A stretch of DNA of 51,443 bases from a virus, in the IMG/VR virus record IMGVR_UViG_3300035698_018289, positions 1-51,443 of that record; one strand, written 5' to 3'. The translations under genes were made by a program, and so were the position numbers. Positions 1-51,443 of this stretch are shown in pieces. The notes under the pieces were generated by a model that was given only the letters and a program-made list of their open reading frames with translations, did not search any database and had not been told where the DNA came from. The first letter of the stretch is position 1. Each line of letters opens with the position of its first letter.

Positions 1-1
1 G

Positions 2-997
2 ATTACAGAAGCCGGGATTGAAGATGGATTTATGTCACAATGGTCTGCCTTAAACGATGCCAGCACGCAGGGCTTAAACGATCATCAGCGCAGGCCGGAA
101 GATGGTGTGCCGATTACCTGCTTTTTTACCCATGAGAATGAGTTGTATATGGGAAAAGGCGGCGTGCAGGAACGCTGTCAACTCTGGAGAATATCGCCAT
201 ACGCTAATTACTCGCGGATCCGCACGCATTCAGGGCCCAGCCATCAAGGGGGCGCGGTATCTGGTAAAACCTTCTATTATGTTGATAATGGTAAGGTAAT
301 TACGCTTGAAGATAACTGGATCAGCGAACCGATCAATCCGCTAATACAGGCGCTTGGCTCTCCGTGGGAGTTGGTCGGAACATACAACCATCACGAACAT
401 AAGGTTTTTTATTCTTTCGGCAATAAGCTGTTCATTTATGATGAAAAAACAAGCAACTGGCAGTATTTTACGGTCGGTAGCTCGATCCAGATTGTTGAAT
501 ATGTCGCGCCCGGGCCTGCATGGGCTACGATCCTTGGCTATTGGGCCCCTTATTCGCATTTGTCTTGGACTGAAATCTTTTCTACCGCCAGCTACATTGC
601 CATTGTAGACGGTTATAAAGTTGTGCAGCAGACCATGGGCAGCGACGATGATGGAAGCCCGATCGGGATTCGGTACCGGACCCGCACGGACTGCGATAAA
701 CAGCCGAAGCTAAAGAAGCGCTGGAAGTGGGTAACGCTACAGGGCAAATATCACGACGTTGTGCCGTATCCTGCTGATAATCATAACGCTTTTACTGTTT
801 ACGGTAAATTTCATGATTCTCCTACAGGTGGAGAAAACAAGTTGCTTGGCACGATTACGCTTGGTACTAATGGAATAGGGAAACTGAAAATCGACGAACG
901 ATCAATATGGGCAAGCCTAACGATAGTGGAAAGCAGCCGAAACCCGGAACAGCTTGATATAGCAATGCTCGACTATAGATTATCTTCCGACAAATAG
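2..997 (+). CDS. Tail/head-completion protein with propeller-like repeats (5' end cut)
   Basis: The reading frame is open from base 2, so the true start probably lies beyond the left edge; the first internal ATG is at 32. At least 331 residues are visible. The sequence is rich in short beta-strand units of the type aromatic-Y-x-x-G-x-[KL]-[FIV]-[IV]-Y-x-x-x-T-x-x-W (for example FGNKLFIYDEKTSNWQYF), typical of beta-propeller phage proteins such as the P22 gp10 packaged-DNA stabilisation group. It is followed 10 bases later by the ejection-type genes and would follow the tail fibre if the molecule is circular, which fits a tail or tail-needle role. Family assignment is inference from pattern and position only; structural phage protein is fairly safe. 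Confidence 0.6.
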   Translation: MTEAGIEDGFMSQWSALNDASTQGLNDHQRRPEDGVPITCFFTHENELYMGKGGVQERCQLWRISPYANYSRIRTHSGPSHQGGAVSGKTFYYVDNGKVITLEDNWISEPINPLIQALGSPWELVGTYNHHEHKVFYSFGNKLFIYDEKTSNWQYFTVGSSIQIVEYVAPGPAWATILGYWAPYSHLSWTEIFSTASYIAIVDGYKVVQQTMGSDDDGSPIGIRYRTRTDCDKQPKLKKRWKWVTLQGKYHDVVPYPADNHNAFTVYGKFHDSPTGGENKLLGTITLGTNGIGKLKIDERSIWASLTIVESSRNPEQLDIAMLDYRLSSDK

Positions 998-1007
998 GAG
1001 CCAGATC

Positions 1008-2120
1008 ATGTGGAATAGAAAACAGTTTGGAAGCCAGCAGCCGCCCCGAAACACAGACGCAATGTATGAGTCCATGGTGGGTAGTGGGCGAGATCCCAAT
1101 AAAATGAACCGAAGGATGCGCAAGCAGCAGAAAAAAAGGAATAAGTTTGATCCAGATGGACGGATGCGGGAAAGATACGATAATCGCCCTCAAATGCAGG
1201 CCTTCATGGATGATAGGGCGCGGTCAGAAAAGGTTAGGGTGGATATGGGTATCGACCACAGCTATGATAATCCTTGGAACGGCATGCAGCCGAAGCAGCG
1301 CCCGCAACTCGGCTATAAAGCCATGAAAGATCAGCTGAGCAGACCAAACCTGCAGACGCAAGACAAATCGCGGGGCATGGATCCGCGCGGTGTAAGGGGC
1401 CCCAATATGGAATTCAGACAGCCCAACACGGGGAACGGTAAAAACGATTTTCTTGAACATGAAGCAAGCCTGCAGCCGGGGTATCAGCAGAAGATGTACG
1501 ATAAGCTAATGGAGTTTTCACAGCCTGGAGTAATGCCGGAGCGCATGCAGCCGGACCAAAGGAAAGAGAACGATCTTAAGCTAATGAAGCAGCCTATGCC
1601 CGGACAAGGATTGGGTCAGGGCGAATATGGTTTTGCTGGCGGTAGCCAGAATTTCAACGAAAGCACAGGTACTTACCAAAATCAACCTCTTTCTGGCGAG
1701 GAAATAGGGCCTGACGGTAACTTTGTGCAGCCCCAGCTTGCCCAACCCGGAGTTATGCCTATGCAGGACCCAATGACCGGCGGCCATATTGGCCCGGGGC
1801 AGCAGCCGATACCGAATTGGGCACAAAACCCAAACAGCGAGATCATGGATCAGGTGCGCAACTGGAAATCAGGGCGGGGCCAGCAAGCCCCGGGCGCTGG
1901 TGGCCCGATGCAGGGCATGGTGGAGCAGCAAATACCCGAACGGCAGCAGATGCCCGACCGTGCAGGACTTGAAGGAATGTTCAACATGGGCGAGATGAAA
2001 CAACGCCGGCAGCGCAAAGCGGGCCGCATGATGGACAGATTCGCTGGATCAAGCGGCAACCCGCGCAGGCAGGGCCGTATGCTTGACAAGATGTTTAAGA
2101 AATCGCAGAAATGGGGTTAA
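1008..2120 (+). CDS. Low-complexity Gln/Pro/Met/Gly-rich internal virion protein (putative)
   Basis: 370 residues starting at ATG after AGGAGCC. The N-terminal 60 residues are strongly basic (RRMRKQQKKRNK); the middle is dominated by P, Q, G and M with no obvious fold; the C-terminus is again basic (KQRRQRKAGR, FKKSQK). Residues about 60-87 (PQMQAFMDDRARSE...) are almost identical to a segment of the gene at 2797, and the DNA is 80/83 identical, so the two genes share a recent duplication. Position directly upstream of other ejection-type genes suggests a virion internal or DNA-associated protein. No enzymatic motif seen and no family recognised. Confidence 0.6.
   Translation: MWNRKQFGSQQPPRNTDAMYESMVGSGRDPNKMNRRMRKQQKKRNKFDPDGRMRERYDNRPQMQAFMDDRARSEKVRVDMGIDHSYDNPWNGMQPKQRPQLGYKAMKDQLSRPNLQTQDKSRGMDPRGVRGPNMEFRQPNTGNGKNDFLEHEASLQPGYQQKMYDKLMEFSQPGVMPERMQPDQRKENDLKLMKQPMPGQGLGQGEYGFAGGSQNFNESTGTYQNQPLSGEEIGPDGNFVQPQLAQPGVMPMQDPMTGGHIGPGQQPIPNWAQNPNSEIMDQVRNWKSGRGQQAPGAGGPMQGMVEQQIPERQQMPDRAGLEGMFNMGEMKQRRQRKAGRMMDRFAGSSGNPRRQGRMLDKMFKKSQKWG
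1186..1268 (+). repeat. 83-bp direct repeat, copy A
   Basis: Matches 3212-3294 at 80 of 83 positions. It lies in frame inside the gene at 1008 and encodes the PQMQAFMDDRARSE segment. Both copies are read in the same frame, so the duplication preserved coding. Confidence 0.9.
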
Positions 2121-2124
2121 GGCT

Positions 2125-2784
2125 ATGCAGACTTTTGAAGAATGGAGAGCGCAAATTGATCCGGGTCAGCAGCAAGACAGGGCCAGGCTGGAGGAAATCT
2201 GGCTTAAACAGCAGGCTGGCCAGCAGTCCTTAGTTAGTCAGCCCCCGCCACAAGCTAATCAGCAGTCCTTGCTTGATCCAGTGGGAGGTCAATCGCTGGT
2301 TGAGGACTATCAGGCCCCGGCGTATGAGAAGCTGGAGGTGAAACCACAACCCAGGCAAGACTTGTTTTCAAAAGAAGCAAACCCGAATCCAAGCCAGGAA
2401 GAAATGGCTGGAATGGATCCGCTCGACAAGATAATGCAGAACGGATCCGTAGGCCAGCTGGGAACAGGCTTGCTTTCTAAATCGCTCACTGGCGATCCCT
2501 TTGCCCCGGAAGAAAACGAAGCGTCTGGCATAATCGGTGGAGCAATGCAGGGCGCACAAATGGGATCCGCAGCAGGGACATGGGGAACATTGATTGGCGG
2601 TGTTGTTGGCGGTGTTGGCGGTAAATACTTGTCCGGCATGAACGAGCCGACCGAAAGAGAAACAGCCGAGGAAGAAGCAGCGATTGCGCGGGCTAAAAAA
2701 GTAAAAGATGCTTATTATGACGATCAGGCCGAGCAAGGCGGCAGGTCGGCAGCCAGCACTATTATGTCGGCACTTGGCCTATAA
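2125..2784 (+). CDS. Glycine-zipper internal/ejection protein (putative)
   Basis: 219 residues; start chosen at ATG 2125 after TAAGG, five bases past the previous stop, rather than at an upstream in-frame TTG. The first 110 residues are Q- and P-rich and polar (EEWRAQIDPGQQQDRARLEE). Residues about 145-185 form a hydrophobic glycine-zipper stretch (IIGGAMQGAQMGSAAG then GTLIGGVVGGVGGKYL), the kind of segment found in phage proteins inserted into the host envelope during DNA ejection. The tail is acidic and helical (ERETAEEEAAIARAKK). Sandwiched between other probable ejection proteins; a T7 gp14-type membrane role is inference. Confidence 0.65.
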   Translation: MQTFEEWRAQIDPGQQQDRARLEEIWLKQQAGQQSLVSQPPPQANQQSLLDPVGGQSLVEDYQAPAYEKLEVKPQPRQDLFSKEANPNPSQEEMAGMDPLDKIMQNGSVGQLGTGLLSKSLTGDPFAPEENEASGIIGGAMQGAQMGSAAGTWGTLIGGVVGGVGGKYLSGMNEPTERETAEEEAAIARAKKVKDAYYDDQAEQGGRSAASTIMSALGL

Positions 2785-2796
2785 AGGGGAAATAAC

Positions 2797-4566
2797 ATGG
2801 CACAAAATGCACCGAGAGACTACTTAGGCAGCGAAAGCGGACTGTCGAGAGATTATGGCCTCAAAACGTCTGATTCCCAGGATACGCTGGAATATTATAA
2901 TTATTTGAAGGCCAACGACCCGAAGCAGGCCGTTAAATTCCTAAAGGAAATGGGGAAACTTGGCTGGAATCCAACACAGGCAGCCGAGGATATGGCTGCA
3001 TCTGAAGCGTATGCCAACCAAGAGCCCGAAGCAGTAACGTATGATGATTTTTATGACAGCATGAAAGACCCCCTCATGGCAGAAATTGAGCGTCATTCTC
3101 CTGACGGTCGAGGTCATGCTTTGGGGAATATGGTTGACGCTATGAAGCGCGCTCCCGAAGAATTTGCGGCCTATGAGCGTAAGTGGCGCGAGGCTGGCAA
3201 TGAGGGTCGGAGCCCTCAAATGCAGGCCTTCATGGATGATAGAGCGCGGTCAGAACAGGTTAGGGTGGATATGGGTATCGACCCCAGCTATGATTACGAC
3301 AGCCAGACTACCGACGTTCGTGGCCGAATCGCAGATAATGACGCTGGGTATCAAGACCAGGTTGGCGATATCAATGCGCAACTGGCTGAACGCGCAGCAC
3401 GCATGGAAGGTGATTATCAGGAGCACGGAGTTGGTGGCGCGAGATATGGCGCGCAGGACGATCAGGCCCTTGCCAACATGGGCAGAGTAGGCGGCGAAGG
3501 CTTTGCAGAAGAATATGGCGATAATACTCAGGGCTTTCTTGGCGACCTGCAAGAAGGTGTGCAGGATGGCAGCGAACGCAACGATGCCGTTCAGAACATG
3601 CTTACCAGCGCAGCGCAAGGCGATCTTAACGATCCGGCAAATGATTTTTACCAGAAGCAACTGGCATTGCGCCGGCCGGCTATGGACGAAGCTCTTGACG
3701 CTGTTACTGAACGCGCTGGACAAACACGCGGAGTCGGTGGCGGGAGATACAACAAGCAAATGCTTGATACTGCTCGGAAAATGCAGGCAGATACCGAAGC
3801 CAGCTTGTCCGGCATGCAGCTGGCGCAGGCAAATAACGCTGTTAATTATCAGACCGGGCAGGATAACCGGAATGTAAGTCTTGCAGGGCAGGCAGCGGGC
3901 ATGCAGAACGCTGTCACAAATGCCGGATTAAACGCGAATCAAGGCGTTGCTGGCGTGGTCGGCAACCGTGCGGCAGCTTCAAACGCTAATGAAAACATGT
4001 TTAACCAGATGGCCAAAGAGGGCCTTGAAAATCAAATGGGCGTTGATCAAAGCGGTACTGACAATATGTTTAAGCAAATGACCTATGACGACAGGGAAAA
4101 AGACCGCATTAATGAAACCCACGTAAACCCGATTGAAGCTGCAATGCAGGAAACCATGGCATATCAGGATTTGCTTAATATGGATCTTGGCAAAGAAACT
4201 AAAATGAGCAAGAAACAGCGCAAAGCTGCTAACAAACTGGGGCAGTTTCAGGGTATGGGCATGGACGGAACGAAAGTTGGCGTGCATGGCGCTGCCGGGC
4301 GAGGGGAAACCTTATCAAAGAAACAGCAGAAAAAATATGATAAGCAAATGAAAAAGCTGGGCGTTTTTGATAAAGTTGGCGCGGATGTTACGAAGAATAA
4401 AACCCTAATGAACCAGATGCGAGAAACAGGGGTGATGCCAGGGCAGGCTTCTGGCGGGTACGCGCAAGAGGGAAGCAGCTATCAGGGCAAGTACCTTCAA
4501 AAAGTAGCTAAACGCGATGCAAAAAACGCAAAAAAGGCGGCGAAGGCGGCCCGCAAACTTGGATAG
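2797..4566 (+). CDS. Internal virion/ejection protein (putative), 589 aa
   Basis: Start ATG after GGGGAAATAAC. Mostly polar, predicted helical, rich in Q, N, A and M. It contains the PQMQAFMDDRARSE segment shared with the gene at 1008 (residues about 140-166), and two copies of an internal motif [HR]GVGG[AG]RY (near residues 210 and 311), each followed by Q/K-rich helix. The C-terminal 60 residues are very basic (KKQQKKYDKQMKKLG; KRDAKNAKKAAKAARK). Long A/Q-rich helices with a basic tail are usual for podovirus internal core proteins that leave with the DNA. No catalytic motif recognised; role inferred from position between tail genes and the giant protein. Confidence 0.65.
   Translation: MAQNAPRDYLGSESGLSRDYGLKTSDSQDTLEYYNYLKANDPKQAVKFLKEMGKLGWNPTQAAEDMAASEAYANQEPEAVTYDDFYDSMKDPLMAEIERHSPDGRGHALGNMVDAMKRAPEEFAAYERKWREAGNEGRSPQMQAFMDDRARSEQVRVDMGIDPSYDYDSQTTDVRGRIADNDAGYQDQVGDINAQLAERAARMEGDYQEHGVGGARYGAQDDQALANMGRVGGEGFAEEYGDNTQGFLGDLQEGVQDGSERNDAVQNMLTSAAQGDLNDPANDFYQKQLALRRPAMDEALDAVTERAGQTRGVGGGRYNKQMLDTARKMQADTEASLSGMQLAQANNAVNYQTGQDNRNVSLAGQAAGMQNAVTNAGLNANQGVAGVVGNRAAASNANENMFNQMAKEGLENQMGVDQSGTDNMFKQMTYDDREKDRINETHVNPIEAAMQETMAYQDLLNMDLGKETKMSKKQRKAANKLGQFQGMGMDGTKVGVHGAAGRGETLSKKQQKKYDKQMKKLGVFDKVGADVTKNKTLMNQMRETGVMPGQASGGYAQEGSSYQGKYLQKVAKRDAKNAKKAAKAARKLG
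3212..3294 (+). repeat. 83-bp direct repeat, copy B
   Basis: Second copy of 1186-1268 with three substitutions, in frame in the gene at 2797. The near identity over a stretch that also varies at silent positions elsewhere in both genes implies recent transfer between them rather than common ancient descent. Confidence 0.9.
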
Positions 4567-4590
4567 TACGGTATCTGGAGGAATTGTTAA

Positions 4591-5904
4591 ATGACGACCC
4601 TACGCAACAAACCACAGCGCTCGGAAGCGGGAGCAAGCGCAGCAGCAGTTTCGGCTTACCGGCCCGAAAAGCGGAGCACTCAGGGCGATGCCGCTATTTT
4701 GCAAATGGAAAGATCCTTGCTAAATTCTGCCGAAGGCCGGCAGGACATGCACAACAGCATGAGTTTGCTGGACCACCAGACCGGTACGACAGCAAAGCAG
4801 CGCAAAACCGACGCTGACACAGCGCGAGCTGATAAAACTCAAGACCGAGAGCAATCACAGCTTACCCGTAAAGAGAAACGCGCTGCACAGGAATTTTCCT
4901 TTGAATTTCTCCAGCATCCTGAATGGCAGGATCCGGAGAACCGCGAGGACGCACTTACAGCCATTGAAGCGATAATGGAGAAAAACGGCATTAAGGATCC
5001 CGCGAGTGCAGCAAAAATCGCAGGGCCATTAACAAAATGGGGAGAATCAAGGCGCGCAGCTGCAGCAGAACAGGACGATAAAATTGAATTACGCAAGCGC
5101 GAGTTTCCTCTTGATATTGAACTGGAGAAAGCGAAAGCTCTAACGAGAGCACAATACCGGGCAAGCAGCCGAGCCAAGGCACAGCCTTCTTGGAACACCC
5201 ACGCGGAAGGCACTATCGAGAAAATAAATATGGAAATGTTGGTTATTCGGAACAAGCTGTTAGCAGAAAACTCCAAAGTATCCAGGTTTGGCCGTGGTGG
5301 ACCAGACGACGACAAGATTGCAGGACTTAATGCGCAGCTTGAGCTTCTTGAAAATGCTAAAATTGAAGCTCAGGCCAATTTAGAGCGCGGCGTTAATGGA
5401 AGCCCGGCCCAGGCAACAGAAAAAAACCAAGACCAGCAGGCACCGCAGCGAAAATATCCCCGCGCAGAACTCGAAACAGAGGACGCCAGACGCAAGGCTG
5501 TTCGCGCCGCGCCTGCCGTTCAGCCAGAAACACCTGTCCAACCTGCTGCGATTGCTCCCGAACAGCAAGCTCCGGCTCCCCAGCAACCAGCACAGGAAGC
5601 TCCGGCTCCCCAGCAACCAGCACAGGAAGCAGGGCTGCCAGAGGTGGCCGGGCAAAGGAGAACACCTGCGCCGGGCAGAGATCCGCTTGACGCTATCTTG
5701 GATTTTCCGGGCAAAGTAGTGGACCATTTCAATCAAAAGGGAACAGAGTTGCAAATTCAGCAAGAAAGCGCAATAATATCTGCCTATGACGGCGGGGCAT
5801 CGCCTGAACAGATTGCAGAAAGCCTTCATATGTTCGCAAATCCAGAGCAGAACCTTCAATATGTGATGAGTGTTTTACAGCGATCGCAAGTAGCACAAAA
5901 ATAA
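4591..5904 (+). CDS. Coiled-coil internal virion protein (putative), 437 aa
   Basis: Start ATG seven bases after GGAGGAAT. Residues 60-270 are highly charged and helical with heptad-like spacing (KTDADTARADKTQDREQ; EKRAAQEFSFEFLQH), interpretable as extended coiled coil. Residues about 300-360 form a P/A/Q linker containing an exact tandem duplication of 30 bp (unit APAPQQPAQE). The last 80 residues are compact and end in a helix containing a PEQIAESLHMF stretch. Gene order (just before the giant protein) suggests an internal core component that assembles with it. No known domain recognised. Confidence 0.6.
   Translation: MTTLRNKPQRSEAGASAAAVSAYRPEKRSTQGDAAILQMERSLLNSAEGRQDMHNSMSLLDHQTGTTAKQRKTDADTARADKTQDREQSQLTRKEKRAAQEFSFEFLQHPEWQDPENREDALTAIEAIMEKNGIKDPASAAKIAGPLTKWGESRRAAAAEQDDKIELRKREFPLDIELEKAKALTRAQYRASSRAKAQPSWNTHAEGTIEKINMEMLVIRNKLLAENSKVSRFGRGGPDDDKIAGLNAQLELLENAKIEAQANLERGVNGSPAQATEKNQDQQAPQRKYPRAELETEDARRKAVRAAPAVQPETPVQPAAIAPEQQAPAPQQPAQEAPAPQQPAQEAGLPEVAGQRRTPAPGRDPLDAILDFPGKVVDHFNQKGTELQIQQESAIISAYDGGASPEQIAESLHMFANPEQNLQYVMSVLQRSQVAQK
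5569..5628 (+). repeat. Exact tandem repeat, 2 x 30 bp
   Basis: Two identical 30-base units, GCTCCGGCTCCCCAGCAACC plus ten more bases, encoding APAPQQPAQE twice in the Pro/Ala/Gln linker of the gene at 4591. Likely replication slippage in a spacer that tolerates length change. Confidence 0.9.
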
Positions 5905-5928
5905 TAAATTCCCTGCAAGGAGTGGCCC

Positions 5929-8900
5929 ATGAGCGACTTGTCACATTTAACCGACGAAGAACTCAACCAAATGCTTGCGACTACAGATCCGCAGCAGCCT
6001 GCTGGAGATCAATCTTCTTTCGATCCAGACGGCCCCGGATACGACGACGCGACTGCTGATCAGATTATTGCTAAATATCCTCTTACGGTATCCAAGCCCG
6101 ACAAATTTGAAGGCCAGACAGTTAAGAACGAGGGTTCTTTCCAGTCATGGCAATGGCATCCAGAAGAAAATGATTATAAGGTGCACGGCGGCAGCTTTGA
6201 TGGCTCAACCGGGATGCTGTTAAAAGGCAAAGGGCATGCAACCTTTGATCTTGCCGCGCAGGAAGAAGAACGGCTGGGCAACGAAATCTATAAGAATGAA
6301 ACTGACGGTCGATATTATACCCGCAAAAAGCTAAACCAGGTATCTGACGAAGAACTCAACCGATTGCTTGCCGAAGCAAGAGAAACACCAGAAAAACCTG
6401 ATCTTGGTTTTTTCGATAATGTTTTCGAGAATTCTGCCAATCTTGCGCAAAGTGCCGGATATGGTGCAGTTGGTTCAGTTGGCAATATTATGGTTGGCGA
6501 TGGTGTGCGTGATTCGTCGTTATGGAATCGCGCAGGACGCAAAATGCAAGATTATAGCTCGGAAGGGCTTGAAGATATCCCCGACGGCTTGTACAAAAAC
6601 ACAGGTACGAGTATAGGTGTTTCTTCTCCGGGTATAGCCCTTGCTTTCCCCGGCAGAGCCATTGGCGCTCTTGTAGGTTCGGCTGCCGGTCCTGCTGGAA
6701 CGGTAGTAGGCGCGGCTGTTGGTGCAGGTGCAGCGTCTTACTGGCCTATGTACGCATCTGCCAGAGGTGGTTTTTATAATGATGCTTTTGACGAGGAGAC
6801 AAGAAGGGTCGGGCGTGAATTAACCGACGCAGAATATGCCGCATGGGAAAAGCGTATAGCGCCAATGGCGAATGAATATGCAAGATGGGAAGCAATCGGC
6901 GAAGCCATTGGAAATACTGCACTGTTCGGTGCCGGGAAAATCCCCGCAAAATCAATCCTTTCGGGAACGCTGGGCCAGTTTGGGAAAAGGTCTGCCGGCT
7001 GGACGACAAAATTTATTGTAGAACACCCGAAACTAACAAAACTTATGGCCGAGCCTATGAAGTTTGCAGGCGGTCTTGTTGGTGAAGGTATAGGCGAAGT
7101 AATTACCGAAGTTAAGCAGACCCCGATTGCCTATAAAGCCGGGCTTGCAGATAGCCCCAATGTCTCTATTGGCGATGCTGCACGCGGAGTAATGCCGACC
7201 GTCACGCTACAATCCGCTATAATGTGGCCTATTACCCGGTTTCTTGGCGGTGCAAGTGCTTCCCAAAAAAGGCGAATGAAAACCGGAGATACCGCCGAAG
7301 ATACGGTTAATCAGAGCGCAGACGAATTTGATATCCAATTTGGAAGCGATGAAGAGATAAACGAAATTGCCGAAACGGTAAAAGACCTTGAATTGCTGGT
7401 TGAAAGCGGACAGGTAACGCCAGACGATTTAATTGAAAACGCTGAGTATCTTGAGAAGAATCACCCCGATGATGCCAGGTCACAGGTACTTGCCGGAATG
7501 ATACGCGATTTGGCCTCAGATGCACAGGAAGGGCTCGAAGCTGCCGGGACAGCTGGGCAGGATACGCTTATTGATACCAGCGAAGATAATCTGCCGCCGC
7601 TGTACCGTGATGAAAACGGCGAAGAGATAATAGAACCAAGCGCATGGGAGGGTATGCCTGCTTCCAGAAACGCTGCACAGCGAGAGAGACAAGGCCCGCA
7701 AGAAGCAGCACCACAAAACATCCCACTTGCACAGCAGGATATTACACAATTAAGCGATGTGGAGCTTGAGGCTTTGCTTGACGCTGCGGAGTTGCAAGAA
7801 GAAGCATTTAACCCCGCGCATGAATCAGCGAGGGTATTAGAAGCCGGCGCAGTCCGTGAAGATAATCTCCGGCAGTCTCCAGCCGGTGCGCAGGGCCTAC
7901 AGGCACAGCTTGCACAGCAGGAGGATCCCAATGCTGGTAATACTGAAAACGACCAAAATCAAGGGCCAGCCGGACTCCAAAGCGATCAGGAAGTTGTACC
8001 GGATCAGACTGAAATCCAGACACTCAAAGGGCAGCTTGCAGAGCTCCAAGGCGTGCGCGGAGCCGCAGCCGGCAGACAAAAGATAAACCTCAAGGCGCGG
8101 ATTGCGGAGATTGGAACAGAAGCAGCCTACAATGATCCCAACCGCTTGCCGTATGAAGCCAGCGATCACCCGCTTGAATTTATGCTGGATCAGTATAATG
8201 ACGGTTCGATTGGAACAATCAACGATTTTGTGCCCGAAATTGAAAGCATGCTCGATGATGGGCTTATCAATGACAAAGAGCTCAGAATTTCTGTCGATAA
8301 CTATCACCGCGCTGTTCGTGCCGATACAGAAGAATATGGCAAACGCAGCGGCCTTCCAGAAGAAGCTGGCGAAAAGTTCATAGCCGAGCTGGAGCGAGTT
8401 GTTGAAGCAGAAAAGGCAGGATCCGCGCCTGCTGCAGCAGTACCCAAAGAAGCCACCCCCGCGCTGCCCGAAGCTGTTGCCCCGGTTGAGGGCAGCGCAC
8501 CTTCCTTGGACTTTAATCTTGACACCAAACTACCAGCATTATCCGAACATTGGGATGCAGAATGGCAGCGATCCGAAGCCCTGGGCGAAAAGAATCAGCC
8601 CGAGGTCAAGGCGCTTAACGAGCAGATTGCTGCGCTCAAAGGTGTGCGCGGAGCAAAGGCCAGCCAACAAAAGAAAGAATTAAGGGCCCAGATCGACGAA
8701 CTTGAATCCGGCCCTGCGAATATCCAAGGTGCTGCTGAAAGTGCAGTAGTGGACGCGCAGGAGAGGTTACGCGATGTAGTTATTTCAAAAGTCAAGGAGC
8801 GTGTTTCCGATTCAGAGCAGGCAGAGCAGATTACCGATGATATCATGGAGGACCTTACCAACCCGCGCCAGTATGAAGGCTATGGCCCGAATTGGAGCAA

Positions 8901-11900
8901 AACAACTGTTGGTGAGGTTGTTGACGATATCATGGACGCAGACAGGGGGAATAAAGAAGAGGCTTCTTCCCCCTCAAATAAAAAGACCAAAATCCCAGAT
9001 GGCGATCTGGCCCTTGAAGGCAGCAAGGCTATTACAAAGCGTCTTGCCGCTGTCAATAAACAGATCAAAGCGAAGGAAGGCGTTTTTCCGCGTCAGCCTG
9101 GAGCACTGGAACGGCACAAAAAGGCCATTGCCAAGCTGAAAGATCGGGCCGAAGCCCTGACCGCTCGGTTGGACAGTCCGGCCAAAAAACCCGCAGCCGA
9201 GAAAAGCATCGACGGAACCGAGTATGTTGCTTCCTTTCCGGAGCAGGTTGAAACCAAAGAAAAAGCAGTCGAACCTGCAGCCGATATCGACCAGCAAAAC
9301 AGGGATGCGCTGCGAGATAAGGCCACAAGTGCCTATGCTCACACGTCACACAGCCCCGGCCAGCGTGCAAAAAGCGAAGTTGAATGGTACGACGCAGCCG
9401 TTAAAGAGATCGAGGACGTGCTGGAAAAAGAAGGCTCAGACAAGAGCAGGCCTTATCGCGCCGACGTAATGGAGGAATTTAAGAAAGATTACACAGCCAA
9501 GCGGATCAACGTGCTTAATGTCCGGTCTGGTGTCGTATCTTCCCACATTGCAGGCCGGAATAACTTTAATAAGAAACCGGCCGACCGTCGCGGAGCCGGC
9601 CTTGACCGGGCAGAGGACAATTTTTCAAAATGGCTTGAGACTGAAAAAAGGGCGATTTATAACGCGCAGGGTGTAACCGACACCCGCAATGCTGCTGCCG
9701 AGGTTAAAGCCGAGAAGAAGGCAGAAGTTAAGGGCAAAGTTGATATTATGAGAGTTATCGCCTGGACGAAGTTAAAACCGGGCGATCCGATTGACGTTGG
9801 CGGTACTGGTAATCCTGTTATAGCGGAAAAGAACCAGTTTTCGGTTGTAACAGAAACAGGTGGTAAGTGGACGCTTAAAGAGTTGCTGGGCATCCCGCAT
9901 ATCAAAGCCCGCAAGATCATGGCTGATTATAAAAACGGCCTGTATAGAGACCTGGACAAATTGCAAGAAAAGGCCAGCGCACCGAGGGAAGCAGCACCCA
10001 AGGCCCAGCCAGCCGACAAGAGCGATCGTCGAATAGTAGATCCCGCCATCGATGATGCCGGTACCGCGATCCGCAAACTTGGCGGCGTGAACAAAGCAGA
10101 CGCACTTAAGCAGTTTGGTCGGAGAATTACCGAGATTGACCAAAAAACAAACCGGGGCAAGGGATTAACCTTTGGCCTTCCGCTTATCAGTTTAAAAGGC
10201 ATGAGTGTAGCCGACATGGGTGCAAGTCTGGCCGAAATGGGCTATATAGGAGACGCAGACGGTAGAAACTGGACCGAACGCGACGTTGAGGAAGTTTTAT
10301 TTAAAGCGATAAACGGGGAACCGGTTTATTCCCGCCAGAATCAAAAAGCTTTCGGTGAAGCCGAAGAAGCTAAGCTGGCCCAGGCCGAAGAAAACCACTA
10401 TGCCGAGCAGGAACAAAAAGAGCTCGACCAAATAAGGGAGGATGCAGAAAATGACGGAGAATCAGCAGAAGATATTCGAGCGATTCAAGAAAGTGCTAAA
10501 AAAGAGATACATGCGGAAGCTGAAGCAGGTTCAGGCGCAACAGAGCAAGTAACAGCGAAAACCAAAGAATTGCTTGACGCTGACGGCTTTGATTGGGGAT
10601 CCGGTGAGCAGGCCGACAAAGAAGACTCTTTTGCTTTAACTTCCCCCAAGCAGAAAAAAACATCGGCACCCAAGCCAAAACAGAAGAATTTACTCGCCGT
10701 ACAAGCAGAGTTCCCCACAGGACCGCAGGACACCAGCGGCGAGGTCTTTGAATTTCCAGTTCCCGATACCCAATCTCAAAAGCTGTTTGATGGTGAAAAG
10801 CCAAAGACAGGCATTGAAATCCCAGCGAAAGACAGCGCGCTTACCTCAGAAACCGATATCCGCGATAGGATAAAAAGCATTGACCGTCAAATTGACGCAT
10901 TGGACTCCGTGCGGCGACCTTCAAGCAACAGCCTTAGTTTTGAGAAAAGACAGAACAAATACAAAGCGCTTAATGAGCGCAAGGCTATGTTGCAGAAACA
11001 GTTAAGCCAGCTGCACCCGGAATCAAAACCCGCATCAAAAAATGAAGAAAACAACCCGCAACAAGTTGAAAAACCTTCGGAAAGTAGTATCAAAAACCGG
11101 ATCAAAAACCGTGAAGAAAACCGTGAAGAAAACCGTGAAGAAAGCCGTGAAGAAAAAGCATGGGGCAAGCCGGAACAGCTGGCAGCAGCTCTAAAGGAAA
11201 CCCCCGTTGCGGCTAATGCGGCTAATGCGGCTAATACCCCTGAACTTTCAAAATCCGGGCAATATCCCCTTGCCGAGCACAATGCGGTTCTGGAGCGTGC
11301 TAAAGACGGCAAGCTATCGGTTGAGCAATATCAGGCAGCTTTCCAGCGGGCAGTTGATAATAGGGCCGAGATACAAGCCAGTTTCAACGCCATGACCAAG
11401 CAGCAGATTCTTGACGATCGCGGCGGGTATTTCGCATCCCGCTGGAAGAACGATAAAAAAGGCCAGATCGCCGGCGCAGCTACCAGCGACGTTATTTCTG
11501 ATTTCGCTATAGGGCGCGGCATTTCCTACACGATGGTAATCGGCGGGGGGATGAAAAACAGCGGGCACACCGCAGCCCTGAAAAAGATGGTTGCCGAAAC
11601 CGATCAGGCGATGCTGGATGGGTATGCTGCAGCCGTTGCCGAGAGTAAAGCAGCCAATGAAAAGAAATACGAAGGCGCGAAGGATCCCAAGACTTTTGAC
11701 GATTTTCGCACCTACTTTTCCCTGCAGGGCCAGCTTAAAGGCCAGACAGTCCGGCAGATATATCTGGAGCTCACACCAGAGCAGCAGGAAGCATTTGACA
11801 GGCTTTCCAGTGAGCTATCCCGCGAACAGCGCAAGAAGAACGAAGAAAGCTATAAAACAAGGGCCCCGCACGCGCCTACGATCGTTGAAGGCGAGGTAAT

Positions 11901-14900
11901 TGAAACCAAGCATACCAAAAAAGGGCATGACTTATTCGTTGTCCAGGCCGGAGAAAAGGTCGATCGTGAAATTTATAATGAATGGAACGGCACAGCGAAA
12001 CGCATGGGCGGCTACTATTCATCGTTTAGGGGCAGCGGAGCCGTTCCGGGATTCCAGTTTAAAACCCGCGAGAATGCCGATGCTTTCCTTGATTACCTGA
12101 AAGGTGAGACAGGTGCAGCACAAGACGTAATTAAGAAGCGCAGGAGCGAATTTGCGGACAATAAGGAGCAGTCTGCGGTAGAACGTCTGCGGGATATGGC
12201 TGCGAAGCTGATTGCCCGCGCTGATGCCGTTAAAAACCAAGACCGGAAAACAAATACCGCACGGCGGGCAGGAATGGCAGCAAACGCGGAAGCGGCAGCA
12301 GACACCGATATCGCCCTTGCCGGCACAATGGAGAACATCGCACGCGCCATCGAGGACGGTAAAGCCGATGAATTGGAGAAGGTCCGGCAGAAAGTACAGG
12401 TCGAATTTCTGCGCACAATGCTTAATCGCGCTTTTCAAGCTGAACTGGATTCAAAGTACGATTCTTATCAGGATCGGGAAAATCATAAGTATGATCAGCC
12501 AGAACCGTCGATTGCGCGGCATTTAACCTACCCGACGTACACCATGTATCGGTCTGATCTGGCGAACATGGCCCGGCAGCTGATTGAGATTACAGGCACA
12601 AAACAGCTGGGCACGGCAATATTAAAAAAAGCCGATGATAACACCGCAGCCTACAAGAAGTTTGTTAAAGCCAATATTACCGATGTAGCCGTATTTTCTA
12701 AGAAAGATGGCTCACACGCTGCCTTTTCTTCCATGCGCGCTGCAGCTGCATCAATCGAGGGATCCGGACTGAAAGGCCAAGCATTTGCTTTCAAAGTGAA
12801 GGCTGGTGAGTTTCTTGTAGTCATGTCTCCGTCAATGGCGAAAGAAAAAGGCGTATGGAATGGCGATGATGATGCCCGCGTTACGATCGGCCCGATTCTT
12901 GCCGGTAAGATTGCCAGCAAATTCAAGAAACTGAAAAAAGCAGGCATTAACATTCCCTGGCAGTTTGAAAGCGTACACGAACAGCGCACGCGATTAGAGC
13001 GTATGGGAATAGAGACCCCTTCAGAGCTGCGTGCCGCCATCAGGAAGTTTATAGCCTTACAGGAGGGGTACAAGGGCCCGGACAAAATCAAAGAGCTTGA
13101 GCGCGCTTTGGTGGGCCGACAAAACGACGGTATGGATTTCTTCCCGACACCTACAGCAACAGCGCAGGACATGGTTGAGACTGCAGGTATCGAGGAAGAT
13201 ATGCGTGTTTTGGAGCCATCTGCCGGCATGGGCCACATTGCTGAAATTATCCGAGCTGCAGGCGTGGATCCAGACGTGATTGAAATGTCCGGAAAGCGCA
13301 GGGAATTGCTCGAAGCAAAAGGCTTCAATGTAGTTAATGACGATTTTCTGGAATACTCAGACGTTTACGATCGCATTATTATGAACCCGCCATTTTCTAA
13401 ACGGCAAGATGCAGAGCACGTTCAGCATGCTTATGATCTACTCAGGCCGGATGGTCGTATCGTTGCGATCATGGGAGAAGGTGTATTTTTCGGGCAGGAC
13501 AAAAAGGCCGTTGCTTTCCGTGAATGGCTGGATGAAGTTGGCGGCACATCGGAGAAATTGGAAGAAGGCACGTTTAACGATCCGTCGCTGCCGGTAAACA
13601 CCAGCGTAAACGCCAGATTGGTGGTTATTGACAAAGCCAAAGTTGCAGACTATAAAGGAGACACCGACCTTAAATCTTTTGAATCACCGAGAAAGCAGCT
13701 ATACCCGCATGAAACCCTACTTGATAATATCGAATCCGCCGCGAAAGTTATACGATCTGCGGCAAGAGAGCTTCGGGCCGGAAGCAGACGCTCAAGCATC
13801 CCGATGGTGCAAGCTGCCAGAGTACGGTATTTGGGTCGAGACTTTAGTCCTACTTTCGCCAGCAAAATCGCGCAAAACCTCAGAGAGCAAGGAAAATCCG
13901 TCCTTGTAGGCCATACCATTGAAAATGGCTACGATCTTGGCATGTTGGGCCAGGTATTCAGAAACCCCCGATTTGAAAGCATGTACGCTATTTTTGTCGA
14001 TGATTCTGGTAAGATAATCGACTATACCGGCATGTCCTCCCGCCTTCCCGACCAAGTTTCTACCACCTTCACAGACCAGGGGAAGAAAAAGCATCTTGCT
14101 AATTATCTTCGAGAGCAGATGTTGCGGCACGGTGCGGCAAATTACTATTTAATGCACAACCACCCTACCGGAGATCCAAAGGCTTCTCAGATAGATATAG
14201 ACCTGACTGCAAATATTGCAAAGCAGGTGCCGGGCTTTATAGGCCATGTAATCATAAATTCCAGCAAGTTTTCAGTGCTTACGACCACAAAGCCAAACAG
14301 TATGCCGACGTGGAAATGGGAGCAAGGGCAGCGCGACAAAAACAAAACTCCTATTGGCGAAGTGATTTCACAGGTACACCGGCCTGATTTCTTGCTTGAA
14401 GCAGCCATTGAGCATGATCTGCTGGGCGTTGAGCTGACCGGCAATGATGGCGGCAGGCAAGCAACCCTTACCCAGCTGGCAGAGATTGGTAAGCAGATTC
14501 AGGCCAGTCCGAAAAAAGCTACGGTGTTACTCACAAGCGCCGGGCTAAAAGTGCGTGCGGTTCTTAATGTTGAAATGAGCTCGCTTGAAGATCCTATTGC
14601 AGCCAAAAAGCTGATAAATAAACACATGCGCATGAATGGTGCGTCTGCAGCCCTTGCATATTTCCCCGAAGGCACGGAAGTTTCACGCGACATGATGCGG
14701 AACGGCCCGTTTATCGATGTGATCACCCTGGCCGAGGATCCGCTTGTCTGGTCAGGAGAAGTGGGTTTTTACAATAAAAAGGATCAGCTGTCAGACGGAA
14801 GCCCTATAAGCGAGAAGGTTGCCGAAGAAACAAAGGAATACGCCGGGCCGGAGGAAACCAAAAAACCTGAACGATCCGTAACCGTCGAGCGTGATGCGAA

Positions 14901-17802
14901 GGGTAAGCCCACTTTAAAGTTTGATCGCGGCGGCAAACGCAGCCCGGAAGCTATAAAGAAAAAATATCAGGATTATCTTGCCGCACTGAAAGAAACCAAG
15001 GCAACAGAACCCCCTACCAAATTAGCGGCAGCGAAACAGGGGTACCGTTATGGTAAGAGCGAAGCCATTGCTGGCATGCGGCACGATTTAAGCTATAAGA
15101 CTAAAACCGTTGCGCAAACGCAAAAACTTCTCAAGATGTATATTACCAAGATGCTGCCAAAAAGCGAACGTGCTGACCTGAATTCCCGCCTGCTCAAGAT
15201 CCTGCCGACGAATACCGAAGCCCGTAACCAGAAGTTATTAGGGGAAGTTTTGACCCGCACGCAGGAGATAAAAGAAAGGGTTGACCGCAAGGCATTAACC
15301 GATGAAATTAAAGAACAAATTCGCCGCGCACAGCCTGGCGGTAAAAAGCGCCCGATCAATTATAAAACTACCCCTGAAACGATAAAGATTATCACCCGCA
15401 TAGAGCAGGGATTGAACAAAAATTACCAGGATGCCCGCGATAAGATTGCAGCCAATATGCAGGCATGGCAAGCCCAAGGCCAGGACGGAGCGCCAAGGCT
15501 CTCTCCTGAACAAATGGAACATCTCCGGCAGGAAAACTTTTACCTTTCCATGCAGGGCATTCGAGACATGCCAATTACCGAACTGCGCAAAACGCTGTCA
15601 GCCATATATGATATTCAGCAGGGCGGCAGATTGGAACGCGCAATAAACGACAAAGAGATTCAAGAGGAAATGGACGCGGTTACTGAACAGGTTTTCTCAA
15701 TTCTGACCAACAAGAAGGGCTTTAAGAAGGGGCATCAGTCACGCAGCTCAAAAAGCCTTGAAGCAAAAAAAGGCTTCGTTGATAAGCTGTTCAACTGGCA
15801 GTATGGCGTTGATAGCCTGCTTGACAAGCTCTCAAAACACGAAAACGCGAAGCAGTATCAAGGATTTTTAAGTAAGTATTTTGGCGACAAAATCCACAAT
15901 GCTACCAATGATGAAGCTAACGGCGTTAAAAACACCTTGGATAAAGTCCATGAGAACTTCGGCCGGATATTTAAAGTTAGCTCGAAGAAGGATGTTAGCA
16001 AGGCCCTGAACCGGCTCAATGAAACTATCAGCATAGGTTTCGTGAACGCTGATGGCGTGAAGATTGAAGGCAAAGACGCTGAAATGACGCGGGATCAGGC
16101 AATTAAAAAGATTATGGAATGGCGGGATCCTTCCCTGCGCGATACTTTCCTTGGCTATGCCGATGATAAAGGCGCGTCAATGGGTATGCGCTGGACGGAA
16201 AAATACCTGCAGGACATTGAAAGCGAGCTCACAACCGAGGAAAAGGCATGGGCACAGTGGCAGCTTGATTTTTACAATGAATACTATGACCGGGTTAATG
16301 CGGTCTACGAGAAGATTTTTAACGTATCGCTGCCAAAGAATGAGTTTTATTCCCCGATTGTGCGGGATAAGAACGCAGAAATCCCGGAAATGATTTTAAA
16401 CTTCAGGGAACGCTTTGGCCGGGGATCTACTTTGAGCAAGGCCCACCTGAGCCGCGTGCCGAACATGGGCAAACTGGAGTTTGTCGGCGCGACGGAAACC
16501 CTCTATAGCCATATTGTACAGATGGAGCACTTCGTTGCCTGGACAGAACCGATAAACACCCTGCGCAAAGTTTTCAATAGCCACAAGATACAAAAATCGA
16601 TCAGCCAATATCATGGCCGCGATATGCAAAATCAGCTGTACGTTATGATAGACCAGCTCGCGCGCGGTGGTGTTGAAAAAGCAAAAACCATGCGGGTGCT
16701 CGATAAGGTTAGGACGAACTTCACAAAGTCTGTACTGGCAGTTAATCCGCTTGTAATGCTCAAGCAGATTCCGTCTGTAATGGCGTTTTCAACAGAAATG
16801 TCGATCCCTGAGTTTACAGGCGGAGTGCTGGACTTCTGGACCAATCCCATTGCGCACCATCGGGAATTGATGAAGAAGTCAACGTCATATCGCCGGAGAC
16901 ACACAGAGGGTTTTGAGCGTGACATTCGCGCTGCATTAAAGAAAAAATGGACAAAGCAGTTTGTCGGGGCCTCTTCCTTGACGGATAAGTTGATGTTCAC
17001 AATCCGCGCTGGTGATAAGTTTGCAACCGCGCAGGGCATGTGGGCAGCATACAGGGCCGGGATCAAAAACGGTAAGAGCGAAGCTGACGCGATACGGGAT
17101 GCTGAAATGCTGATGAATCGCACGCAGCCAACAGGTGATCTTGCGACCATGGGCCGCGCTCAACGTGAAGGTTCCTGGATGAAGTTGCTCACCATGTTCC
17201 AGAATCAGCCCAACAAATATTTTCGGATCATTGCTGACAATATGCGCAACATGAAGCATGGCCGTCAAAGTGTGACGAAAGGTGCTTATAATATAACCCT
17301 GGCCTGGGCTGTCCTGCCTATGCTGTTTCAGCTCATGGCCGACCGGGATTGGGATAATGAAAACCAACTCCGTGCGATATTGCTTGGCCCGCTTAATCAC
17401 ATGCTGGTATTCGGCTCTTTTGTGAAGTGGTTAAGCGGCATGGTTGTGGGCGAAAACTTCAATTATTCTGTCTCCCCGGTTGTTTCCATGCTCGATGATG
17501 TACGCTTTGGAATTCAAAAGGTGAACAAAAAGAAGTTGGACAACGACGATGTTGAGGAAATCATGTGGCGTTTTGCCGAAGTTGCTGGAGGTTTAACCGG
17601 AACGCCTGCACCTTTTGCCAAGAAAGTGCGCAGGGCTGTTAAAAACAAAGATCCGCAGCAGGTTCTTTGGTCGGAATACACGTTAAATAAGGCGCGAGGG
17701 ATTAAGGAAAAACGGAAATCGAGTAAAAGTAAATCTTTGTTGGACGGAAGTGGGAAAAAATCACTTTTTAGCGGAGAAAGGAAAAGTCTGCTGGATCCAT
17801 AA
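5929..17802 (+). CDS. Giant 3957-aa DarB-like ejection protein: adenine methyltransferase + JAB/RadC-like + large polyvalent protein domains
   Basis: ATG after AAGGAGTGGCCC. One intact 11.9-kb frame, nearly a quarter of the window. Visible order: short D-E-E-L repeats (near residues 7, 137, 606); hydrophobic Gly/Ala segment about 232-275; acidic P/A/E linker with coiled coils carrying a GVRG motif (near 700 and 910); a large-polyvalent-protein-type domain about 1150-1245; tandem REEN linker about 1726-1742; another such domain about 1800-1975; a GHDLFVV / GGYYSSFRG module about 1990-2055; an N6-adenine methyltransferase with motif I LEPSAGMGHI near 2429 and motif IV NPPF near 2485; a JAB/RadC-like metallopeptidase fold with HNHPTGDPKASQID near 2741-2755; and a long C-terminal helical domain (about 3280-3900) like those ending other giant phage ejection proteins. 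Family knowledge: P1 DarB and relatives are packaged and injected to blunt restriction. Ejection with the DNA and protection from restriction are inferred. Confidence 0.8.
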   Translation: MSDLSHLTDEELNQMLATTDPQQPAGDQSSFDPDGPGYDDATADQIIAKYPLTVSKPDKFEGQTVKNEGSFQSWQWHPEENDYKVHGGSFDGSTGMLLKGKGHATFDLAAQEEERLGNEIYKNETDGRYYTRKKLNQVSDEELNRLLAEARETPEKPDLGFFDNVFENSANLAQSAGYGAVGSVGNIMVGDGVRDSSLWNRAGRKMQDYSSEGLEDIPDGLYKNTGTSIGVSSPGIALAFPGRAIGALVGSAAGPAGTVVGAAVGAGAASYWPMYASARGGFYNDAFDEETRRVGRELTDAEYAAWEKRIAPMANEYARWEAIGEAIGNTALFGAGKIPAKSILSGTLGQFGKRSAGWTTKFIVEHPKLTKLMAEPMKFAGGLVGEGIGEVITEVKQTPIAYKAGLADSPNVSIGDAARGVMPTVTLQSAIMWPITRFLGGASASQKRRMKTGDTAEDTVNQSADEFDIQFGSDEEINEIAETVKDLELLVESGQVTPDDLIENAEYLEKNHPDDARSQVLAGMIRDLASDAQEGLEAAGTAGQDTLIDTSEDNLPPLYRDENGEEIIEPSAWEGMPASRNAAQRERQGPQEAAPQNIPLAQQDITQLSDVELEALLDAAELQEEAFNPAHESARVLEAGAVREDNLRQSPAGAQGLQAQLAQQEDPNAGNTENDQNQGPAGLQSDQEVVPDQTEIQTLKGQLAELQGVRGAAAGRQKINLKARIAEIGTEAAYNDPNRLPYEASDHPLEFMLDQYNDGSIGTINDFVPEIESMLDDGLINDKELRISVDNYHRAVRADTEEYGKRSGLPEEAGEKFIAELERVVEAEKAGSAPAAAVPKEATPALPEAVAPVEGSAPSLDFNLDTKLPALSEHWDAEWQRSEALGEKNQPEVKALNEQIAALKGVRGAKASQQKKELRAQIDELESGPANIQGAAESAVVDAQERLRDVVISKVKERVSDSEQAEQITDDIMEDLTNPRQYEGYGPNWSKTTVGEVVDDIMDADRGNKEEASSPSNKKTKIPDGDLALEGSKAITKRLAAVNKQIKAKEGVFPRQPGALERHKKAIAKLKDRAEALTARLDSPAKKPAAEKSIDGTEYVASFPEQVETKEKAVEPAADIDQQNRDALRDKATSAYAHTSHSPGQRAKSEVEWYDAAVKEIEDVLEKEGSDKSRPYRADVMEEFKKDYTAKRINVLNVRSGVVSSHIAGRNNFNKKPADRRGAGLDRAEDNFSKWLETEKRAIYNAQGVTDTRNAAAEVKAEKKAEVKGKVDIMRVIAWTKLKPGDPIDVGGTGNPVIAEKNQFSVVTETGGKWTLKELLGIPHIKARKIMADYKNGLYRDLDKLQEKASAPREAAPKAQPADKSDRRIVDPAIDDAGTAIRKLGGVNKADALKQFGRRITEIDQKTNRGKGLTFGLPLISLKGMSVADMGASLAEMGYIGDADGRNWTERDVEEVLFKAINGEPVYSRQNQKAFGEAEEAKLAQAEENHYAEQEQKELDQIREDAENDGESAEDIRAIQESAKKEIHAEAEAGSGATEQVTAKTKELLDADGFDWGSGEQADKEDSFALTSPKQKKTSAPKPKQKNLLAVQAEFPTGPQDTSGEVFEFPVPDTQSQKLFDGEKPKTGIEIPAKDSALTSETDIRDRIKSIDRQIDALDSVRRPSSNSLSFEKRQNKYKALNERKAMLQKQLSQLHPESKPASKNEENNPQQVEKPSESSIKNRIKNREENREENREESREEKAWGKPEQLAAALKETPVAANAANAANTPELSKSGQYPLAEHNAVLERAKDGKLSVEQYQAAFQRAVDNRAEIQASFNAMTKQQILDDRGGYFASRWKNDKKGQIAGAATSDVISDFAIGRGISYTMVIGGGMKNSGHTAALKKMVAETDQAMLDGYAAAVAESKAANEKKYEGAKDPKTFDDFRTYFSLQGQLKGQTVRQIYLELTPEQQEAFDRLSSELSREQRKKNEESYKTRAPHAPTIVEGEVIETKHTKKGHDLFVVQAGEKVDREIYNEWNGTAKRMGGYYSSFRGSGAVPGFQFKTRENADAFLDYLKGETGAAQDVIKKRRSEFADNKEQSAVERLRDMAAKLIARADAVKNQDRKTNTARRAGMAANAEAAADTDIALAGTMENIARAIEDGKADELEKVRQKVQVEFLRTMLNRAFQAELDSKYDSYQDRENHKYDQPEPSIARHLTYPTYTMYRSDLANMARQLIEITGTKQLGTAILKKADDNTAAYKKFVKANITDVAVFSKKDGSHAAFSSMRAAAASIEGSGLKGQAFAFKVKAGEFLVVMSPSMAKEKGVWNGDDDARVTIGPILAGKIASKFKKLKKAGINIPWQFESVHEQRTRLERMGIETPSELRAAIRKFIALQEGYKGPDKIKELERALVGRQNDGMDFFPTPTATAQDMVETAGIEEDMRVLEPSAGMGHIAEIIRAAGVDPDVIEMSGKRRELLEAKGFNVVNDDFLEYSDVYDRIIMNPPFSKRQDAEHVQHAYDLLRPDGRIVAIMGEGVFFGQDKKAVAFREWLDEVGGTSEKLEEGTFNDPSLPVNTSVNARLVVIDKAKVADYKGDTDLKSFESPRKQLYPHETLLDNIESAAKVIRSAARELRAGSRRSSIPMVQAARVRYLGRDFSPTFASKIAQNLREQGKSVLVGHTIENGYDLGMLGQVFRNPRFESMYAIFVDDSGKIIDYTGMSSRLPDQVSTTFTDQGKKKHLANYLREQMLRHGAANYYLMHNHPTGDPKASQIDIDLTANIAKQVPGFIGHVIINSSKFSVLTTTKPNSMPTWKWEQGQRDKNKTPIGEVISQVHRPDFLLEAAIEHDLLGVELTGNDGGRQATLTQLAEIGKQIQASPKKATVLLTSAGLKVRAVLNVEMSSLEDPIAAKKLINKHMRMNGASAALAYFPEGTEVSRDMMRNGPFIDVITLAEDPLVWSGEVGFYNKKDQLSDGSPISEKVAEETKEYAGPEETKKPERSVTVERDAKGKPTLKFDRGGKRSPEAIKKKYQDYLAALKETKATEPPTKLAAAKQGYRYGKSEAIAGMRHDLSYKTKTVAQTQKLLKMYITKMLPKSERADLNSRLLKILPTNTEARNQKLLGEVLTRTQEIKERVDRKALTDEIKEQIRRAQPGGKKRPINYKTTPETIKIITRIEQGLNKNYQDARDKIAANMQAWQAQGQDGAPRLSPEQMEHLRQENFYLSMQGIRDMPITELRKTLSAIYDIQQGGRLERAINDKEIQEEMDAVTEQVFSILTNKKGFKKGHQSRSSKSLEAKKGFVDKLFNWQYGVDSLLDKLSKHENAKQYQGFLSKYFGDKIHNATNDEANGVKNTLDKVHENFGRIFKVSSKKDVSKALNRLNETISIGFVNADGVKIEGKDAEMTRDQAIKKIMEWRDPSLRDTFLGYADDKGASMGMRWTEKYLQDIESELTTEEKAWAQWQLDFYNEYYDRVNAVYEKIFNVSLPKNEFYSPIVRDKNAEIPEMILNFRERFGRGSTLSKAHLSRVPNMGKLEFVGATETLYSHIVQMEHFVAWTEPINTLRKVFNSHKIQKSISQYHGRDMQNQLYVMIDQLARGGVEKAKTMRVLDKVRTNFTKSVLAVNPLVMLKQIPSVMAFSTEMSIPEFTGGVLDFWTNPIAHHRELMKKSTSYRRRHTEGFERDIRAALKKKWTKQFVGASSLTDKLMFTIRAGDKFATAQGMWAAYRAGIKNGKSEADAIRDAEMLMNRTQPTGDLATMGRAQREGSWMKLLTMFQNQPNKYFRIIADNMRNMKHGRQSVTKGAYNITLAWAVLPMLFQLMADRDWDNENQLRAILLGPLNHMLVFGSFVKWLSGMVVGENFNYSVSPVVSMLDDVRFGIQKVNKKKLDNDDVEEIMWRFAEVAGGLTGTPAPFAKKVRRAVKNKDPQQVLWSEYTLNKARGIKEKRKSSKSKSLLDGSGKKSLFSGERKSLLDP
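11107..11154 (+). repeat. Tandem 12-bp repeat x4 (REEN linker)
   Basis: AACCGTGAAGAA repeated four times, the last unit with one change (AGCCGTGAAGAA), coding for NREE units in the giant protein. It sits between two domains and is probably a flexible charged linker expanded by slippage. Confidence 0.9.
11209..11235 (+). repeat. Tandem 9-bp repeat x3
   Basis: GCGGCTAAT three times in a row, coding for AAN AAN-type alanine-rich residues in the same inter-domain linker of the giant protein as the 12-bp repeats. Confidence 0.9.
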
Positions 17803-17858
17803 AATACAAGTTGCTTTTAATGCTAATCTTTGAAAAGTTAGTAGTAAATTAGTAATTA
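17801..17858 (+). promoter_or_regulatory. Putative promoter for fibre/lysis genes
   Basis: The AT-rich gap after the giant gene holds TTGAAA (17830-17835), a 17-base spacer and TAATTA (17853-17858), a plausible sigma70-type promoter 26 bases before the next start. Its upstream edge carries AAAATACAAGTTGC (17801-17814), a 14-base string repeated exactly at 45946-45959 beside another candidate promoter. No transcript data; the assignment rests on these matches. Confidence 0.4.
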
Positions 17859-17883
17859 AACAGTTTTAACCGGAGGACAATCG

Positions 17884-18336
17884 ATGAAAACCCTGATTTT
17901 GCTTGCCTTTTTACTCTTATGTCTTTGCATCCCAACTACTAATTTATTCGCGCAAGCCGCGCAGTTCAAGCAGGTATCGTTCATTGTTTCGGGAGAATCC
18001 GAAACTGATTTTACCGTTTCTGATGGCGTTGCGCTGTATTCGGATCCGGTCGGTGTGCTGGGCCGGGGAGCAATGAGCTATGTGTGTAATTATGCCGCGC
18101 CTGTTGCCCTGGCATTATATGTTGAGATTCAGGATCCAGTTACCGGGGCTTTTGTTAATGTAGGAGGTTCTGACTTCCTTGCCGATACTCTGCCGATCAC
18201 GGCTGCATCTGGTGCAACCGCAGAAGGGCGGTCTGAACGGATCGCGGGCCTGCCGGTCGCAAATGTTATCCGGTTCAAGTTGGTTGCAACAGGTGACGAT
18301 GTTGAAGTTAATGGCTTTTATTTAATCCTTCCATAG
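17884..18336 (+). CDS. Exported virion-associated protein of unknown function
   Basis: 150 residues, ATG eight bases after GGAGGACAATCG... ribosome site. It begins with a classical export signal: KT at the N-terminus, hydrophobic core LILLAFLLLCLCI, and a likely cleavage site after NLFAQA. The mature part is a beta-rich domain of about 125 residues (FKQVSFIVSGESETDFTVS, PVALALYVEIQDPVTGAFV). It is followed nine bases later by a beta-helix protein that also has a signal peptide. Possibly a fibre accessory or a protein placed in the host envelope; no family recognised. Confidence 0.65.
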   Translation: MKTLILLAFLLLCLCIPTTNLFAQAAQFKQVSFIVSGESETDFTVSDGVALYSDPVGVLGRGAMSYVCNYAAPVALALYVEIQDPVTGAFVNVGGSDFLADTLPITAASGATAEGRSERIAGLPVANVIRFKLVATGDDVEVNGFYLILP

Positions 18337-18345
18337 AGGTCTATT

Positions 18346-19947
18346 ATGAAAAAAAGCGTGCTTTATTTCTCTCTATTGTTTGCACTTGTTTGCTGCTCAG
18401 CGTTCACCACTACACAGTATTGGGATATCTTCGACGGCGTTCTTCGCCCTGTCTATGATTGGGATATTGGCCCACATGGTAGCGGAACGTATGCCGATAC
18501 AATCACAGCAGATACAACCGTAACAGTCGGGGCAACGGGTGCTGACTACACGACCATTGAGGATGCCGTAAATTATATTAATGGTCTTGTAATTCAGGGA
18601 AGTGCCTATGTAACTTTGTTGATTGGTGAGGGCGTATACACACCCGATGCTGGTGCAATTAATTTAAGCACACCGTATTCCTCCAGAATTAAAGTTGAAG
18701 GTGCGGGCACATATCCCGAAACAGGGAATTATTCTCATACCTCAATTGAGTCTGTTACTGGAAGTTCAGGAGCTTATAATGTTACGCTAAACATGGACGG
18801 TACAGACTGGCAAGCTAATGTTTCTGTTGGCGATTTACTTCATATTAAGCAGGAGTCTTTTGGAGAGAATAAATCTAAATTCCTTTGGGGTGCTTGGAGG
18901 GTAACAGCAGTTGATACGACTGTAAATAACCGCCTAACATTTCGGCATACCAGCGAGGATGCCGGGAGCCCAGCACTTATTCTGGCAGATACATCAACAT
19001 CAATTATTGTCCTGTATAAAACAATTATAAAACCAGAAAGTTATTCGGCAGGGGAAATTGCGTTTCTTTGTTCCTCAACTCCAGAATCATTTACTGGTAT
19101 AGGCTTTATAGGTAGTGGTGAAGGTTTCGGAGTTGGCCTTACAGGAACGGGATTAGTAGAGATAACAACTTGCGCTTTTAATGGGTTCATCGGGGCGGCT
19201 TATGCTTCGGGAATGTATGCACTTAGTAATATAGACTTACTAATGACAGAGTGCGCTTCTTCAAACTCTACTCAGGGCTTTTTTGGGAGTTCTTCTGGAC
19301 TGGCTATTCAAACAGTATTTGTTGGTAATGATCAGGGAATGTATGTAACCCACAACACATCTTTTAATTTTGGTTATTCTTCAAGGGTTTACGGAAATAA
19401 ATATGGTGTGCGGTTAGGCAGAAGCTCAGCTTTCCTTCTGGGCCTATATGCAGATAACAATTATAATAATCTTGGCGTTAAATTTGACCAGCCGGGTTCT
19501 ATATATAATTTACAAGACACGGCCCATTCCGAAGCAATGACCGATAACGTGGAGAATTATGACCGAGCAAGAGGTGTCATTACTTATGATGGGTGCATGG
19601 TTATTGATTGCAGGGCAGGGGCAACCAGAATTATTCCCATAACCTCGGAAACCTATGAACTGCCTAAAGAACTAATAGGACAACTCTATGGCAATCTCGC
19701 TGCCGCTGCGCTTGTTACTTTCACGCCGGAACGTGCGCCTTTGGTCGGTGATTCATATGAGTTTTATGTGCAAGACGTAAGTGGTATCGACTTCGAGCCT
19801 TTTGGTACTGAATTGATTTATGGACTTACGACTGTCGGGGGGAATAAAGTAGGTTCAACCACGATAGGTAGTTACCTGCGAATTGAGTGCATGGTCGCAG
19901 GTTCTTGGGTCGCCACTTCAAACTTTGGCTTTGCTGACAATGAATAA
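18346..19947 (+). CDS. Secreted right-handed beta-helix (pectate-lyase-like) tailspike-type protein
   Basis: 533 residues. Signal peptide at residues 1-22 (KKSVLYFSLLFALVCCSAF). The domain opens with the hallmark of pectate-lyase-like tailspikes: TVTVGATGADYTTIEDAVNYI, then LLIGEGVY, and repeated short strands (IGFIGSGEGFG, TTCAFNGF) consistent with beta-helix coils to about residue 400, then a beta-rich C-terminal domain from 420. Such folds bind or cut host polysaccharide. The signal peptide is odd for a virion protein, which normally assembles in the cytoplasm. Alternative: a protein secreted by the infected cell. Fold call is good; exact activity unknown. Confidence 0.7.
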   Translation: MKKSVLYFSLLFALVCCSAFTTTQYWDIFDGVLRPVYDWDIGPHGSGTYADTITADTTVTVGATGADYTTIEDAVNYINGLVIQGSAYVTLLIGEGVYTPDAGAINLSTPYSSRIKVEGAGTYPETGNYSHTSIESVTGSSGAYNVTLNMDGTDWQANVSVGDLLHIKQESFGENKSKFLWGAWRVTAVDTTVNNRLTFRHTSEDAGSPALILADTSTSIIVLYKTIIKPESYSAGEIAFLCSSTPESFTGIGFIGSGEGFGVGLTGTGLVEITTCAFNGFIGAAYASGMYALSNIDLLMTECASSNSTQGFFGSSSGLAIQTVFVGNDQGMYVTHNTSFNFGYSSRVYGNKYGVRLGRSSAFLLGLYADNNYNNLGVKFDQPGSIYNLQDTAHSEAMTDNVENYDRARGVITYDGCMVIDCRAGATRIIPITSETYELPKELIGQLYGNLAAAALVTFTPERAPLVGDSYEFYVQDVSGIDFEPFGTELIYGLTTVGGNKVGSTTIGSYLRIECMVAGSWVATSNFGFADNE

Positions 19948-19971
19948 ACGCGCTTACACCGAGGTAGCACT

Positions 19972-20463
19972 GTGTCAGTATTCGACATAACGGACGATTT
20001 TACCGCAAACGAGTTTGAACCCCAGCCGGAGCGCATGAACGGTGCGCTTGTCCTGGTAGGGCAGGCTATCCGCGACCTTGTTCATATCCGCATGGAAGTG
20101 ATCAGCGCGGGCGGCACAACCGGGCACACAGACCTATCTCAGCACTACTTCTGGAATGCTTTTGACTTTTGGTGTCCGGACGTTGCATACTCCGTAGCAT
20201 TACACCGCATCAACCTTGCCCTTAAAACGCTCCAGATTGAGGATCGTGTCGGTTTCGGCATCTACCCCGACTATCGCTATACCCCCAGCTTCCACATCGA
20301 TCTGAGGGGCCACAAAGCCCGCTGGGGCCGCGTTTGGTGCCGTGACGTGCTGGGAGCTAAAATATGGCAAGATGCAGAGAAAACAAAACCGCTGTATGAA
20401 TATATTTCGATGGAAGCAACTTTGGCCTATATGCAATCTGACCTGTATAAAAAGGAGCACTAA
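19972..20463 (+). CDS. M15-family peptidase endolysin (L,D- or D,D-peptidase)
   Basis: 163 residues, GTG start after GAGGT. It has the zinc-binding pattern of M15 peptidases: SQHYFWNAFD giving His58-x6-Asp65, and FHIDLRG giving His108 near the C-terminus, with WGR after it. Length matches short phage M15A endolysins that cut peptidoglycan cross-links. It opens a four-gene cassette with two membrane-anchored small proteins and a second cell-wall enzyme, so it is the probable lysis enzyme. No signal peptide, so a holin is needed. Confidence 0.8.
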   Translation: MSVFDITDDFTANEFEPQPERMNGALVLVGQAIRDLVHIRMEVISAGGTTGHTDLSQHYFWNAFDFWCPDVAYSVALHRINLALKTLQIEDRVGFGIYPDYRYTPSFHIDLRGHKARWGRVWCRDVLGAKIWQDAEKTKPLYEYISMEATLAYMQSDLYKKEH

Positions 20464-20465
20464 TC

Positions 20466-20822
20466 ATGGCTGGCAAAGCAAGCCCTTGGCTGAAACCCGC
20501 AATTATCGTCGGTATTGTCCTCACCTTGTTTACCTATTTTGTCAATGCGAATGCAACACAGGATGCCGAAATTAAGAAAAAAGCTGCCGCGGGCGCTGTT
20601 CAGCAGCTCACCAACGAGAACACGAGGGCTCACGGCGGGATCGTGACCATGATCACGGATTTCAAGGCAGACATTGAAACCAAAATGGATGCGGATCGGC
20701 TGGCCCTGAACGCGCAGCTGGCCTGCCAGCAAAAAGAAATGACCCAAATCAACAATGTGGTTATCCGGATAGAAGCATTAATGACCGAACGGGAAAAATA
20801 TAGGGGGACAACGGGACCATGA
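20466..20822 (+). CDS. Membrane-anchored coiled-coil lysis protein (holin or i-spanin-like)
   Basis: 118 residues. One hydrophobic segment near the N-terminus (residues 11-27, IIVGIVLTLFTYFV) followed by a periplasmic-type helical region with heptads (DAEIKKKAAAGAVQQL, ADIETKMDADRLAL). This is the topology of inner-membrane spanin subunits or of some class III holins. It lies two bases after the endolysin and overlaps the next gene by ATGA. Lysis role inferred from context; which of the two remains open. Confidence 0.6.
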   Translation: MAGKASPWLKPAIIVGIVLTLFTYFVNANATQDAEIKKKAAAGAVQQLTNENTRAHGGIVTMITDFKADIETKMDADRLALNAQLACQQKEMTQINNVVIRIEALMTEREKYRGTTGP

Positions 20823-21070
20823 GAAAGCGAACAAAAGGCGTTCTAAGTTTCCTGCTGGGCGCGATCGCGCTGGGCGCTCCGGCCTTGGGTTATTTCTATC
20901 CTGCAGCAACCCCCTTCATCCCGGCTGTTCAAAAACAAGCCAACAGTCTCCGGCTTGAAATCTTAAACGACAAGCTCGACCAGCAAAATGCCGAAATAGC
21001 CAAATTCAACAGCTCTATTCTTGAATGGTATCCCCAAGACAACGCTACGCAGGTACAGGCCAATGAGTAA
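20819..21070 (+). CDS. Small single-span membrane protein of the lysis cassette
   Basis: 83 residues, ATG overlapping the previous stop (ATGA). Basic N-terminus MRKRTKG, hydrophobic residues 8-30 (VLSFLLGAIALGAPALGYF), then a polar helix (LEILNDKLDQQNAEIAKFN). No lipobox, so not a classical Rz1. Candidate holin or second spanin partner. Overlaps the start of the next gene by eight bases, indicating translational coupling within the lysis block. Confidence 0.6.
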   Translation: MRKRTKGVLSFLLGAIALGAPALGYFYPAATPFIPAVQKQANSLRLEILNDKLDQQNAEIAKFNSSILEWYPQDNATQVQANE

Positions 21071-21668
21071 AATCCCGCAGCTACAGACAATCCCGTACAG
21101 TCTGGCCCGCAGCTCGATCAGGATCGGTGACATTATCGGCTGCAGGTCAAGTGGTGTGTTCGGTAAAGGGATCCTGATATTTCGCGGGGGCCGGTATCAA
21201 TGGACGCATGTTTCAATCGTTGTTCGTGATACGCTAAACTCGATTGACGGACACGTTCAGGTCATGGAAGCGGTTTCCCCCACTATGGACATGAACTACC
21301 TGTCAGCGGCGTATGAGCGCGACCATGGCGAGCTTTTCCTTATGCCGATGAGCTGCACCGAAGATCAACAGGTGCGCATTATTGCCTATTCTGCTGAAAT
21401 CCTCAGACGTAAGCCCAAATATGATTGGAAAAACACAGTCCTTGGCGCTGTCAGGCCGCTGCGCGTTGGTATCGATAAGTACAACTGTTCGGAGAATAAT
21501 TGGGATGTGCTGGCTGATTGCGGACGAGTAGGCCGCGTGTATCATAAAAGAAAGCCGACGATCGAGCTTGCGCCGGCCCCTGGTAACTTTCCTGTTTGGG
21601 TAGCGAAAAACGACCTGCAGGAGAAAATGAACGTGTATAAACTCTTTATGGATAAAAAAACGGTTTAG
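21063..21668 (+). CDS. NlpC/P60-superfamily permuted papain-like hydrolase
   Basis: 201 residues; start at ATG 21063, overlapping the upstream gene. Motifs fit the circularly permuted NlpC/P60 (YiiX/YebB-like) group: GDIIGCRSSG near the N-terminus, catalytic-type His in WTHVSIVV (about residue 55), acidic VMEAVSP (about 76), and a C-terminal Cys in YNCSENNW (about 142). These enzymes cut amide or thioester bonds in cell-wall or lipid-linked substrates. As last gene of the lysis cassette it may be an auxiliary wall hydrolase. A terminator follows. Confidence 0.65.
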   Translation: MSKIPQLQTIPYSLARSSIRIGDIIGCRSSGVFGKGILIFRGGRYQWTHVSIVVRDTLNSIDGHVQVMEAVSPTMDMNYLSAAYERDHGELFLMPMSCTEDQQVRIIAYSAEILRRKPKYDWKNTVLGAVRPLRVGIDKYNCSENNWDVLADCGRVGRVYHKRKPTIELAPAPGNFPVWVAKNDLQEKMNVYKLFMDKKTV

Positions 21669-21672
21669 ACCG
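21654..21672 (-). terminator. Short leftward terminator candidate
   Basis: On the minus strand CGGT-CTAA-ACCG is followed by seven T. The stem is only four pairs, so it is weak, but it lies just past the last leftward gene and overlaps the end of the lysis gene. Confidence 0.3.
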
Positions 21673-21702
21673 CCCTGCATTAAATGCGATGAAGGTGAGA
21701 GA

Positions 21703-22218
21703 TTAAGCCGTTTTTCCGTCTGTTCCGGCAGGCGGTTTTTTTAATTTCGATAGCCAGTTGGTTCTTGGTGTGCTGCGGGCCATGGGGCGCAACGGCAGAT
21801 CCTTCTTGATCGGCCTTAATCGCTGTTTTAGCATCCGGTATGCTGTATCGTCAAATTGCGTTAATTCGTCCCGCAGCTCGCATTGCCGGGTTTCCTCAAA
21901 GCCCCCAACCCTTACTATTTGATCTACTTCCGCTGCTTTCAGCATTTCAACGGTCATGAATTTTATAGACAGCGGCCCGAAATCATGCCCCTCTACTTCC
22001 CGATCGAGGATTGACTGCAGTACGGGGATCCGGCTTTCATTAGGAACAACGCAAATTATGCGATTCCCACTGGCAGCTGCACAGATCGCGCTATGGATCA
22101 TGCTGATAGTTCTTCCTGACACTCGCCCGCCTGGGCCAATGATTGCGGTCACGGTTGCCATGTCCTTACCCCCGCCCCGCAACCGGTCATGCAAGATTTT
22201 CATGCTTTTCACATCCAT
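21703..22218 (-). CDS. Unknown protein with degenerate P-loop-like motif
   Basis: 171 residues from ATG 22218, which follows GGGGGT and overlaps the previous gene by ten bases; in-frame upstream codons run inside that gene and were not used. Residues about 23-40 read TAIIGPGGRVSGRTIS, like a Walker A loop but with SGRT where GK[ST] is expected, followed by helix and strand (GNRIICVVPNES) as in P-loop folds. The C-terminus is basic and proline-rich (RPMARSTPRTNWLSKLKKPP). Last gene of the leftward operon. ATP binding is doubtful without the lysine. Confidence 0.55.
   Translation of the reverse strand: MDVKSMKILHDRLRGGGKDMATVTAIIGPGGRVSGRTISMIHSAICAAASGNRIICVVPNESRIPVLQSILDREVEGHDFGPLSIKFMTVEMLKAAEVDQIVRVGGFEETRQCELRDELTQFDDTAYRMLKQRLRPIKKDLPLRPMARSTPRTNWLSKLKKPPAGTDGKTA
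21716..21742 (+). terminator. Intrinsic terminator ending the late operon
   Basis: CCGTCTG-TTCCGG-CAGGCGG forms a seven-pair stem followed by seven T (21736-21742). It ends rightward transcription from the lysis genes and lies inside the 3' end of the convergent leftward gene. Confidence 0.75.
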
Positions 22219-22355
22219 ACGACAGTTACCCCCAATAATGCTGCTAACGTCCAGTACGCGCCGTTTTTGTAGTCCTGCAGGGCAAAATAGATACACCCTG
22301 CGGTTAGGCTTTCGGCAATAATTAACATCGGGAAAATCTTTGCCGGTGAGATCAT
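22209..22355 (-). CDS. Small two-span membrane protein
   Basis: 48 residues from ATG 22355, overlapping the upstream stop as ATGA. Hydrophobic stretches at about 6-22 (IFPMLIIAESLTAGCIYF) and 31-47 (WTLAALLGVTVVW) separated by a short polar turn (QDYKNGAY). Topology looks like a helical hairpin. Function unknown; similar tiny membrane proteins in early operons modulate host envelope or superinfection, but nothing here shows that. Confidence 0.6.
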   Translation of the reverse strand: MISPAKIFPMLIIAESLTAGCIYFALQDYKNGAYWTLAALLGVTVVWM

Positions 22356-22903
22356 GGCGTGAACCCCCTTCGGCCTTTGGGGGGATCCGGCCTGTAAGCT
22401 GGATTGTTCGTTCTTCTGCGGTCCCTTGGATAGTCGCGCTCGATTTCTTCCCTCAAGCGCGTTTTCGGCAGGATAATCATGCCATCCATCCATGGAATGA
22501 TCCGCACCAGCAGCCCGCAGATTTTATACTCGGTGTACTCCGGACACTGATAGCCCCAATCATATTCGGTAATAAGCTCGACGTAGCGCCCAGTCACGTC
22601 CTTTGTGCACATAATATCGTCGTATTGTTCCGGCCCGATTAACAGCTCAAACGGTTCCCCGCCTGTATCCTTGCATTCATATTTTGAATCCATTATTCTT
22701 TTGAGCAAGTCGCCTGTCACTGGCACGCGGATAATCTTCACTTCTGAAACCGTGGGCCAGCGCAAGGCATTCAGCTTGCGCAGTTGCTTGAAAAGCCAGC
22801 GCTGCAGCCATTGATACCGGCCCCGAGGGTGAAACTCCCAATAGTTGATCATCGTCCAGCTTGTCCGTTCTTCAGTCAGCGCAATTTGTCTAACTGGAAT
22901 CAT
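22352..22903 (-). CDS. Hypothetical early protein, 183 aa
   Basis: Start ATG 22903 after GGGAGGATC. The N-terminal half is aromatic and basic (YWEFHPRGRYQWLQRWLFKQL), followed by alternating strands and helices (EVKIIRVPVTGDLLKRI, EPFELLIGPEQYDDIM). The C-terminal 30 residues are basic and proline-rich (DYPRDRRRTNNPAYRPDPPKGRRG). No family recognised. Preceded by a structured RNA-like segment that may control its expression. Confidence 0.6.
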   Translation of the reverse strand: MIPVRQIALTEERTSWTMINYWEFHPRGRYQWLQRWLFKQLRKLNALRWPTVSEVKIIRVPVTGDLLKRIMDSKYECKDTGGEPFELLIGPEQYDDIMCTKDVTGRYVELITEYDWGYQCPEYTEYKICGLLVRIIPWMDGMIILPKTRLREEIERDYPRDRRRTNNPAYRPDPPKGRRGFTP

Positions 22904-22919
22904 TCCAGATCCTCCCTTT

Positions 22920-22987
22920 AAAAAACTGGCCCCCGCCGTACAACGGCACGAACTGCAGGTTATTCCACAGCCGCGCGACAGGGGCCA
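22920..22987 (-). ncRNA. Structured leader / attenuator-like RNA
   Basis: Read leftward, TGGCCCC (22987-22981) pairs with GGGGCCA (22933-22927), enclosing a nested GCCGT-TGT-ACGGC hairpin and about 30 other bases, and is followed at once by six T and then the ribosome site of the gene at 22903. This is a terminator-shaped leader or compact structured RNA in the 90-base gap between two genes of an otherwise gapless operon. It does not match a riboswitch class that I recognise. Confidence 0.4.
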
Positions 22988-22996
22988 ATAGGTTGC

Positions 22997-23251
22997 TTAT
23001 TCCACTGATATTCTTTCGTCAGTAAAGGTGTCAAATAGTATATCGTCGTCCTTGCAGAGAGAAATTTTGAAACGTCCTACCTCCCCAAAAAGAGCGCACC
23101 TATCCCCGCAGGGCTGAAAAGGGCTGATGGTATTAAGATCCTCCCCCTGCACTTCCGCCGGGCAACTGAAGCTATGCGGGCAGAGCTGGCTTTTCCACTC
23201 CCCAGCTCTCTTTAGCCACAACATTCCATTCCTATCTATTTTTCCTTCCAT
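22997..23251 (-). CDS. Small cysteine-rich hypothetical protein
   Basis: 84 residues, ATG after GGAAGGAG. Five cysteines, four in the arrangement C-x5-C then C-x3-C (LCPHSFSC, PCGDRC), which could hold a zinc ion. Starts with short strands (GKIDRNGMLWLKRAG) and ends acidic (DDDILFDTFTDERISVE). Lies immediately after ssb in the leftward operon. No family recognised. Confidence 0.6.
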   Translation of the reverse strand: MEGKIDRNGMLWLKRAGEWKSQLCPHSFSCPAEVQGEDLNTISPFQPCGDRCALFGEVGRFKISLCKDDDILFDTFTDERISVE

Positions 23252-23280
23252 GCTTTTTCTCCTTCCAAGTATTTAAAAAA

Positions 23281-23715
23281 TTAAAAAGGTACGTCTGAAT
23301 CCGGTATATCTCCCGGTAACGGCTGGTATGGGTCGCGGCTTCTTGAATCCTCTGGATCCCGCTGGCTGGTCGGCTCTCCACCTTCGCCACGGCTGTCAAG
23401 CATGCGCATAACATCGACCACTACTTCCGTGCTCCAGCGGTCGCTTCCGTCCTTATCCTGCCATTTGCGAGTTTGCAGCCGGCCTTCAATATAAACCTGG
23501 CTGCCTTTTTTCAGGTACTCCCCGATAACTTCTGCCGTGCGACCGAACGCAACCAGGCGATGCCACTCGGTTTCGTCTTTCTGTTCGCCCTGCTTATCCT
23601 TCCATTTGCGATTGGTTGCCATTGTGAAATTACAGATCATTGTGCCGCTGTTTGCCTGCCTGCACTCCGGATCCTTGCCAATCCGGCCTACTAAAATAAC
23701 TTTGTTTACTGACAT
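23281..23715 (-). CDS. ssb: Single-stranded DNA-binding protein
   Basis: 144 residues with the bacterial SSB signature: N-terminal [14 protein letters not shown], then [27 protein letters not shown], and [13 protein letters not shown], i.e. a complete OB fold over residues 1-105. The acidic tail ends DSDVPF, matching the D-D-D-I-P-F tip that recruits host repair and replication proteins. Start ATG after AGGAGGAAGC; the first bases overlap the end of the zinc-finger gene. Protects single strands during replication and recombination, and sits with SbcCD and annealing proteins. Confidence 0.95.
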
Positions 23716-23725
23716 GCTTCCTCCT
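23686..23725 (-). repeat. 40-bp direct repeat, copy A (ssb start)
   Basis: Covers the real ssb ribosome site and first ten codons. Identical to 24665-24704 at 38 of 40 positions. The pair brackets the zinc-finger gene at about 980-bp spacing. Confidence 0.9.
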
Positions 23726-24605
23726 TTGGTTTAAGTTTTTGTAGACAAATTTCTGTCCTCCAGTACCTCCAATCGTTCCGTATTAAGCACTCATAACCAT
23801 CTTCGTCCTTTTGTAGCCGACAATGCCTGTCAGCGTCACCCTTGCCTGAAAAATACATGCAGACCCGCGAACAAAACCGGTTGTCTGTGAACAGGGGCCG
23901 GATCCCGGTTTCAAGGTCTACCCCTTCCGCGTTCTTTGTTGCCGTTGCCTTCCTCTGGTGTTCCCGCATTTCATCGGAAATATAGTCTGTCCTGGCCACG
24001 CGGGGAGAAGCCTTTCCCTTTTTTTGCAGTTTTTCGTCTATGGCAACCCCGACGAGATCCCGAGCCGACAGCTTGCGGGAAAGCTCTGGAGACACAAGGC
24101 CTGTGCTTAAATTAAAGCCCGCCAGTTTCTTCATTTCGTCTGCCGGTGCTCCGTGCTTCTGAGCCATGTGGCCCGCCAAGCCCTTGCCTTTCCACTTGCA
24201 TCCTTTGAAAAAACAGGGCAGTTCTTCTTGCATCATAAATTCATCGTAATGTGACGGTATTTTGATCTGTCCTGGGTCCGCGATAAAAGCGTCAAATAGC
24301 TCCGCGCTGAACTGTCGATAACATACGCGGCTGCAAAACTGCCGCTTGCTGCGGTCAAACCGGTGCGTTTTCCCGCAAACAGGACAAACCCGCGTCATTT
24401 TCTTATCCCACTTTTTTGAACTTGTTTCGTGTCCTTTTTTATAGTTTTCCTCTAATCTTTGTTTGAATTGCTTTGATGCGGTGTAACATTTCATGTTGCA
24501 GTATGTTTTGCTGCCGTGGTGCTTGCTTGACTTAAACATCTTTCCACACGTCGGGCACGGCCCGCGCTCCACCATCGTGTGCGCCGGATATTTAGTTTTA
24601 CCCAT
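23706..24605 (-). CDS. Multi-zinc-finger protein with Ros/MucR-like domain
   Basis: 299 residues, ATG after GAGAGGTTG. In order: CPTCGKMF with YCNMKC (residues 17-40); CPVCGKTH with [10 protein letters not shown] (about 74-98); a Ros/MucR-like finger CFFKGC...HMAQKHG followed by [11 protein letters not shown] (about 131-165), resembling the DNA-binding core of Ros/MucR regulators; and a last FCSRVCMYF...CRL finger (about 247-270). FCS-type treble clefs plus a Ros finger suggest DNA or RNA binding. It ends with EEACQ whose codons contain the ssb ribosome site and start. Flanked by 40-bp repeats, so probably a late arrival in this locus. Nuclease activity is not shown by any motif. Confidence 0.7.
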
Positions 24606-24649
24606 TTTACAACCTCTCTATCGCCGTGAAAGATAAAAAAACAACGCGA

Positions 24650-24694
24650 TTACTGCCCCAGCCTGCCTACTAAAATAACTTTATTTACTGACAT
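24650..24694 (-). pseudogene. Truncated ssb duplicate (14 codons)
   Basis: ATGTCAGTAAATAAAGTTAT opens a frame reading [14 protein letters not shown] then stop. The first 11 residues are identical to the N-terminus of the real SSB; the match is lost after codon 11. It retains the AGGAGGAAG ribosome site and overlaps the end of the gene at 24685 exactly as the real ssb overlaps the zinc-finger gene. Best read as a scar of module insertion. Confidence 0.75.
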
Positions 24695-24704
24695 ACTTCC
24701 TCCT
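24665..24704 (-). repeat. 40-bp direct repeat, copy B (ssb remnant)
   Basis: Second copy of 23686-23725 with two substitutions, carrying the start of the ssb remnant and the last codons (EEVCQ) of the gene at 24685. Confidence 0.9.
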
Positions 24705-24963
24705 GTTGAACATAGATTTTTTTATATGCTTCGTCCGACCATGTTTCAAATTGATCTGAATACGGATTAAACACCAGCCATTCCCCCGGGTGCAGGGAGA
24801 CGTCGGGGTCTTGACGATAGCCTATGTTAATCGCCTGATCGTCGTCGATAGCAACCGCTGCCTTTTTCACTTTAATGAGGTAAATAATTAGCTCGTTCTG
24901 CCCCTTGTCCGGCTCGGTCGCGTAGAAAAAAGCCAGATATCCCTTTTTTAAAACTGGTTTCAT
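24685..24963 (-). CDS. Hypothetical early protein, 92 aa
   Basis: ATG after AGGGAGGTAGGAAC; ATGA overlap with the previous gene. Mixed alpha/beta: LAFFYATEPDKGQNELIIYLIKVKKAAVAID, then PGEWLVFNPYSDQFETWSDEAYKKIYV. Its last five codons (EEVCQ) coincide with the ribosome site and start of the ssb remnant, so its 3' end was probably shaped by that junction. No family recognised. Confidence 0.6.
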   Translation of the reverse strand: MKPVLKKGYLAFFYATEPDKGQNELIIYLIKVKKAAVAIDDDQAINIGYRQDPDVSLHPGEWLVFNPYSDQFETWSDEAYKKIYVQQEEVCQ

Positions 24964-25082
24964 GTTCCTACCTCCCTATCGTATTGAAACGGTTCCGGAA
25001 ATAGCTTCCAGATTTTCATGTGCCATCGGGCAAAATAAAAAGCATCATTGCACACCGCACGCTCTCCAGCTCCGAATTTCAT
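24960..25082 (-). CDS. Tiny hypothetical protein, 40 aa
   Basis: ATG overlaps the previous stop (ATGA) and its own stop overlaps the next start (ATGA), so it is embedded in the coupled chain. Aromatic and basic: FGAGERAVCNDAFYFARWHM, then KIWKLFPEPFQYD. It carries the ribosome site for the next gene near its end. Supported by the perfect coupling on both sides rather than by homology. Confidence 0.55.
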   Translation of the reverse strand: MKFGAGERAVCNDAFYFARWHMKIWKLFPEPFQYDREVGT

Positions 25083-25309
25083 CGCACAACCCCCAACGAT
25101 ATGCCTTTCACGGCTTTTCTGGCTATTTCGTACTGCTCCAAGATGAGCAGGGCCATACGCCTAAAATACGACCGTTTAAATTCTCGACCCCCTTCCCTTT
25201 TACGCCTGTCCATATCTTCTATGATTTCCCTGACAGCACTGCGGTAAAAGCCTACCGTCCTAATTGCAAGCGGTTCGGTGCTTTTTTCTGTTATGGTCGC
25301 GTCCTTCAT
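25079..25309 (-). CDS. Small basic helical protein, 76 aa
   Basis: ATG overlaps the helicase stop (TAATG). Highly charged helices: REIIEDMDRRKREGGREFKR, SYFRRMALLILEQYEIARKAVKG. Net basic, so nucleic-acid contact is plausible. Directly downstream of, and coupled to, the helicase gene, suggesting a partner. No family recognised. Confidence 0.6.
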   Translation of the reverse strand: MKDATITEKSTEPLAIRTVGFYRSAVREIIEDMDRRKREGGREFKRSYFRRMALLILEQYEIARKAVKGISLGVVR

Positions 25310-26940
25310 TAAAACAACCTCCCTTCAATACATTTATTCGAGCACCTTTTCCCGGTACCGCGTCTATAGTCTTTGGGCCAGCGTTTCTGAATAAACGCCC
25401 ATACCCTCTCCAGTTGTTCAATCGTCATGTCGGCCCGCTTAACACCGAACCGGGCCATAATCTCGCCATTCAGCTTCCCCGGCTTGTGCCGGTTCCAATA
25501 GGAATAACTACCGATGTGCTCCTTTATGTCCTTGCGCAGCTGTTTTTCAATCTCGTCTGGTGTCGGGTCCGGTAGCTCCATGGGCAGCTCATGCCCTGCA
25601 AAACTCTCCTTTTCCCCGATCACTCCGGAGCCAAGCGGTGTTACCTGGGCGAACGCAGCACCTTCGCCTTCTTCTTCTTCCTCAAATTCCTCAAACAGCA
25701 CTACTTCCCGCGCTCCATGCCGTGCAAACGGGGCTTGCTCCAGCATGATCTGCTCGATGATCTTATTGAACATCGGATCGTCAGGCGCGAACACATACGC
25801 GCATTGCGTGTGATACGCGCCCGCCAGCTTATCAACCCGCACGGCCCGGGCAACCATCTGCTCGATCCATGGAATTGACCGGATGTTGGTAAGGCAGGCG
25901 ATGTGTGTTATTGCCGGCACGTCCAGCCCTTCGTAGGCCATTGCGATCGTGACCAGCGTTTTTATCTTACCGGCCTTGAAAGCTGCAATGTTTTTCTTGG
26001 CGTTTGCATCGTCGTGGCTGGTGGCGATTCGCGTCTGGATCCCGCGCATGCTTAGGTGCATGGCTGCGCGATCGGCCCCATCCTTATCCGCGCAAACGAC
26101 AAGCAGCTGCGAGTTCGGGCGGGCATTCCGGTATCGGTTCCAATGTTTCAAGGTTTTGTCCAGTAAGTCGAGCGCAAAGCCAGTATTTAAAGCCGTATAG
26201 ATCGCTGGCGCGATATCCCTACCGCTGGTTTTGGCAATGCTTTTGACCTTGCGTTTGTGGACTTTTGCTGTCTGCCAGCTTGCATGCCCATCGAGCGTGA
26301 AGAATTTAAGCGGTATAATCGCCTTTTCTCTTAATGCGTCTGCCCTGGAGTATGTTATCAGTGCAGTCTCTTTTTTGCTGAAATCGGGCTCCCAGCGTCG
26401 GTTCTTACGAACGTAATCCAAAAATGCGATCTGGTTATCATCCCCGCGCCTGATCGTGCCTGTCATGGGTATCGTGAACGCTGCAGCGGCCATTATGGGC
26501 CTGAGCGCGTCATGCCATACGCCGCCTTGCTCAACGTGATGTATTTCATCGGGAATAATGATGTACCGGTGCTTTTGAACGTCCTGCAGCACGGTTTGGC
26601 GGGTATCGACTCCAAGCGCCTGATATGTAGTTATGAATCCATCGGTGTTTCTGGATGGATTGTTGTCATTGGTAGATGTTCTGATTGTGCGGGAATGGTT
26701 GAACATATCGCGGAAAAAGGGATCGACGAACGCGCGCGCGCCCTGCTCCTGCAGCGCGGAGCGCGGGCAGAAACAGCCAATGCGATCGGCAAGGCCTGCC
26801 GTGATCAGTTTGCCGGCAATGACCGGGGCTGTTGACTTCCCGCCGCCTGGAGTAACTGAATGCCAGATATCTTTAATCGGGGATCCGGCTATAATATCGT
26901 CAATGATTTCGTCCAGCTCCCGCTGGGGCTTTCTTTTCAT
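25309..26940 (-). CDS. SF2 DEAD/DEAH-type helicase
   Basis: 543 residues from ATG 26940, overlapping the previous stop (ATGA). Motif I HSVTPGGGKST (Lys35), Ia CFCPRSALQ, a TTYQALG region, motif II PDEIHH (about 133), motif III-like PMTGT, then a second RecA domain with LLVVCADKDGADR (IV), TLVTIAMAYEGLDVPAITH (V) and IEQMVARAVRVDK (VI). The C-terminal 140 residues add an acidic linker and a basic helical part. The arrangement resembles phage UvsW-like and bacterial RadD-like repair helicases. Likely works with SSB, the annealing protein and SbcCD in recombination-dependent replication; that partnership is inferred from the operon. Confidence 0.85.
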   Translation of the reverse strand: MKRKPQRELDEIIDDIIAGSPIKDIWHSVTPGGGKSTAPVIAGKLITAGLADRIGCFCPRSALQEQGARAFVDPFFRDMFNHSRTIRTSTNDNNPSRNTDGFITTYQALGVDTRQTVLQDVQKHRYIIIPDEIHHVEQGGVWHDALRPIMAAAAFTIPMTGTIRRGDDNQIAFLDYVRKNRRWEPDFSKKETALITYSRADALREKAIIPLKFFTLDGHASWQTAKVHKRKVKSIAKTSGRDIAPAIYTALNTGFALDLLDKTLKHWNRYRNARPNSQLLVVCADKDGADRAAMHLSMRGIQTRIATSHDDANAKKNIAAFKAGKIKTLVTIAMAYEGLDVPAITHIACLTNIRSIPWIEQMVARAVRVDKLAGAYHTQCAYVFAPDDPMFNKIIEQIMLEQAPFARHGAREVVLFEEFEEEEEGEGAAFAQVTPLGSGVIGEKESFAGHELPMELPDPTPDEIEKQLRKDIKEHIGSYSYWNRHKPGKLNGEIMARFGVKRADMTIEQLERVWAFIQKRWPKDYRRGTGKRCSNKCIEGRLF

Positions 26941-27110
26941 TTGCACTTCCGAATACCCTTATAGCGGGATGCGCCTTTTAGCCTTTTGCTAAACTCCGGG
27001 TTCATTCTGGCATATTTATACAATAAGTTTGGGTGAGGCCACCCCCCGCCAGCATAGATATCGACAATGTTTTTCCCCGTTGTCTTTATTTCTTCTATTG
27101 TCTCGAACAT
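26937..27110 (-). CDS. Small HTH-like protein before helicase, 57 aa
   Basis: ATG after AGGAGGTGGGGAATAGCAA; stop overlaps the helicase start (ATGA). The middle, IVDIYAGGGWPHPNLLYKYA followed by RMNPEF, resembles the helix-turn-helix start of small terminase and homeodomain-like phage proteins, with a basic tail (KRLKGASRYKGIRKCK). Possibly a DNA-binding cofactor for the helicase; this is inference. Confidence 0.55.
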   Translation of the reverse strand: MFETIEEIKTTGKNIVDIYAGGGWPHPNLLYKYARMNPEFSKRLKGASRYKGIRKCK

Positions 27111-27153
27111 TTGCTATTCCCCACCTCCTACTTAGTTATCGTTTACTTATTCA

Positions 27154-27414
27154 TCAGTGACTATCAAAATCACCAGAATTTTCAATATCGGCATTTATTA
27201 AGTTTTCAATTTCTTTCTTTGCCTTTGCCAGTTCCGCTTCAAGCTCGGTTATTGGTTTTAATTTAAAACAGTTTTCAGCCTTGCAAAGACACCCGCCAAG
27301 TCCAGCTATAATTTCCCGCTGTTTGCTACACTCAATATTCCCCGATATATCCATTTTTAAAGGGCAACCTTTGTGGATATTTTTATATATTTTTTCCCTG
27401 CATGTTTTTTTCAT
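27154..27414 (-). CDS. Cysteine-rich small protein with C-terminal coiled coil
   Basis: 86 residues from ATG 27414, overlapping the previous stop (TAATG). Six cysteines (CREKIYKNIHKGC, IEC, GGCLCKAENC) suggest a metal site, followed by a leucine-rich coil ITELEAELAKAKKEIENLI. The ELEAEL string is shared with the gene just upstream, so the two may be paralogues that pair. Lower G+C than neighbours. Function unknown. Confidence 0.6.
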   Translation of the reverse strand: MKKTCREKIYKNIHKGCPLKMDISGNIECSKQREIIAGLGGCLCKAENCFKLKPITELEAELAKAKKEIENLINADIENSGDFDSH

Positions 27415-27833
27415 TACTTCTCCCTCACCAGCGGGCAGGTTTGTCTTGCTTTTTTGTGGCAAAACTCTAAAAAATATTCACACTTATCGTTTTTACAATT
27501 TTCCCGCAACACCTCAAACGGCACACTGTTTTTAAGTTCCGCTTCAAGTTCGGATATGTATTTATCAATAGGTTTGAACATTTCACATGCTGTCCATTGT
27601 TTAATTGAATTAATTTCGTGTGTTGGTCTTTTCATTATTCTGTCCTTTGCCAGTTCCGTTATGAGTCCTGCTTTTTCAAAGGTTAAATTTCGGCTTATTT
27701 CTTGCTCGGCTTTCAAAAATCTATTGGCTGCTTTCGCAAAGCTCCTTGGCAAAGGCATCGACGTATAGTCTTCTTTTTCCGCCATCAATTCTCGCATCTC
27801 TTCCAACCCCATAGCCTTTGAGTTAAAACTCAT
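27414..27833 (-). CDS. Cysteine-rich coiled-coil protein, 139 aa
   Basis: ATG overlaps the preceding stop (TAATG) with GGTGGAGGT upstream. N-terminal helices (GLEEMRELMAEKEDY; SFAKAANRFLKAEQEISR), then DKYISELEAELKNS and a C-terminal cysteine cluster CKNDKCEYFLEFC...C. The coil-plus-cysteine design, and ELEAEL, repeat in the next gene in reverse order. Function unknown. Confidence 0.6.
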   Translation of the reverse strand: MSFNSKAMGLEEMRELMAEKEDYTSMPLPRSFAKAANRFLKAEQEISRNLTFEKAGLITELAKDRIMKRPTHEINSIKQWTACEMFKPIDKYISELEAELKNSVPFEVLRENCKNDKCEYFLEFCHKKARQTCPLVREK

Positions 27834-27931
27834 TATACTACCTCCACCGTCGTTAATTGTGTTTCAATTTGCGTTAGCAGTTCCGTTGTAATCGACAAGG
27901 TATCCGCAATTTTGTCTGCAAAAAATTTCAT
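27833..27931 (-). CDS. Micro-protein, 32 aa
   Basis: ATG overlaps the stop of the gene upstream (TGATG), and its TAA overlaps the next ATG (TAATG). Sequence MKFFADKIADTLSITTELLT is one amphipathic helix. Its last codons form the GGTGGAGGTAGT ribosome site of the next gene, so it may serve mainly to couple translation. Confidence 0.45.
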   Translation of the reverse strand: MKFFADKIADTLSITTELLTQIETQLTTVEVV

Positions 27932-28098
27932 CACTCACAATCCTCGTCGGGCATGCTCTCGACGGCAAGCGATTCAGCCTCAGCCGTGCTTTTGTCTATT
28001 TGCCAGCGCGCGATACTTACCGCGCTGCCAAAGTTCACGGCTTCAATCTCATGACTGACTTCTGTCCCTGCCGTTCTTAATGTTATTTTAAACTTCAA
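27931..28098 (-). CDS. Small acidic protein, 55 aa
   Basis: TTG start five bases after AAGGGGGTTGTC; no ATG is available early in the frame. Beta strand then helix then acidic tail: KFKITLRTAGTEVSHEIEAV, FGSAVSIARWQID, ESMPDEDCE. Strand-helix pattern with a charged tail is common in small phage inhibitors, but no family is recognised. Confidence 0.5.
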   Translation of the reverse strand: MKFKITLRTAGTEVSHEIEAVNFGSAVSIARWQIDKSTAEAESLAVESMPDEDCE

Positions 28099-28146
28099 GA
28101 CAACCCCCTTTCAGCCCGCTACCGAAGCAGCGGGCCGGTTCGATTG

Positions 28147-28323
28147 TTAGTTGCCGACGATTTCCAGCGATTGCTTTACCATTTGCACCTGGGTAATGAT
28201 ACGATCGAATTTCATCAGCTTTTCCTTGATGATCGCGGGCTGGCCCAGCTTCTCGTATGCGTCCAGGCGGGCTTTCAGGCCCTCAAGCTCTGTTCTCATT
28301 TCTGCTATGGTCTTTTTTGCCAT
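28147..28323 (-). CDS. Small coiled-coil protein, 58 aa
   Basis: ATG 28323 after GAGAGGACC. Almost one long helix with regular heptads: TIAEMRTELEGLKARLDAYE then IIKEKLMKFDRIITQVQMV. Probably dimeric. In the early operon just after SbcC; may be a regulator or accessory of the nuclease. Function unknown. Confidence 0.6.
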   Translation of the reverse strand: MAKKTIAEMRTELEGLKARLDAYEKLGQPAIIKEKLMKFDRIITQVQMVKQSLEIVGN

Positions 28324-28462
28324 GATCGGTCCTCTCTTTTTTAGGTGTCGCGTTGTCATTAATCCACTTTTCAGCCAAAGCCCTTGCCAACTCAACAGGG
28401 TTCTCGTTTGCAAGCGCCCTCATTGCGATCCGGGCCTGCGCTCTCGGCAGACGCCTACTCAA
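28283..28462 (-). CDS. Small basic protein after sbcC, 59 aa
   Basis: Proposed TTG start at 28462 overlapping the sbcC stop (TTGAGTAG), with AAGGG upstream; an ATG 36 bases earlier lies deeper in sbcC and is less likely. SRRLPRAQARIAMRALANEN, then PVELARALAEKWINDN, then a charged tail overlapping the next gene. Two helices that could form a DNA-binding hairpin. Modest confidence because of the overlaps. Confidence 0.45.
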   Translation of the reverse strand: MSRRLPRAQARIAMRALANENPVELARALAEKWINDNATPKKERTDHGKKDHSRNENRA

Positions 28463-30752
28463 CCTGTATCCCTTCTGCCCAAGATAGCGTAATAACATGG
28501 TCAGCCATTGCGACACATTCAGGCCGATGTGAAATGAAGATGAACGTATCAAAGCCGCCTTCTTCCATGAACTGCCGGTACATAGCGCAAAATGCCTGCG
28601 CGCTGTCAACGTCAAGCGATCCATCCTCTTCATCGCCAAACGCGGTTCGGAAGTTATGCCCTGATTTTTCCTTACTGATCAGTGTCATTGCCAGCCGGAG
28701 GGCTTTCAAAACCCATACTTTTTGCCCGCCTGAAAGATGTTCCAGCAGCGTTTCGCTGCCATCTTCGCGGATCACAAGGATGTCAAACCTTTCTTTTCCG
28801 GTTTCTTCGTCCTGGGTACGGATAGAAACAGAAAACAAGGGGCCTGCTGTGGCGTTCAGGAGCTTATTGGCGTAGGCCGTGATAGCTGGCGCAACTCCAT
28901 CGATTTCAAGCGCCTGTATGCCGTTTTTACCGCATGCGTCTTGAATGTAGCGCCATTCGGCTGCATCTTTGTCGATCGTCTGCAGCTGCGTGGAAAGGAC
29001 CGCATGCCGTTCGTCGTTTTTCTTGGTCTGTTCCAGCCGGATCCGCGCGGTGACAACGGCTTCCTCTGCGCTGGTTACGAGGGTCTGCTGGTTGGTGATA
29101 CCGGTACCCTGACAGGCAAGTGTAGCCGAAATCGATTCTATCTGCTGTTCGGCATCGTGGTCGATCGCATCCCCCGTAGCCTTTGCCAGCTTGCGAAGTT
29201 CCTCAATCGCCTGATTATCGCTGATAACGCGCTTATCGCGGGCAAAAGCCTGAGAAACACCTTTTTCTTTAATGCTCACAAGGTCGGCCTGCTGGGTTGT
29301 GCGACGCGCGATCGCGGTAACAACTCCCGCACGGCTGGCGATTAGGGCGGTTTCTGCCTGTGCGCGCTCACGCAATACAACCAAATCACTGTCGCAGCGG
29401 GTAATGGTTGCGCTATGGTCGTCTCCCCGTAGCTGGCACACCTGTATAGACTTGTCACTTCTCTCTATGTCAGCATTTGCATTGCCGAGGGCTTCTTTCT
29501 GCTTTACTTTGGCGAAAGCAAGCTGTTGCTCCAGCCCCGGGATGCTATCCCTTGCTGTGGCAGCTTTCACGCGCAGCGCGCAATCGGGGTCTGTGCAGTT
29601 TGGAGAAAGGTTTTCGAGGGCTTTGGCATCTTCCCGGGCCGTACTTAGTGCCGTTGTCAGCCTTGGAACCTCCGGATCCTTTTCTGCTGTCACCCTTCGC
29701 AGCAAAGCAGCGCCTTTTTTCTTTTGCTCGTCGCTTTCGTCAGTCTCGGTTTCCGCTTTTCTTTCTTTTCCGCCCAGCAACTTATCTTCAATCTCAAGGA
29801 TTTTCGCCCCTGTAAGTTTCTGCTCGGCTTCGGCTGCATCGATGCTGGTTAATTTGGCGGCAAGGCCTTCGCCTTCTGCTATTTCAGCGATAAGCGTCTT
29901 TGCATCCCCGCGCAGCCCTTCAAGCTCGGTATTCTGGCCCATAACCCACGTTGACGATCGATCGACGCTTTCTGTTATATTAAGGTTTTGGGCTTTCAGC
30001 CGTTCGCGCAGCACTTCGTTTTTCTGGTCGGCTGTTTTGGCCTGCGCCAGCTCGGCTTCGAGCTTTTCTTTCTCCGTTTTTAGGCGAACAAGAGCAATGC
30101 TGCTAATATCTCTTTGCGCAACAGCATGCCGCTCAACCTCTACGGCAGCCGGAACGTCACGGTCAAGCTCCAGCTGTTGCATTTCTGCTTCCATGCCTGA
30201 TTTTGAATTGACCAGATCGCGGGCAAGATCCTTTGACTGTTGCTCCCACGCTGCCAGCTGGTCCAGCTGCAGAAACTCGGAAAACAGGCCTTTTATCTCG
30301 CCTACGGTCATATCGCTCATTTTCGGTGCGTTCTGAGCGCAAAACACTGACGAAAAGAAAAGCTCCGGTGATCCAAAGAGTTCAACAATCTTTTTATCGT
30401 ATTCCCGGGCCTTGCCAGAAACAAGGCTTTCGCCATCTTCAAAAATGAATCCTTCACATTTACCGGAATCACAATCGATCTTAACGATACACTGATATTG
30501 GTGCCCGTTGTGCTCGATGGTTAGATCCTTCACGCTATCGCGCAGGAAAACATGGTCGGACATTTTACCGTCACGGCTGGCGAATACGCGAAAAGGCGTG
30601 CATAATTCCAGCAATGTGGTCTTGCCGGTACCGATCGGCCCGCTGATAGCAATCAGGCCGGTTAGGTGGCTCAGGGCCAGCTTCACTTCTTTAAGGCCAA
30701 GGCCATGGTTAAAGCCTTTAAAACCTCTTGCCATTATCTGTAATAACTTCAT
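28455..30752 (-). CDS. SbcC/Rad50-like recombination ATPase
   Basis: 765 residues. Walker A GPIGTGKTT at 38-46; long coiled coils over about 165-370 and 400-600; hook position Cys386 and Cys391 (NCTDPDCA) at the exact middle; ABC signature LSGGQK near 672; Walker B/D-loop FGDEEDGSLD near 710; H-loop FISHRPE near 745. This is the T4 gp46/SbcC architecture: with its nuclease partner, encoded upstream and overlapping by four bases, it processes DNA ends for recombination-dependent replication. The hook is C-x4-C rather than the usual C-x2-C. Assignment is secure. Confidence 0.9.
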   Translation of the reverse strand: MKLLQIMARGFKGFNHGLGLKEVKLALSHLTGLIAISGPIGTGKTTLLELCTPFRVFASRDGKMSDHVFLRDSVKDLTIEHNGHQYQCIVKIDCDSGKCEGFIFEDGESLVSGKAREYDKKIVELFGSPELFFSSVFCAQNAPKMSDMTVGEIKGLFSEFLQLDQLAAWEQQSKDLARDLVNSKSGMEAEMQQLELDRDVPAAVEVERHAVAQRDISSIALVRLKTEKEKLEAELAQAKTADQKNEVLRERLKAQNLNITESVDRSSTWVMGQNTELEGLRGDAKTLIAEIAEGEGLAAKLTSIDAAEAEQKLTGAKILEIEDKLLGGKERKAETETDESDEQKKKGAALLRRVTAEKDPEVPRLTTALSTAREDAKALENLSPNCTDPDCALRVKAATARDSIPGLEQQLAFAKVKQKEALGNANADIERSDKSIQVCQLRGDDHSATITRCDSDLVVLRERAQAETALIASRAGVVTAIARRTTQQADLVSIKEKGVSQAFARDKRVISDNQAIEELRKLAKATGDAIDHDAEQQIESISATLACQGTGITNQQTLVTSAEEAVVTARIRLEQTKKNDERHAVLSTQLQTIDKDAAEWRYIQDACGKNGIQALEIDGVAPAITAYANKLLNATAGPLFSVSIRTQDEETGKERFDILVIREDGSETLLEHLSGGQKVWVLKALRLAMTLISKEKSGHNFRTAFGDEEDGSLDVDSAQAFCAMYRQFMEEGGFDTFIFISHRPECVAMADHVITLSWAEGIQVE

Positions 30753-31843
30753 GCAGTAGCTCCTTCCAGCTGGTCAGCTTTCAATAGTGTTGATTCTGGC
30801 ACGGTTTCCCCGCGTGATTCTGCCAGTGCGACAAGTTTATCGCGTAAAGATACAGCGCTTAAAACCTTCACGCTGCGCACGTTCATGCGCGGGATCCGCA
30901 CGACGCGCAACTCAACGCTCACGGCCCCAGCAACCATATACGCCTGTTTGTAGCTCTCCTTATCGATACTGCCGGCAAAGTCCTGCCAGACGGTAATCTC
31001 GCAGCGTACAACGCAGCCAGCGCCGCCTGTAGCGTTAATTTCCGCGTTCTCGTTCTCGCATAGGTTGATTTTATCGACAAACAGCTTGCGGGTCGGTAAT
31101 TTCTCGAAAATGCTTTTAAGCAGTTCTTTACCATCAAATAAATGCCAGTAAAAACCCTTATCCTCAATCTCGCCGAAATCCTTCTGGTAGATCGAGCCGT
31201 TATAGAAAATATTTGTTTCGCCTATCTGCTGCGGCATGTGAATATGCCCCAAACAAACCACATCGGCTTGAGCCTGCGCGAGCTGGGGCGGGCCCATGGT
31301 AATTTCGCGGCCCAAATAGTCTTGGCCGTGCACTTTGGATCCCGCGCAGTTAATGTGTCCGACCAGGACATGCGGAAGATCGGGGTGCTGCGCTGATCCA
31401 GCTGCAAAGCCCAGCATCATGGTTGCAAGGGCCGCGGCCAGTTCTTCGTCTGTGCCTTGCATGAATTTCTTTGTTGGGGCTGGGAACATCGAAACAACGG
31501 CAATGCCAGGAAGAACGGTCTGCCGTGGGTTGGTAGCAACGGTTATGGGATATTTCCCGCGAACATGCTCCAACACTTCAGCTGCAAGACCGTCGTGCGA
31601 GACTGTGCCGATCGTGCCGCATACAGGTGCAACGTCTGCCAGCGCGGAAAACATGGAAAACACCAGCTTTGCGGCCTTGCTGTCCAGCTTAACTTCTGAC
31701 GAGTTGAACCAATCGCCTGTATTAATGATTAAATCAGGATTTTCTTCCTGGGCGCGTTTCACGATCGCCAGACAACTTTTTTCTATCTCTGGATATTTGG
31801 GGCCATCTTCACAATGAAGATCCCCGATTTGCATAGTTTTCAT
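30749..31843 (-). CDS. SbcD/Mre11-like exonuclease
   Basis: 364 residues. Metallophosphoesterase motifs: GDLHCED (Asp8, His10), NTGDWF (Asp44), GTVSHDG (about 80-86, with Ser where GNH[DE] has Asn), LVGHIN (about 165) and LGHIHMPQ (about 203). C-terminal 100 residues are beta-rich and probably bind SbcC. T4 gp47 counterpart; nicks and resects DNA ends together with the downstream ATPase. Overlaps the next gene by four bases. The SHD variant of motif III also occurs in other phage members of the family, as far as I recall. Confidence 0.88.
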   Translation of the reverse strand: MKTMQIGDLHCEDGPKYPEIEKSCLAIVKRAQEENPDLIINTGDWFNSSEVKLDSKAAKLVFSMFSALADVAPVCGTIGTVSHDGLAAEVLEHVRGKYPITVATNPRQTVLPGIAVVSMFPAPTKKFMQGTDEELAAALATMMLGFAAGSAQHPDLPHVLVGHINCAGSKVHGQDYLGREITMGPPQLAQAQADVVCLGHIHMPQQIGETNIFYNGSIYQKDFGEIEDKGFYWHLFDGKELLKSIFEKLPTRKLFVDKINLCENENAEINATGGAGCVVRCEITVWQDFAGSIDKESYKQAYMVAGAVSVELRVVRIPRMNVRSVKVLSAVSLRDKLVALAESRGETVPESTLLKADQLEGATA

Positions 31844-32154
31844 ACCAATAACTCCCTTCGGATTGATTCGCGCAAATAGTCAGGGTCAAACCTTGCGGCA
31901 GAACACCAAAAATCAAACGTTTCGTTTTTTTTGAACAGGAATTCTACTGCCGTAGCTTTGTCTTTTTTCCACTTATTAAGCAAGACTTCATATGATTTTT
32001 TCCCGATCCCCGTTGGCTTCTCTTTCTGATAATCGTCGATTGCCTGCACTATAACGGCAGACGCCAGTCTCTGCTCCGGGGATGCACTTTCGCCAACACT
32101 GGCAGCTATTATGTCCCCATATGTACTTGAAGTTTTTTGGTTTTGGCTTTCCAT
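31840..32154 (-). CDS. Conserved-type hypothetical phage protein, 104 aa
   Basis: ATG after AAGGAGAATAGCAGC; overlaps the SbcD start by four bases (ATGA). Helical: SPEQRLASAVIVQAIDDYQ, then AVEFLFKKNETFDFWCSAAR and FDPDYLRESIRREL. A similar pattern (V..QA..D......A..FL.....F.FWC..A..D...) is common in small early proteins of many phages, where its role is unknown. Context suggests recombination or replication. Confidence 0.65.
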   Translation of the reverse strand: MESQNQKTSSTYGDIIAASVGESASPEQRLASAVIVQAIDDYQKEKPTGIGKKSYEVLLNKWKKDKATAVEFLFKKNETFDFWCSAARFDPDYLRESIRRELLV

Positions 32155-32169
32155 GCTGCTATTCTCCTT

Positions 32170-32227
32170 ATTAAAGTTTACTTTAATCGTTTAAAGGCAA
32201 ATAAGGTTTTCCATGTATTACTTTAAT
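32170..32227. promoter_or_regulatory. Repeated TTACTTTAAT sites (operator candidate)
   Basis: ATTAAAGT-TT-ACTTTAAT (32170-32187) is a perfect eight-pair palindrome, and its right half TTACTTTAAT recurs at 32218-32227 beside the tRNA 3' end. Three copies of one half-site in 58 bases between the tRNA and a coding gene look like a binding site for a small HTH protein. No clear promoter with normal spacing overlaps it. Confidence 0.35.
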
Positions 32228-32302
32228 TGGAGCCGGAGGGTGGATTCGAACCACGCTATCTTCCCCTCGATGTGGGATGCACTACCTTTGTGCTACACCG
32301 GC
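32228..32302 (-). tRNA. tRNA-like gene with abnormal anticodon arm (anticodon uncertain)
   Basis: Read leftward, 75 bases with encoded CCA. Acceptor GCCGGTG/CTCCGGC pairs at six of seven positions; D arm GCAC-AAAGGTA-GTGC is perfect; T arm has GTGG-TTCGAAT-CCAC with one outer mismatch. The anticodon region TCCCACATCGAGGGGA gives only four pairs, with a seven- or eight-base loop lacking the usual T at position 33 in either register. Possible anticodons ATC, TCG or CGA. Overall resembles tRNA-Gly outside the anticodon arm. Could be a degenerate tRNA or an unusual decoder. Confidence 0.6.
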
Positions 32303-32307
32303 GCGAA

Positions 32308-32466
32308 TTAATGTGTTATTTGCTCAATTTTAGTTTCAAGGGCCGTGATCCGTTCTTGCATGGGCCTAACCACACCAAACGTTATTGCTCCAAACCAACA
32401 CACCAGCGAGAAGGTTAAAAGCAAGATCAATCCTCTGTTTGTTCTTATTTCCCGAGCGTGGTCCAT
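32308..32466 (-). CDS. Small single-span membrane protein, 52 aa
   Basis: ATG two bases after the preceding stop. Short basic N-terminus (DHAREIRTNRG), hydrophobic span LILLLTFSLVCWFGAITFGVV at residues 13-33, then a coil MQERITALETKIEQITH. Typical of small phage inner-membrane proteins. Its start sits immediately downstream of the annealing-protein gene and it ends six bases before the tRNA. Function unknown. Confidence 0.6.
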   Translation of the reverse strand: MDHAREIRTNRGLILLLTFSLVCWFGAITFGVVRPMQERITALETKIEQITH

Positions 32467-32468
32467 AA

Positions 32469-33515
32469 TCAAAATTCCACATAATTAACAAGGATTGCAT
32501 ACATTTCCAGCAATTCGACATCGTTCATGTCCGTGCCGGCTTTTTTTAGATGGGGCGGATTGTTGTTTGTGCTGTACTGTTTTTCAACCAACATGCGACG
32601 AATGCAGTCTCTTTTCTGGTCGCCTTCCATCGCCTGAAAATCAATCAAAAGGCTTTCTTTCGCGGTCGCGGCCTTGCTGGTGTCTGGATCCGGCTGCTGG
32701 GGCGGTTCGGCTGCCGCTGCGGGCGCACCTGTAGTTGGTGCTATTTCCGGTTCGTCATTGGGGAGCTCTGTAACGTCCGCGGGCAGCATTTTTTGATGCT
32801 GGGTTTTGCCATAAATATTCCCTGCTACCTCAACAGCCATATTTGCCATAAGTCTCTGCATTTCTGGTAATGCACGATCGGGAGCAAGGATATAGCTCAA
32901 AACGACAAAGGGGTATTTTATTTCCTCTTTCGTGTATGCAGCCTTTAAGCCAGGAGCAAACAGTCGGATAACTCTGGCCCTTGCACCTGATTCACATTTG
33001 CGCGGTGCAAACTTCTTCCCGACGCGGATAAGTGCCTTTATTTCGGCTTCTGTTTTCTTGCCGCCCGCTTTCCCCTCAACTTTTAGCGTGTTGTTCGGGT
33101 TGTCGCGGATTTCTTCTTCTTCAATGAGCCTATCCCAATCACTCATTTGAGAAACATCAATAGGCTGGCCCGCGCTGTTGGTGCGGATCCCAGCAGCGCG
33201 GAAGCAGATGTAATCGCGGGTGCGCTCAGTAAAGCCTTCGTTTGGGATAACCCAATTAATTCCAAGCCCTTCAGCCAGTTTTCTGCATCCGGCAAAGGAT
33301 ATCCGCATCTTGCCTAATGCGGGGTAAAAATCTTCATACGGTACTGCGCTCATTTTCACAACGGTTATGTGCGGTACCCAATATTCGCTTGAGGGCATAA
33401 GTTCCTCTGTTACGAGGATGTTGGCGTTTTTGTTTGCCTGTTCCTCAATAATCGCCTTCGCGTTATTAACCATGTCCAGCGCGTACTGCCCGAATACTAA
33501 TGGATTTACTGTCAT
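32469..33515 (-). CDS. Putative single-strand annealing protein (RecT/Redbeta-like)
   Basis: 348 residues from ATG 33515 (AGGAAGG upstream); the longer frame start is not supported. Core pattern: PHITVVKMSAVPYEDFYPAL, then GKMRISFAGCRKLAEGLGIN, then DYICFRAAGIR, and later GKKFAPRKCESGARARVIRL, then PFVVLSYILAPD. This order (strand, G-K-x-x-[IL]-[ST]-x-x-G-[LC]-x-K-[LI]-A-x-x-x-G-I, then ARARxIR) is one I associate with a group of phage annealing proteins; a Pro/Ala/Glu linker and a short C-terminal helical domain (DCIRRMLVEKQ) follow. The operon partners SbcD, SbcC and SSB support a recombination role. Profile search is needed to confirm the family. Confidence 0.6.
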   Translation of the reverse strand: MTVNPLVFGQYALDMVNNAKAIIEEQANKNANILVTEELMPSSEYWVPHITVVKMSAVPYEDFYPALGKMRISFAGCRKLAEGLGINWVIPNEGFTERTRDYICFRAAGIRTNSAGQPIDVSQMSDWDRLIEEEEIRDNPNNTLKVEGKAGGKKTEAEIKALIRVGKKFAPRKCESGARARVIRLFAPGLKAAYTKEEIKYPFVVLSYILAPDRALPEMQRLMANMAVEVAGNIYGKTQHQKMLPADVTELPNDEPEIAPTTGAPAAAAEPPQQPDPDTSKAATAKESLLIDFQAMEGDQKRDCIRRMLVEKQYSTNNNPPHLKKAGTDMNDVELLEMYAILVNYVEF

Positions 33516-33546
33516 AACTGCACCTGCCTTCCTTGAATAATTTGCT

Positions 33547-34098
33547 CTATTCGAGCGTTCGGTATAAGGAAACACCATCCCTGTTTAGTTTAAAAGCCCC
33601 TTGCTGCGGTTGAGCGATAAGCAGCCAGCCCGCGAAATAGCCCATCATGAGCAGGCAAATAAGAACACCTACGCAAATTTCGACATAATTAAGCCCCGGA
33701 TCCGCGCTGCACAATAACCCGCCGTTCTTATCAATCCACAATTCCCTGCGTGTGTAAAAATCTTCTCCCCTTTTCCTTCTTCCTATGCTGCACCTTCCTT
33801 TCATTATGTGATGTTGTTTCAGTCTTTCTTTTTCAACCAATTTGGCAATTACACCCTTAGCCCGGGCACCTATAATTTTATGGCAATTTTTATATTTTTT
33901 ACCGGAGCTACAGGGACAGGGCGCGTTCGGTCGGAGTTTAGGCGGCTGCGCTTTCTTCAGCGTTTTAAGTAGATTCCGATCAAAGCCGGATAAATATCGC
34001 TCCTGCTCAGGGTGTATCACGCCGGAAATACGGGTGTACTTCTCGAAATGCTCCTCCATGTGCGCATATTGTTCTTCTGTTAAGATGTCCTTTTTCAT
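33547..34098 (-). CDS. SEC-C motif protein with C-terminal membrane segment
   Basis: 183 residues, ATG seven bases after AAAGG, first gene of the leftward operon. Residues 58-73 are a full SEC-C zinc motif (NAPCPCSSGKKYKNCH), like that at the C-terminus of SecA and on many nucleic-acid-associated proteins. A basic stretch follows (KGRCSIGRRKRGEDFYTRR), then one hydrophobic span at about 138-160 (EICVGVLICLLMMGYFAGWL). The join of SEC-C to a tail anchor is unusual. Membrane-tethered zinc protein; function not known. A promoter lies directly upstream. Confidence 0.7.
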   Translation of the reverse strand: MKKDILTEEQYAHMEEHFEKYTRISGVIHPEQERYLSGFDRNLLKTLKKAQPPKLRPNAPCPCSSGKKYKNCHKIIGARAKGVIAKLVEKERLKQHHIMKGRCSIGRRKRGEDFYTRRELWIDKNGGLLCSADPGLNYVEICVGVLICLLMMGYFAGWLLIAQPQQGAFKLNRDGVSLYRTLE

Positions 34099-34148
34099 AA
34101 AACAGCCTTTCTTTCTGGTTTTTCAACAAAGCCTCTGAGTGTTGACTA

Positions 34149-34177
34149 TTTATAGAATATTATTTGAAGAAGCGCAA
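34149..34177 (-). promoter_or_regulatory. Leftward early promoter
   Basis: On the minus strand TTGCGC (34177-34172), a 17-base AT-rich spacer, and TATAAA (34154-34149), 51 bases before the first leftward gene. Consensus-like spacing and location at the divergence point make this the likely promoter of the 12-kb leftward operon. Confidence 0.65.
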
Positions 34178-34221
34178 TAGTTTTTTTTAGTAGGGGTGTA
34201 AAAAAAATAAAATAAAATTAG

Positions 34222-34250
34222 TTGCTTTCTGGCGGGGGATAGTCTATATA
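34222..34250 (+). promoter_or_regulatory. Rightward early promoter
   Basis: TTGCTT (34222-34227), 17-base spacer, TATATA (34245-34250), 36 bases before the XRE regulator gene. Together with the leftward promoter it forms a divergent pair 45 bases apart, as in lambda PL/PR layouts. The AGTTGCTTT around its -35 recurs at 17809-17817. Confidence 0.65.
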
Positions 34251-34285
34251 AAGATGTAATACATTCTTTTTATGGAGGTAAAATT

Positions 34286-34516
34286 GTGGAAACTAACAAA
34301 AAACCGATGCACCCCTTAAAGCGTTTTAGGGTTAATAACCGCTATAAACACAGGGAAATAGCCGAAATGCTGGGCTGCTCTATTGGTTTCCCGACGATGA
34401 TCGAAAACGGGATCCGCGTTGGCCCAGACCTGGCTGAAAAACTGGCGAAGATGCTAAAGTGCAATAAAGATATATTTCTTTATCCTGGTAAATATGCAAA
34501 AAGGTGGGCTCAATAA
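34286..34516 (+). CDS. XRE-family HTH regulator
   Basis: 76 residues, GTG start seven bases after GGAGG. Residues 13-65 follow the Cro/CI-type helix-turn-helix: LKRFRVNNRYKHREIAEMLG (recognition region near CSIGFPTMIENG) and VGPDLAEKLAKMLKC. Probable Cro-like regulator acting on the divergent promoters just upstream. Its TAA overlaps the next ATG (TAATG). Confidence 0.75.
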   Translation: METNKKPMHPLKRFRVNNRYKHREIAEMLGCSIGFPTMIENGIRVGPDLAEKLAKMLKCNKDIFLYPGKYAKRWAQ

Positions 34517-34716
34517 TGGCAAAAGGAAGATACACGCAGGTTTTTGATCGTTTTTGGGATGATGAAAATATTGTACTCCTTTCTAATGATTCAAAATTAC
34601 TCTATCTGTATATTATGTCCTGCCGGCACGGGAACGCTGCTGGCGTTTTTATTCTCCCTAAGCCTTATATTCAAGACGACCTGCGATGGGGACGTTTCAT
34701 TGTTTGGATATTCTAA
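34516..34716 (+). CDS. N-terminal fragment of a phage replication protein
   Basis: 66 residues, ATG overlapping the upstream stop. The sequence YTQVFDRFWDDENIVLLSND, then KLLYLYIMSCRHGNAAGVF and PKPYIQDDLRW, matches the first winged-helix part of DnaD/O-like phage initiators, which normally run to 200-300 residues. After W58 the frame reads an unrelated tail and stops, overlapping the next start (TAATG). Either a truncated relic or a short partner of the following replication gene. Confidence 0.55.
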   Translation: MAKGRYTQVFDRFWDDENIVLLSNDSKLLYLYIMSCRHGNAAGVFILPKPYIQDDLRWGRFIVWIF

Positions 34717-35480
34717 TGGGTAAGAAAAAAGACCTTCCTGCAATGCCTGTATATTGGGGTGATATTTTCAAGGCTCCCGATGTGTGTGCGTTGCCAAAAG
34801 ATGTACGCGATACCTTTTTTATATGCCTCGGTAGAATGTGGGAAAGTGATCCCCGTGGATATTTAATGATCAACAAACGCAAGCCTACTGATTTTGAACT
34901 TGCCAGTATGCTCTTGATGGGTTTGGATATCCAACAGGTTAACCAACACCTTAACCACCTTGTAGAAGTTAGCGGTGTTTTCAGTGTAAATGATGAAGGT
35001 ATCATTTATTCAAGACGTATTATAAACGATGAAAGAAATAAGCAGATTAAACAAGAAAATGGTAAAAAGGGTGGAAATCCTAACTTATTAGGTAAACCAA
35101 AGGTTAACCACACTGTTATCCTAAATCATGAAGATGAAAGTGAAACTGTAATTGAAGTTGTTAGTTTCTTCTCTTTATTTTGGGAAGCGTATCCAAAGAA
35201 GAAAAACAAAAAGGATGCCGAGAAAGCATGGAATCTTATCAAGCCGAAACCGGGCCAAGTTTTTGTTGATATGCTGATTGAAAAAATCGGACTGCTTGGA
35301 ACTTCAAAAGATTGGGTCAAAGATGCCGGTCAATTTATTCCATACCCTGCATCATGGTTGAGGGCCGGTGGATGGGATGATGAAGTTGGCACGAAAGATA
35401 GACCTCAAACCGAAGGCGAGCGCATGGCAGAAAAACACGCCGGAGCAATAGCTTTTGCAAAAAAGGTGGTGGTGGAATGA
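34716..35480 (+). CDS. DUF1376/DnaT-like replication initiator
   Basis: 254 residues; start at ATG 34716 (TAATG coupling) rather than further upstream. N-terminal domain begins PAMPVYWGDIFKAPDVCALP and carries RMWESDPRGYL and HLVEVSGVFSV, as in DUF1376 phage proteins; after a K/N/G-rich linker, the C-terminal FWEAYPKKKNKKDAEKAW ... FIPYPASWLRAGGW is the classic terminal domain of lambda O/DnaT-like initiators. Likely opens the origin and brings in the host helicase together with the loader gene at 35688. The coding strand is A+T-richer than the late genes. Confidence 0.75.
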   Translation: MGKKKDLPAMPVYWGDIFKAPDVCALPKDVRDTFFICLGRMWESDPRGYLMINKRKPTDFELASMLLMGLDIQQVNQHLNHLVEVSGVFSVNDEGIIYSRRIINDERNKQIKQENGKKGGNPNLLGKPKVNHTVILNHEDESETVIEVVSFFSLFWEAYPKKKNKKDAEKAWNLIKPKPGQVFVDMLIEKIGLLGTSKDWVKDAGQFIPYPASWLRAGGWDDEVGTKDRPQTEGERMAEKHAGAIAFAKKVVVE

Positions 35481-35695
35481 AAATTAAAATGGCAGTGCAA
35501 ATTACAATTTTCATTCCACATAAAAAAAGGTGTAAGGATAAACATAGCTACTGCCCTTATTTTGTACATTATTGCATTTTAGGGGAAGCCCTTAAAAACC
35601 AAAACAATTATTCATGTCAGTTGTTTAATATTGATAAAAATAATTTTACAAGGTTACCAGAATGTTTAGAAGCAGAAAGGGCTTGTAATGAATAG
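35477..35695 (+). CDS. Cysteine-rich hypothetical protein, 72 aa
   Basis: ATG overlaps the initiator stop (ATGA) and its end overlaps the next gene by eight bases. Six cysteines spread through CKDKHSYCPYFVHYC, SC, EC and AC. The C-x-Y-F pattern recalls the cluster CKNDKCEYFLEFC of the leftward gene at 27414, so small metal-binding proteins occur in both early operons. Function unknown. Confidence 0.55.
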   Translation: MKIKMAVQITIFIPHKKRCKDKHSYCPYFVHYCILGEALKNQNNYSCQLFNIDKNNFTRLPECLEAERACNE

Positions 35696-36179
35696 CACTG
35701 ACCGCGAAGAATTTGCTAAAAAGATGACCGGACTTGCTGAGATATATCGTGATCCGCTTTCAGACATGGCGCTTGAGATATATTTTTATGCTTTTAGAGA
35801 TTTTACTTATGAGCAATTTTGTCAAGGTTTTACATCGGTGATCAAAACGCACAAATATAAAAACATGCCGAACCCTGCTGAGATCATAGAAGCTATTGAG
35901 GGTGGTAGCGGTGTTAAGGCGTTGAGCGCATGGGATAAAGTGATTGTTGATATACGTAAACGCGGACGCCTACAGGGTGGCTATTTTAATGATCCGGCTA
36001 TTACGCAGGCTGTACGGCTGTGCGGTGGTTGGGAAAAGATTTGCGATACTGAAGAAAAGAATATGCAGTTTGTTAAAAAGGATTTTCTTGAAGCATTTGG
36101 TGCTACCGATCACAGTGCCTTTACGCCCGCAATAGCGGCTCCGGCAAAGGTTGCCGCACTTGTAGAAAAAATCGGTTAA
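35688..36179 (+). CDS. Helicase-loader-type replication protein
   Basis: 163 residues. N-terminal helices (EEFAKKMTGLAEIYRDPLSD; LEIYFYAFRDFTYEQFCQGF) followed by KYKNMPNPAEIIEAIEG, the pattern seen in phage loader/inhibitor proteins (G39P or DUF6475-like), where this domain contacts the replicative helicase. The middle has AWDKVIVDIRKRG and AVRLCGGWEKICD typical of DUF6475 proteins. Placed two genes after the initiator; no Walker motif, so not a DnaC-type ATPase. Confidence 0.65.
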   Translation: MNSTDREEFAKKMTGLAEIYRDPLSDMALEIYFYAFRDFTYEQFCQGFTSVIKTHKYKNMPNPAEIIEAIEGGSGVKALSAWDKVIVDIRKRGRLQGGYFNDPAITQAVRLCGGWEKICDTEEKNMQFVKKDFLEAFGATDHSAFTPAIAAPAKVAALVEKIG

Positions 36180-36210
36180 ACGCAACTTCATTACAATTGA
36201 GGGCACTATA

Positions 36211-36597
36211 ATGAAAACTCCCAACTTTACAGCCAGAGAAATGGAAAGAGTAGCTGAAATTCTAAAGCATCACGTCGGATCAATGGATCAGATATCATCA
36301 AAACGTATTGGGGCAATGCTGAGCGTTAAAGATGATGGTACAAGATATTCCATTCGTAATCTGATTCATTATGTTTCGGCAAAATATCAGCTGCCTATAG
36401 CTGGAACAAAAAACGGTTATTACCTCATGGAAACAACAGTCGACTTAAAACTCTATCTTGACAACCTGGACAGCCGAATTGATGCAATGAAGCATACCAA
36501 AGAATTGGCTATTGAAAATTTTCATGCTTTCAAGGCGGCTGAAAGGGCAAGGATTAAAGCCACACAACAGCCGGAGTTGTTCAATAACAACGATTGA
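36211..36597 (+). CDS. Winged-helix-like early regulator
   Basis: 128 residues. TAREMERVAEILKHHVGSMD, QISSKRIGAMLSVKDDGTRY and SIRNLIHYV read as a helix-turn-helix, followed by GTKNGYYLMET, a wing-like strand pair common in small phage wHTH proteins. C-terminal half is a long helix (DSRIDAMKHTKELAIENFHA). DNA binding is probable; target unknown. Confidence 0.6.
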   Translation: MKTPNFTAREMERVAEILKHHVGSMDQISSKRIGAMLSVKDDGTRYSIRNLIHYVSAKYQLPIAGTKNGYYLMETTVDLKLYLDNLDSRIDAMKHTKELAIENFHAFKAAERARIKATQQPELFNNND

Positions 36598-36666
36598 AGC
36601 CGTATATTTAGCAGATCATTATGTTTCTTGGTATAGAAGCTGCTGGTGGAGAATGGGGATTAAATT

Positions 36667-37038
36667 ATGGATTTAAAACGCATAACCGAGCTGGCATTGA
36701 AAATCTTAGCAAAGGCCACGTTTCAAAAACCCAAGATGAACGGGTTTGAACAGGCATGGGATCAGAAATTAGCGCGGCAGCTGCAGACAAGGGAAATACT
36801 CTGGTATAAATTTGAAGCTGTTACCCTGAAATTAGCAGACGATACGCGGTATACGGTTGATTTTGTTGTGATAAATAAAGACGGATTTCAGGAAATGCAC
36901 GAAATTAAAGGAATGTGGCGGGATGATGCCCTGGTAAAGATCAAGGTTGCAGCTGCTATGTTTCCTTATAAATTTAAGGCCTTTATGGGTAAAAAATTAG
37001 GAAAGGGCAGAATTGCCTTTGAACAGGTGGATTTTTGA
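36667..37038 (+). CDS. DUF1064-like phage endonuclease (PD-(D/E)xK fold)
   Basis: 123 residues. FEQAWDQKLARQLQTREILW at the N-terminus, then YTVDFVVINKDG (Asp of the metal site) and MHEIKGMW (E-x-K), then DDALVKIKVAAAMFPYKF. This is the spacing of DUF1064 phage nucleases, relatives of VRR/Holliday-junction enzymes. Likely resolves or nicks branched DNA during replication or packaging. Family call from motifs; substrate inferred. Confidence 0.7.
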   Translation: MDLKRITELALKILAKATFQKPKMNGFEQAWDQKLARQLQTREILWYKFEAVTLKLADDTRYTVDFVVINKDGFQEMHEIKGMWRDDALVKIKVAAAMFPYKFKAFMGKKLGKGRIAFEQVDF

Positions 37039-37050
37039 TAGGGCAAAATT

Positions 37051-37230
37051 ATGTATGAATGTGCTGGCTGTTATAAAGACCTTATGGGAACAGGCATTAC
37101 ATTTAACAAAAACCGGGCTTTTGTTTGTCCTTTTTGCGGTTTAGGACAAATAATACAGGCGAGGAACGAAACTTTATCCGGAAAAGCACCAACCAGAAAC
37201 TATCCAGAAGAATACCTTGAAAATCAATAA
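37051..37230 (+). CDS. Zinc-ribbon micro-protein, 59 aa
   Basis: ATG start 13 bases past the previous gene; ribosome site weak. Two CxxC pairs, CAGC (residues 4-7) and CPFCG (near 31-35), form a probable zinc ribbon, followed by a polar tail. Function unknown. Confidence 0.5.
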   Translation: MYECAGCYKDLMGTGITFNKNRAFVCPFCGLGQIIQARNETLSGKAPTRNYPEEYLENQ

Positions 37231-37237
37231 AATTTTT

Positions 37238-37256
37238 AGGGGAACAATCCCCTTTT
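37238..37256 (+). terminator. Weak terminator/attenuator
   Basis: AGGGGA-ACAA-TCCCCT followed by TTT forms a six-pair hairpin in the 47-base gap before the RyR-domain gene. Stem and T run are short, so it may attenuate rather than stop transcription. Confidence 0.4.
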
Positions 37257-37277
37257 AACCAGCAGGGAGGAAGAATA

Positions 37278-37748
37278 ATGACGAATGAGAAAATTGCGGA
37301 AATTGCACATGAAGTAAATCGGGCCTATTGTGAAGCACGGGGGGATATGTCCATCGCTCCGTGGCACCTGGCTTCGGAAGCGCAGCAGAAAAGCGTTATT
37401 AACGGAGTTGAGTTTCGGATTGCGAACCCAAATGCTACGCCGCGTGAATCACACGATAATTGGTATGCGGAAAAATCCACAGCCGGCTGGAAGTTTGCTG
37501 CAGTAAAATGCGAAGCCGACAAAACACACCCCTGTATGATGGCTTATGGTGATCTGCCGGAAGAACATCGCGTGAAAGATTCCATTTTTCTGGCGGTCGT
37601 CGGGAATTTACTGGAATATTGGGAAAACCAGAAGAAGGATTGCGCGGGCAAACAGCCGGATGCACCCGACCAGAAACGCGATTCGTCGAATGATGTGACC
37701 AACAGCAGCCCTGCAGGGCAGGACGCTGTACCTGATCCCGAGAAGTAG
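37278..37748 (+). CDS. RyR-domain protein
   Basis: 156 residues, ATG after GGGAGGAAGAAT. Residues 5-112 follow the RyR repeat as found in phages: IAEIAHEVNRAYCEARGDMS, APWHLASEAQQKSVINGVEF, ESHDNWYAEKSTAGWKF, HPCMMAYGDLPEEHRVKDSI and FLAVV. RyR domains are small helical modules first seen in ryanodine receptors and proposed to bind nucleotide-like ligands. The last 40 residues are a polar P/D/S-rich tail. Role in phages is unknown; position in the early accessory block hints at host takeover or defence evasion. Confidence 0.75.
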   Translation: MTNEKIAEIAHEVNRAYCEARGDMSIAPWHLASEAQQKSVINGVEFRIANPNATPRESHDNWYAEKSTAGWKFAAVKCEADKTHPCMMAYGDLPEEHRVKDSIFLAVVGNLLEYWENQKKDCAGKQPDAPDQKRDSSNDVTNSSPAGQDAVPDPEK

Positions 37749-37863
37749 AACCGAAATGGCACCAGCAAGACGCCTGGCTGGACGCATGATCCGCTCTGCG
37801 GTTGGGTGGTTCGTCGCCCCTTTGCCATCCCTTTTTTAAACAGCAATAACGAGGAGGAACGTT

Positions 37864-38145
37864 ATGTTAAACGAAGACGCATGTTGTGGCACGGAAAGAC
37901 AATCGATTTCAACCCTTGCCCTGGAGGAACTTTCCTCGGCAACGGAAAGGGTTAGAGAATCAGCGGAAAAAATTTCGATAAGGCTTGCTCGGTTTTTGGC
38001 AGAAAGCGCCCCACAAACACCGAGCAACGAAAAACAGGCGGAACCAGATTTTCCCCCCTATTTTAACGATATTCGAGATAATACGCGCAGTATCGACCAA
38101 TCAATTAATATTCTGGAAGATGTACTGAACAGGCTGAAGCTTTAA
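37864..38145 (+). CDS. Hypothetical helical protein, 93 aa
   Basis: ATG after GAGGAGGAACGTT. Two predicted helices (LEELSSATERVRESAEKISI; IRDNTRSIDQSINILEDVLN) joined by a polar linker. Resembles small coiled-coil early proteins; no family recognised. Confidence 0.6.
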   Translation: MLNEDACCGTERQSISTLALEELSSATERVRESAEKISIRLARFLAESAPQTPSNEKQAEPDFPPYFNDIRDNTRSIDQSINILEDVLNRLKL

Positions 38146-38170
38146 ATTTTAACTGAAAGGAAGGCAAAAA

Positions 38171-38350
38171 ATGCACATTTTCCATAAGTGGGAAAAATGG
38201 GAACAGTATAGTCTTACCGGAACAGCATATCCCGGTATGATTGCACCCAAGGCCATTCAGGGAAAACAGATTGCTTTTTCTGAACTAAGGCAAAAACGCA
38301 AATGCGAAGTCTGTGGAAAAATGCAGGACGAGTTAATCCGAGAATATTAA
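38171..38350 (+). CDS. Small zinc-binding-type protein, 59 aa
   Basis: ATG after GAAAGGAAGGC. HIFHKWEKWEQY at the start and KRKCEVCGKMQDE at the end form a likely His/Cys metal site, a pattern common in short phage proteins. Function unknown. Confidence 0.55.
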   Translation: MHIFHKWEKWEQYSLTGTAYPGMIAPKAIQGKQIAFSELRQKRKCEVCGKMQDELIREY

Positions 38351-38373
38351 ACCCGCAACTGAAAGGAAACACC

Positions 38374-38631
38374 ATGGGAACACCAAGAGAATACTGCAAA
38401 AACTGCTGTTTGTGGGATAATTTGCCGGGATCCTCCTGGATGCGCGATCAGGCAGTAGAGGGATCCTTTAAAGTACCGCCAAAAAAACATGCCTGCCTGG
38501 TAGAGCTATCTGGGTGGGGAATTGAAGGCAGGTTGCCTTCCTGTTACACCAGATCATATACCGGCCCGGATCAGGGAGCTGGCTGCTTCTTCTTTAATCC
38601 GAACGAGGAGGAAGGACAGGCCCATGAGTGA
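38374..38631 (+). CDS. Cysteine-rich small protein, 85 aa
   Basis: ATG after GAAAGGAAAC; longer frame upstream is not supported. Cysteines at CKNCCLW, ACLVEL, SCYTR and GCFFF. Aromatic C-terminus, then acidic NEEEGQAHE. Stop overlaps the next gene by eight bases. Possible metal binding; function unknown. Confidence 0.55.
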   Translation: MGTPREYCKNCCLWDNLPGSSWMRDQAVEGSFKVPPKKHACLVELSGWGIEGRLPSCYTRSYTGPDQGAGCFFFNPNEEEGQAHE

Positions 38632-38932
38632 TAAAAAGGTTTCTGAGGTTTATCGGGAAATACACAACCTACCCCGTTTATCGCGGCTCGGGATAAAAGG
38701 TGTGGGCCATACTGAGAATGTAGAAGAAAATTTTTTTCTACATGAACTCCGGAACGAAGGTGCGGACTGTCGTGATGTGTTTTCGGAAGAGCTCATTCGT
38801 GCTGTTGAAATGAGGTTAGAGGATATGTCTTTGAACGATATCGGCACTTTCCTTGGAGTTTCAAGGCGGGTTGTAAGCGGCATGATTAGTAAGGCCATGG
38901 TTGAATGGGAGGATTTTCAGCTTGGACAATAA
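38624..38932 (+). CDS. Sigma-like/HTH DNA-binding protein, 102 aa
   Basis: Start ATG 38624 after GAGGAGGAAGGAC. The C-terminal half reads AVEMRLEDMSLNDIGTFLGV SRRVVSGMISK split as helix, turn, recognition helix: the form of sigma region 4 or a Trp-repressor-like HTH. N-terminal half is charged and helical. As it precedes the late promoter by about 900 bases it is a candidate late-gene activator; this is speculation from position. Confidence 0.6.
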   Translation: MSDKKVSEVYREIHNLPRLSRLGIKGVGHTENVEENFFLHELRNEGADCRDVFSEELIRAVEMRLEDMSLNDIGTFLGVSRRVVSGMISKAMVEWEDFQLGQ

Positions 38933-38946
38933 AAAGGGAGAGCATT

Positions 38947-39135
38947 ATGCGAATATTATTTGGTTTTGCAATATTCTTTGCCTTGTTGATGGCAATAAAT
39001 ACTCCGGCCCCTTGCTCCAGCTGCAACAGCATAGGGCAAGACTGCTGGACGGACGCCGACTGTGACGATTCGTTCTTTTGTGAATGTCACGAAACTTGGG
39101 ATCTTGAACGCTATTGCATAGAAAGTGGGTATTGA
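38947..39135 (+). CDS. Secreted cysteine-rich peptide, 62 aa
   Basis: ATG 38947 after AAAGGGAGAGC. Signal peptide MRILFGFAIFFALLMAINTP, cleavage probable near APA/C, then about 40 residues with seven cysteines (CSSC, DC, DC, CEC, YC) and an acidic net charge. Disulfide-rich exported peptides are unusual in phages. It might act in the periplasm, for instance in superinfection exclusion; nothing in the sequence proves this. Confidence 0.6.
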   Translation: MRILFGFAIFFALLMAINTPAPCSSCNSIGQDCWTDADCDDSFFCECHETWDLERYCIESGY

Positions 39136-39137
39136 GG

Positions 39138-39686
39138 ATGGGGTCACGTAATGATGGTTTTCAGGTTAGAAAAACGCCTACAAGGGTGAAGGCGAAGGCG
39201 AAGGCCGGGGATCGCTGGAAACCGAACATATTCCACCAGCCCCCTGCACCAAATGAAAGTCCGTTTGATCATCCCTGGGCGTCTCCTGCTCCTATTCCTG
39301 ACGCCACGCAGAAGCTACGAGAAAAGAAAATTGAAGTAACGGTGCAGCAGGCTTGCGATCTTGCTCTTGGGGTTACTCGGACGTTGAATGAGAGCACACA
39401 AAAGCTGGACGGTATGGTTGATCTGGCGGGTGTTCTGCTGGGGCAGGTTCAGGGCGCAGTAAAAGACTTTCCCGGGCTAACAACTGAGTCTTTGCCACCG
39501 AAGGAACAGCCGGATAACAGATCGGACTTTATTGTTGAGCTGAATGAAATGGAAGGGCTGAGTGGTAGTTTGTTGACCATAAAGGACAGCTGCCTTGAAA
39601 GGATGGGGCCGAACTTCATAGAGAACGCCCGCGAGCAGGGTTTTGCTATTAATGTAAGCGTAACGCCGCTGGCCATTAAACCTTAA
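39138..39686 (+). CDS. Hypothetical protein, 182 aa
   Basis: ATG 39138; a GAGG lies immediately before it, so the start is uncertain by a few codons. Basic N-terminus (RKTPTRVKAKAKAGDRWKP), proline-rich linker with FDHPWASPAP, then helices (VQQACDLALGVTRTLNESTQ, LDGMVDLAGVLLGQVQGAV). Last gene before the early terminator. No family recognised. Confidence 0.55.
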   Translation: MGSRNDGFQVRKTPTRVKAKAKAGDRWKPNIFHQPPAPNESPFDHPWASPAPIPDATQKLREKKIEVTVQQACDLALGVTRTLNESTQKLDGMVDLAGVLLGQVQGAVKDFPGLTTESLPPKEQPDNRSDFIVELNEMEGLSGSLLTIKDSCLERMGPNFIENAREQGFAINVSVTPLAIKP

Positions 39687-39708
39687 ACGCATATCACGAT
39701 TTACGTCT

Positions 39709-39740
39709 AAGCCCCTGCAGAAATGTAGGGGCTTTTTTTT
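39709..39740 (+). terminator. Intrinsic terminator ending the rightward early block
   Basis: AAGCCCCTGC-AGAAAT-GTAGGGGCTT gives a ten-pair stem (one G-T) followed by eight T. Strong terminator just after the last early gene. Confidence 0.85.
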
Positions 39741-39744
39741 GTGT

Positions 39745-39785
39745 CTAAAGGGGTGCGAATGACCTGATCATTTGTACCCCTTTAG
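39745..39785. repeat. Inverted repeat in late control region
   Basis: CTAAAGGGGT (39745-39754) and ACCCCTTTAG (39776-39785) are perfect inverted copies around 21 bases that include TGATCA. Between terminator and late promoter; could be an operator or an RNA hairpin. Confidence 0.6.
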
Positions 39786-39790
39786 GCGTG

Positions 39791-39858
39791 TTCCATTGTG
39801 GAAACTGTTTCCATTGTGGAATAAAAATGCTTGACAACGGCTAAAAAGTGTCCATATT
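39791..39858 (+). promoter_or_regulatory. Late promoter with tandem activator/operator sites
   Basis: TTGACA (39831-39836), 16-base spacer, CATATT (39853-39858). Upstream lie two identical 13-mers TTCCATTGTGGAA (39791-39803 and 39809-39821), each an inverted repeat TTCCA-N3-TGGAA, 18 bases apart, the second ending nine bases before the -35. This layout fits a dimeric regulator controlling the late operon from one face of the helix. First gene starts 75 bases downstream. Confidence 0.65.
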
Positions 39859-39933
39859 GGGGGATATCTCACCGATGTTTATTTCTCGCTTGCACGGTAT
39901 AGGAATTTCCACTACTTACGCGGGTTGATACCA

Positions 39934-40356
39934 ATGGCAGGAAAGAAAAAAACCGCTGTAGAAAACTTAAAGATTGCCAATGCTAATTTGCGGAAACTTC
40001 GCAAAGAGCTCAAGGCCCAGGGCAAGCCAGATCCAAGCAAAAAGTTTACAGGTATTCGCCGTGATTTCCTTCCACACATGTTATCCCATGCTTTTCATAA
40101 TTTCCCGGGTGTACACAAGCGCAGTAAATGCGGAACAAAAGAGCTCAAAGGCTATGCTTATGATCCCGGCCTGCTTGGTTATGCTAATTACGCGCGTGAT
40201 TACCTGCCAAAAGAGCTGTGGGCACTGGCGCGATCTCTTGCACCCAAACAAATTGACCTCATGAGTAAGGGCGAAAAGCTGAAGCTGGTGGTTATGAACG
40301 ACGACAAAGAAGCTGAGCTGGATAAGCAGGCAGCGGAGGAGATGGGCCTTGATTGA
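39934..40356 (+). CDS. Putative small terminase subunit
   Basis: 140 residues from ATG 39934; an in-frame TTG nine bases earlier is possible. Basic N-terminal helix (KTAVENLKIANANLRKLRKE) then a region GIRRDFLPHMLSHAFHNFPG with a single Cys, and a C-terminal acidic tail. Position right before terminase large, and overlap with its start, suggest the small subunit, but no HTH typical of that family is clear. Confidence 0.45.
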   Translation: MAGKKKTAVENLKIANANLRKLRKELKAQGKPDPSKKFTGIRRDFLPHMLSHAFHNFPGVHKRSKCGTKELKGYAYDPGLLGYANYARDYLPKELWALARSLAPKQIDLMSKGEKLKLVVMNDDKEAELDKQAAEEMGLD

Positions 40357-41887
40357 TATGTTTGCAGACAATAATGCAGCCGGCATTGACATTAACAAGC
40401 TCGAACGCTTGCAATTCGACCAGATTTGTAAGTTTACACCCCGACAGCGGGTCGCACGGCATCAATTCCGTATTGGCAAACAGAAAATATTGTACGGCGG
40501 TGCGCTTGGCGGTGGAAAGTCCTTTTTCCTGCGGTGGTTCCTGCTTTGGTATTTAATGATGTCGTTTGAGAAGTATGATCTTGAAAATGTTGAGGTTATG
40601 CTTGCCTGTGAGGATTATCCGACGTTGAAGGATAGGCAAATATCCAAGATATCGAAGGAGTTCCCGCCTGAGATTGGAGACTTGAAGGATAATCACAAGG
40701 TTCACGGTAAATGCTTCTTGCTCCACCCTGAATATGGCGGTGGCGCTATTTTACTGCGTAATCTCGACGATCCAAGTAAATACCAAAGCGCAGAGTTTGC
40801 AGCATGTGCTGTTGACGAGCTCACCAAGAATGAATATGACGTATTCACGCTCCTTGACTCCCGGCTGCGCTGGCCCGGGATACCGGATTCTCGCACGCTG
40901 TTTGTGGGTGGCACTAATCCAGGTGGTAAAGGGCATGGCTGGTGTAAGCAGCTGTGGATGGAAAAGGACTTTGGCGATGAATGGATAGAACCCATTGATT
41001 TTCGGCATAGTTTCGCTTACGTTCCCTCCAAGGCATCAGACAATCCGTATCTCGATAAGGCTTATTGGAACAAACTGCAGACATTGCCGGAGCATTTACG
41101 TGCTGCTTTCCGTGATGGCAGTTGGGATCTGTACATCGGGCAGGCCTTTCCGGAGTTTGGGCCACGGCATAAAGTCAACCGTATTGAGTTTCCCGACCAT
41201 TGGCCCCGCATAATGACATTTGATTGGGGGTTTGGTAAGCCGTTCAGCGTTGGCTGGTGGCGCGTTGATCCAGATGGCAGGCTATGGCGGGTCCGCGAGT
41301 GGTATGGATGGAACCATACAGCTGATACAGGGCTACGCCTGGACGACGACGAGATTGCAAAAGGGATAATAGAACGCGAAAAGCGCTGGGGTTGGGCAGG
41401 GAAAACAGTAATCAGGCTTTGTGATCCTACCTGCATGAACAAGAAACCAAACTACAATACGGGCGGTGGGCAGTCTGATTCGACGAATATCATTTGGTCA
41501 CGGCATGGTTTACACCTATCTCCCGGCGATCCTGCCAGAAAGAACGGCTTAACGAACGTCAGGATCCGCATCAAAGTACCGGAAGGTTCTGAAGAACTGC
41601 CTATGCTGGTTGTTTGTAAGGACGAATGCAAACAGTCAATCCGCACGATTCCTAATATCAACATGGATTCAGCCAACATCGAGGACATTGATACCGATTC
41701 AGAGGACCATATCTACGATGATTGGAAGCTAATTTGCAATGCACGGCCTATTTTACCGCGTACACCGGTTGAATTGAAGCCCAGGCACGTTCAACACATT
41801 GAAGATGTGGAAAAACCGAAAACCAATAACAGCAGGAACAGAGCAAAGGTAACAGGAAAAAGATATAACCGGAGCCGATTGTCATAA
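40349..41887 (+). CDS. terL: Terminase large subunit
   Basis: 512 residues. TTG start at 40349 is preferred because GGAGGAG lies eight bases upstream; the next ATG is too far. ATPase: Walker A GGALGGGKSFF (Lys57), Walker B AACAVDELT (about 160), then RWPGIPDSRTLFVGGTNPGG. RNase H-like nuclease: MTFDWGFGKPFSVGW (Asp near 290), CDPTCM (about 360) and DSEDHIYDDW (about 452). Motor that cuts and pumps DNA through the portal encoded nearby. Full length for the family. Confidence 0.92.
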   Translation: MIDMFADNNAAGIDINKLERLQFDQICKFTPRQRVARHQFRIGKQKILYGGALGGGKSFFLRWFLLWYLMMSFEKYDLENVEVMLACEDYPTLKDRQISKISKEFPPEIGDLKDNHKVHGKCFLLHPEYGGGAILLRNLDDPSKYQSAEFAACAVDELTKNEYDVFTLLDSRLRWPGIPDSRTLFVGGTNPGGKGHGWCKQLWMEKDFGDEWIEPIDFRHSFAYVPSKASDNPYLDKAYWNKLQTLPEHLRAAFRDGSWDLYIGQAFPEFGPRHKVNRIEFPDHWPRIMTFDWGFGKPFSVGWWRVDPDGRLWRVREWYGWNHTADTGLRLDDDEIAKGIIEREKRWGWAGKTVIRLCDPTCMNKKPNYNTGGGQSDSTNIIWSRHGLHLSPGDPARKNGLTNVRIRIKVPEGSEELPMLVVCKDECKQSIRTIPNINMDSANIEDIDTDSEDHIYDDWKLICNARPILPRTPVELKPRHVQHIEDVEKPKTNNSRNRAKVTGKRYNRSRLS

Positions 41888-41910
41888 ATCAGCAGCAGGA
41901 GGGAAGCAGA

Positions 41911-42189
41911 ATGTTAATTGAATCTTGGATATTACTTGTGGCTATCGCAATAGTGGGCTTTTTGGTCCTTGTGGGCGTGTTCCTGGGCTGGTGGTTGGGT
42001 CGAGTGTCTGCTTTAACCGAGTATATCCCGATGTTCTTCGGCCTTCGCAGCCGCAAAAACAAGGAAGCTCGAAGCCGAAGGCGGGCTGAAAAGCTGGAAG
42101 TTCCGGCAGATCGCAAACCGCAGCCGGATCCCGATGCAGACGATAGCCCGATAGCCCGCAAGAAATACGGGCCGGAAATGCTTAAATAG
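41911..42189 (+). CDS. Single-span membrane protein, 92 aa
   Basis: ATG after GGAGGGAAGCAGA. Hydrophobic residues 5-30 (SWILLVAIAIVGFLVLVGVF), then GWWLGRVS, then a basic tail (RSRKNKEARSRRRAEKLEVP) and an acidic end. Between terminase and portal, an unusual spot for a membrane protein. Function unknown. Confidence 0.6.
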   Translation: MLIESWILLVAIAIVGFLVLVGVFLGWWLGRVSALTEYIPMFFGLRSRKNKEARSRRRAEKLEVPADRKPQPDPDADDSPIARKKYGPEMLK

Positions 42190-42200
42190 GAGAAATAGCC

Positions 42201-42668
42201 ATGCTGCAGCCAGTGAAATTATGTTGTGAGCGATGCCGAAGTCCGTTGTTTGAATTGAACATGCGCACGCTGGGCCAGCCATTCAGGGCAGATATGTTTA
42301 ATCCCCTAACAAGGGGGATACCGCATCCATTTAGACCAACAGCGACACAAAATGATTTGTGGTGTCCTGCATGTGGTGGGCACCCTGCCCGGGATTATGG
42401 GTATTTGAACATTTATGACGGTAAAAACCGCACCAGGAAGATAAAGCTGCGGATCAGGAAGCCTGAGAACAGGACAGGATCGAAGAACGGTAACAATGGT
42501 AATGGTAATACCCCTGCCGGAACAGGGCCGATTGATATTGAATTAACAGTTACAGTCAACCCCGATACTGGCAAAAAGGAGCGCCCTTGCATTTATTGTG
42601 GCAAGGTCTGCTGCTTGGCTGGCATTAAAATGCACGAATTTCACTGTAAAAAAAGGAGTGAAGGCTAA
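42201..42668 (+). CDS. Multi-zinc-finger protein, 155 aa
   Basis: ATG after AGGAGAAATAGCC. Three cysteine pairs: CCERCRSPLFEL (9-20), WCPACGGHPA (about 55-60), and C-terminal CIYCGKVCCLAGIKMHEFHC, a CxxC...HxxxHC finger. A K/N/G-rich linker joins them. Stop overlaps the portal start (TAATG). May help packaging or portal assembly; no known family. Confidence 0.6.
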   Translation: MLQPVKLCCERCRSPLFELNMRTLGQPFRADMFNPLTRGIPHPFRPTATQNDLWCPACGGHPARDYGYLNIYDGKNRTRKIKLRIRKPENRTGSKNGNNGNGNTPAGTGPIDIELTVTVNPDTGKKERPCIYCGKVCCLAGIKMHEFHCKKRSEG

Positions 42669-45439
42669 TGGACAACCGACCCGCAGCACAATCCGGCGAT
42701 AACACAAGCGACGCTAAATCAAGGAATCCACATTGTATTCTGCCGCCTGCCGGCCCCGAGTTTGAGGGCGAGTTGGGCAAACAGCTGTACCAGATCGTTG
42801 TTGACGGTGTAGCGGAGAAGGAGCAAAAGCATAAATTGTGGTCAAAGTCCTACCGATATCTGCGCAATGATTATTTTGTGGACGAATCGACGGACGAATT
42901 CCCCTTGATTTCAAACAATATGTTTGCTCATACCGTCCGGCAGAGTGTAGCCAGGTGCACAAAAGGCCGACCGACCTATGATGTTATGCCTGTTGGTGCA
43001 TCCAGCATGGCTGATATTGAAGAAGATCTGGCCCGGGTGCAGCGCCTTGTCCAATACCAATGGAAAGAATGCGAGTTTCAAACAAAATTCCGTGCGGCCG
43101 TAACGGATTCAACGGTTTATGGCTGTAATATCGGTAAAGCTGTGTTTGATAAAGACCTTAACCGGTTGGGCGAAGTTGATTGGCAGAACATTGATCCTTT
43201 TCACTTCGGAACATACCCCTACAAAACCCTTGATTTGCGCAAGGTTCAAATGTGTTGGGAAATTCAAAGTGTGCCAGTTGAGGTGTTGCGGCGTCAGTAT
43301 CCAGACCATGCCGACGAGATTATAGCCGATAGCGAGTTATTAAAGGCGCTTGATGAAGGCCGAGATCAGACAGACGCACAAAAAGGCGTTAGCAGCACGC
43401 GCACAGCGATGCACACGATTTATTCCGATATGGGAGAACGTGAGAAGGTGGAAGAATGCACGGTTATCGAATGCTGGGTGAAAGACTTATCTCCAGCCCC
43501 GGTGCAGCAGCAGCCTTCAATGGTCAACATCGAGGACTTACCGCGTGATATTATCGATGCCCTTGACGAGCAAGCCCCTGAAATAGTGCAGGAAATAATG
43601 GACAACGGTGGATTTGTACCGCCGGATGTGCTTGAAAATATTGGTTACGTTCCCGAAGAAGGTATGCAGGGCATGCAGCAGACCGCAGATCAGCCTGGCC
43701 CCGGCATGGGCGGGGATCCGGATAATATTACACCAGAGGGTGAAGTACCGACCGTTGGTGCGCAAACCAAGGAAAACGAAGAAGAGCAAAGCCTGTATTC
43801 CGGGCATATCCGCATGATTAAGATTTGTAACGGCGGCGATATTGTGCTTGAAGATCGGGATAATCCTTCAATGAACCCGAATATTCCACTTGAATACGCT
43901 AAAAATACGTTTCTCTTTGATCAGTTTCCCTACGTCCGAACGTATGCAATGCGCGACACCTTTGATTGCTGGGGTCGCGGTGACAATGAAAGCGTGCTGG
44001 AATTAATCGGAGAAGCGCAGCTGTTGATTTCCAAGGCCCTGAAAGAGGTTTACGACAGTGCCGGTCAGATAATTCAGGTTCCACAAGGTAGCGGTGCAAC
44101 CCCCGATGATATCATTTTGGGAGGTGTGTCTGTTACCGAACCGATATCTGCTATGCACGGCGATGGTATCACGGTTAAAGCTACTCCAGAAATTAAAAGC
44201 TCGACGCTGGCAGTGTACGATAAGCTATGCGATATCATCTACCGGCTGACCGGCAGTAACGAGCTGCAGCAGCTCGACGCTGGCGGCGGTGGATCCCTGG
44301 CATACAAAGCCCTTGAAATGCTCAAAGAGTTTGTTGATGAAATGCACAACGAGCAGGACGAAAACAACGCAGCCATGGTGCGGGAAATGGGCCGGAGGTT
44401 TTTAAGCCTTACGCAGCACTGGTACACCGAAGAGAGAACCTTTGAATATGATGATAACGGCACACAAAAACATGAATCAATCGAAGTGCAGGGAAGCGAG
44501 GAAGAAGGCACCCAGTATGCCCTGCTTTCTCTCCCCATTAATTTGTCCATTGTAAGCGGGTCTTTAATGCCTGATTCCCGCGTTCAGCGCAGGGAACAGG
44601 CGATTGTGCTGCATGGCGCTCAAGCGTTTGGAGAATTAGGCTCTCCACACGCAACAGACGCGCTGCTGAGGGAACTCGATTGGGAGGGCCGTGCCGATAT
44701 CGTCAAAAAGATAACTGAGGGCGTTATGCAGCCATTTGTGGATGCTATCATGGCAACAGAACCGCCTGAACAGATGGTGGAATACTTGCAAGGCGCTATG
44801 AGTGCCGGCCCGGATGGTGTTGAAATGGCGATTGCAAACGGTGAAATGCCTTCTTTTGCTACTGCACTGCAGCAGATTTTCACGCCGCCAGAGCCGGAAG
44901 AGGGCATGGATCCCGAAATGCAAGGGCAGGATTCCGAAATGCCAATGCCGCCAGAAGGCCAGCCAATGCCAGAACAGGGCATGATGCCGGGTGATCCACA
45001 GCAGGCCATGGAGCTTGAAGAACCGCCTATGGATTTCACTGAAGCCTTGGGCGAGCTCGAACCGCCTATCGCTGAAAAGCTGGCCCAGCTTGAATTAGAG
45101 GATCGGCAGCTTGACGTTCAGGTAAAACGCATGGACATGGAGTTTAAGGAACAGTTTTACGGCGAAGAGCAGGCCGCGAAGATCGAGAAAATGCGGGCAG
45201 AGGTTGCCAAGCTGCTGGCCGGAGTCAGTGTCGAGGAAGCAAAAGTAATTACCATGAAGCTGGGCGACGATCTTGACACTGAGCAAATGAAGATCAACAA
45301 GGCCGAACTCATGTTTAACCGGGAGAATGCCAGAGAAGGCAACCGGATCAACGCTAAGAAGTTTACTCCCGGTGCAATCGGGTCCGGTGGCCCGTTTCGC
45401 GGGATCCGGGGAATAAAGGCAGACAACAAGCAGCAATAA
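42668..45439 (+). CDS. P22-like portal protein
   Basis: 923 residues, longer than most portals (about 500-725). Hallmarks: FVDESTDEFPLISNNMFAHT, VRQSVARCTKGRPTYDVMPV, VQYQWKECEFQTKFRAAVTD, DWQNIDPFHFGTYPYKTLD, TFLFDQFPYVRTYAMRDTFD and GSNELQQLDAGGGGSLAYKA, all in the usual order. An insert of M/P/Q/E-rich sequence lies near 730-790, followed by a long C-terminal coil (LEDRQLDVQVKRMDMEFKEQ ...) that may form the barrel in the capsid. Ring at the vertex through which DNA passes. Confidence 0.85.
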   Translation: MDNRPAAQSGDNTSDAKSRNPHCILPPAGPEFEGELGKQLYQIVVDGVAEKEQKHKLWSKSYRYLRNDYFVDESTDEFPLISNNMFAHTVRQSVARCTKGRPTYDVMPVGASSMADIEEDLARVQRLVQYQWKECEFQTKFRAAVTDSTVYGCNIGKAVFDKDLNRLGEVDWQNIDPFHFGTYPYKTLDLRKVQMCWEIQSVPVEVLRRQYPDHADEIIADSELLKALDEGRDQTDAQKGVSSTRTAMHTIYSDMGEREKVEECTVIECWVKDLSPAPVQQQPSMVNIEDLPRDIIDALDEQAPEIVQEIMDNGGFVPPDVLENIGYVPEEGMQGMQQTADQPGPGMGGDPDNITPEGEVPTVGAQTKENEEEQSLYSGHIRMIKICNGGDIVLEDRDNPSMNPNIPLEYAKNTFLFDQFPYVRTYAMRDTFDCWGRGDNESVLELIGEAQLLISKALKEVYDSAGQIIQVPQGSGATPDDIILGGVSVTEPISAMHGDGITVKATPEIKSSTLAVYDKLCDIIYRLTGSNELQQLDAGGGGSLAYKALEMLKEFVDEMHNEQDENNAAMVREMGRRFLSLTQHWYTEERTFEYDDNGTQKHESIEVQGSEEEGTQYALLSLPINLSIVSGSLMPDSRVQRREQAIVLHGAQAFGELGSPHATDALLRELDWEGRADIVKKITEGVMQPFVDAIMATEPPEQMVEYLQGAMSAGPDGVEMAIANGEMPSFATALQQIFTPPEPEEGMDPEMQGQDSEMPMPPEGQPMPEQGMMPGDPQQAMELEEPPMDFTEALGELEPPIAEKLAQLELEDRQLDVQVKRMDMEFKEQFYGEEQAAKIEKMRAEVAKLLAGVSVEEAKVITMKLGDDLDTEQMKINKAELMFNRENAREGNRINAKKFTPGAIGSGGPFRGIRGIKADNKQQ

Positions 45440-45461
45440 CCGAACAAGGAGGAAACCAGCT

Positions 45462-45926
45462 ATGCCACTTTATGATTTTAATTGCCCTAAGTGCAACATC
45501 GAGGAAATAGACATTATCGCAGACGCGGGCGAGGTTAATCTTGTTTGCCCTGGTTGCGGGGCTTACATGCGGAAAACCCCCGGTATAGGGCATGTCAGGA
45601 GCGAACATCCCGATTATGCGCAATCAGAAGCGCTGCAGACCATGGATCCGAATGTTCCCGGTGAGCTGGGCGTTATGAAGCGTGCAGCCAAAGGCCAAGT
45701 TACCAGCGACGAATGGAATGGAATAATGAAAGCAAAAGATTTTCATCGCACCGATTCGACCGAACTCGATCAGGCCCGCAAGATTAGAGAGAAGAATAAA
45801 CGCGGCGAAACGCATGAAGAACATCAGGCCGGGGTTGAAAGGTTGCAGAAAACCGTGCAGGAAAAGAATACAGTCACGGTATCCGGCACCAGAAAGACTG
45901 TACCATCGAGAAGGAAGCCAGCCTAA
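45462..45926 (+). CDS. FmdB-type zinc ribbon protein
   Basis: 154 residues. Starts MPLYDFNCPKCNIEEID with a second pair LVCPGCG at about 29-33, the FmdB zinc ribbon. The rest is charged and helical (DSTELDQARKIREKNKRGET), ending basic. FmdB-like proteins lie near portal or capsid genes in many phages; role unknown. Confidence 0.8.
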   Translation: MPLYDFNCPKCNIEEIDIIADAGEVNLVCPGCGAYMRKTPGIGHVRSEHPDYAQSEALQTMDPNVPGELGVMKRAAKGQVTSDEWNGIMKAKDFHRTDSTELDQARKIREKNKRGETHEEHQAGVERLQKTVQEKNTVTVSGTRKTVPSRRKPA

Positions 45927-45945
45927 AAAAAAGATTAAAAAAGTG

Positions 45946-45985
45946 AAAATACAAGTTGCATTAAGTGTTTGAGTAGTGCGATAAA
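45946..45985 (+). promoter_or_regulatory. Promoter candidate upstream of small-RNA-like unit
   Basis: TTGCAT (45956-45961), 18-base spacer, extended -10 TGC-GATAAA (45977-45985). It carries AAAATACAAGTTGC (45946-45959), identical to the string at 17801-17814. Confidence 0.5.
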
Positions 45986-45991
45986 GAAAAT

Positions 45992-46094
45992 ACATGAGGG
46001 TTTTCGGTCTGCAGGCATGCCGACTGAAATGCAATAAAGAAACAAAGGAAGGCTATCTGGAGCCAGAATCTCCGGTAAGCCTTCCTTTTTTTTT
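45992..46094 (+). ncRNA. Candidate small RNA between fmdB-like and scaffold genes
   Basis: Starts about seven bases after the -10 element and ends at a strong terminator. The interior has a hairpin TTCGGTC...GACTGAA capped by the palindrome GGCATGCC (46008-46032 region). No ORF with a ribosome site is present. Either a free-standing 100-base RNA or an attenuated leader for the capsid genes. Confidence 0.4.
46045..46094 (+). terminator. Strong intrinsic terminator before scaffold gene
   Basis: AAGGAAGGCT (46045-46054) pairs with AGCCTTCCTT (46078-46087); inside, CTGGAG pairs with CTCCGG; nine T follow. Divides portal from capsid genes and may set their different expression levels. Confidence 0.85.
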
Positions 46095-46183
46095 GCCCTC
46101 CGCAACAGGAGTACCGGGCGCATCTGCCGAATAGATGCACAAACCGCCCCTTCGAGCGTAGAGAAGGAAAAGGAGAATAAACC

Positions 46184-47098
46184 ATGCCAGGACCAAATGA
46201 ATTTCAGGACAATGATCAACCGGACGCTGGAACCGTAGACCAGCCATTTCAGGACGTTGCGCTTGATGGTGATCCAGAAGGCTATGTGCCGGCAGGATCC
46301 GAAGAGCAGGACGACACTGATTACAGCCATGATGCAAATTCAGACCTTGAGGATGACGATACGCAGTCCGCTGGCGAACAGCGCGGCCCGAAAGGTCAAC
46401 CGGATGCTGCACAGGCACAACGTCGCACCGCAGGCGAAAATCGTGACCTGCGAGCTCAACTTGATAATCAGAGCAGGGAAATGGCAGAGATGCGCGGGAG
46501 CATGGACGTGCTACTGCAGCAGCAGAGTCAAGCCGGCAGGCAATCAGGAGCCCAGCAGCAGAGAGAACAAGAGGAGGCACGCCAGCATATTTTATCGCTG
46601 GATGCGGAAGCCCTTGGCGACCTGCAGGCAGAAGATCCTATTGGCTATGCGCGATTGATGGCTACTTCCCTACAACATGACCTTAAAACCGATAATCAAA
46701 GACAACTTGATGAGCTTCGGCGGGAATTTCAGTCAGAGAAACAGGCTGACGCGCGGAAAAGTGAGTTTGATCGCTTTTGTGTCGCGCATCCTGACATTGT
46801 TGCATTGAACAAGTGTGGGGCTGTAGCTGCATATCAGCGACAGAACCCGAACGCTGACTGGCGAGAACAATATTTCGGCGCGAAGGATGCTGTCCTTCAG
46901 CAAAGAGCGCGCACAAACAAAAACCGGCAGACGATCAGGGGCCTTCCCCCGCAAGGCGGCAATTCAGCACAACAGCCGCTTGGTCGGGGAAAAAACCAAG
47001 CGTTTGCCAATACAGCAGCTAATGGCGGTATTGACAAGCTAATGATCGACCACCTTGAACAGCGCAGAGCTCGGACAGGGCGAGGTCGTACCAGATAG
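46184..47098 (+). CDS. Capsid scaffold protein (putative)
   Basis: 304 residues, ATG after AAGGAGAATAAACC. The N-terminal 75 residues are acidic and disordered (DGDPEGYVPAGSEEQDDTDY), followed by coiled coil (ENRDLRAQLDNQSREMAEMR; EQEEARQHILSLDAEALGDL) and a basic C-terminus (DHLEQRRARTGRGRTR). Acidic coil with a basic tail directly before the major capsid gene is the standard scaffold layout in P22-like phages. No protease motif. Confidence 0.75.
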   Translation: MPGPNEFQDNDQPDAGTVDQPFQDVALDGDPEGYVPAGSEEQDDTDYSHDANSDLEDDDTQSAGEQRGPKGQPDAAQAQRRTAGENRDLRAQLDNQSREMAEMRGSMDVLLQQQSQAGRQSGAQQQREQEEARQHILSLDAEALGDLQAEDPIGYARLMATSLQHDLKTDNQRQLDELRREFQSEKQADARKSEFDRFCVAHPDIVALNKCGAVAAYQRQNPNADWREQYFGAKDAVLQQRARTNKNRQTIRGLPPQGGNSAQQPLGRGKNQAFANTAANGGIDKLMIDHLEQRRARTGRGRTR

Positions 47099-47136
47099 CT
47101 TTCTTTATTGCCGAACCATGATGGAGGATTAAACTC

Positions 47137-48195
47137 ATGGGTATTCGCAGCGATTTAGACGAACTTAATGACCTCACGGACATATACCTTGGATCCGATG
47201 GTGGAAAACCGTATGACACCCTGCACCAGCAGAGTTACATGCAAAACTATTTCAACAAGCAGAAAAAAGGCTTGTACAAAATCGTTCCTGGTGCAACTCA
47301 GTTTGACCTGACCCGCATGGTTGGCGGCGTGTTCTCGCGTTCTTTCGGACGTGAAGATGCAACAATCGTTCGCAATCCGGCTGCGACCGCCGTTAAGCCC
47401 GCAACGTCTCCAGACAACAGCGGCGACTATGACGCAAAGGTTGCCGCAAACGTGGCGTTTCAGATTCGCCACATCATCTCGTCTGTCTTGATTCTGCGCG
47501 ATGATAAGAAAAAGAATCAGGGATCAGCACGGCGTATCGATCTGGTTAAAACCAGAACCGATGCCCTGATGAAGATTCACGCTGAATCCCGCGCGAAGGG
47601 CATGTACTGGCCCGAAACGACCGACAATACCGCTGTTGCAGCCGCGCAGGGCTACCAGCGTGTTGCTGACGGTATCCTTTTCTGCGGCTACAACGGGGAT
47701 CCCGCTGAATGGCAGGGCGATTACGGCGGTGTTGCTTCTGCTGCCGGTTGGCTTGGCAGGCGCGACACTACAGCCGAGCAGATTACCTTTACGGCAATCA
47801 ACAAGATGCGCCGTACTGCCAAGATCAAAGATGGTCCTGGTGGTCGGCCCGACATTACTGCGGTTCCCGAAGAGCTTTTCGGTTCGTTGCAGACCATTGC
47901 CGGCACGTTGATCCGCTTGGGCGAGGACAAGACAGCCGCGAAGTTTGGCTTCTTGAACATCGTGCATGAAGGTGGCGTTATTGTCGCTGACGATTTCGTA
48001 CCTGCAGGCTACGCATGTAGCTTCAATACTGCGCTTTGGGGCTTGCATTTCCTTGAAGGTGGTAACGGCGATCGCACCGATTGGGAGCTGGTGCCCGGAT
48101 CCGCACAGGATTTCTACATGGATATCATGGACGATTTCAACTATGTGACTCCGGCCCGCGATGCCCATATCGTCCATACCCACTTTGCCGCATAG
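47137..48195 (+). CDS. Major capsid protein
   Basis: 352 residues, ATG after GGAGGATTAAACTC. Place and size fit an HK97-fold capsid: N-arm SYMQNYFNKQKKGLYKIVPG, core helix ARRIDLVKTRTDALMKIHAE, P-loop-like KIKDGPGGRPDITAVPEELF, and strand-rich end FGFLNIVHEGGVIVADDFVP then PARDAHIVHTHFA. The pattern of a hypothetical MCP from P22/podovirus relatives is clear, but the fold itself is inferred. Followed by a hairpin and a decoration-type gene. Confidence 0.82.
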   Translation: MGIRSDLDELNDLTDIYLGSDGGKPYDTLHQQSYMQNYFNKQKKGLYKIVPGATQFDLTRMVGGVFSRSFGREDATIVRNPAATAVKPATSPDNSGDYDAKVAANVAFQIRHIISSVLILRDDKKKNQGSARRIDLVKTRTDALMKIHAESRAKGMYWPETTDNTAVAAAQGYQRVADGILFCGYNGDPAEWQGDYGGVASAAGWLGRRDTTAEQITFTAINKMRRTAKIKDGPGGRPDITAVPEELFGSLQTIAGTLIRLGEDKTAAKFGFLNIVHEGGVIVADDFVPAGYACSFNTALWGLHFLEGGNGDRTDWELVPGSAQDFYMDIMDDFNYVTPARDAHIVHTHFAA

Positions 48196-48221
48196 CACAG
48201 CGTTAAAGTGGTAGAAACCAT

Positions 48222-48261
48222 AAATAAACGTGCTTGGGCCTTCGGGCCCGGGCGCTTATTT
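48222..48261 (+). promoter_or_regulatory. Stable intergenic hairpin (UUCG loop)
   Basis: AAATAA + GTGCTTGGGCC pair with GGCCCGGGCGC + TTATTT around a TTCG tetraloop, 17 pairs with a two-base bulge. No T run follows, so more likely an mRNA processing or stability element, or partial terminator, between capsid and decoration genes. Confidence 0.65.
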
Positions 48262-48284
48262 AAAAAGGAAATGGGTGAATTAAC

Positions 48285-48599
48285 ATGGCAGATTCTTTTG
48301 TCGCAACCATAGCAGTTTCCAATGTCGATCGTCGGCCTATTGCTGGGCTGGTGATGGTTACAGGCCGCTGCGTCGTAACAAAAGGCGATTATGCTGATAC
48401 CAATACCGACCTGTCTATTCCGACCGGAATCAAAAGCCTTACCAGCTTTTCAATGACTCCGATCCTTGGCAAGGCCGTTGGCGTGCTGAAAAGTGACCAC
48501 GATCTACCTTTAAGTGGTGGAATCGTGAAGATCACAGAGGACGACGATGCAACCACAGCAGCCTTTACGTTTGTAGCTATGGGCCTGGGCGGGTTATAG
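48285..48599 (+). CDS. Head decoration-like protein, 104 aa
   Basis: ATG after AAGGAAATGGGTGAATTAAC. Almost all beta: SFVATIAVSNVDRRPIAGLV, GRCVVTKGDYADTNTD, GIVKITEDDDATTAAFTF. Short beta-barrel-like protein directly after the capsid gene is typical for capsid decoration or head-tip proteins. Role inferred from position and strand content. Confidence 0.6.
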   Translation: MADSFVATIAVSNVDRRPIAGLVMVTGRCVVTKGDYADTNTDLSIPTGIKSLTSFSMTPILGKAVGVLKSDHDLPLSGGIVKITEDDDATTAAFTFVAMGLGGL

Positions 48600-48703
48600 C
48601 ATAACCTTTCAGAATTGCTGGAGGGCGGGCGAAGGGGTTGCGTTGCTGGTTTCGCAGCTTCTACCCGCCAGCCGGTTTCTCTTTCATCTGGAGGTTTTGC
48701 ACC

Positions 48704-49375
48704 ATGGCTACAGTCAAAGACGTTATTCAGGAAGTCCAAGAAGAGGTAAACGAGGGATCGTTGAGCGTTATCCGGATTCTTGCCTATATCAACGAAGGCG
48801 CGCGCTTGCTTACGCTGGGCCGCTTTCCTCAGTACCAGATACCTGAAATTTGCCTAAAATCCCTTGTAAAGATAGCCGACGTTACGCTGGTTGATTCTGT
48901 TGACGGTACGCCTTTGGGTTCTGCTGGACTGACGTTTGAGCATTGCAAGGATTTGATCAGCTGTACGGTTGGCGGGCTGCCTCTTGCGCTTATGCGATCA
49001 TCTTCACAGATTGAGAGCTATTACCCTGGCCTTGTAGCAACCGGCACACCCCGGGCTGCATGTGTAGAGGATCACACCCTGCACGTTGCTCCCCGTAACA
49101 CTTCTACCGCTACAATCCAATATTTTGCGTATCCTGCAACCTTAACCGTTCTGAGCACGCTTGATTTTCTGCCAGATTCGCTGCAGATGCCATTAATAAA
49201 GAATTATGTGCTGAAAAGCCTAACGTCGAAATACCTGCAAGGCCTTGACTTTGATCCAACCGAGCGATTCAGAGAAGCAGTCATGCAGCTATCTGGCGTA
49301 GTGGGAACATACAGCCGGAAGGCCTATTATCAGCACAACCGCAATGCGCAGCGCTATAGAAATGCGCGAGGATAG
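48704..49375 (+). CDS. Head-tail adaptor protein
   Basis: 223 residues from ATG 48704 (GGAGG ten bases upstream); an earlier in-frame start at 48638 lacks support. TVKDVIQEVQEEVNEGSLSV, ILAYINEGARLLTLGRFPQY, then strands (VKIADVTLVDSVDG) and DFDPTERFREAVMQLSGVVG at the C-terminus. This helix-strand-helix order is that of gp4/gp11-like adaptors below the portal. Assigned by pattern and order. Confidence 0.65.
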   Translation: MATVKDVIQEVQEEVNEGSLSVIRILAYINEGARLLTLGRFPQYQIPEICLKSLVKIADVTLVDSVDGTPLGSAGLTFEHCKDLISCTVGGLPLALMRSSSQIESYYPGLVATGTPRAACVEDHTLHVAPRNTSTATIQYFAYPATLTVLSTLDFLPDSLQMPLIKNYVLKSLTSKYLQGLDFDPTERFREAVMQLSGVVGTYSRKAYYQHNRNAQRYRNARG

Positions 49376-49378
49376 ACT

Positions 49379-50063
49379 ATGAATAACGAAACGTTTCTTG
49401 ATATTCAGGGCATGGTTAAGGCCAGGTGCACCGGTGAAGGCCCCAGTGTCAATATCGGCAACTTCCAGACGCACCTTGAAAAAGCTATAAATTGGGCTAA
49501 AGACCAGTTTTGCACGGTTCGGTTTAAATTCCTGCAGCACAGTCTGCCTATTGCGATCACGGTCGGCAAGACGGATTATGACCTGTTCAACGACACAACT
49601 GGCACATACCTTGATTTTTGGGCAGCTGATAGGGGTAGGGATAGGAAGCGCTGAAACACCTTTAATCCCAGCGCAAGCGTCTGATATCGTCAGTTTGGGT
49701 GCTTCTATGGCGGCAGGCCAGCCGGGATTTTATGCAATGTCTGGAATAATTGCCGCCAGCGCAGCATATCCGCACAATGTTCCACAGATTTTAATCGGTG
49801 GCCCAACCTCCGATGCGTCTTACACAGCGACAGCCAGGTATTATCGCAGGTTGCCTGACATGGTCAATGATGCGGACGTATGTGAGATTTGTCGGCAGTA
49901 CAGTGTTGATCCGATCGTTGAGGGCGCTATTTTTAGATGGAATCTTGATCTTGATGAAGCAGCAGACCCGAGCTTGTTTCTTACCGCGATGCAGGTAGCG
50001 CAGGAAATGCTGCCTTACGATGGCCTTCCCTATGAACAAGATTTAGGGCAGAAGGATAAATAA
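49379..50063 (+). CDS. Tail/adaptor gene with a +1 frameshift in a T5 run
   Basis: Frame one reads from ATG 49379 to a stop at 49652; the continuation reads in the next frame to TAA 50063. Removing one T from TTTTT at 49615-49619 joins them as ...GTYLDFGQLIGVGIGSAE... giving 227 residues, so this is one gene. N-terminal helix LEKAINWAKDQFCTVRFKFL and strands ITVGKTDYDLF, C-terminal SYTATARYYRRLPDMVNDAD and PIVEGAIFRWN are typical of phage head-tail connector proteins. Either a sequencing error or a true mutation. Confidence 0.65.
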
Positions 50064-50361
50064 TGGCAATAATTACTAAATTTGACACGCAAGAGCCGGA
50101 ACCCACAGGCAATGTTGGCGGGATTATCTCGGCAAGGTTTCTGTCACAACTCCGTTTACTTCTGTTGCGTGGCGCGAACTGCAAAATAAGTTTAAGAAGT
50201 TTTGGGGCGTTATTATTTGCCCTTCATTCTCGGATGATTGGTCTGTCAATCAGGCTTTTGCCTACATGGTTGCTGGCGAGCTGCAGGTATTCATAAGCAA
50301 CGTGATCGATTCGACCATTACATTTGAAGATGTTTATTTTATCGCCAGGGGAGAAATATAA
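50063..50361 (+). CDS. Small tail protein with a -1 frameshift in a G run
   Basis: ATG overlaps the previous stop (TAATG). After about 22 codons the frame changes; adding one G to GGG at 50120-50122 gives a 99-residue protein ...NVGGDYLGKVSVTTPFTSVA... ending FEDVYFIARGEI, whose TAA overlaps the next ATG. Beta-rich, as are tail tube or adaptor proteins of similar size. Second single-base homopolymer defect within 600 bases. Confidence 0.6.
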
Positions 50362-51431
50362 TGAGAAATTGGCTTTTATTGCTTATGCCTGCTTTTTTGC
50401 TTTTGTTTGCCGGGATAGCGCACGGTGATTACGATTATACCGTGCCTGACTATGTGAACAACGAAGCGTCTGCCGATCTGGACGCAATGAAGGGCAATTT
50501 TAAGTACATCTTTGATGTGTTCGATAATCTTGGCTCTGGTTGGGATCCGACAACTCCAGGAGCGTATAGTTTTGACGTTGACGCTGCTGCAGGGCTTTTG
50601 TTCAAAGCTACGGCAGACACGACCGTTATTATTTTCAACGATACGTCTTTGTCTCCGACAACTGGAGGATATAACAGCTATTTCAACAACGTCGGGCTCA
50701 ACAATGTAGGCGGACTCGCAAACTTGCTGCTTGGCTACGGTAATGGTTTCGCAACGTCGGGGGGGCATAATCGGAATATTTTAATAGGAACGGGGCTGCT
50801 CCCGACCGGCGCGACGGTAGACAACAAGCTTTACATTGATAATGGCCTTGGCCTTGTTGCCAGCCCACTTGTTGAAGGAACATTTTCTGCCGTTGTTGCA
50901 AATAGAATGTGGAACATCCGCGCTCCGGCCTATTTTACATCAACATTCTCTATCCTTGGCCCGGTTGCTGTCACTTCTGGCCTACTTGAAATTACTTCTG
51001 ATTTCGATCTTGTTGGTGCTTTGGACGTAACCGGGGATGCTACCGTTAGCGGCACGCATGTAACTACAGGTACCGCGTCGGCAGCGGATCCGACAACCGC
51101 GCAAAACCTTGTAACAAAGGCGTTTCTTGAAAGCCTGATCGGTACAGCGTCAAGCCCGACAACAACGCTCACAACGACAACCGAGGCGATTGTTTTTCCC
51201 AATGGTTTAATGTTACAGGTAGGCCAAAGCGATGTAACCACAGGCCAGACCATTACGTTTTCAACTGCTTTTACACATTGCTTTCTTGTGCTAATATCGC
51301 CCTATGAAAAAATAGACGGAGGCTTCGCCCCGGAAGCGCCCCGTGTTGGAGATCAGGGGAACACGACATTTAAGATATATCACGATGGTGGGGAAGCCCG
51401 ACTGTTTGGCTGGGCTGCAATAGGATATTAG
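50361..51431 (+). CDS. Tail fibre protein with signal peptide and gp53-like C-terminal domain
   Basis: 356 residues, ATG overlapping the upstream stop. N-terminus MRNWLLLLMPAFLLLFAGIAHG is a clear export signal. The middle is repetitive beta (LLEITSDFDLVGALDVTGDA). The last 90 residues, with FPNGLMLQVGQ, FSTAFTHCFLVLI, TTFKIYHDG and LFGWAAIGY, match the gp53-like tail-fibre tip. Fibre that binds the host surface. The signal peptide is unexpected for a virion protein and may indicate a host-derived or chimeric origin. Confidence 0.75.
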   Translation: MRNWLLLLMPAFLLLFAGIAHGDYDYTVPDYVNNEASADLDAMKGNFKYIFDVFDNLGSGWDPTTPGAYSFDVDAAAGLLFKATADTTVIIFNDTSLSPTTGGYNSYFNNVGLNNVGGLANLLLGYGNGFATSGGHNRNILIGTGLLPTGATVDNKLYIDNGLGLVASPLVEGTFSAVVANRMWNIRAPAYFTSTFSILGPVAVTSGLLEITSDFDLVGALDVTGDATVSGTHVTTGTASAADPTTAQNLVTKAFLESLIGTASSPTTTLTTTTEAIVFPNGLMLQVGQSDVTTGQTITFSTAFTHCFLVLISPYEKIDGGFAPEAPRVGDQGNTTFKIYHDGGEARLFGWAAIGY

Positions 51432-51434
51432 GCA

Positions 51435-51443
51435 ATGGCTGAA
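51435..51443 (+). CDS. Start of a gene cut by the right edge
   Basis: ATGGCTGAA begins three bases after the fibre stop; only three codons are visible. In genome order it would be the next tail gene, perhaps the one whose end is at the left edge, but a direct join of the two edges is out of frame. Confidence 0.35.

What the first reader, a model, noticed from the sequence alone, without database searches (positions are those of the whole stretch)
5929..17802. A 3957-aa DarB-like protein as the largest virion-type gene
One intact frame joins a hydrophobic glycine-rich segment, several large-polyvalent-protein-type domains, an N6-adenine methyltransferase (LEPSAGMG, NPPF), a JAB/RadC-like HNHPTGDPKASQID module, and a C-terminal domain resembling other giant ejection proteins. 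Known relatives such as P1 DarB are packaged. Sitting with four other ejection-type genes between tail and lysis modules, it may be an injected antirestriction machine that modifies or shields entering DNA. The JAB domain in such a protein could be a deconjugating enzyme or a RadC remnant.
Basis: partly seen in the sequence, partly recalled or inferred. Interest (0 to 1): 0.85.

Follow-up and report, generated by a model that had tools for sequence, protein, structure and literature searches.

The report
Giant injected phage methyltransferase–RadC protein
A podovirus-like phage encodes a 3,957-residue protein that is probably packed in the particle and injected with the DNA; it carries an intact DNA-adenine methyltransferase and an intact RadC-type metal-dependent JAB domain, a new combination within a known class of giant 'polyvalent' phage proteins.

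Summary
The frame at 5929-17802 is real (3,957 aa). It belongs to the giant 'polyvalent' virion proteins of phages. Its core (aa 1781-2571, ending in a gamma-class N6-adenine methyltransferase with all motifs intact) is 46-55% identical to giants in very different phages. These include H66 gp60 (3,787 aa, recorded as mass-spectrometry-verified in virions) and, more weakly, a structural protein of a tailless phage. Packaging and injection are therefore well supported by homology, but not shown for this phage.

'DarB-like' holds only for the methyltransferase: the SNF2 helicase of P1 DarB is absent here, and none appears after the methyltransferase in 58 diverse relatives. That downstream slot instead holds swapped modules (ADP-ribosyltransferases, zincins, ParB, RNases). 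Here it holds a RadC-type JAB domain with every JAMM residue intact and a RadC fold, so it is not a remnant. The same JAB subfamily occurs in 43 IMG/VR contigs, all in large frames. [quoted passage not shown]

The C-terminal domain matches BPP-1 Bbp10 and other podoviral giants. Best reading: an injected, helicase-free methyltransferase plus RadC effector that shields or processes entering DNA. Antirestriction activity and the JAB substrate are untested.

The parts
5929..17802 (+). Gene for the 3,957-aa giant polyvalent virion-type protein
   Evidence: Single intact frame with ribosome-binding-like AAGGAG upstream, far longer than chance
6601..6783 (+). Glycine/alanine-rich segment, about aa 225-285
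   Evidence: Read directly from the translation; not hydrophobic enough to look transmembrane
9361..9633 (+). Short conserved module of unknown function, aa 1145-1235
   Evidence: 33% identity to H66/LKA5 and to about two dozen viral-contig giants
11269..12990 (+). Conserved region of the core, aa 1781-2354, upstream of the methyltransferase (includes the AKRxGGYYSS / VPGFQF motif block)
   Evidence: Conserved with the methyltransferase as one block in 8 aligned giants (A1); block pLDDT mostly 80-95
12991..13641 (+). Gamma-class N6-adenine DNA methyltransferase domain, aa 2355-2571 (FFPTP, LEPSAGMG, NPPF)
   Evidence: PHROG methyltransferase families; invariant motifs in A1; Foldseek hits HsdM 2okc, M.TaqI, M.BseCI; motif positions
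13675..14343 (+). RadC-type JAB/JAMM domain with N-terminal extension, about aa 2583-2805; E2683, H2743, H2745, S2753, D2756
   Evidence: PF04002 above gathering; 40-member alignment A7; AF2 model and Foldseek match to RadC 2qlc; 31% identity to a JAB protein of a conjugative Nitrosomonas plasmid
16426..17643 (+). C-terminal domain shared with podoviral giants, aa 3500-3905
   Evidence: phrog_9880 E 1e-22; BPP-1 Bbp10, Nostoc phage, Rhodobacteraceae phage, ctEw122; L075
1008..5904 (+). Four upstream genes (1008-2120, 2083-2784, 2797-4566, 4591-5904), candidate partner ejection proteins
   Evidence: Position and composition; only 2083-2784 has a weak internal-virion-protein match
19972..20463 (+). 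Endolysin-like gene marking the start of the lysis module downstream
   Evidence: Weak phrog_894 endolysin match, E 0.0044

Best explanation
This is a giant polyvalent protein of a podovirus-like phage. It is packed in the head and injected with the genome. In the new host the methyltransferase core acts on the entering DNA (N6-adenine methylation, or binding at type I-like sites) and so blunts restriction; the RadC-type JAB module in the downstream effector slot performs a zinc-dependent cleavage that helps the phage early in infection. The N- and C-terminal regions serve packaging and ejection. Shown here: the intact frame, intact methyltransferase and JAMM residues, relatives recorded as virion proteins, absence of a helicase, and module swapping after the methyltransferase. 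Inferred: packaging of this particular protein, injection, antirestriction, and the substrate of the JAB domain.
For: Core 46-49% identical to H66 gp60 and the viral-contig giant L003, 42-43% to LKA5 gp58 and L004, and 28-47% (in pieces) to ARM81mr p69, a Vibrio phage giant and Salisaeta phage 1 gp43. H66 gp60 is annotated as mass-spectrometry-verified and SSIP-1 gp43 as structural. A DarB-like giant of Bcep22-type phage JC1 (gp69, 4,515 aa) was found in virions (PMC9144972). P1 Dar proteins are packed in the head and ejected with the DNA (PMC12810830), and the first 30 residues of DarB target the capsid (PMC9024508). Methyltransferase motifs intact and fold of HsdM/TaqI type. JAMM residues intact and RadC fold. 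Variable effector domains after the methyltransferase in 58 relatives. The core has hits in very different phages although no other tested virion gene of the window matches those loci, so it travels as a module under selection.
Against: No virion proteomics, methylation data or infection tests exist for this phage. The DNA-translocating helicase thought to be essential for DarB-type modification is missing. No specificity (target-recognition) domain was identified. How DarB itself works is undefined; in plasmid tests the restriction relief came from the DNA and not from the protein (PMC11109961).
Confidence: 0.55

Rival explanations
1. The JAB domain is an internal maturation peptidase: it takes the place of the zincin-like metallopeptidases that relatives carry after the methyltransferase, and cuts the giant protein into working pieces during assembly or after injection.
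For: H66 and LKA5 carry two HExxH zincin motifs after the methyltransferase, and several viral-contig relatives carry one or two; the window protein has no HExxH but has an intact JAMM site. Iyer 2017 proposes that zincins process polyvalent proteins (PMC5512222).
Against: Some JAB-bearing giants also carry HExxH motifs (L101, L103, L105, L126, L132), so JAB does not simply replace zincins. RadC-clade JAB domains are argued to lack the ubiquitin-tail groove and to act on nucleic acids (PMC5512222). No RadC protease activity is known to me.
Confidence: 0.2
2. The methyltransferase does not protect DNA by methylation. It works as a DNA-binding tether or carries a regulatory mark, and the payload domains after it are the real effectors.
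For: No helicase in any of 58 relatives, while the downstream domains vary widely (ADP-ribosyltransferase, PBECR RNase, ParB, GNAT, RadC). Without a translocase and specificity subunit, full modification of a genome before restriction seems slow (inference).
Against: The catalytic motifs (TP, EPSAG, NPPF) are invariant or nearly so over about 35 divergent giants (A1, A5), which argues for selection on catalysis.
Confidence: 0.25
3. The JAB domain removes ubiquitin-like modifiers used by bacterial anti-phage conjugation systems (Bil, CBASS Cap2/Cap3 and the like).
For: JAMM deubiquitinase folds appear next after RadC in the fold search, including bacterial BubCD.
Against: The match to RadC is about four orders of magnitude stronger, sequence models name RadC in 40 of 40 members, and RadC is argued to lack the tail groove (PMC5512222).
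Confidence: 0.08
4. The protein is not in the particle and acts late, for example in DNA modification before packaging or in assembly only.
For: No proteomics for this phage; gene position alone cannot tell.
Against: Relatives in H66, JC1 and SSIP-1 are recorded as virion proteins; same position before the lysis genes in H66 and LKA5.
Confidence: 0.07

Closest known systems
H66 gp60 / LKA5 gp58 / F116-type giants (Hollowayvirus, Pseudomonas)
   Same: Core aa 1781-2571 is 43-47% identical; same length class; last virion-type gene before the lysis genes; H66 gp60 recorded as mass-spectrometry-verified in the virion
   Different: H66 carries LPD23, LPD3 and two zincin motifs where the window has RadC-JAB, and both have a C-terminus not detectably related
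P1 DarB
   Same: Homologous adenine methyltransferase domain (hhalign E 3e-7); DarB is a packed, injected antirestriction protein
   Different: DarB is 2,255 aa with the methyltransferase at its N-terminus, an NVPF motif and a helicase; the window protein has NPPF and no helicase
Phage polyvalent proteins (Iyer 2017, PMC5512222)
   Same: Multi-domain giant with methyltransferase and effector domains encoded among virion genes
   Different: That survey reports the methyltransferase as nearly always fused to a helicase and RadC only in conjugative-element proteins; here neither holds
RadC-like JAB proteins of conjugative plasmids (e.g. Nitrosomonas WP_107787995.1)
   Same: 31-36% identity including the N-terminal extension and all JAMM residues; encoded next to a zincin protein on a conjugative plasmid
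   Different: Solo protein of about 368 aa on a plasmid, not part of a virion giant
BPP-1 Bbp10 and other podoviral giants (phrog_9880)
   Same: C-terminal domain aa 3500-3905
   Different: They were found only through the C-terminal domain; none was listed as a match to the methyltransferase core or the JAB segment

Membership tests
Phage polyvalent protein | Several unrelated domains of disparate activity in one very large polypeptide | tested here: met
   Methyltransferase, RadC-JAB and phrog_9880 C-terminal domain in one frame
Phage polyvalent protein | Encoded among virion genes | tested here: met
   Same strand and cluster as portal (E 2e-19), terminase (E 3e-14) and a tail-fibre-like gene; upstream of an endolysin-like gene
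Phage polyvalent protein | Present in virion and injected | not testable with these tools
   Only by homology: H66 gp60, SSIP-1 gp43, JC1 gp69
P1 DarB-type antirestriction protein | EcoKI/TaqI-type adenine methyltransferase domain | tested here: met
   hhalign to DarB E 3e-7; fold hits
P1 DarB-type antirestriction protein | SNF2-type helicase C-terminal to the methyltransferase | tested here: not met
   No helicase family in the window protein or after the methyltransferase in 58 relatives; no Walker A or DExH motif
P1 DarB-type antirestriction protein | Protects DNA against type I restriction | not testable with these tools
   Needs infection assays
RadC clade of JAB domains | PF04002 match above gathering score | tested here: met
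   31-37.6 bits against 22.1
RadC clade of JAB domains | Intact JAMM residues E, HxH, S, D | tested here: met
   E2683, H2743, H2745, S2753, D2756
RadC clade of JAB domains | RadC fold | tested here: met
   AF2 model, Foldseek 2qlc E 1e-7, TM by target up to 0.75
JAMM deubiquitinase-like isopeptidase | Closest fold among JAMM isopeptidases | tested here: not met
   RadC ranks first; isopeptidases only at about 1e-3

The most novel reading that the evidence does not exclude
Phages of many lineages share a horizontally moving, helicase-free DNA-methyltransferase core with an adjacent effector slot, and here the slot delivers an active RadC-type JAB enzyme into the host with the DNA. This would be a virion-borne RadC whose activity, nuclease or peptidase, has not been measured.
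Probability: 0.4. Interest if true: 0.62.

Novelty: new variant of a known kind. Interest (0 to 1): 0.45.

Why it matters
RadC is found in very many bacteria, yet its biochemical function is disputed. Finding RadC-type JAB domains with intact catalytic residues again and again inside giant phage proteins that are likely injected (43 viral contigs) gives that function a concrete setting: early infection. It also corrects a published generalisation that RadC is confined to conjugative-element polyvalent proteins. The helicase-free methyltransferase core, conserved while its downstream effectors are swapped, separates two activities that are usually discussed together for DarB, so each could be tested alone.

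Tried and rejected
Megablast of the first 25 kb against phage records: no match. Viral-contig scans with the JAB segment alone, with the C-terminal segment and with the terminase as single proteins returned no confirmed relatives; the alignment A4 of the C-terminal domain was not conserved enough to search with. The first 1,654 residues have no phage match. The idea that the C-terminus equals that of H66 or N4 virion RNA polymerase was tested by hhalign and not supported; matches to LPD38-bearing ends were marginal. 'RadC remnant' rejected because all JAMM residues are present. 'Zincin replaced by JAB' kept only as a rival because other giants carry both. The genome collection gave one distant relative only (31%, Opitutaceae MAG), so the host is unknown. 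Bcep22 itself was not in the collection under the accession tried, so the JC1 paper was used and no sequence comparison with Bcep22 was made. The main DarB mechanism paper (Piya 2017) was not in the library.

Full report
What is there. The frame 5929-17802 is a single uninterrupted ATG frame of 3,957 codons, with AAGGAG just upstream. Twenty shuffles of the window gave no stop-free run above 265 codons. The window is the whole of a 51,443-base virus record. Portal and large-terminase genes are recognisable, and a tail-fibre-like gene lies at the right end. The terminase is about 31% identical to its best match, over 86% of its length; the first 25 kb has no close phage relative at the DNA level.

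Domain anatomy. Pfam finds only RadC (PF04002) above its gathering score and weak methyltransferase matches. PHROGs finds giant-protein families over aa 1645-2571, among them 'DNA methyltransferase', and phrog_9880 at the C-terminus. The conserved core, aa 1781-2571, aligns end to end with giants from other phages (alignment A1). It ends in a methyltransferase with FFPTP (aa 2404), LEPSAGMG (2428) and NPPF (2486), the motif set of gamma-class N6-adenine enzymes described for polyvalent proteins (PMC5512222). An AlphaFold2 model of aa 1781-2830 is mostly confident in the core (most blocks pLDDT 80-96); its solved-structure hits include HsdM proteins, M.TaqI and M.BseCI.

Relatives and packaging. 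The closest annotated relatives are the F116-type Pseudomonas phages. H66 gp60 (3,787 aa) is recorded as verified by mass spectrometry in the virion and is the last gene before holin and endolysin. Salisaeta icosahedral phage 1, which is tailless, has the core in gp43, recorded as structural. A DarB-like giant of phage JC1 was detected in virions (PMC9144972). At least 576 stretches in viral contigs encode relatives of the core. None of 20 other window genes, including the head and tail genes, finds a match at E 0.01 in any of the related loci fetched by then. The core therefore appears to move between phages as a module. This comparison covers only the DNA around each match, up to about 10 kb on each side.

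No helicase. P1 DarB, the archetype, aligns only through its methyltransferase. It also carries a Walker A motif (GLGKT) and DEGH; the window protein has neither motif. Pfam scans of 860 residues after the NPPF motif in 58 diverse members found ADP-ribosyltransferase (14 members), LPD39 and LPD23 (5 each), MuF_C (4), RadC (3), LPD3, metallopeptidase families, PBECR RNases, ParB and acetyltransferase domains; no helicase was among the 25 families shown of 27. Some members were cut off by contig ends.

The JAB domain. In the window it follows the methyltransferase directly (about aa 2583-2805). It has no phage match at E 0.01 as a single sequence and three plasmid matches, the best a JAB protein on a conjugative Nitrosomonas plasmid next to a zincin protein. 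Aligning it with that protein and with the viral giant L047 gave a conserved block that found 43 viral contigs (one of them, L114, is the same contig as L047). In every one the domain lies in a frame of 795 to 5,267 codons. In 14 of these giants scanned, LPD38, which the 2017 survey reports only from phage-type proteins, occurs in five and ddrB-ParB in three; L137 also encodes an internal virion protein. Across 40 sequences E2683, H2743, H2745 and D2756 are invariant and S2753 is present in 39. The search patterns included H2743-N2744 or H2773, so conservation there is partly selected for; E2683, H2745, S2753 and D2756 were not in the patterns. The model of the domain is confident over its catalytic part (block pLDDT about 79-97) and matches RadC 2qlc at 1e-7; JAMM isopeptidases follow at about 1e-3. 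The sequence fits the JAMM consensus E...HxH-x7-S-x2-D, with N in place of S/T between the histidines (PMC300881, abstract).

C-terminus. Aa 3500-3905 match Bbp10 of BPP-1, giants of a Nostoc phage and of ctEw122, and a separate 500-aa gene of a Rhodobacteraceae phage that lies just after a giant annotated as a methyltransferase. In that phage the domain and the giant are two genes; here they are fused. It is not detectably the C-terminus of H66 or of N4 virion RNA polymerase.

Mechanism. The best-supported reading is an injected polyvalent protein: packed through its terminal regions, delivered with the DNA, acting on that DNA through the methyltransferase, with RadC as a second effector. Packaging rests on homology. 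Antirestriction rests on analogy with DarB, whose own mechanism is described as undefined (PMC11109961). The missing helicase matters, because Iyer and colleagues argue that DarB-type modification needs it (PMC5512222). For the JAB domain the RadC identity favours a nucleic-acid or nucleotide substrate; a maturation peptidase role is a live rival, since relatives carry zincins after the methyltransferase.

Novelty. Polyvalent giants with methyltransferases are known. New here are the methyltransferase-RadC pairing in a virion-type giant, the recurrence of RadC in giants of phage type against a published statement of the opposite (PMC5512222), and the helicase-free core with an effector slot. 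Later literature outside the library may already record some of this. I file it as a new variant of a known kind.

Noticed in passing
window 1186-1268 and 3212-3294: An 83-nt direct repeat, 96% identical, places the same peptide block (PQMQAFMDDRARSExVRVDMGID) inside two different upstream virion-type genes.
   Followed up: partly
window 5947-5976, 6340-6369, 7750-7779 (aa 7, 138, 608 of the giant): Three copies of a short motif like LTDEELNQML in the N-terminal part of the giant; about 0.001 expected by shuffling, and one copy in only one other giant scanned. Possible packaging or partner-binding motif.
   Followed up: partly
window 17734-17799 and 2083-2784: The giant ends in SKSLLDG/KKSLFSG/RKSLLDP; the upstream gene 2083-2784 holds QQSLVSQ/QQSLLDP/GQSLVED. 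A shared short linear motif may connect the two proteins.
   Followed up: partly
window 28455-31843 (minus strand): SbcC- and SbcD-like genes (PHROG E 2e-35 and 9e-18), and an SF2-type DNA helicase at 25309-26946 in the same minus-strand region.
   Followed up: no
L094 3-1505: In Rhodobacteraceae phage LS06-2018-MD07 the C-terminal domain of the giant is a separate 500-aa gene directly after a giant annotated as a methyltransferase: fusion or fission of the same parts.
   Followed up: partly
L097-L139: 43 viral contigs carry the same RadC-type JAB subfamily in large frames, some with zincin motifs, RelA/SpoT, zeta toxin or SNF2 domains in the same protein.
   Followed up: partly
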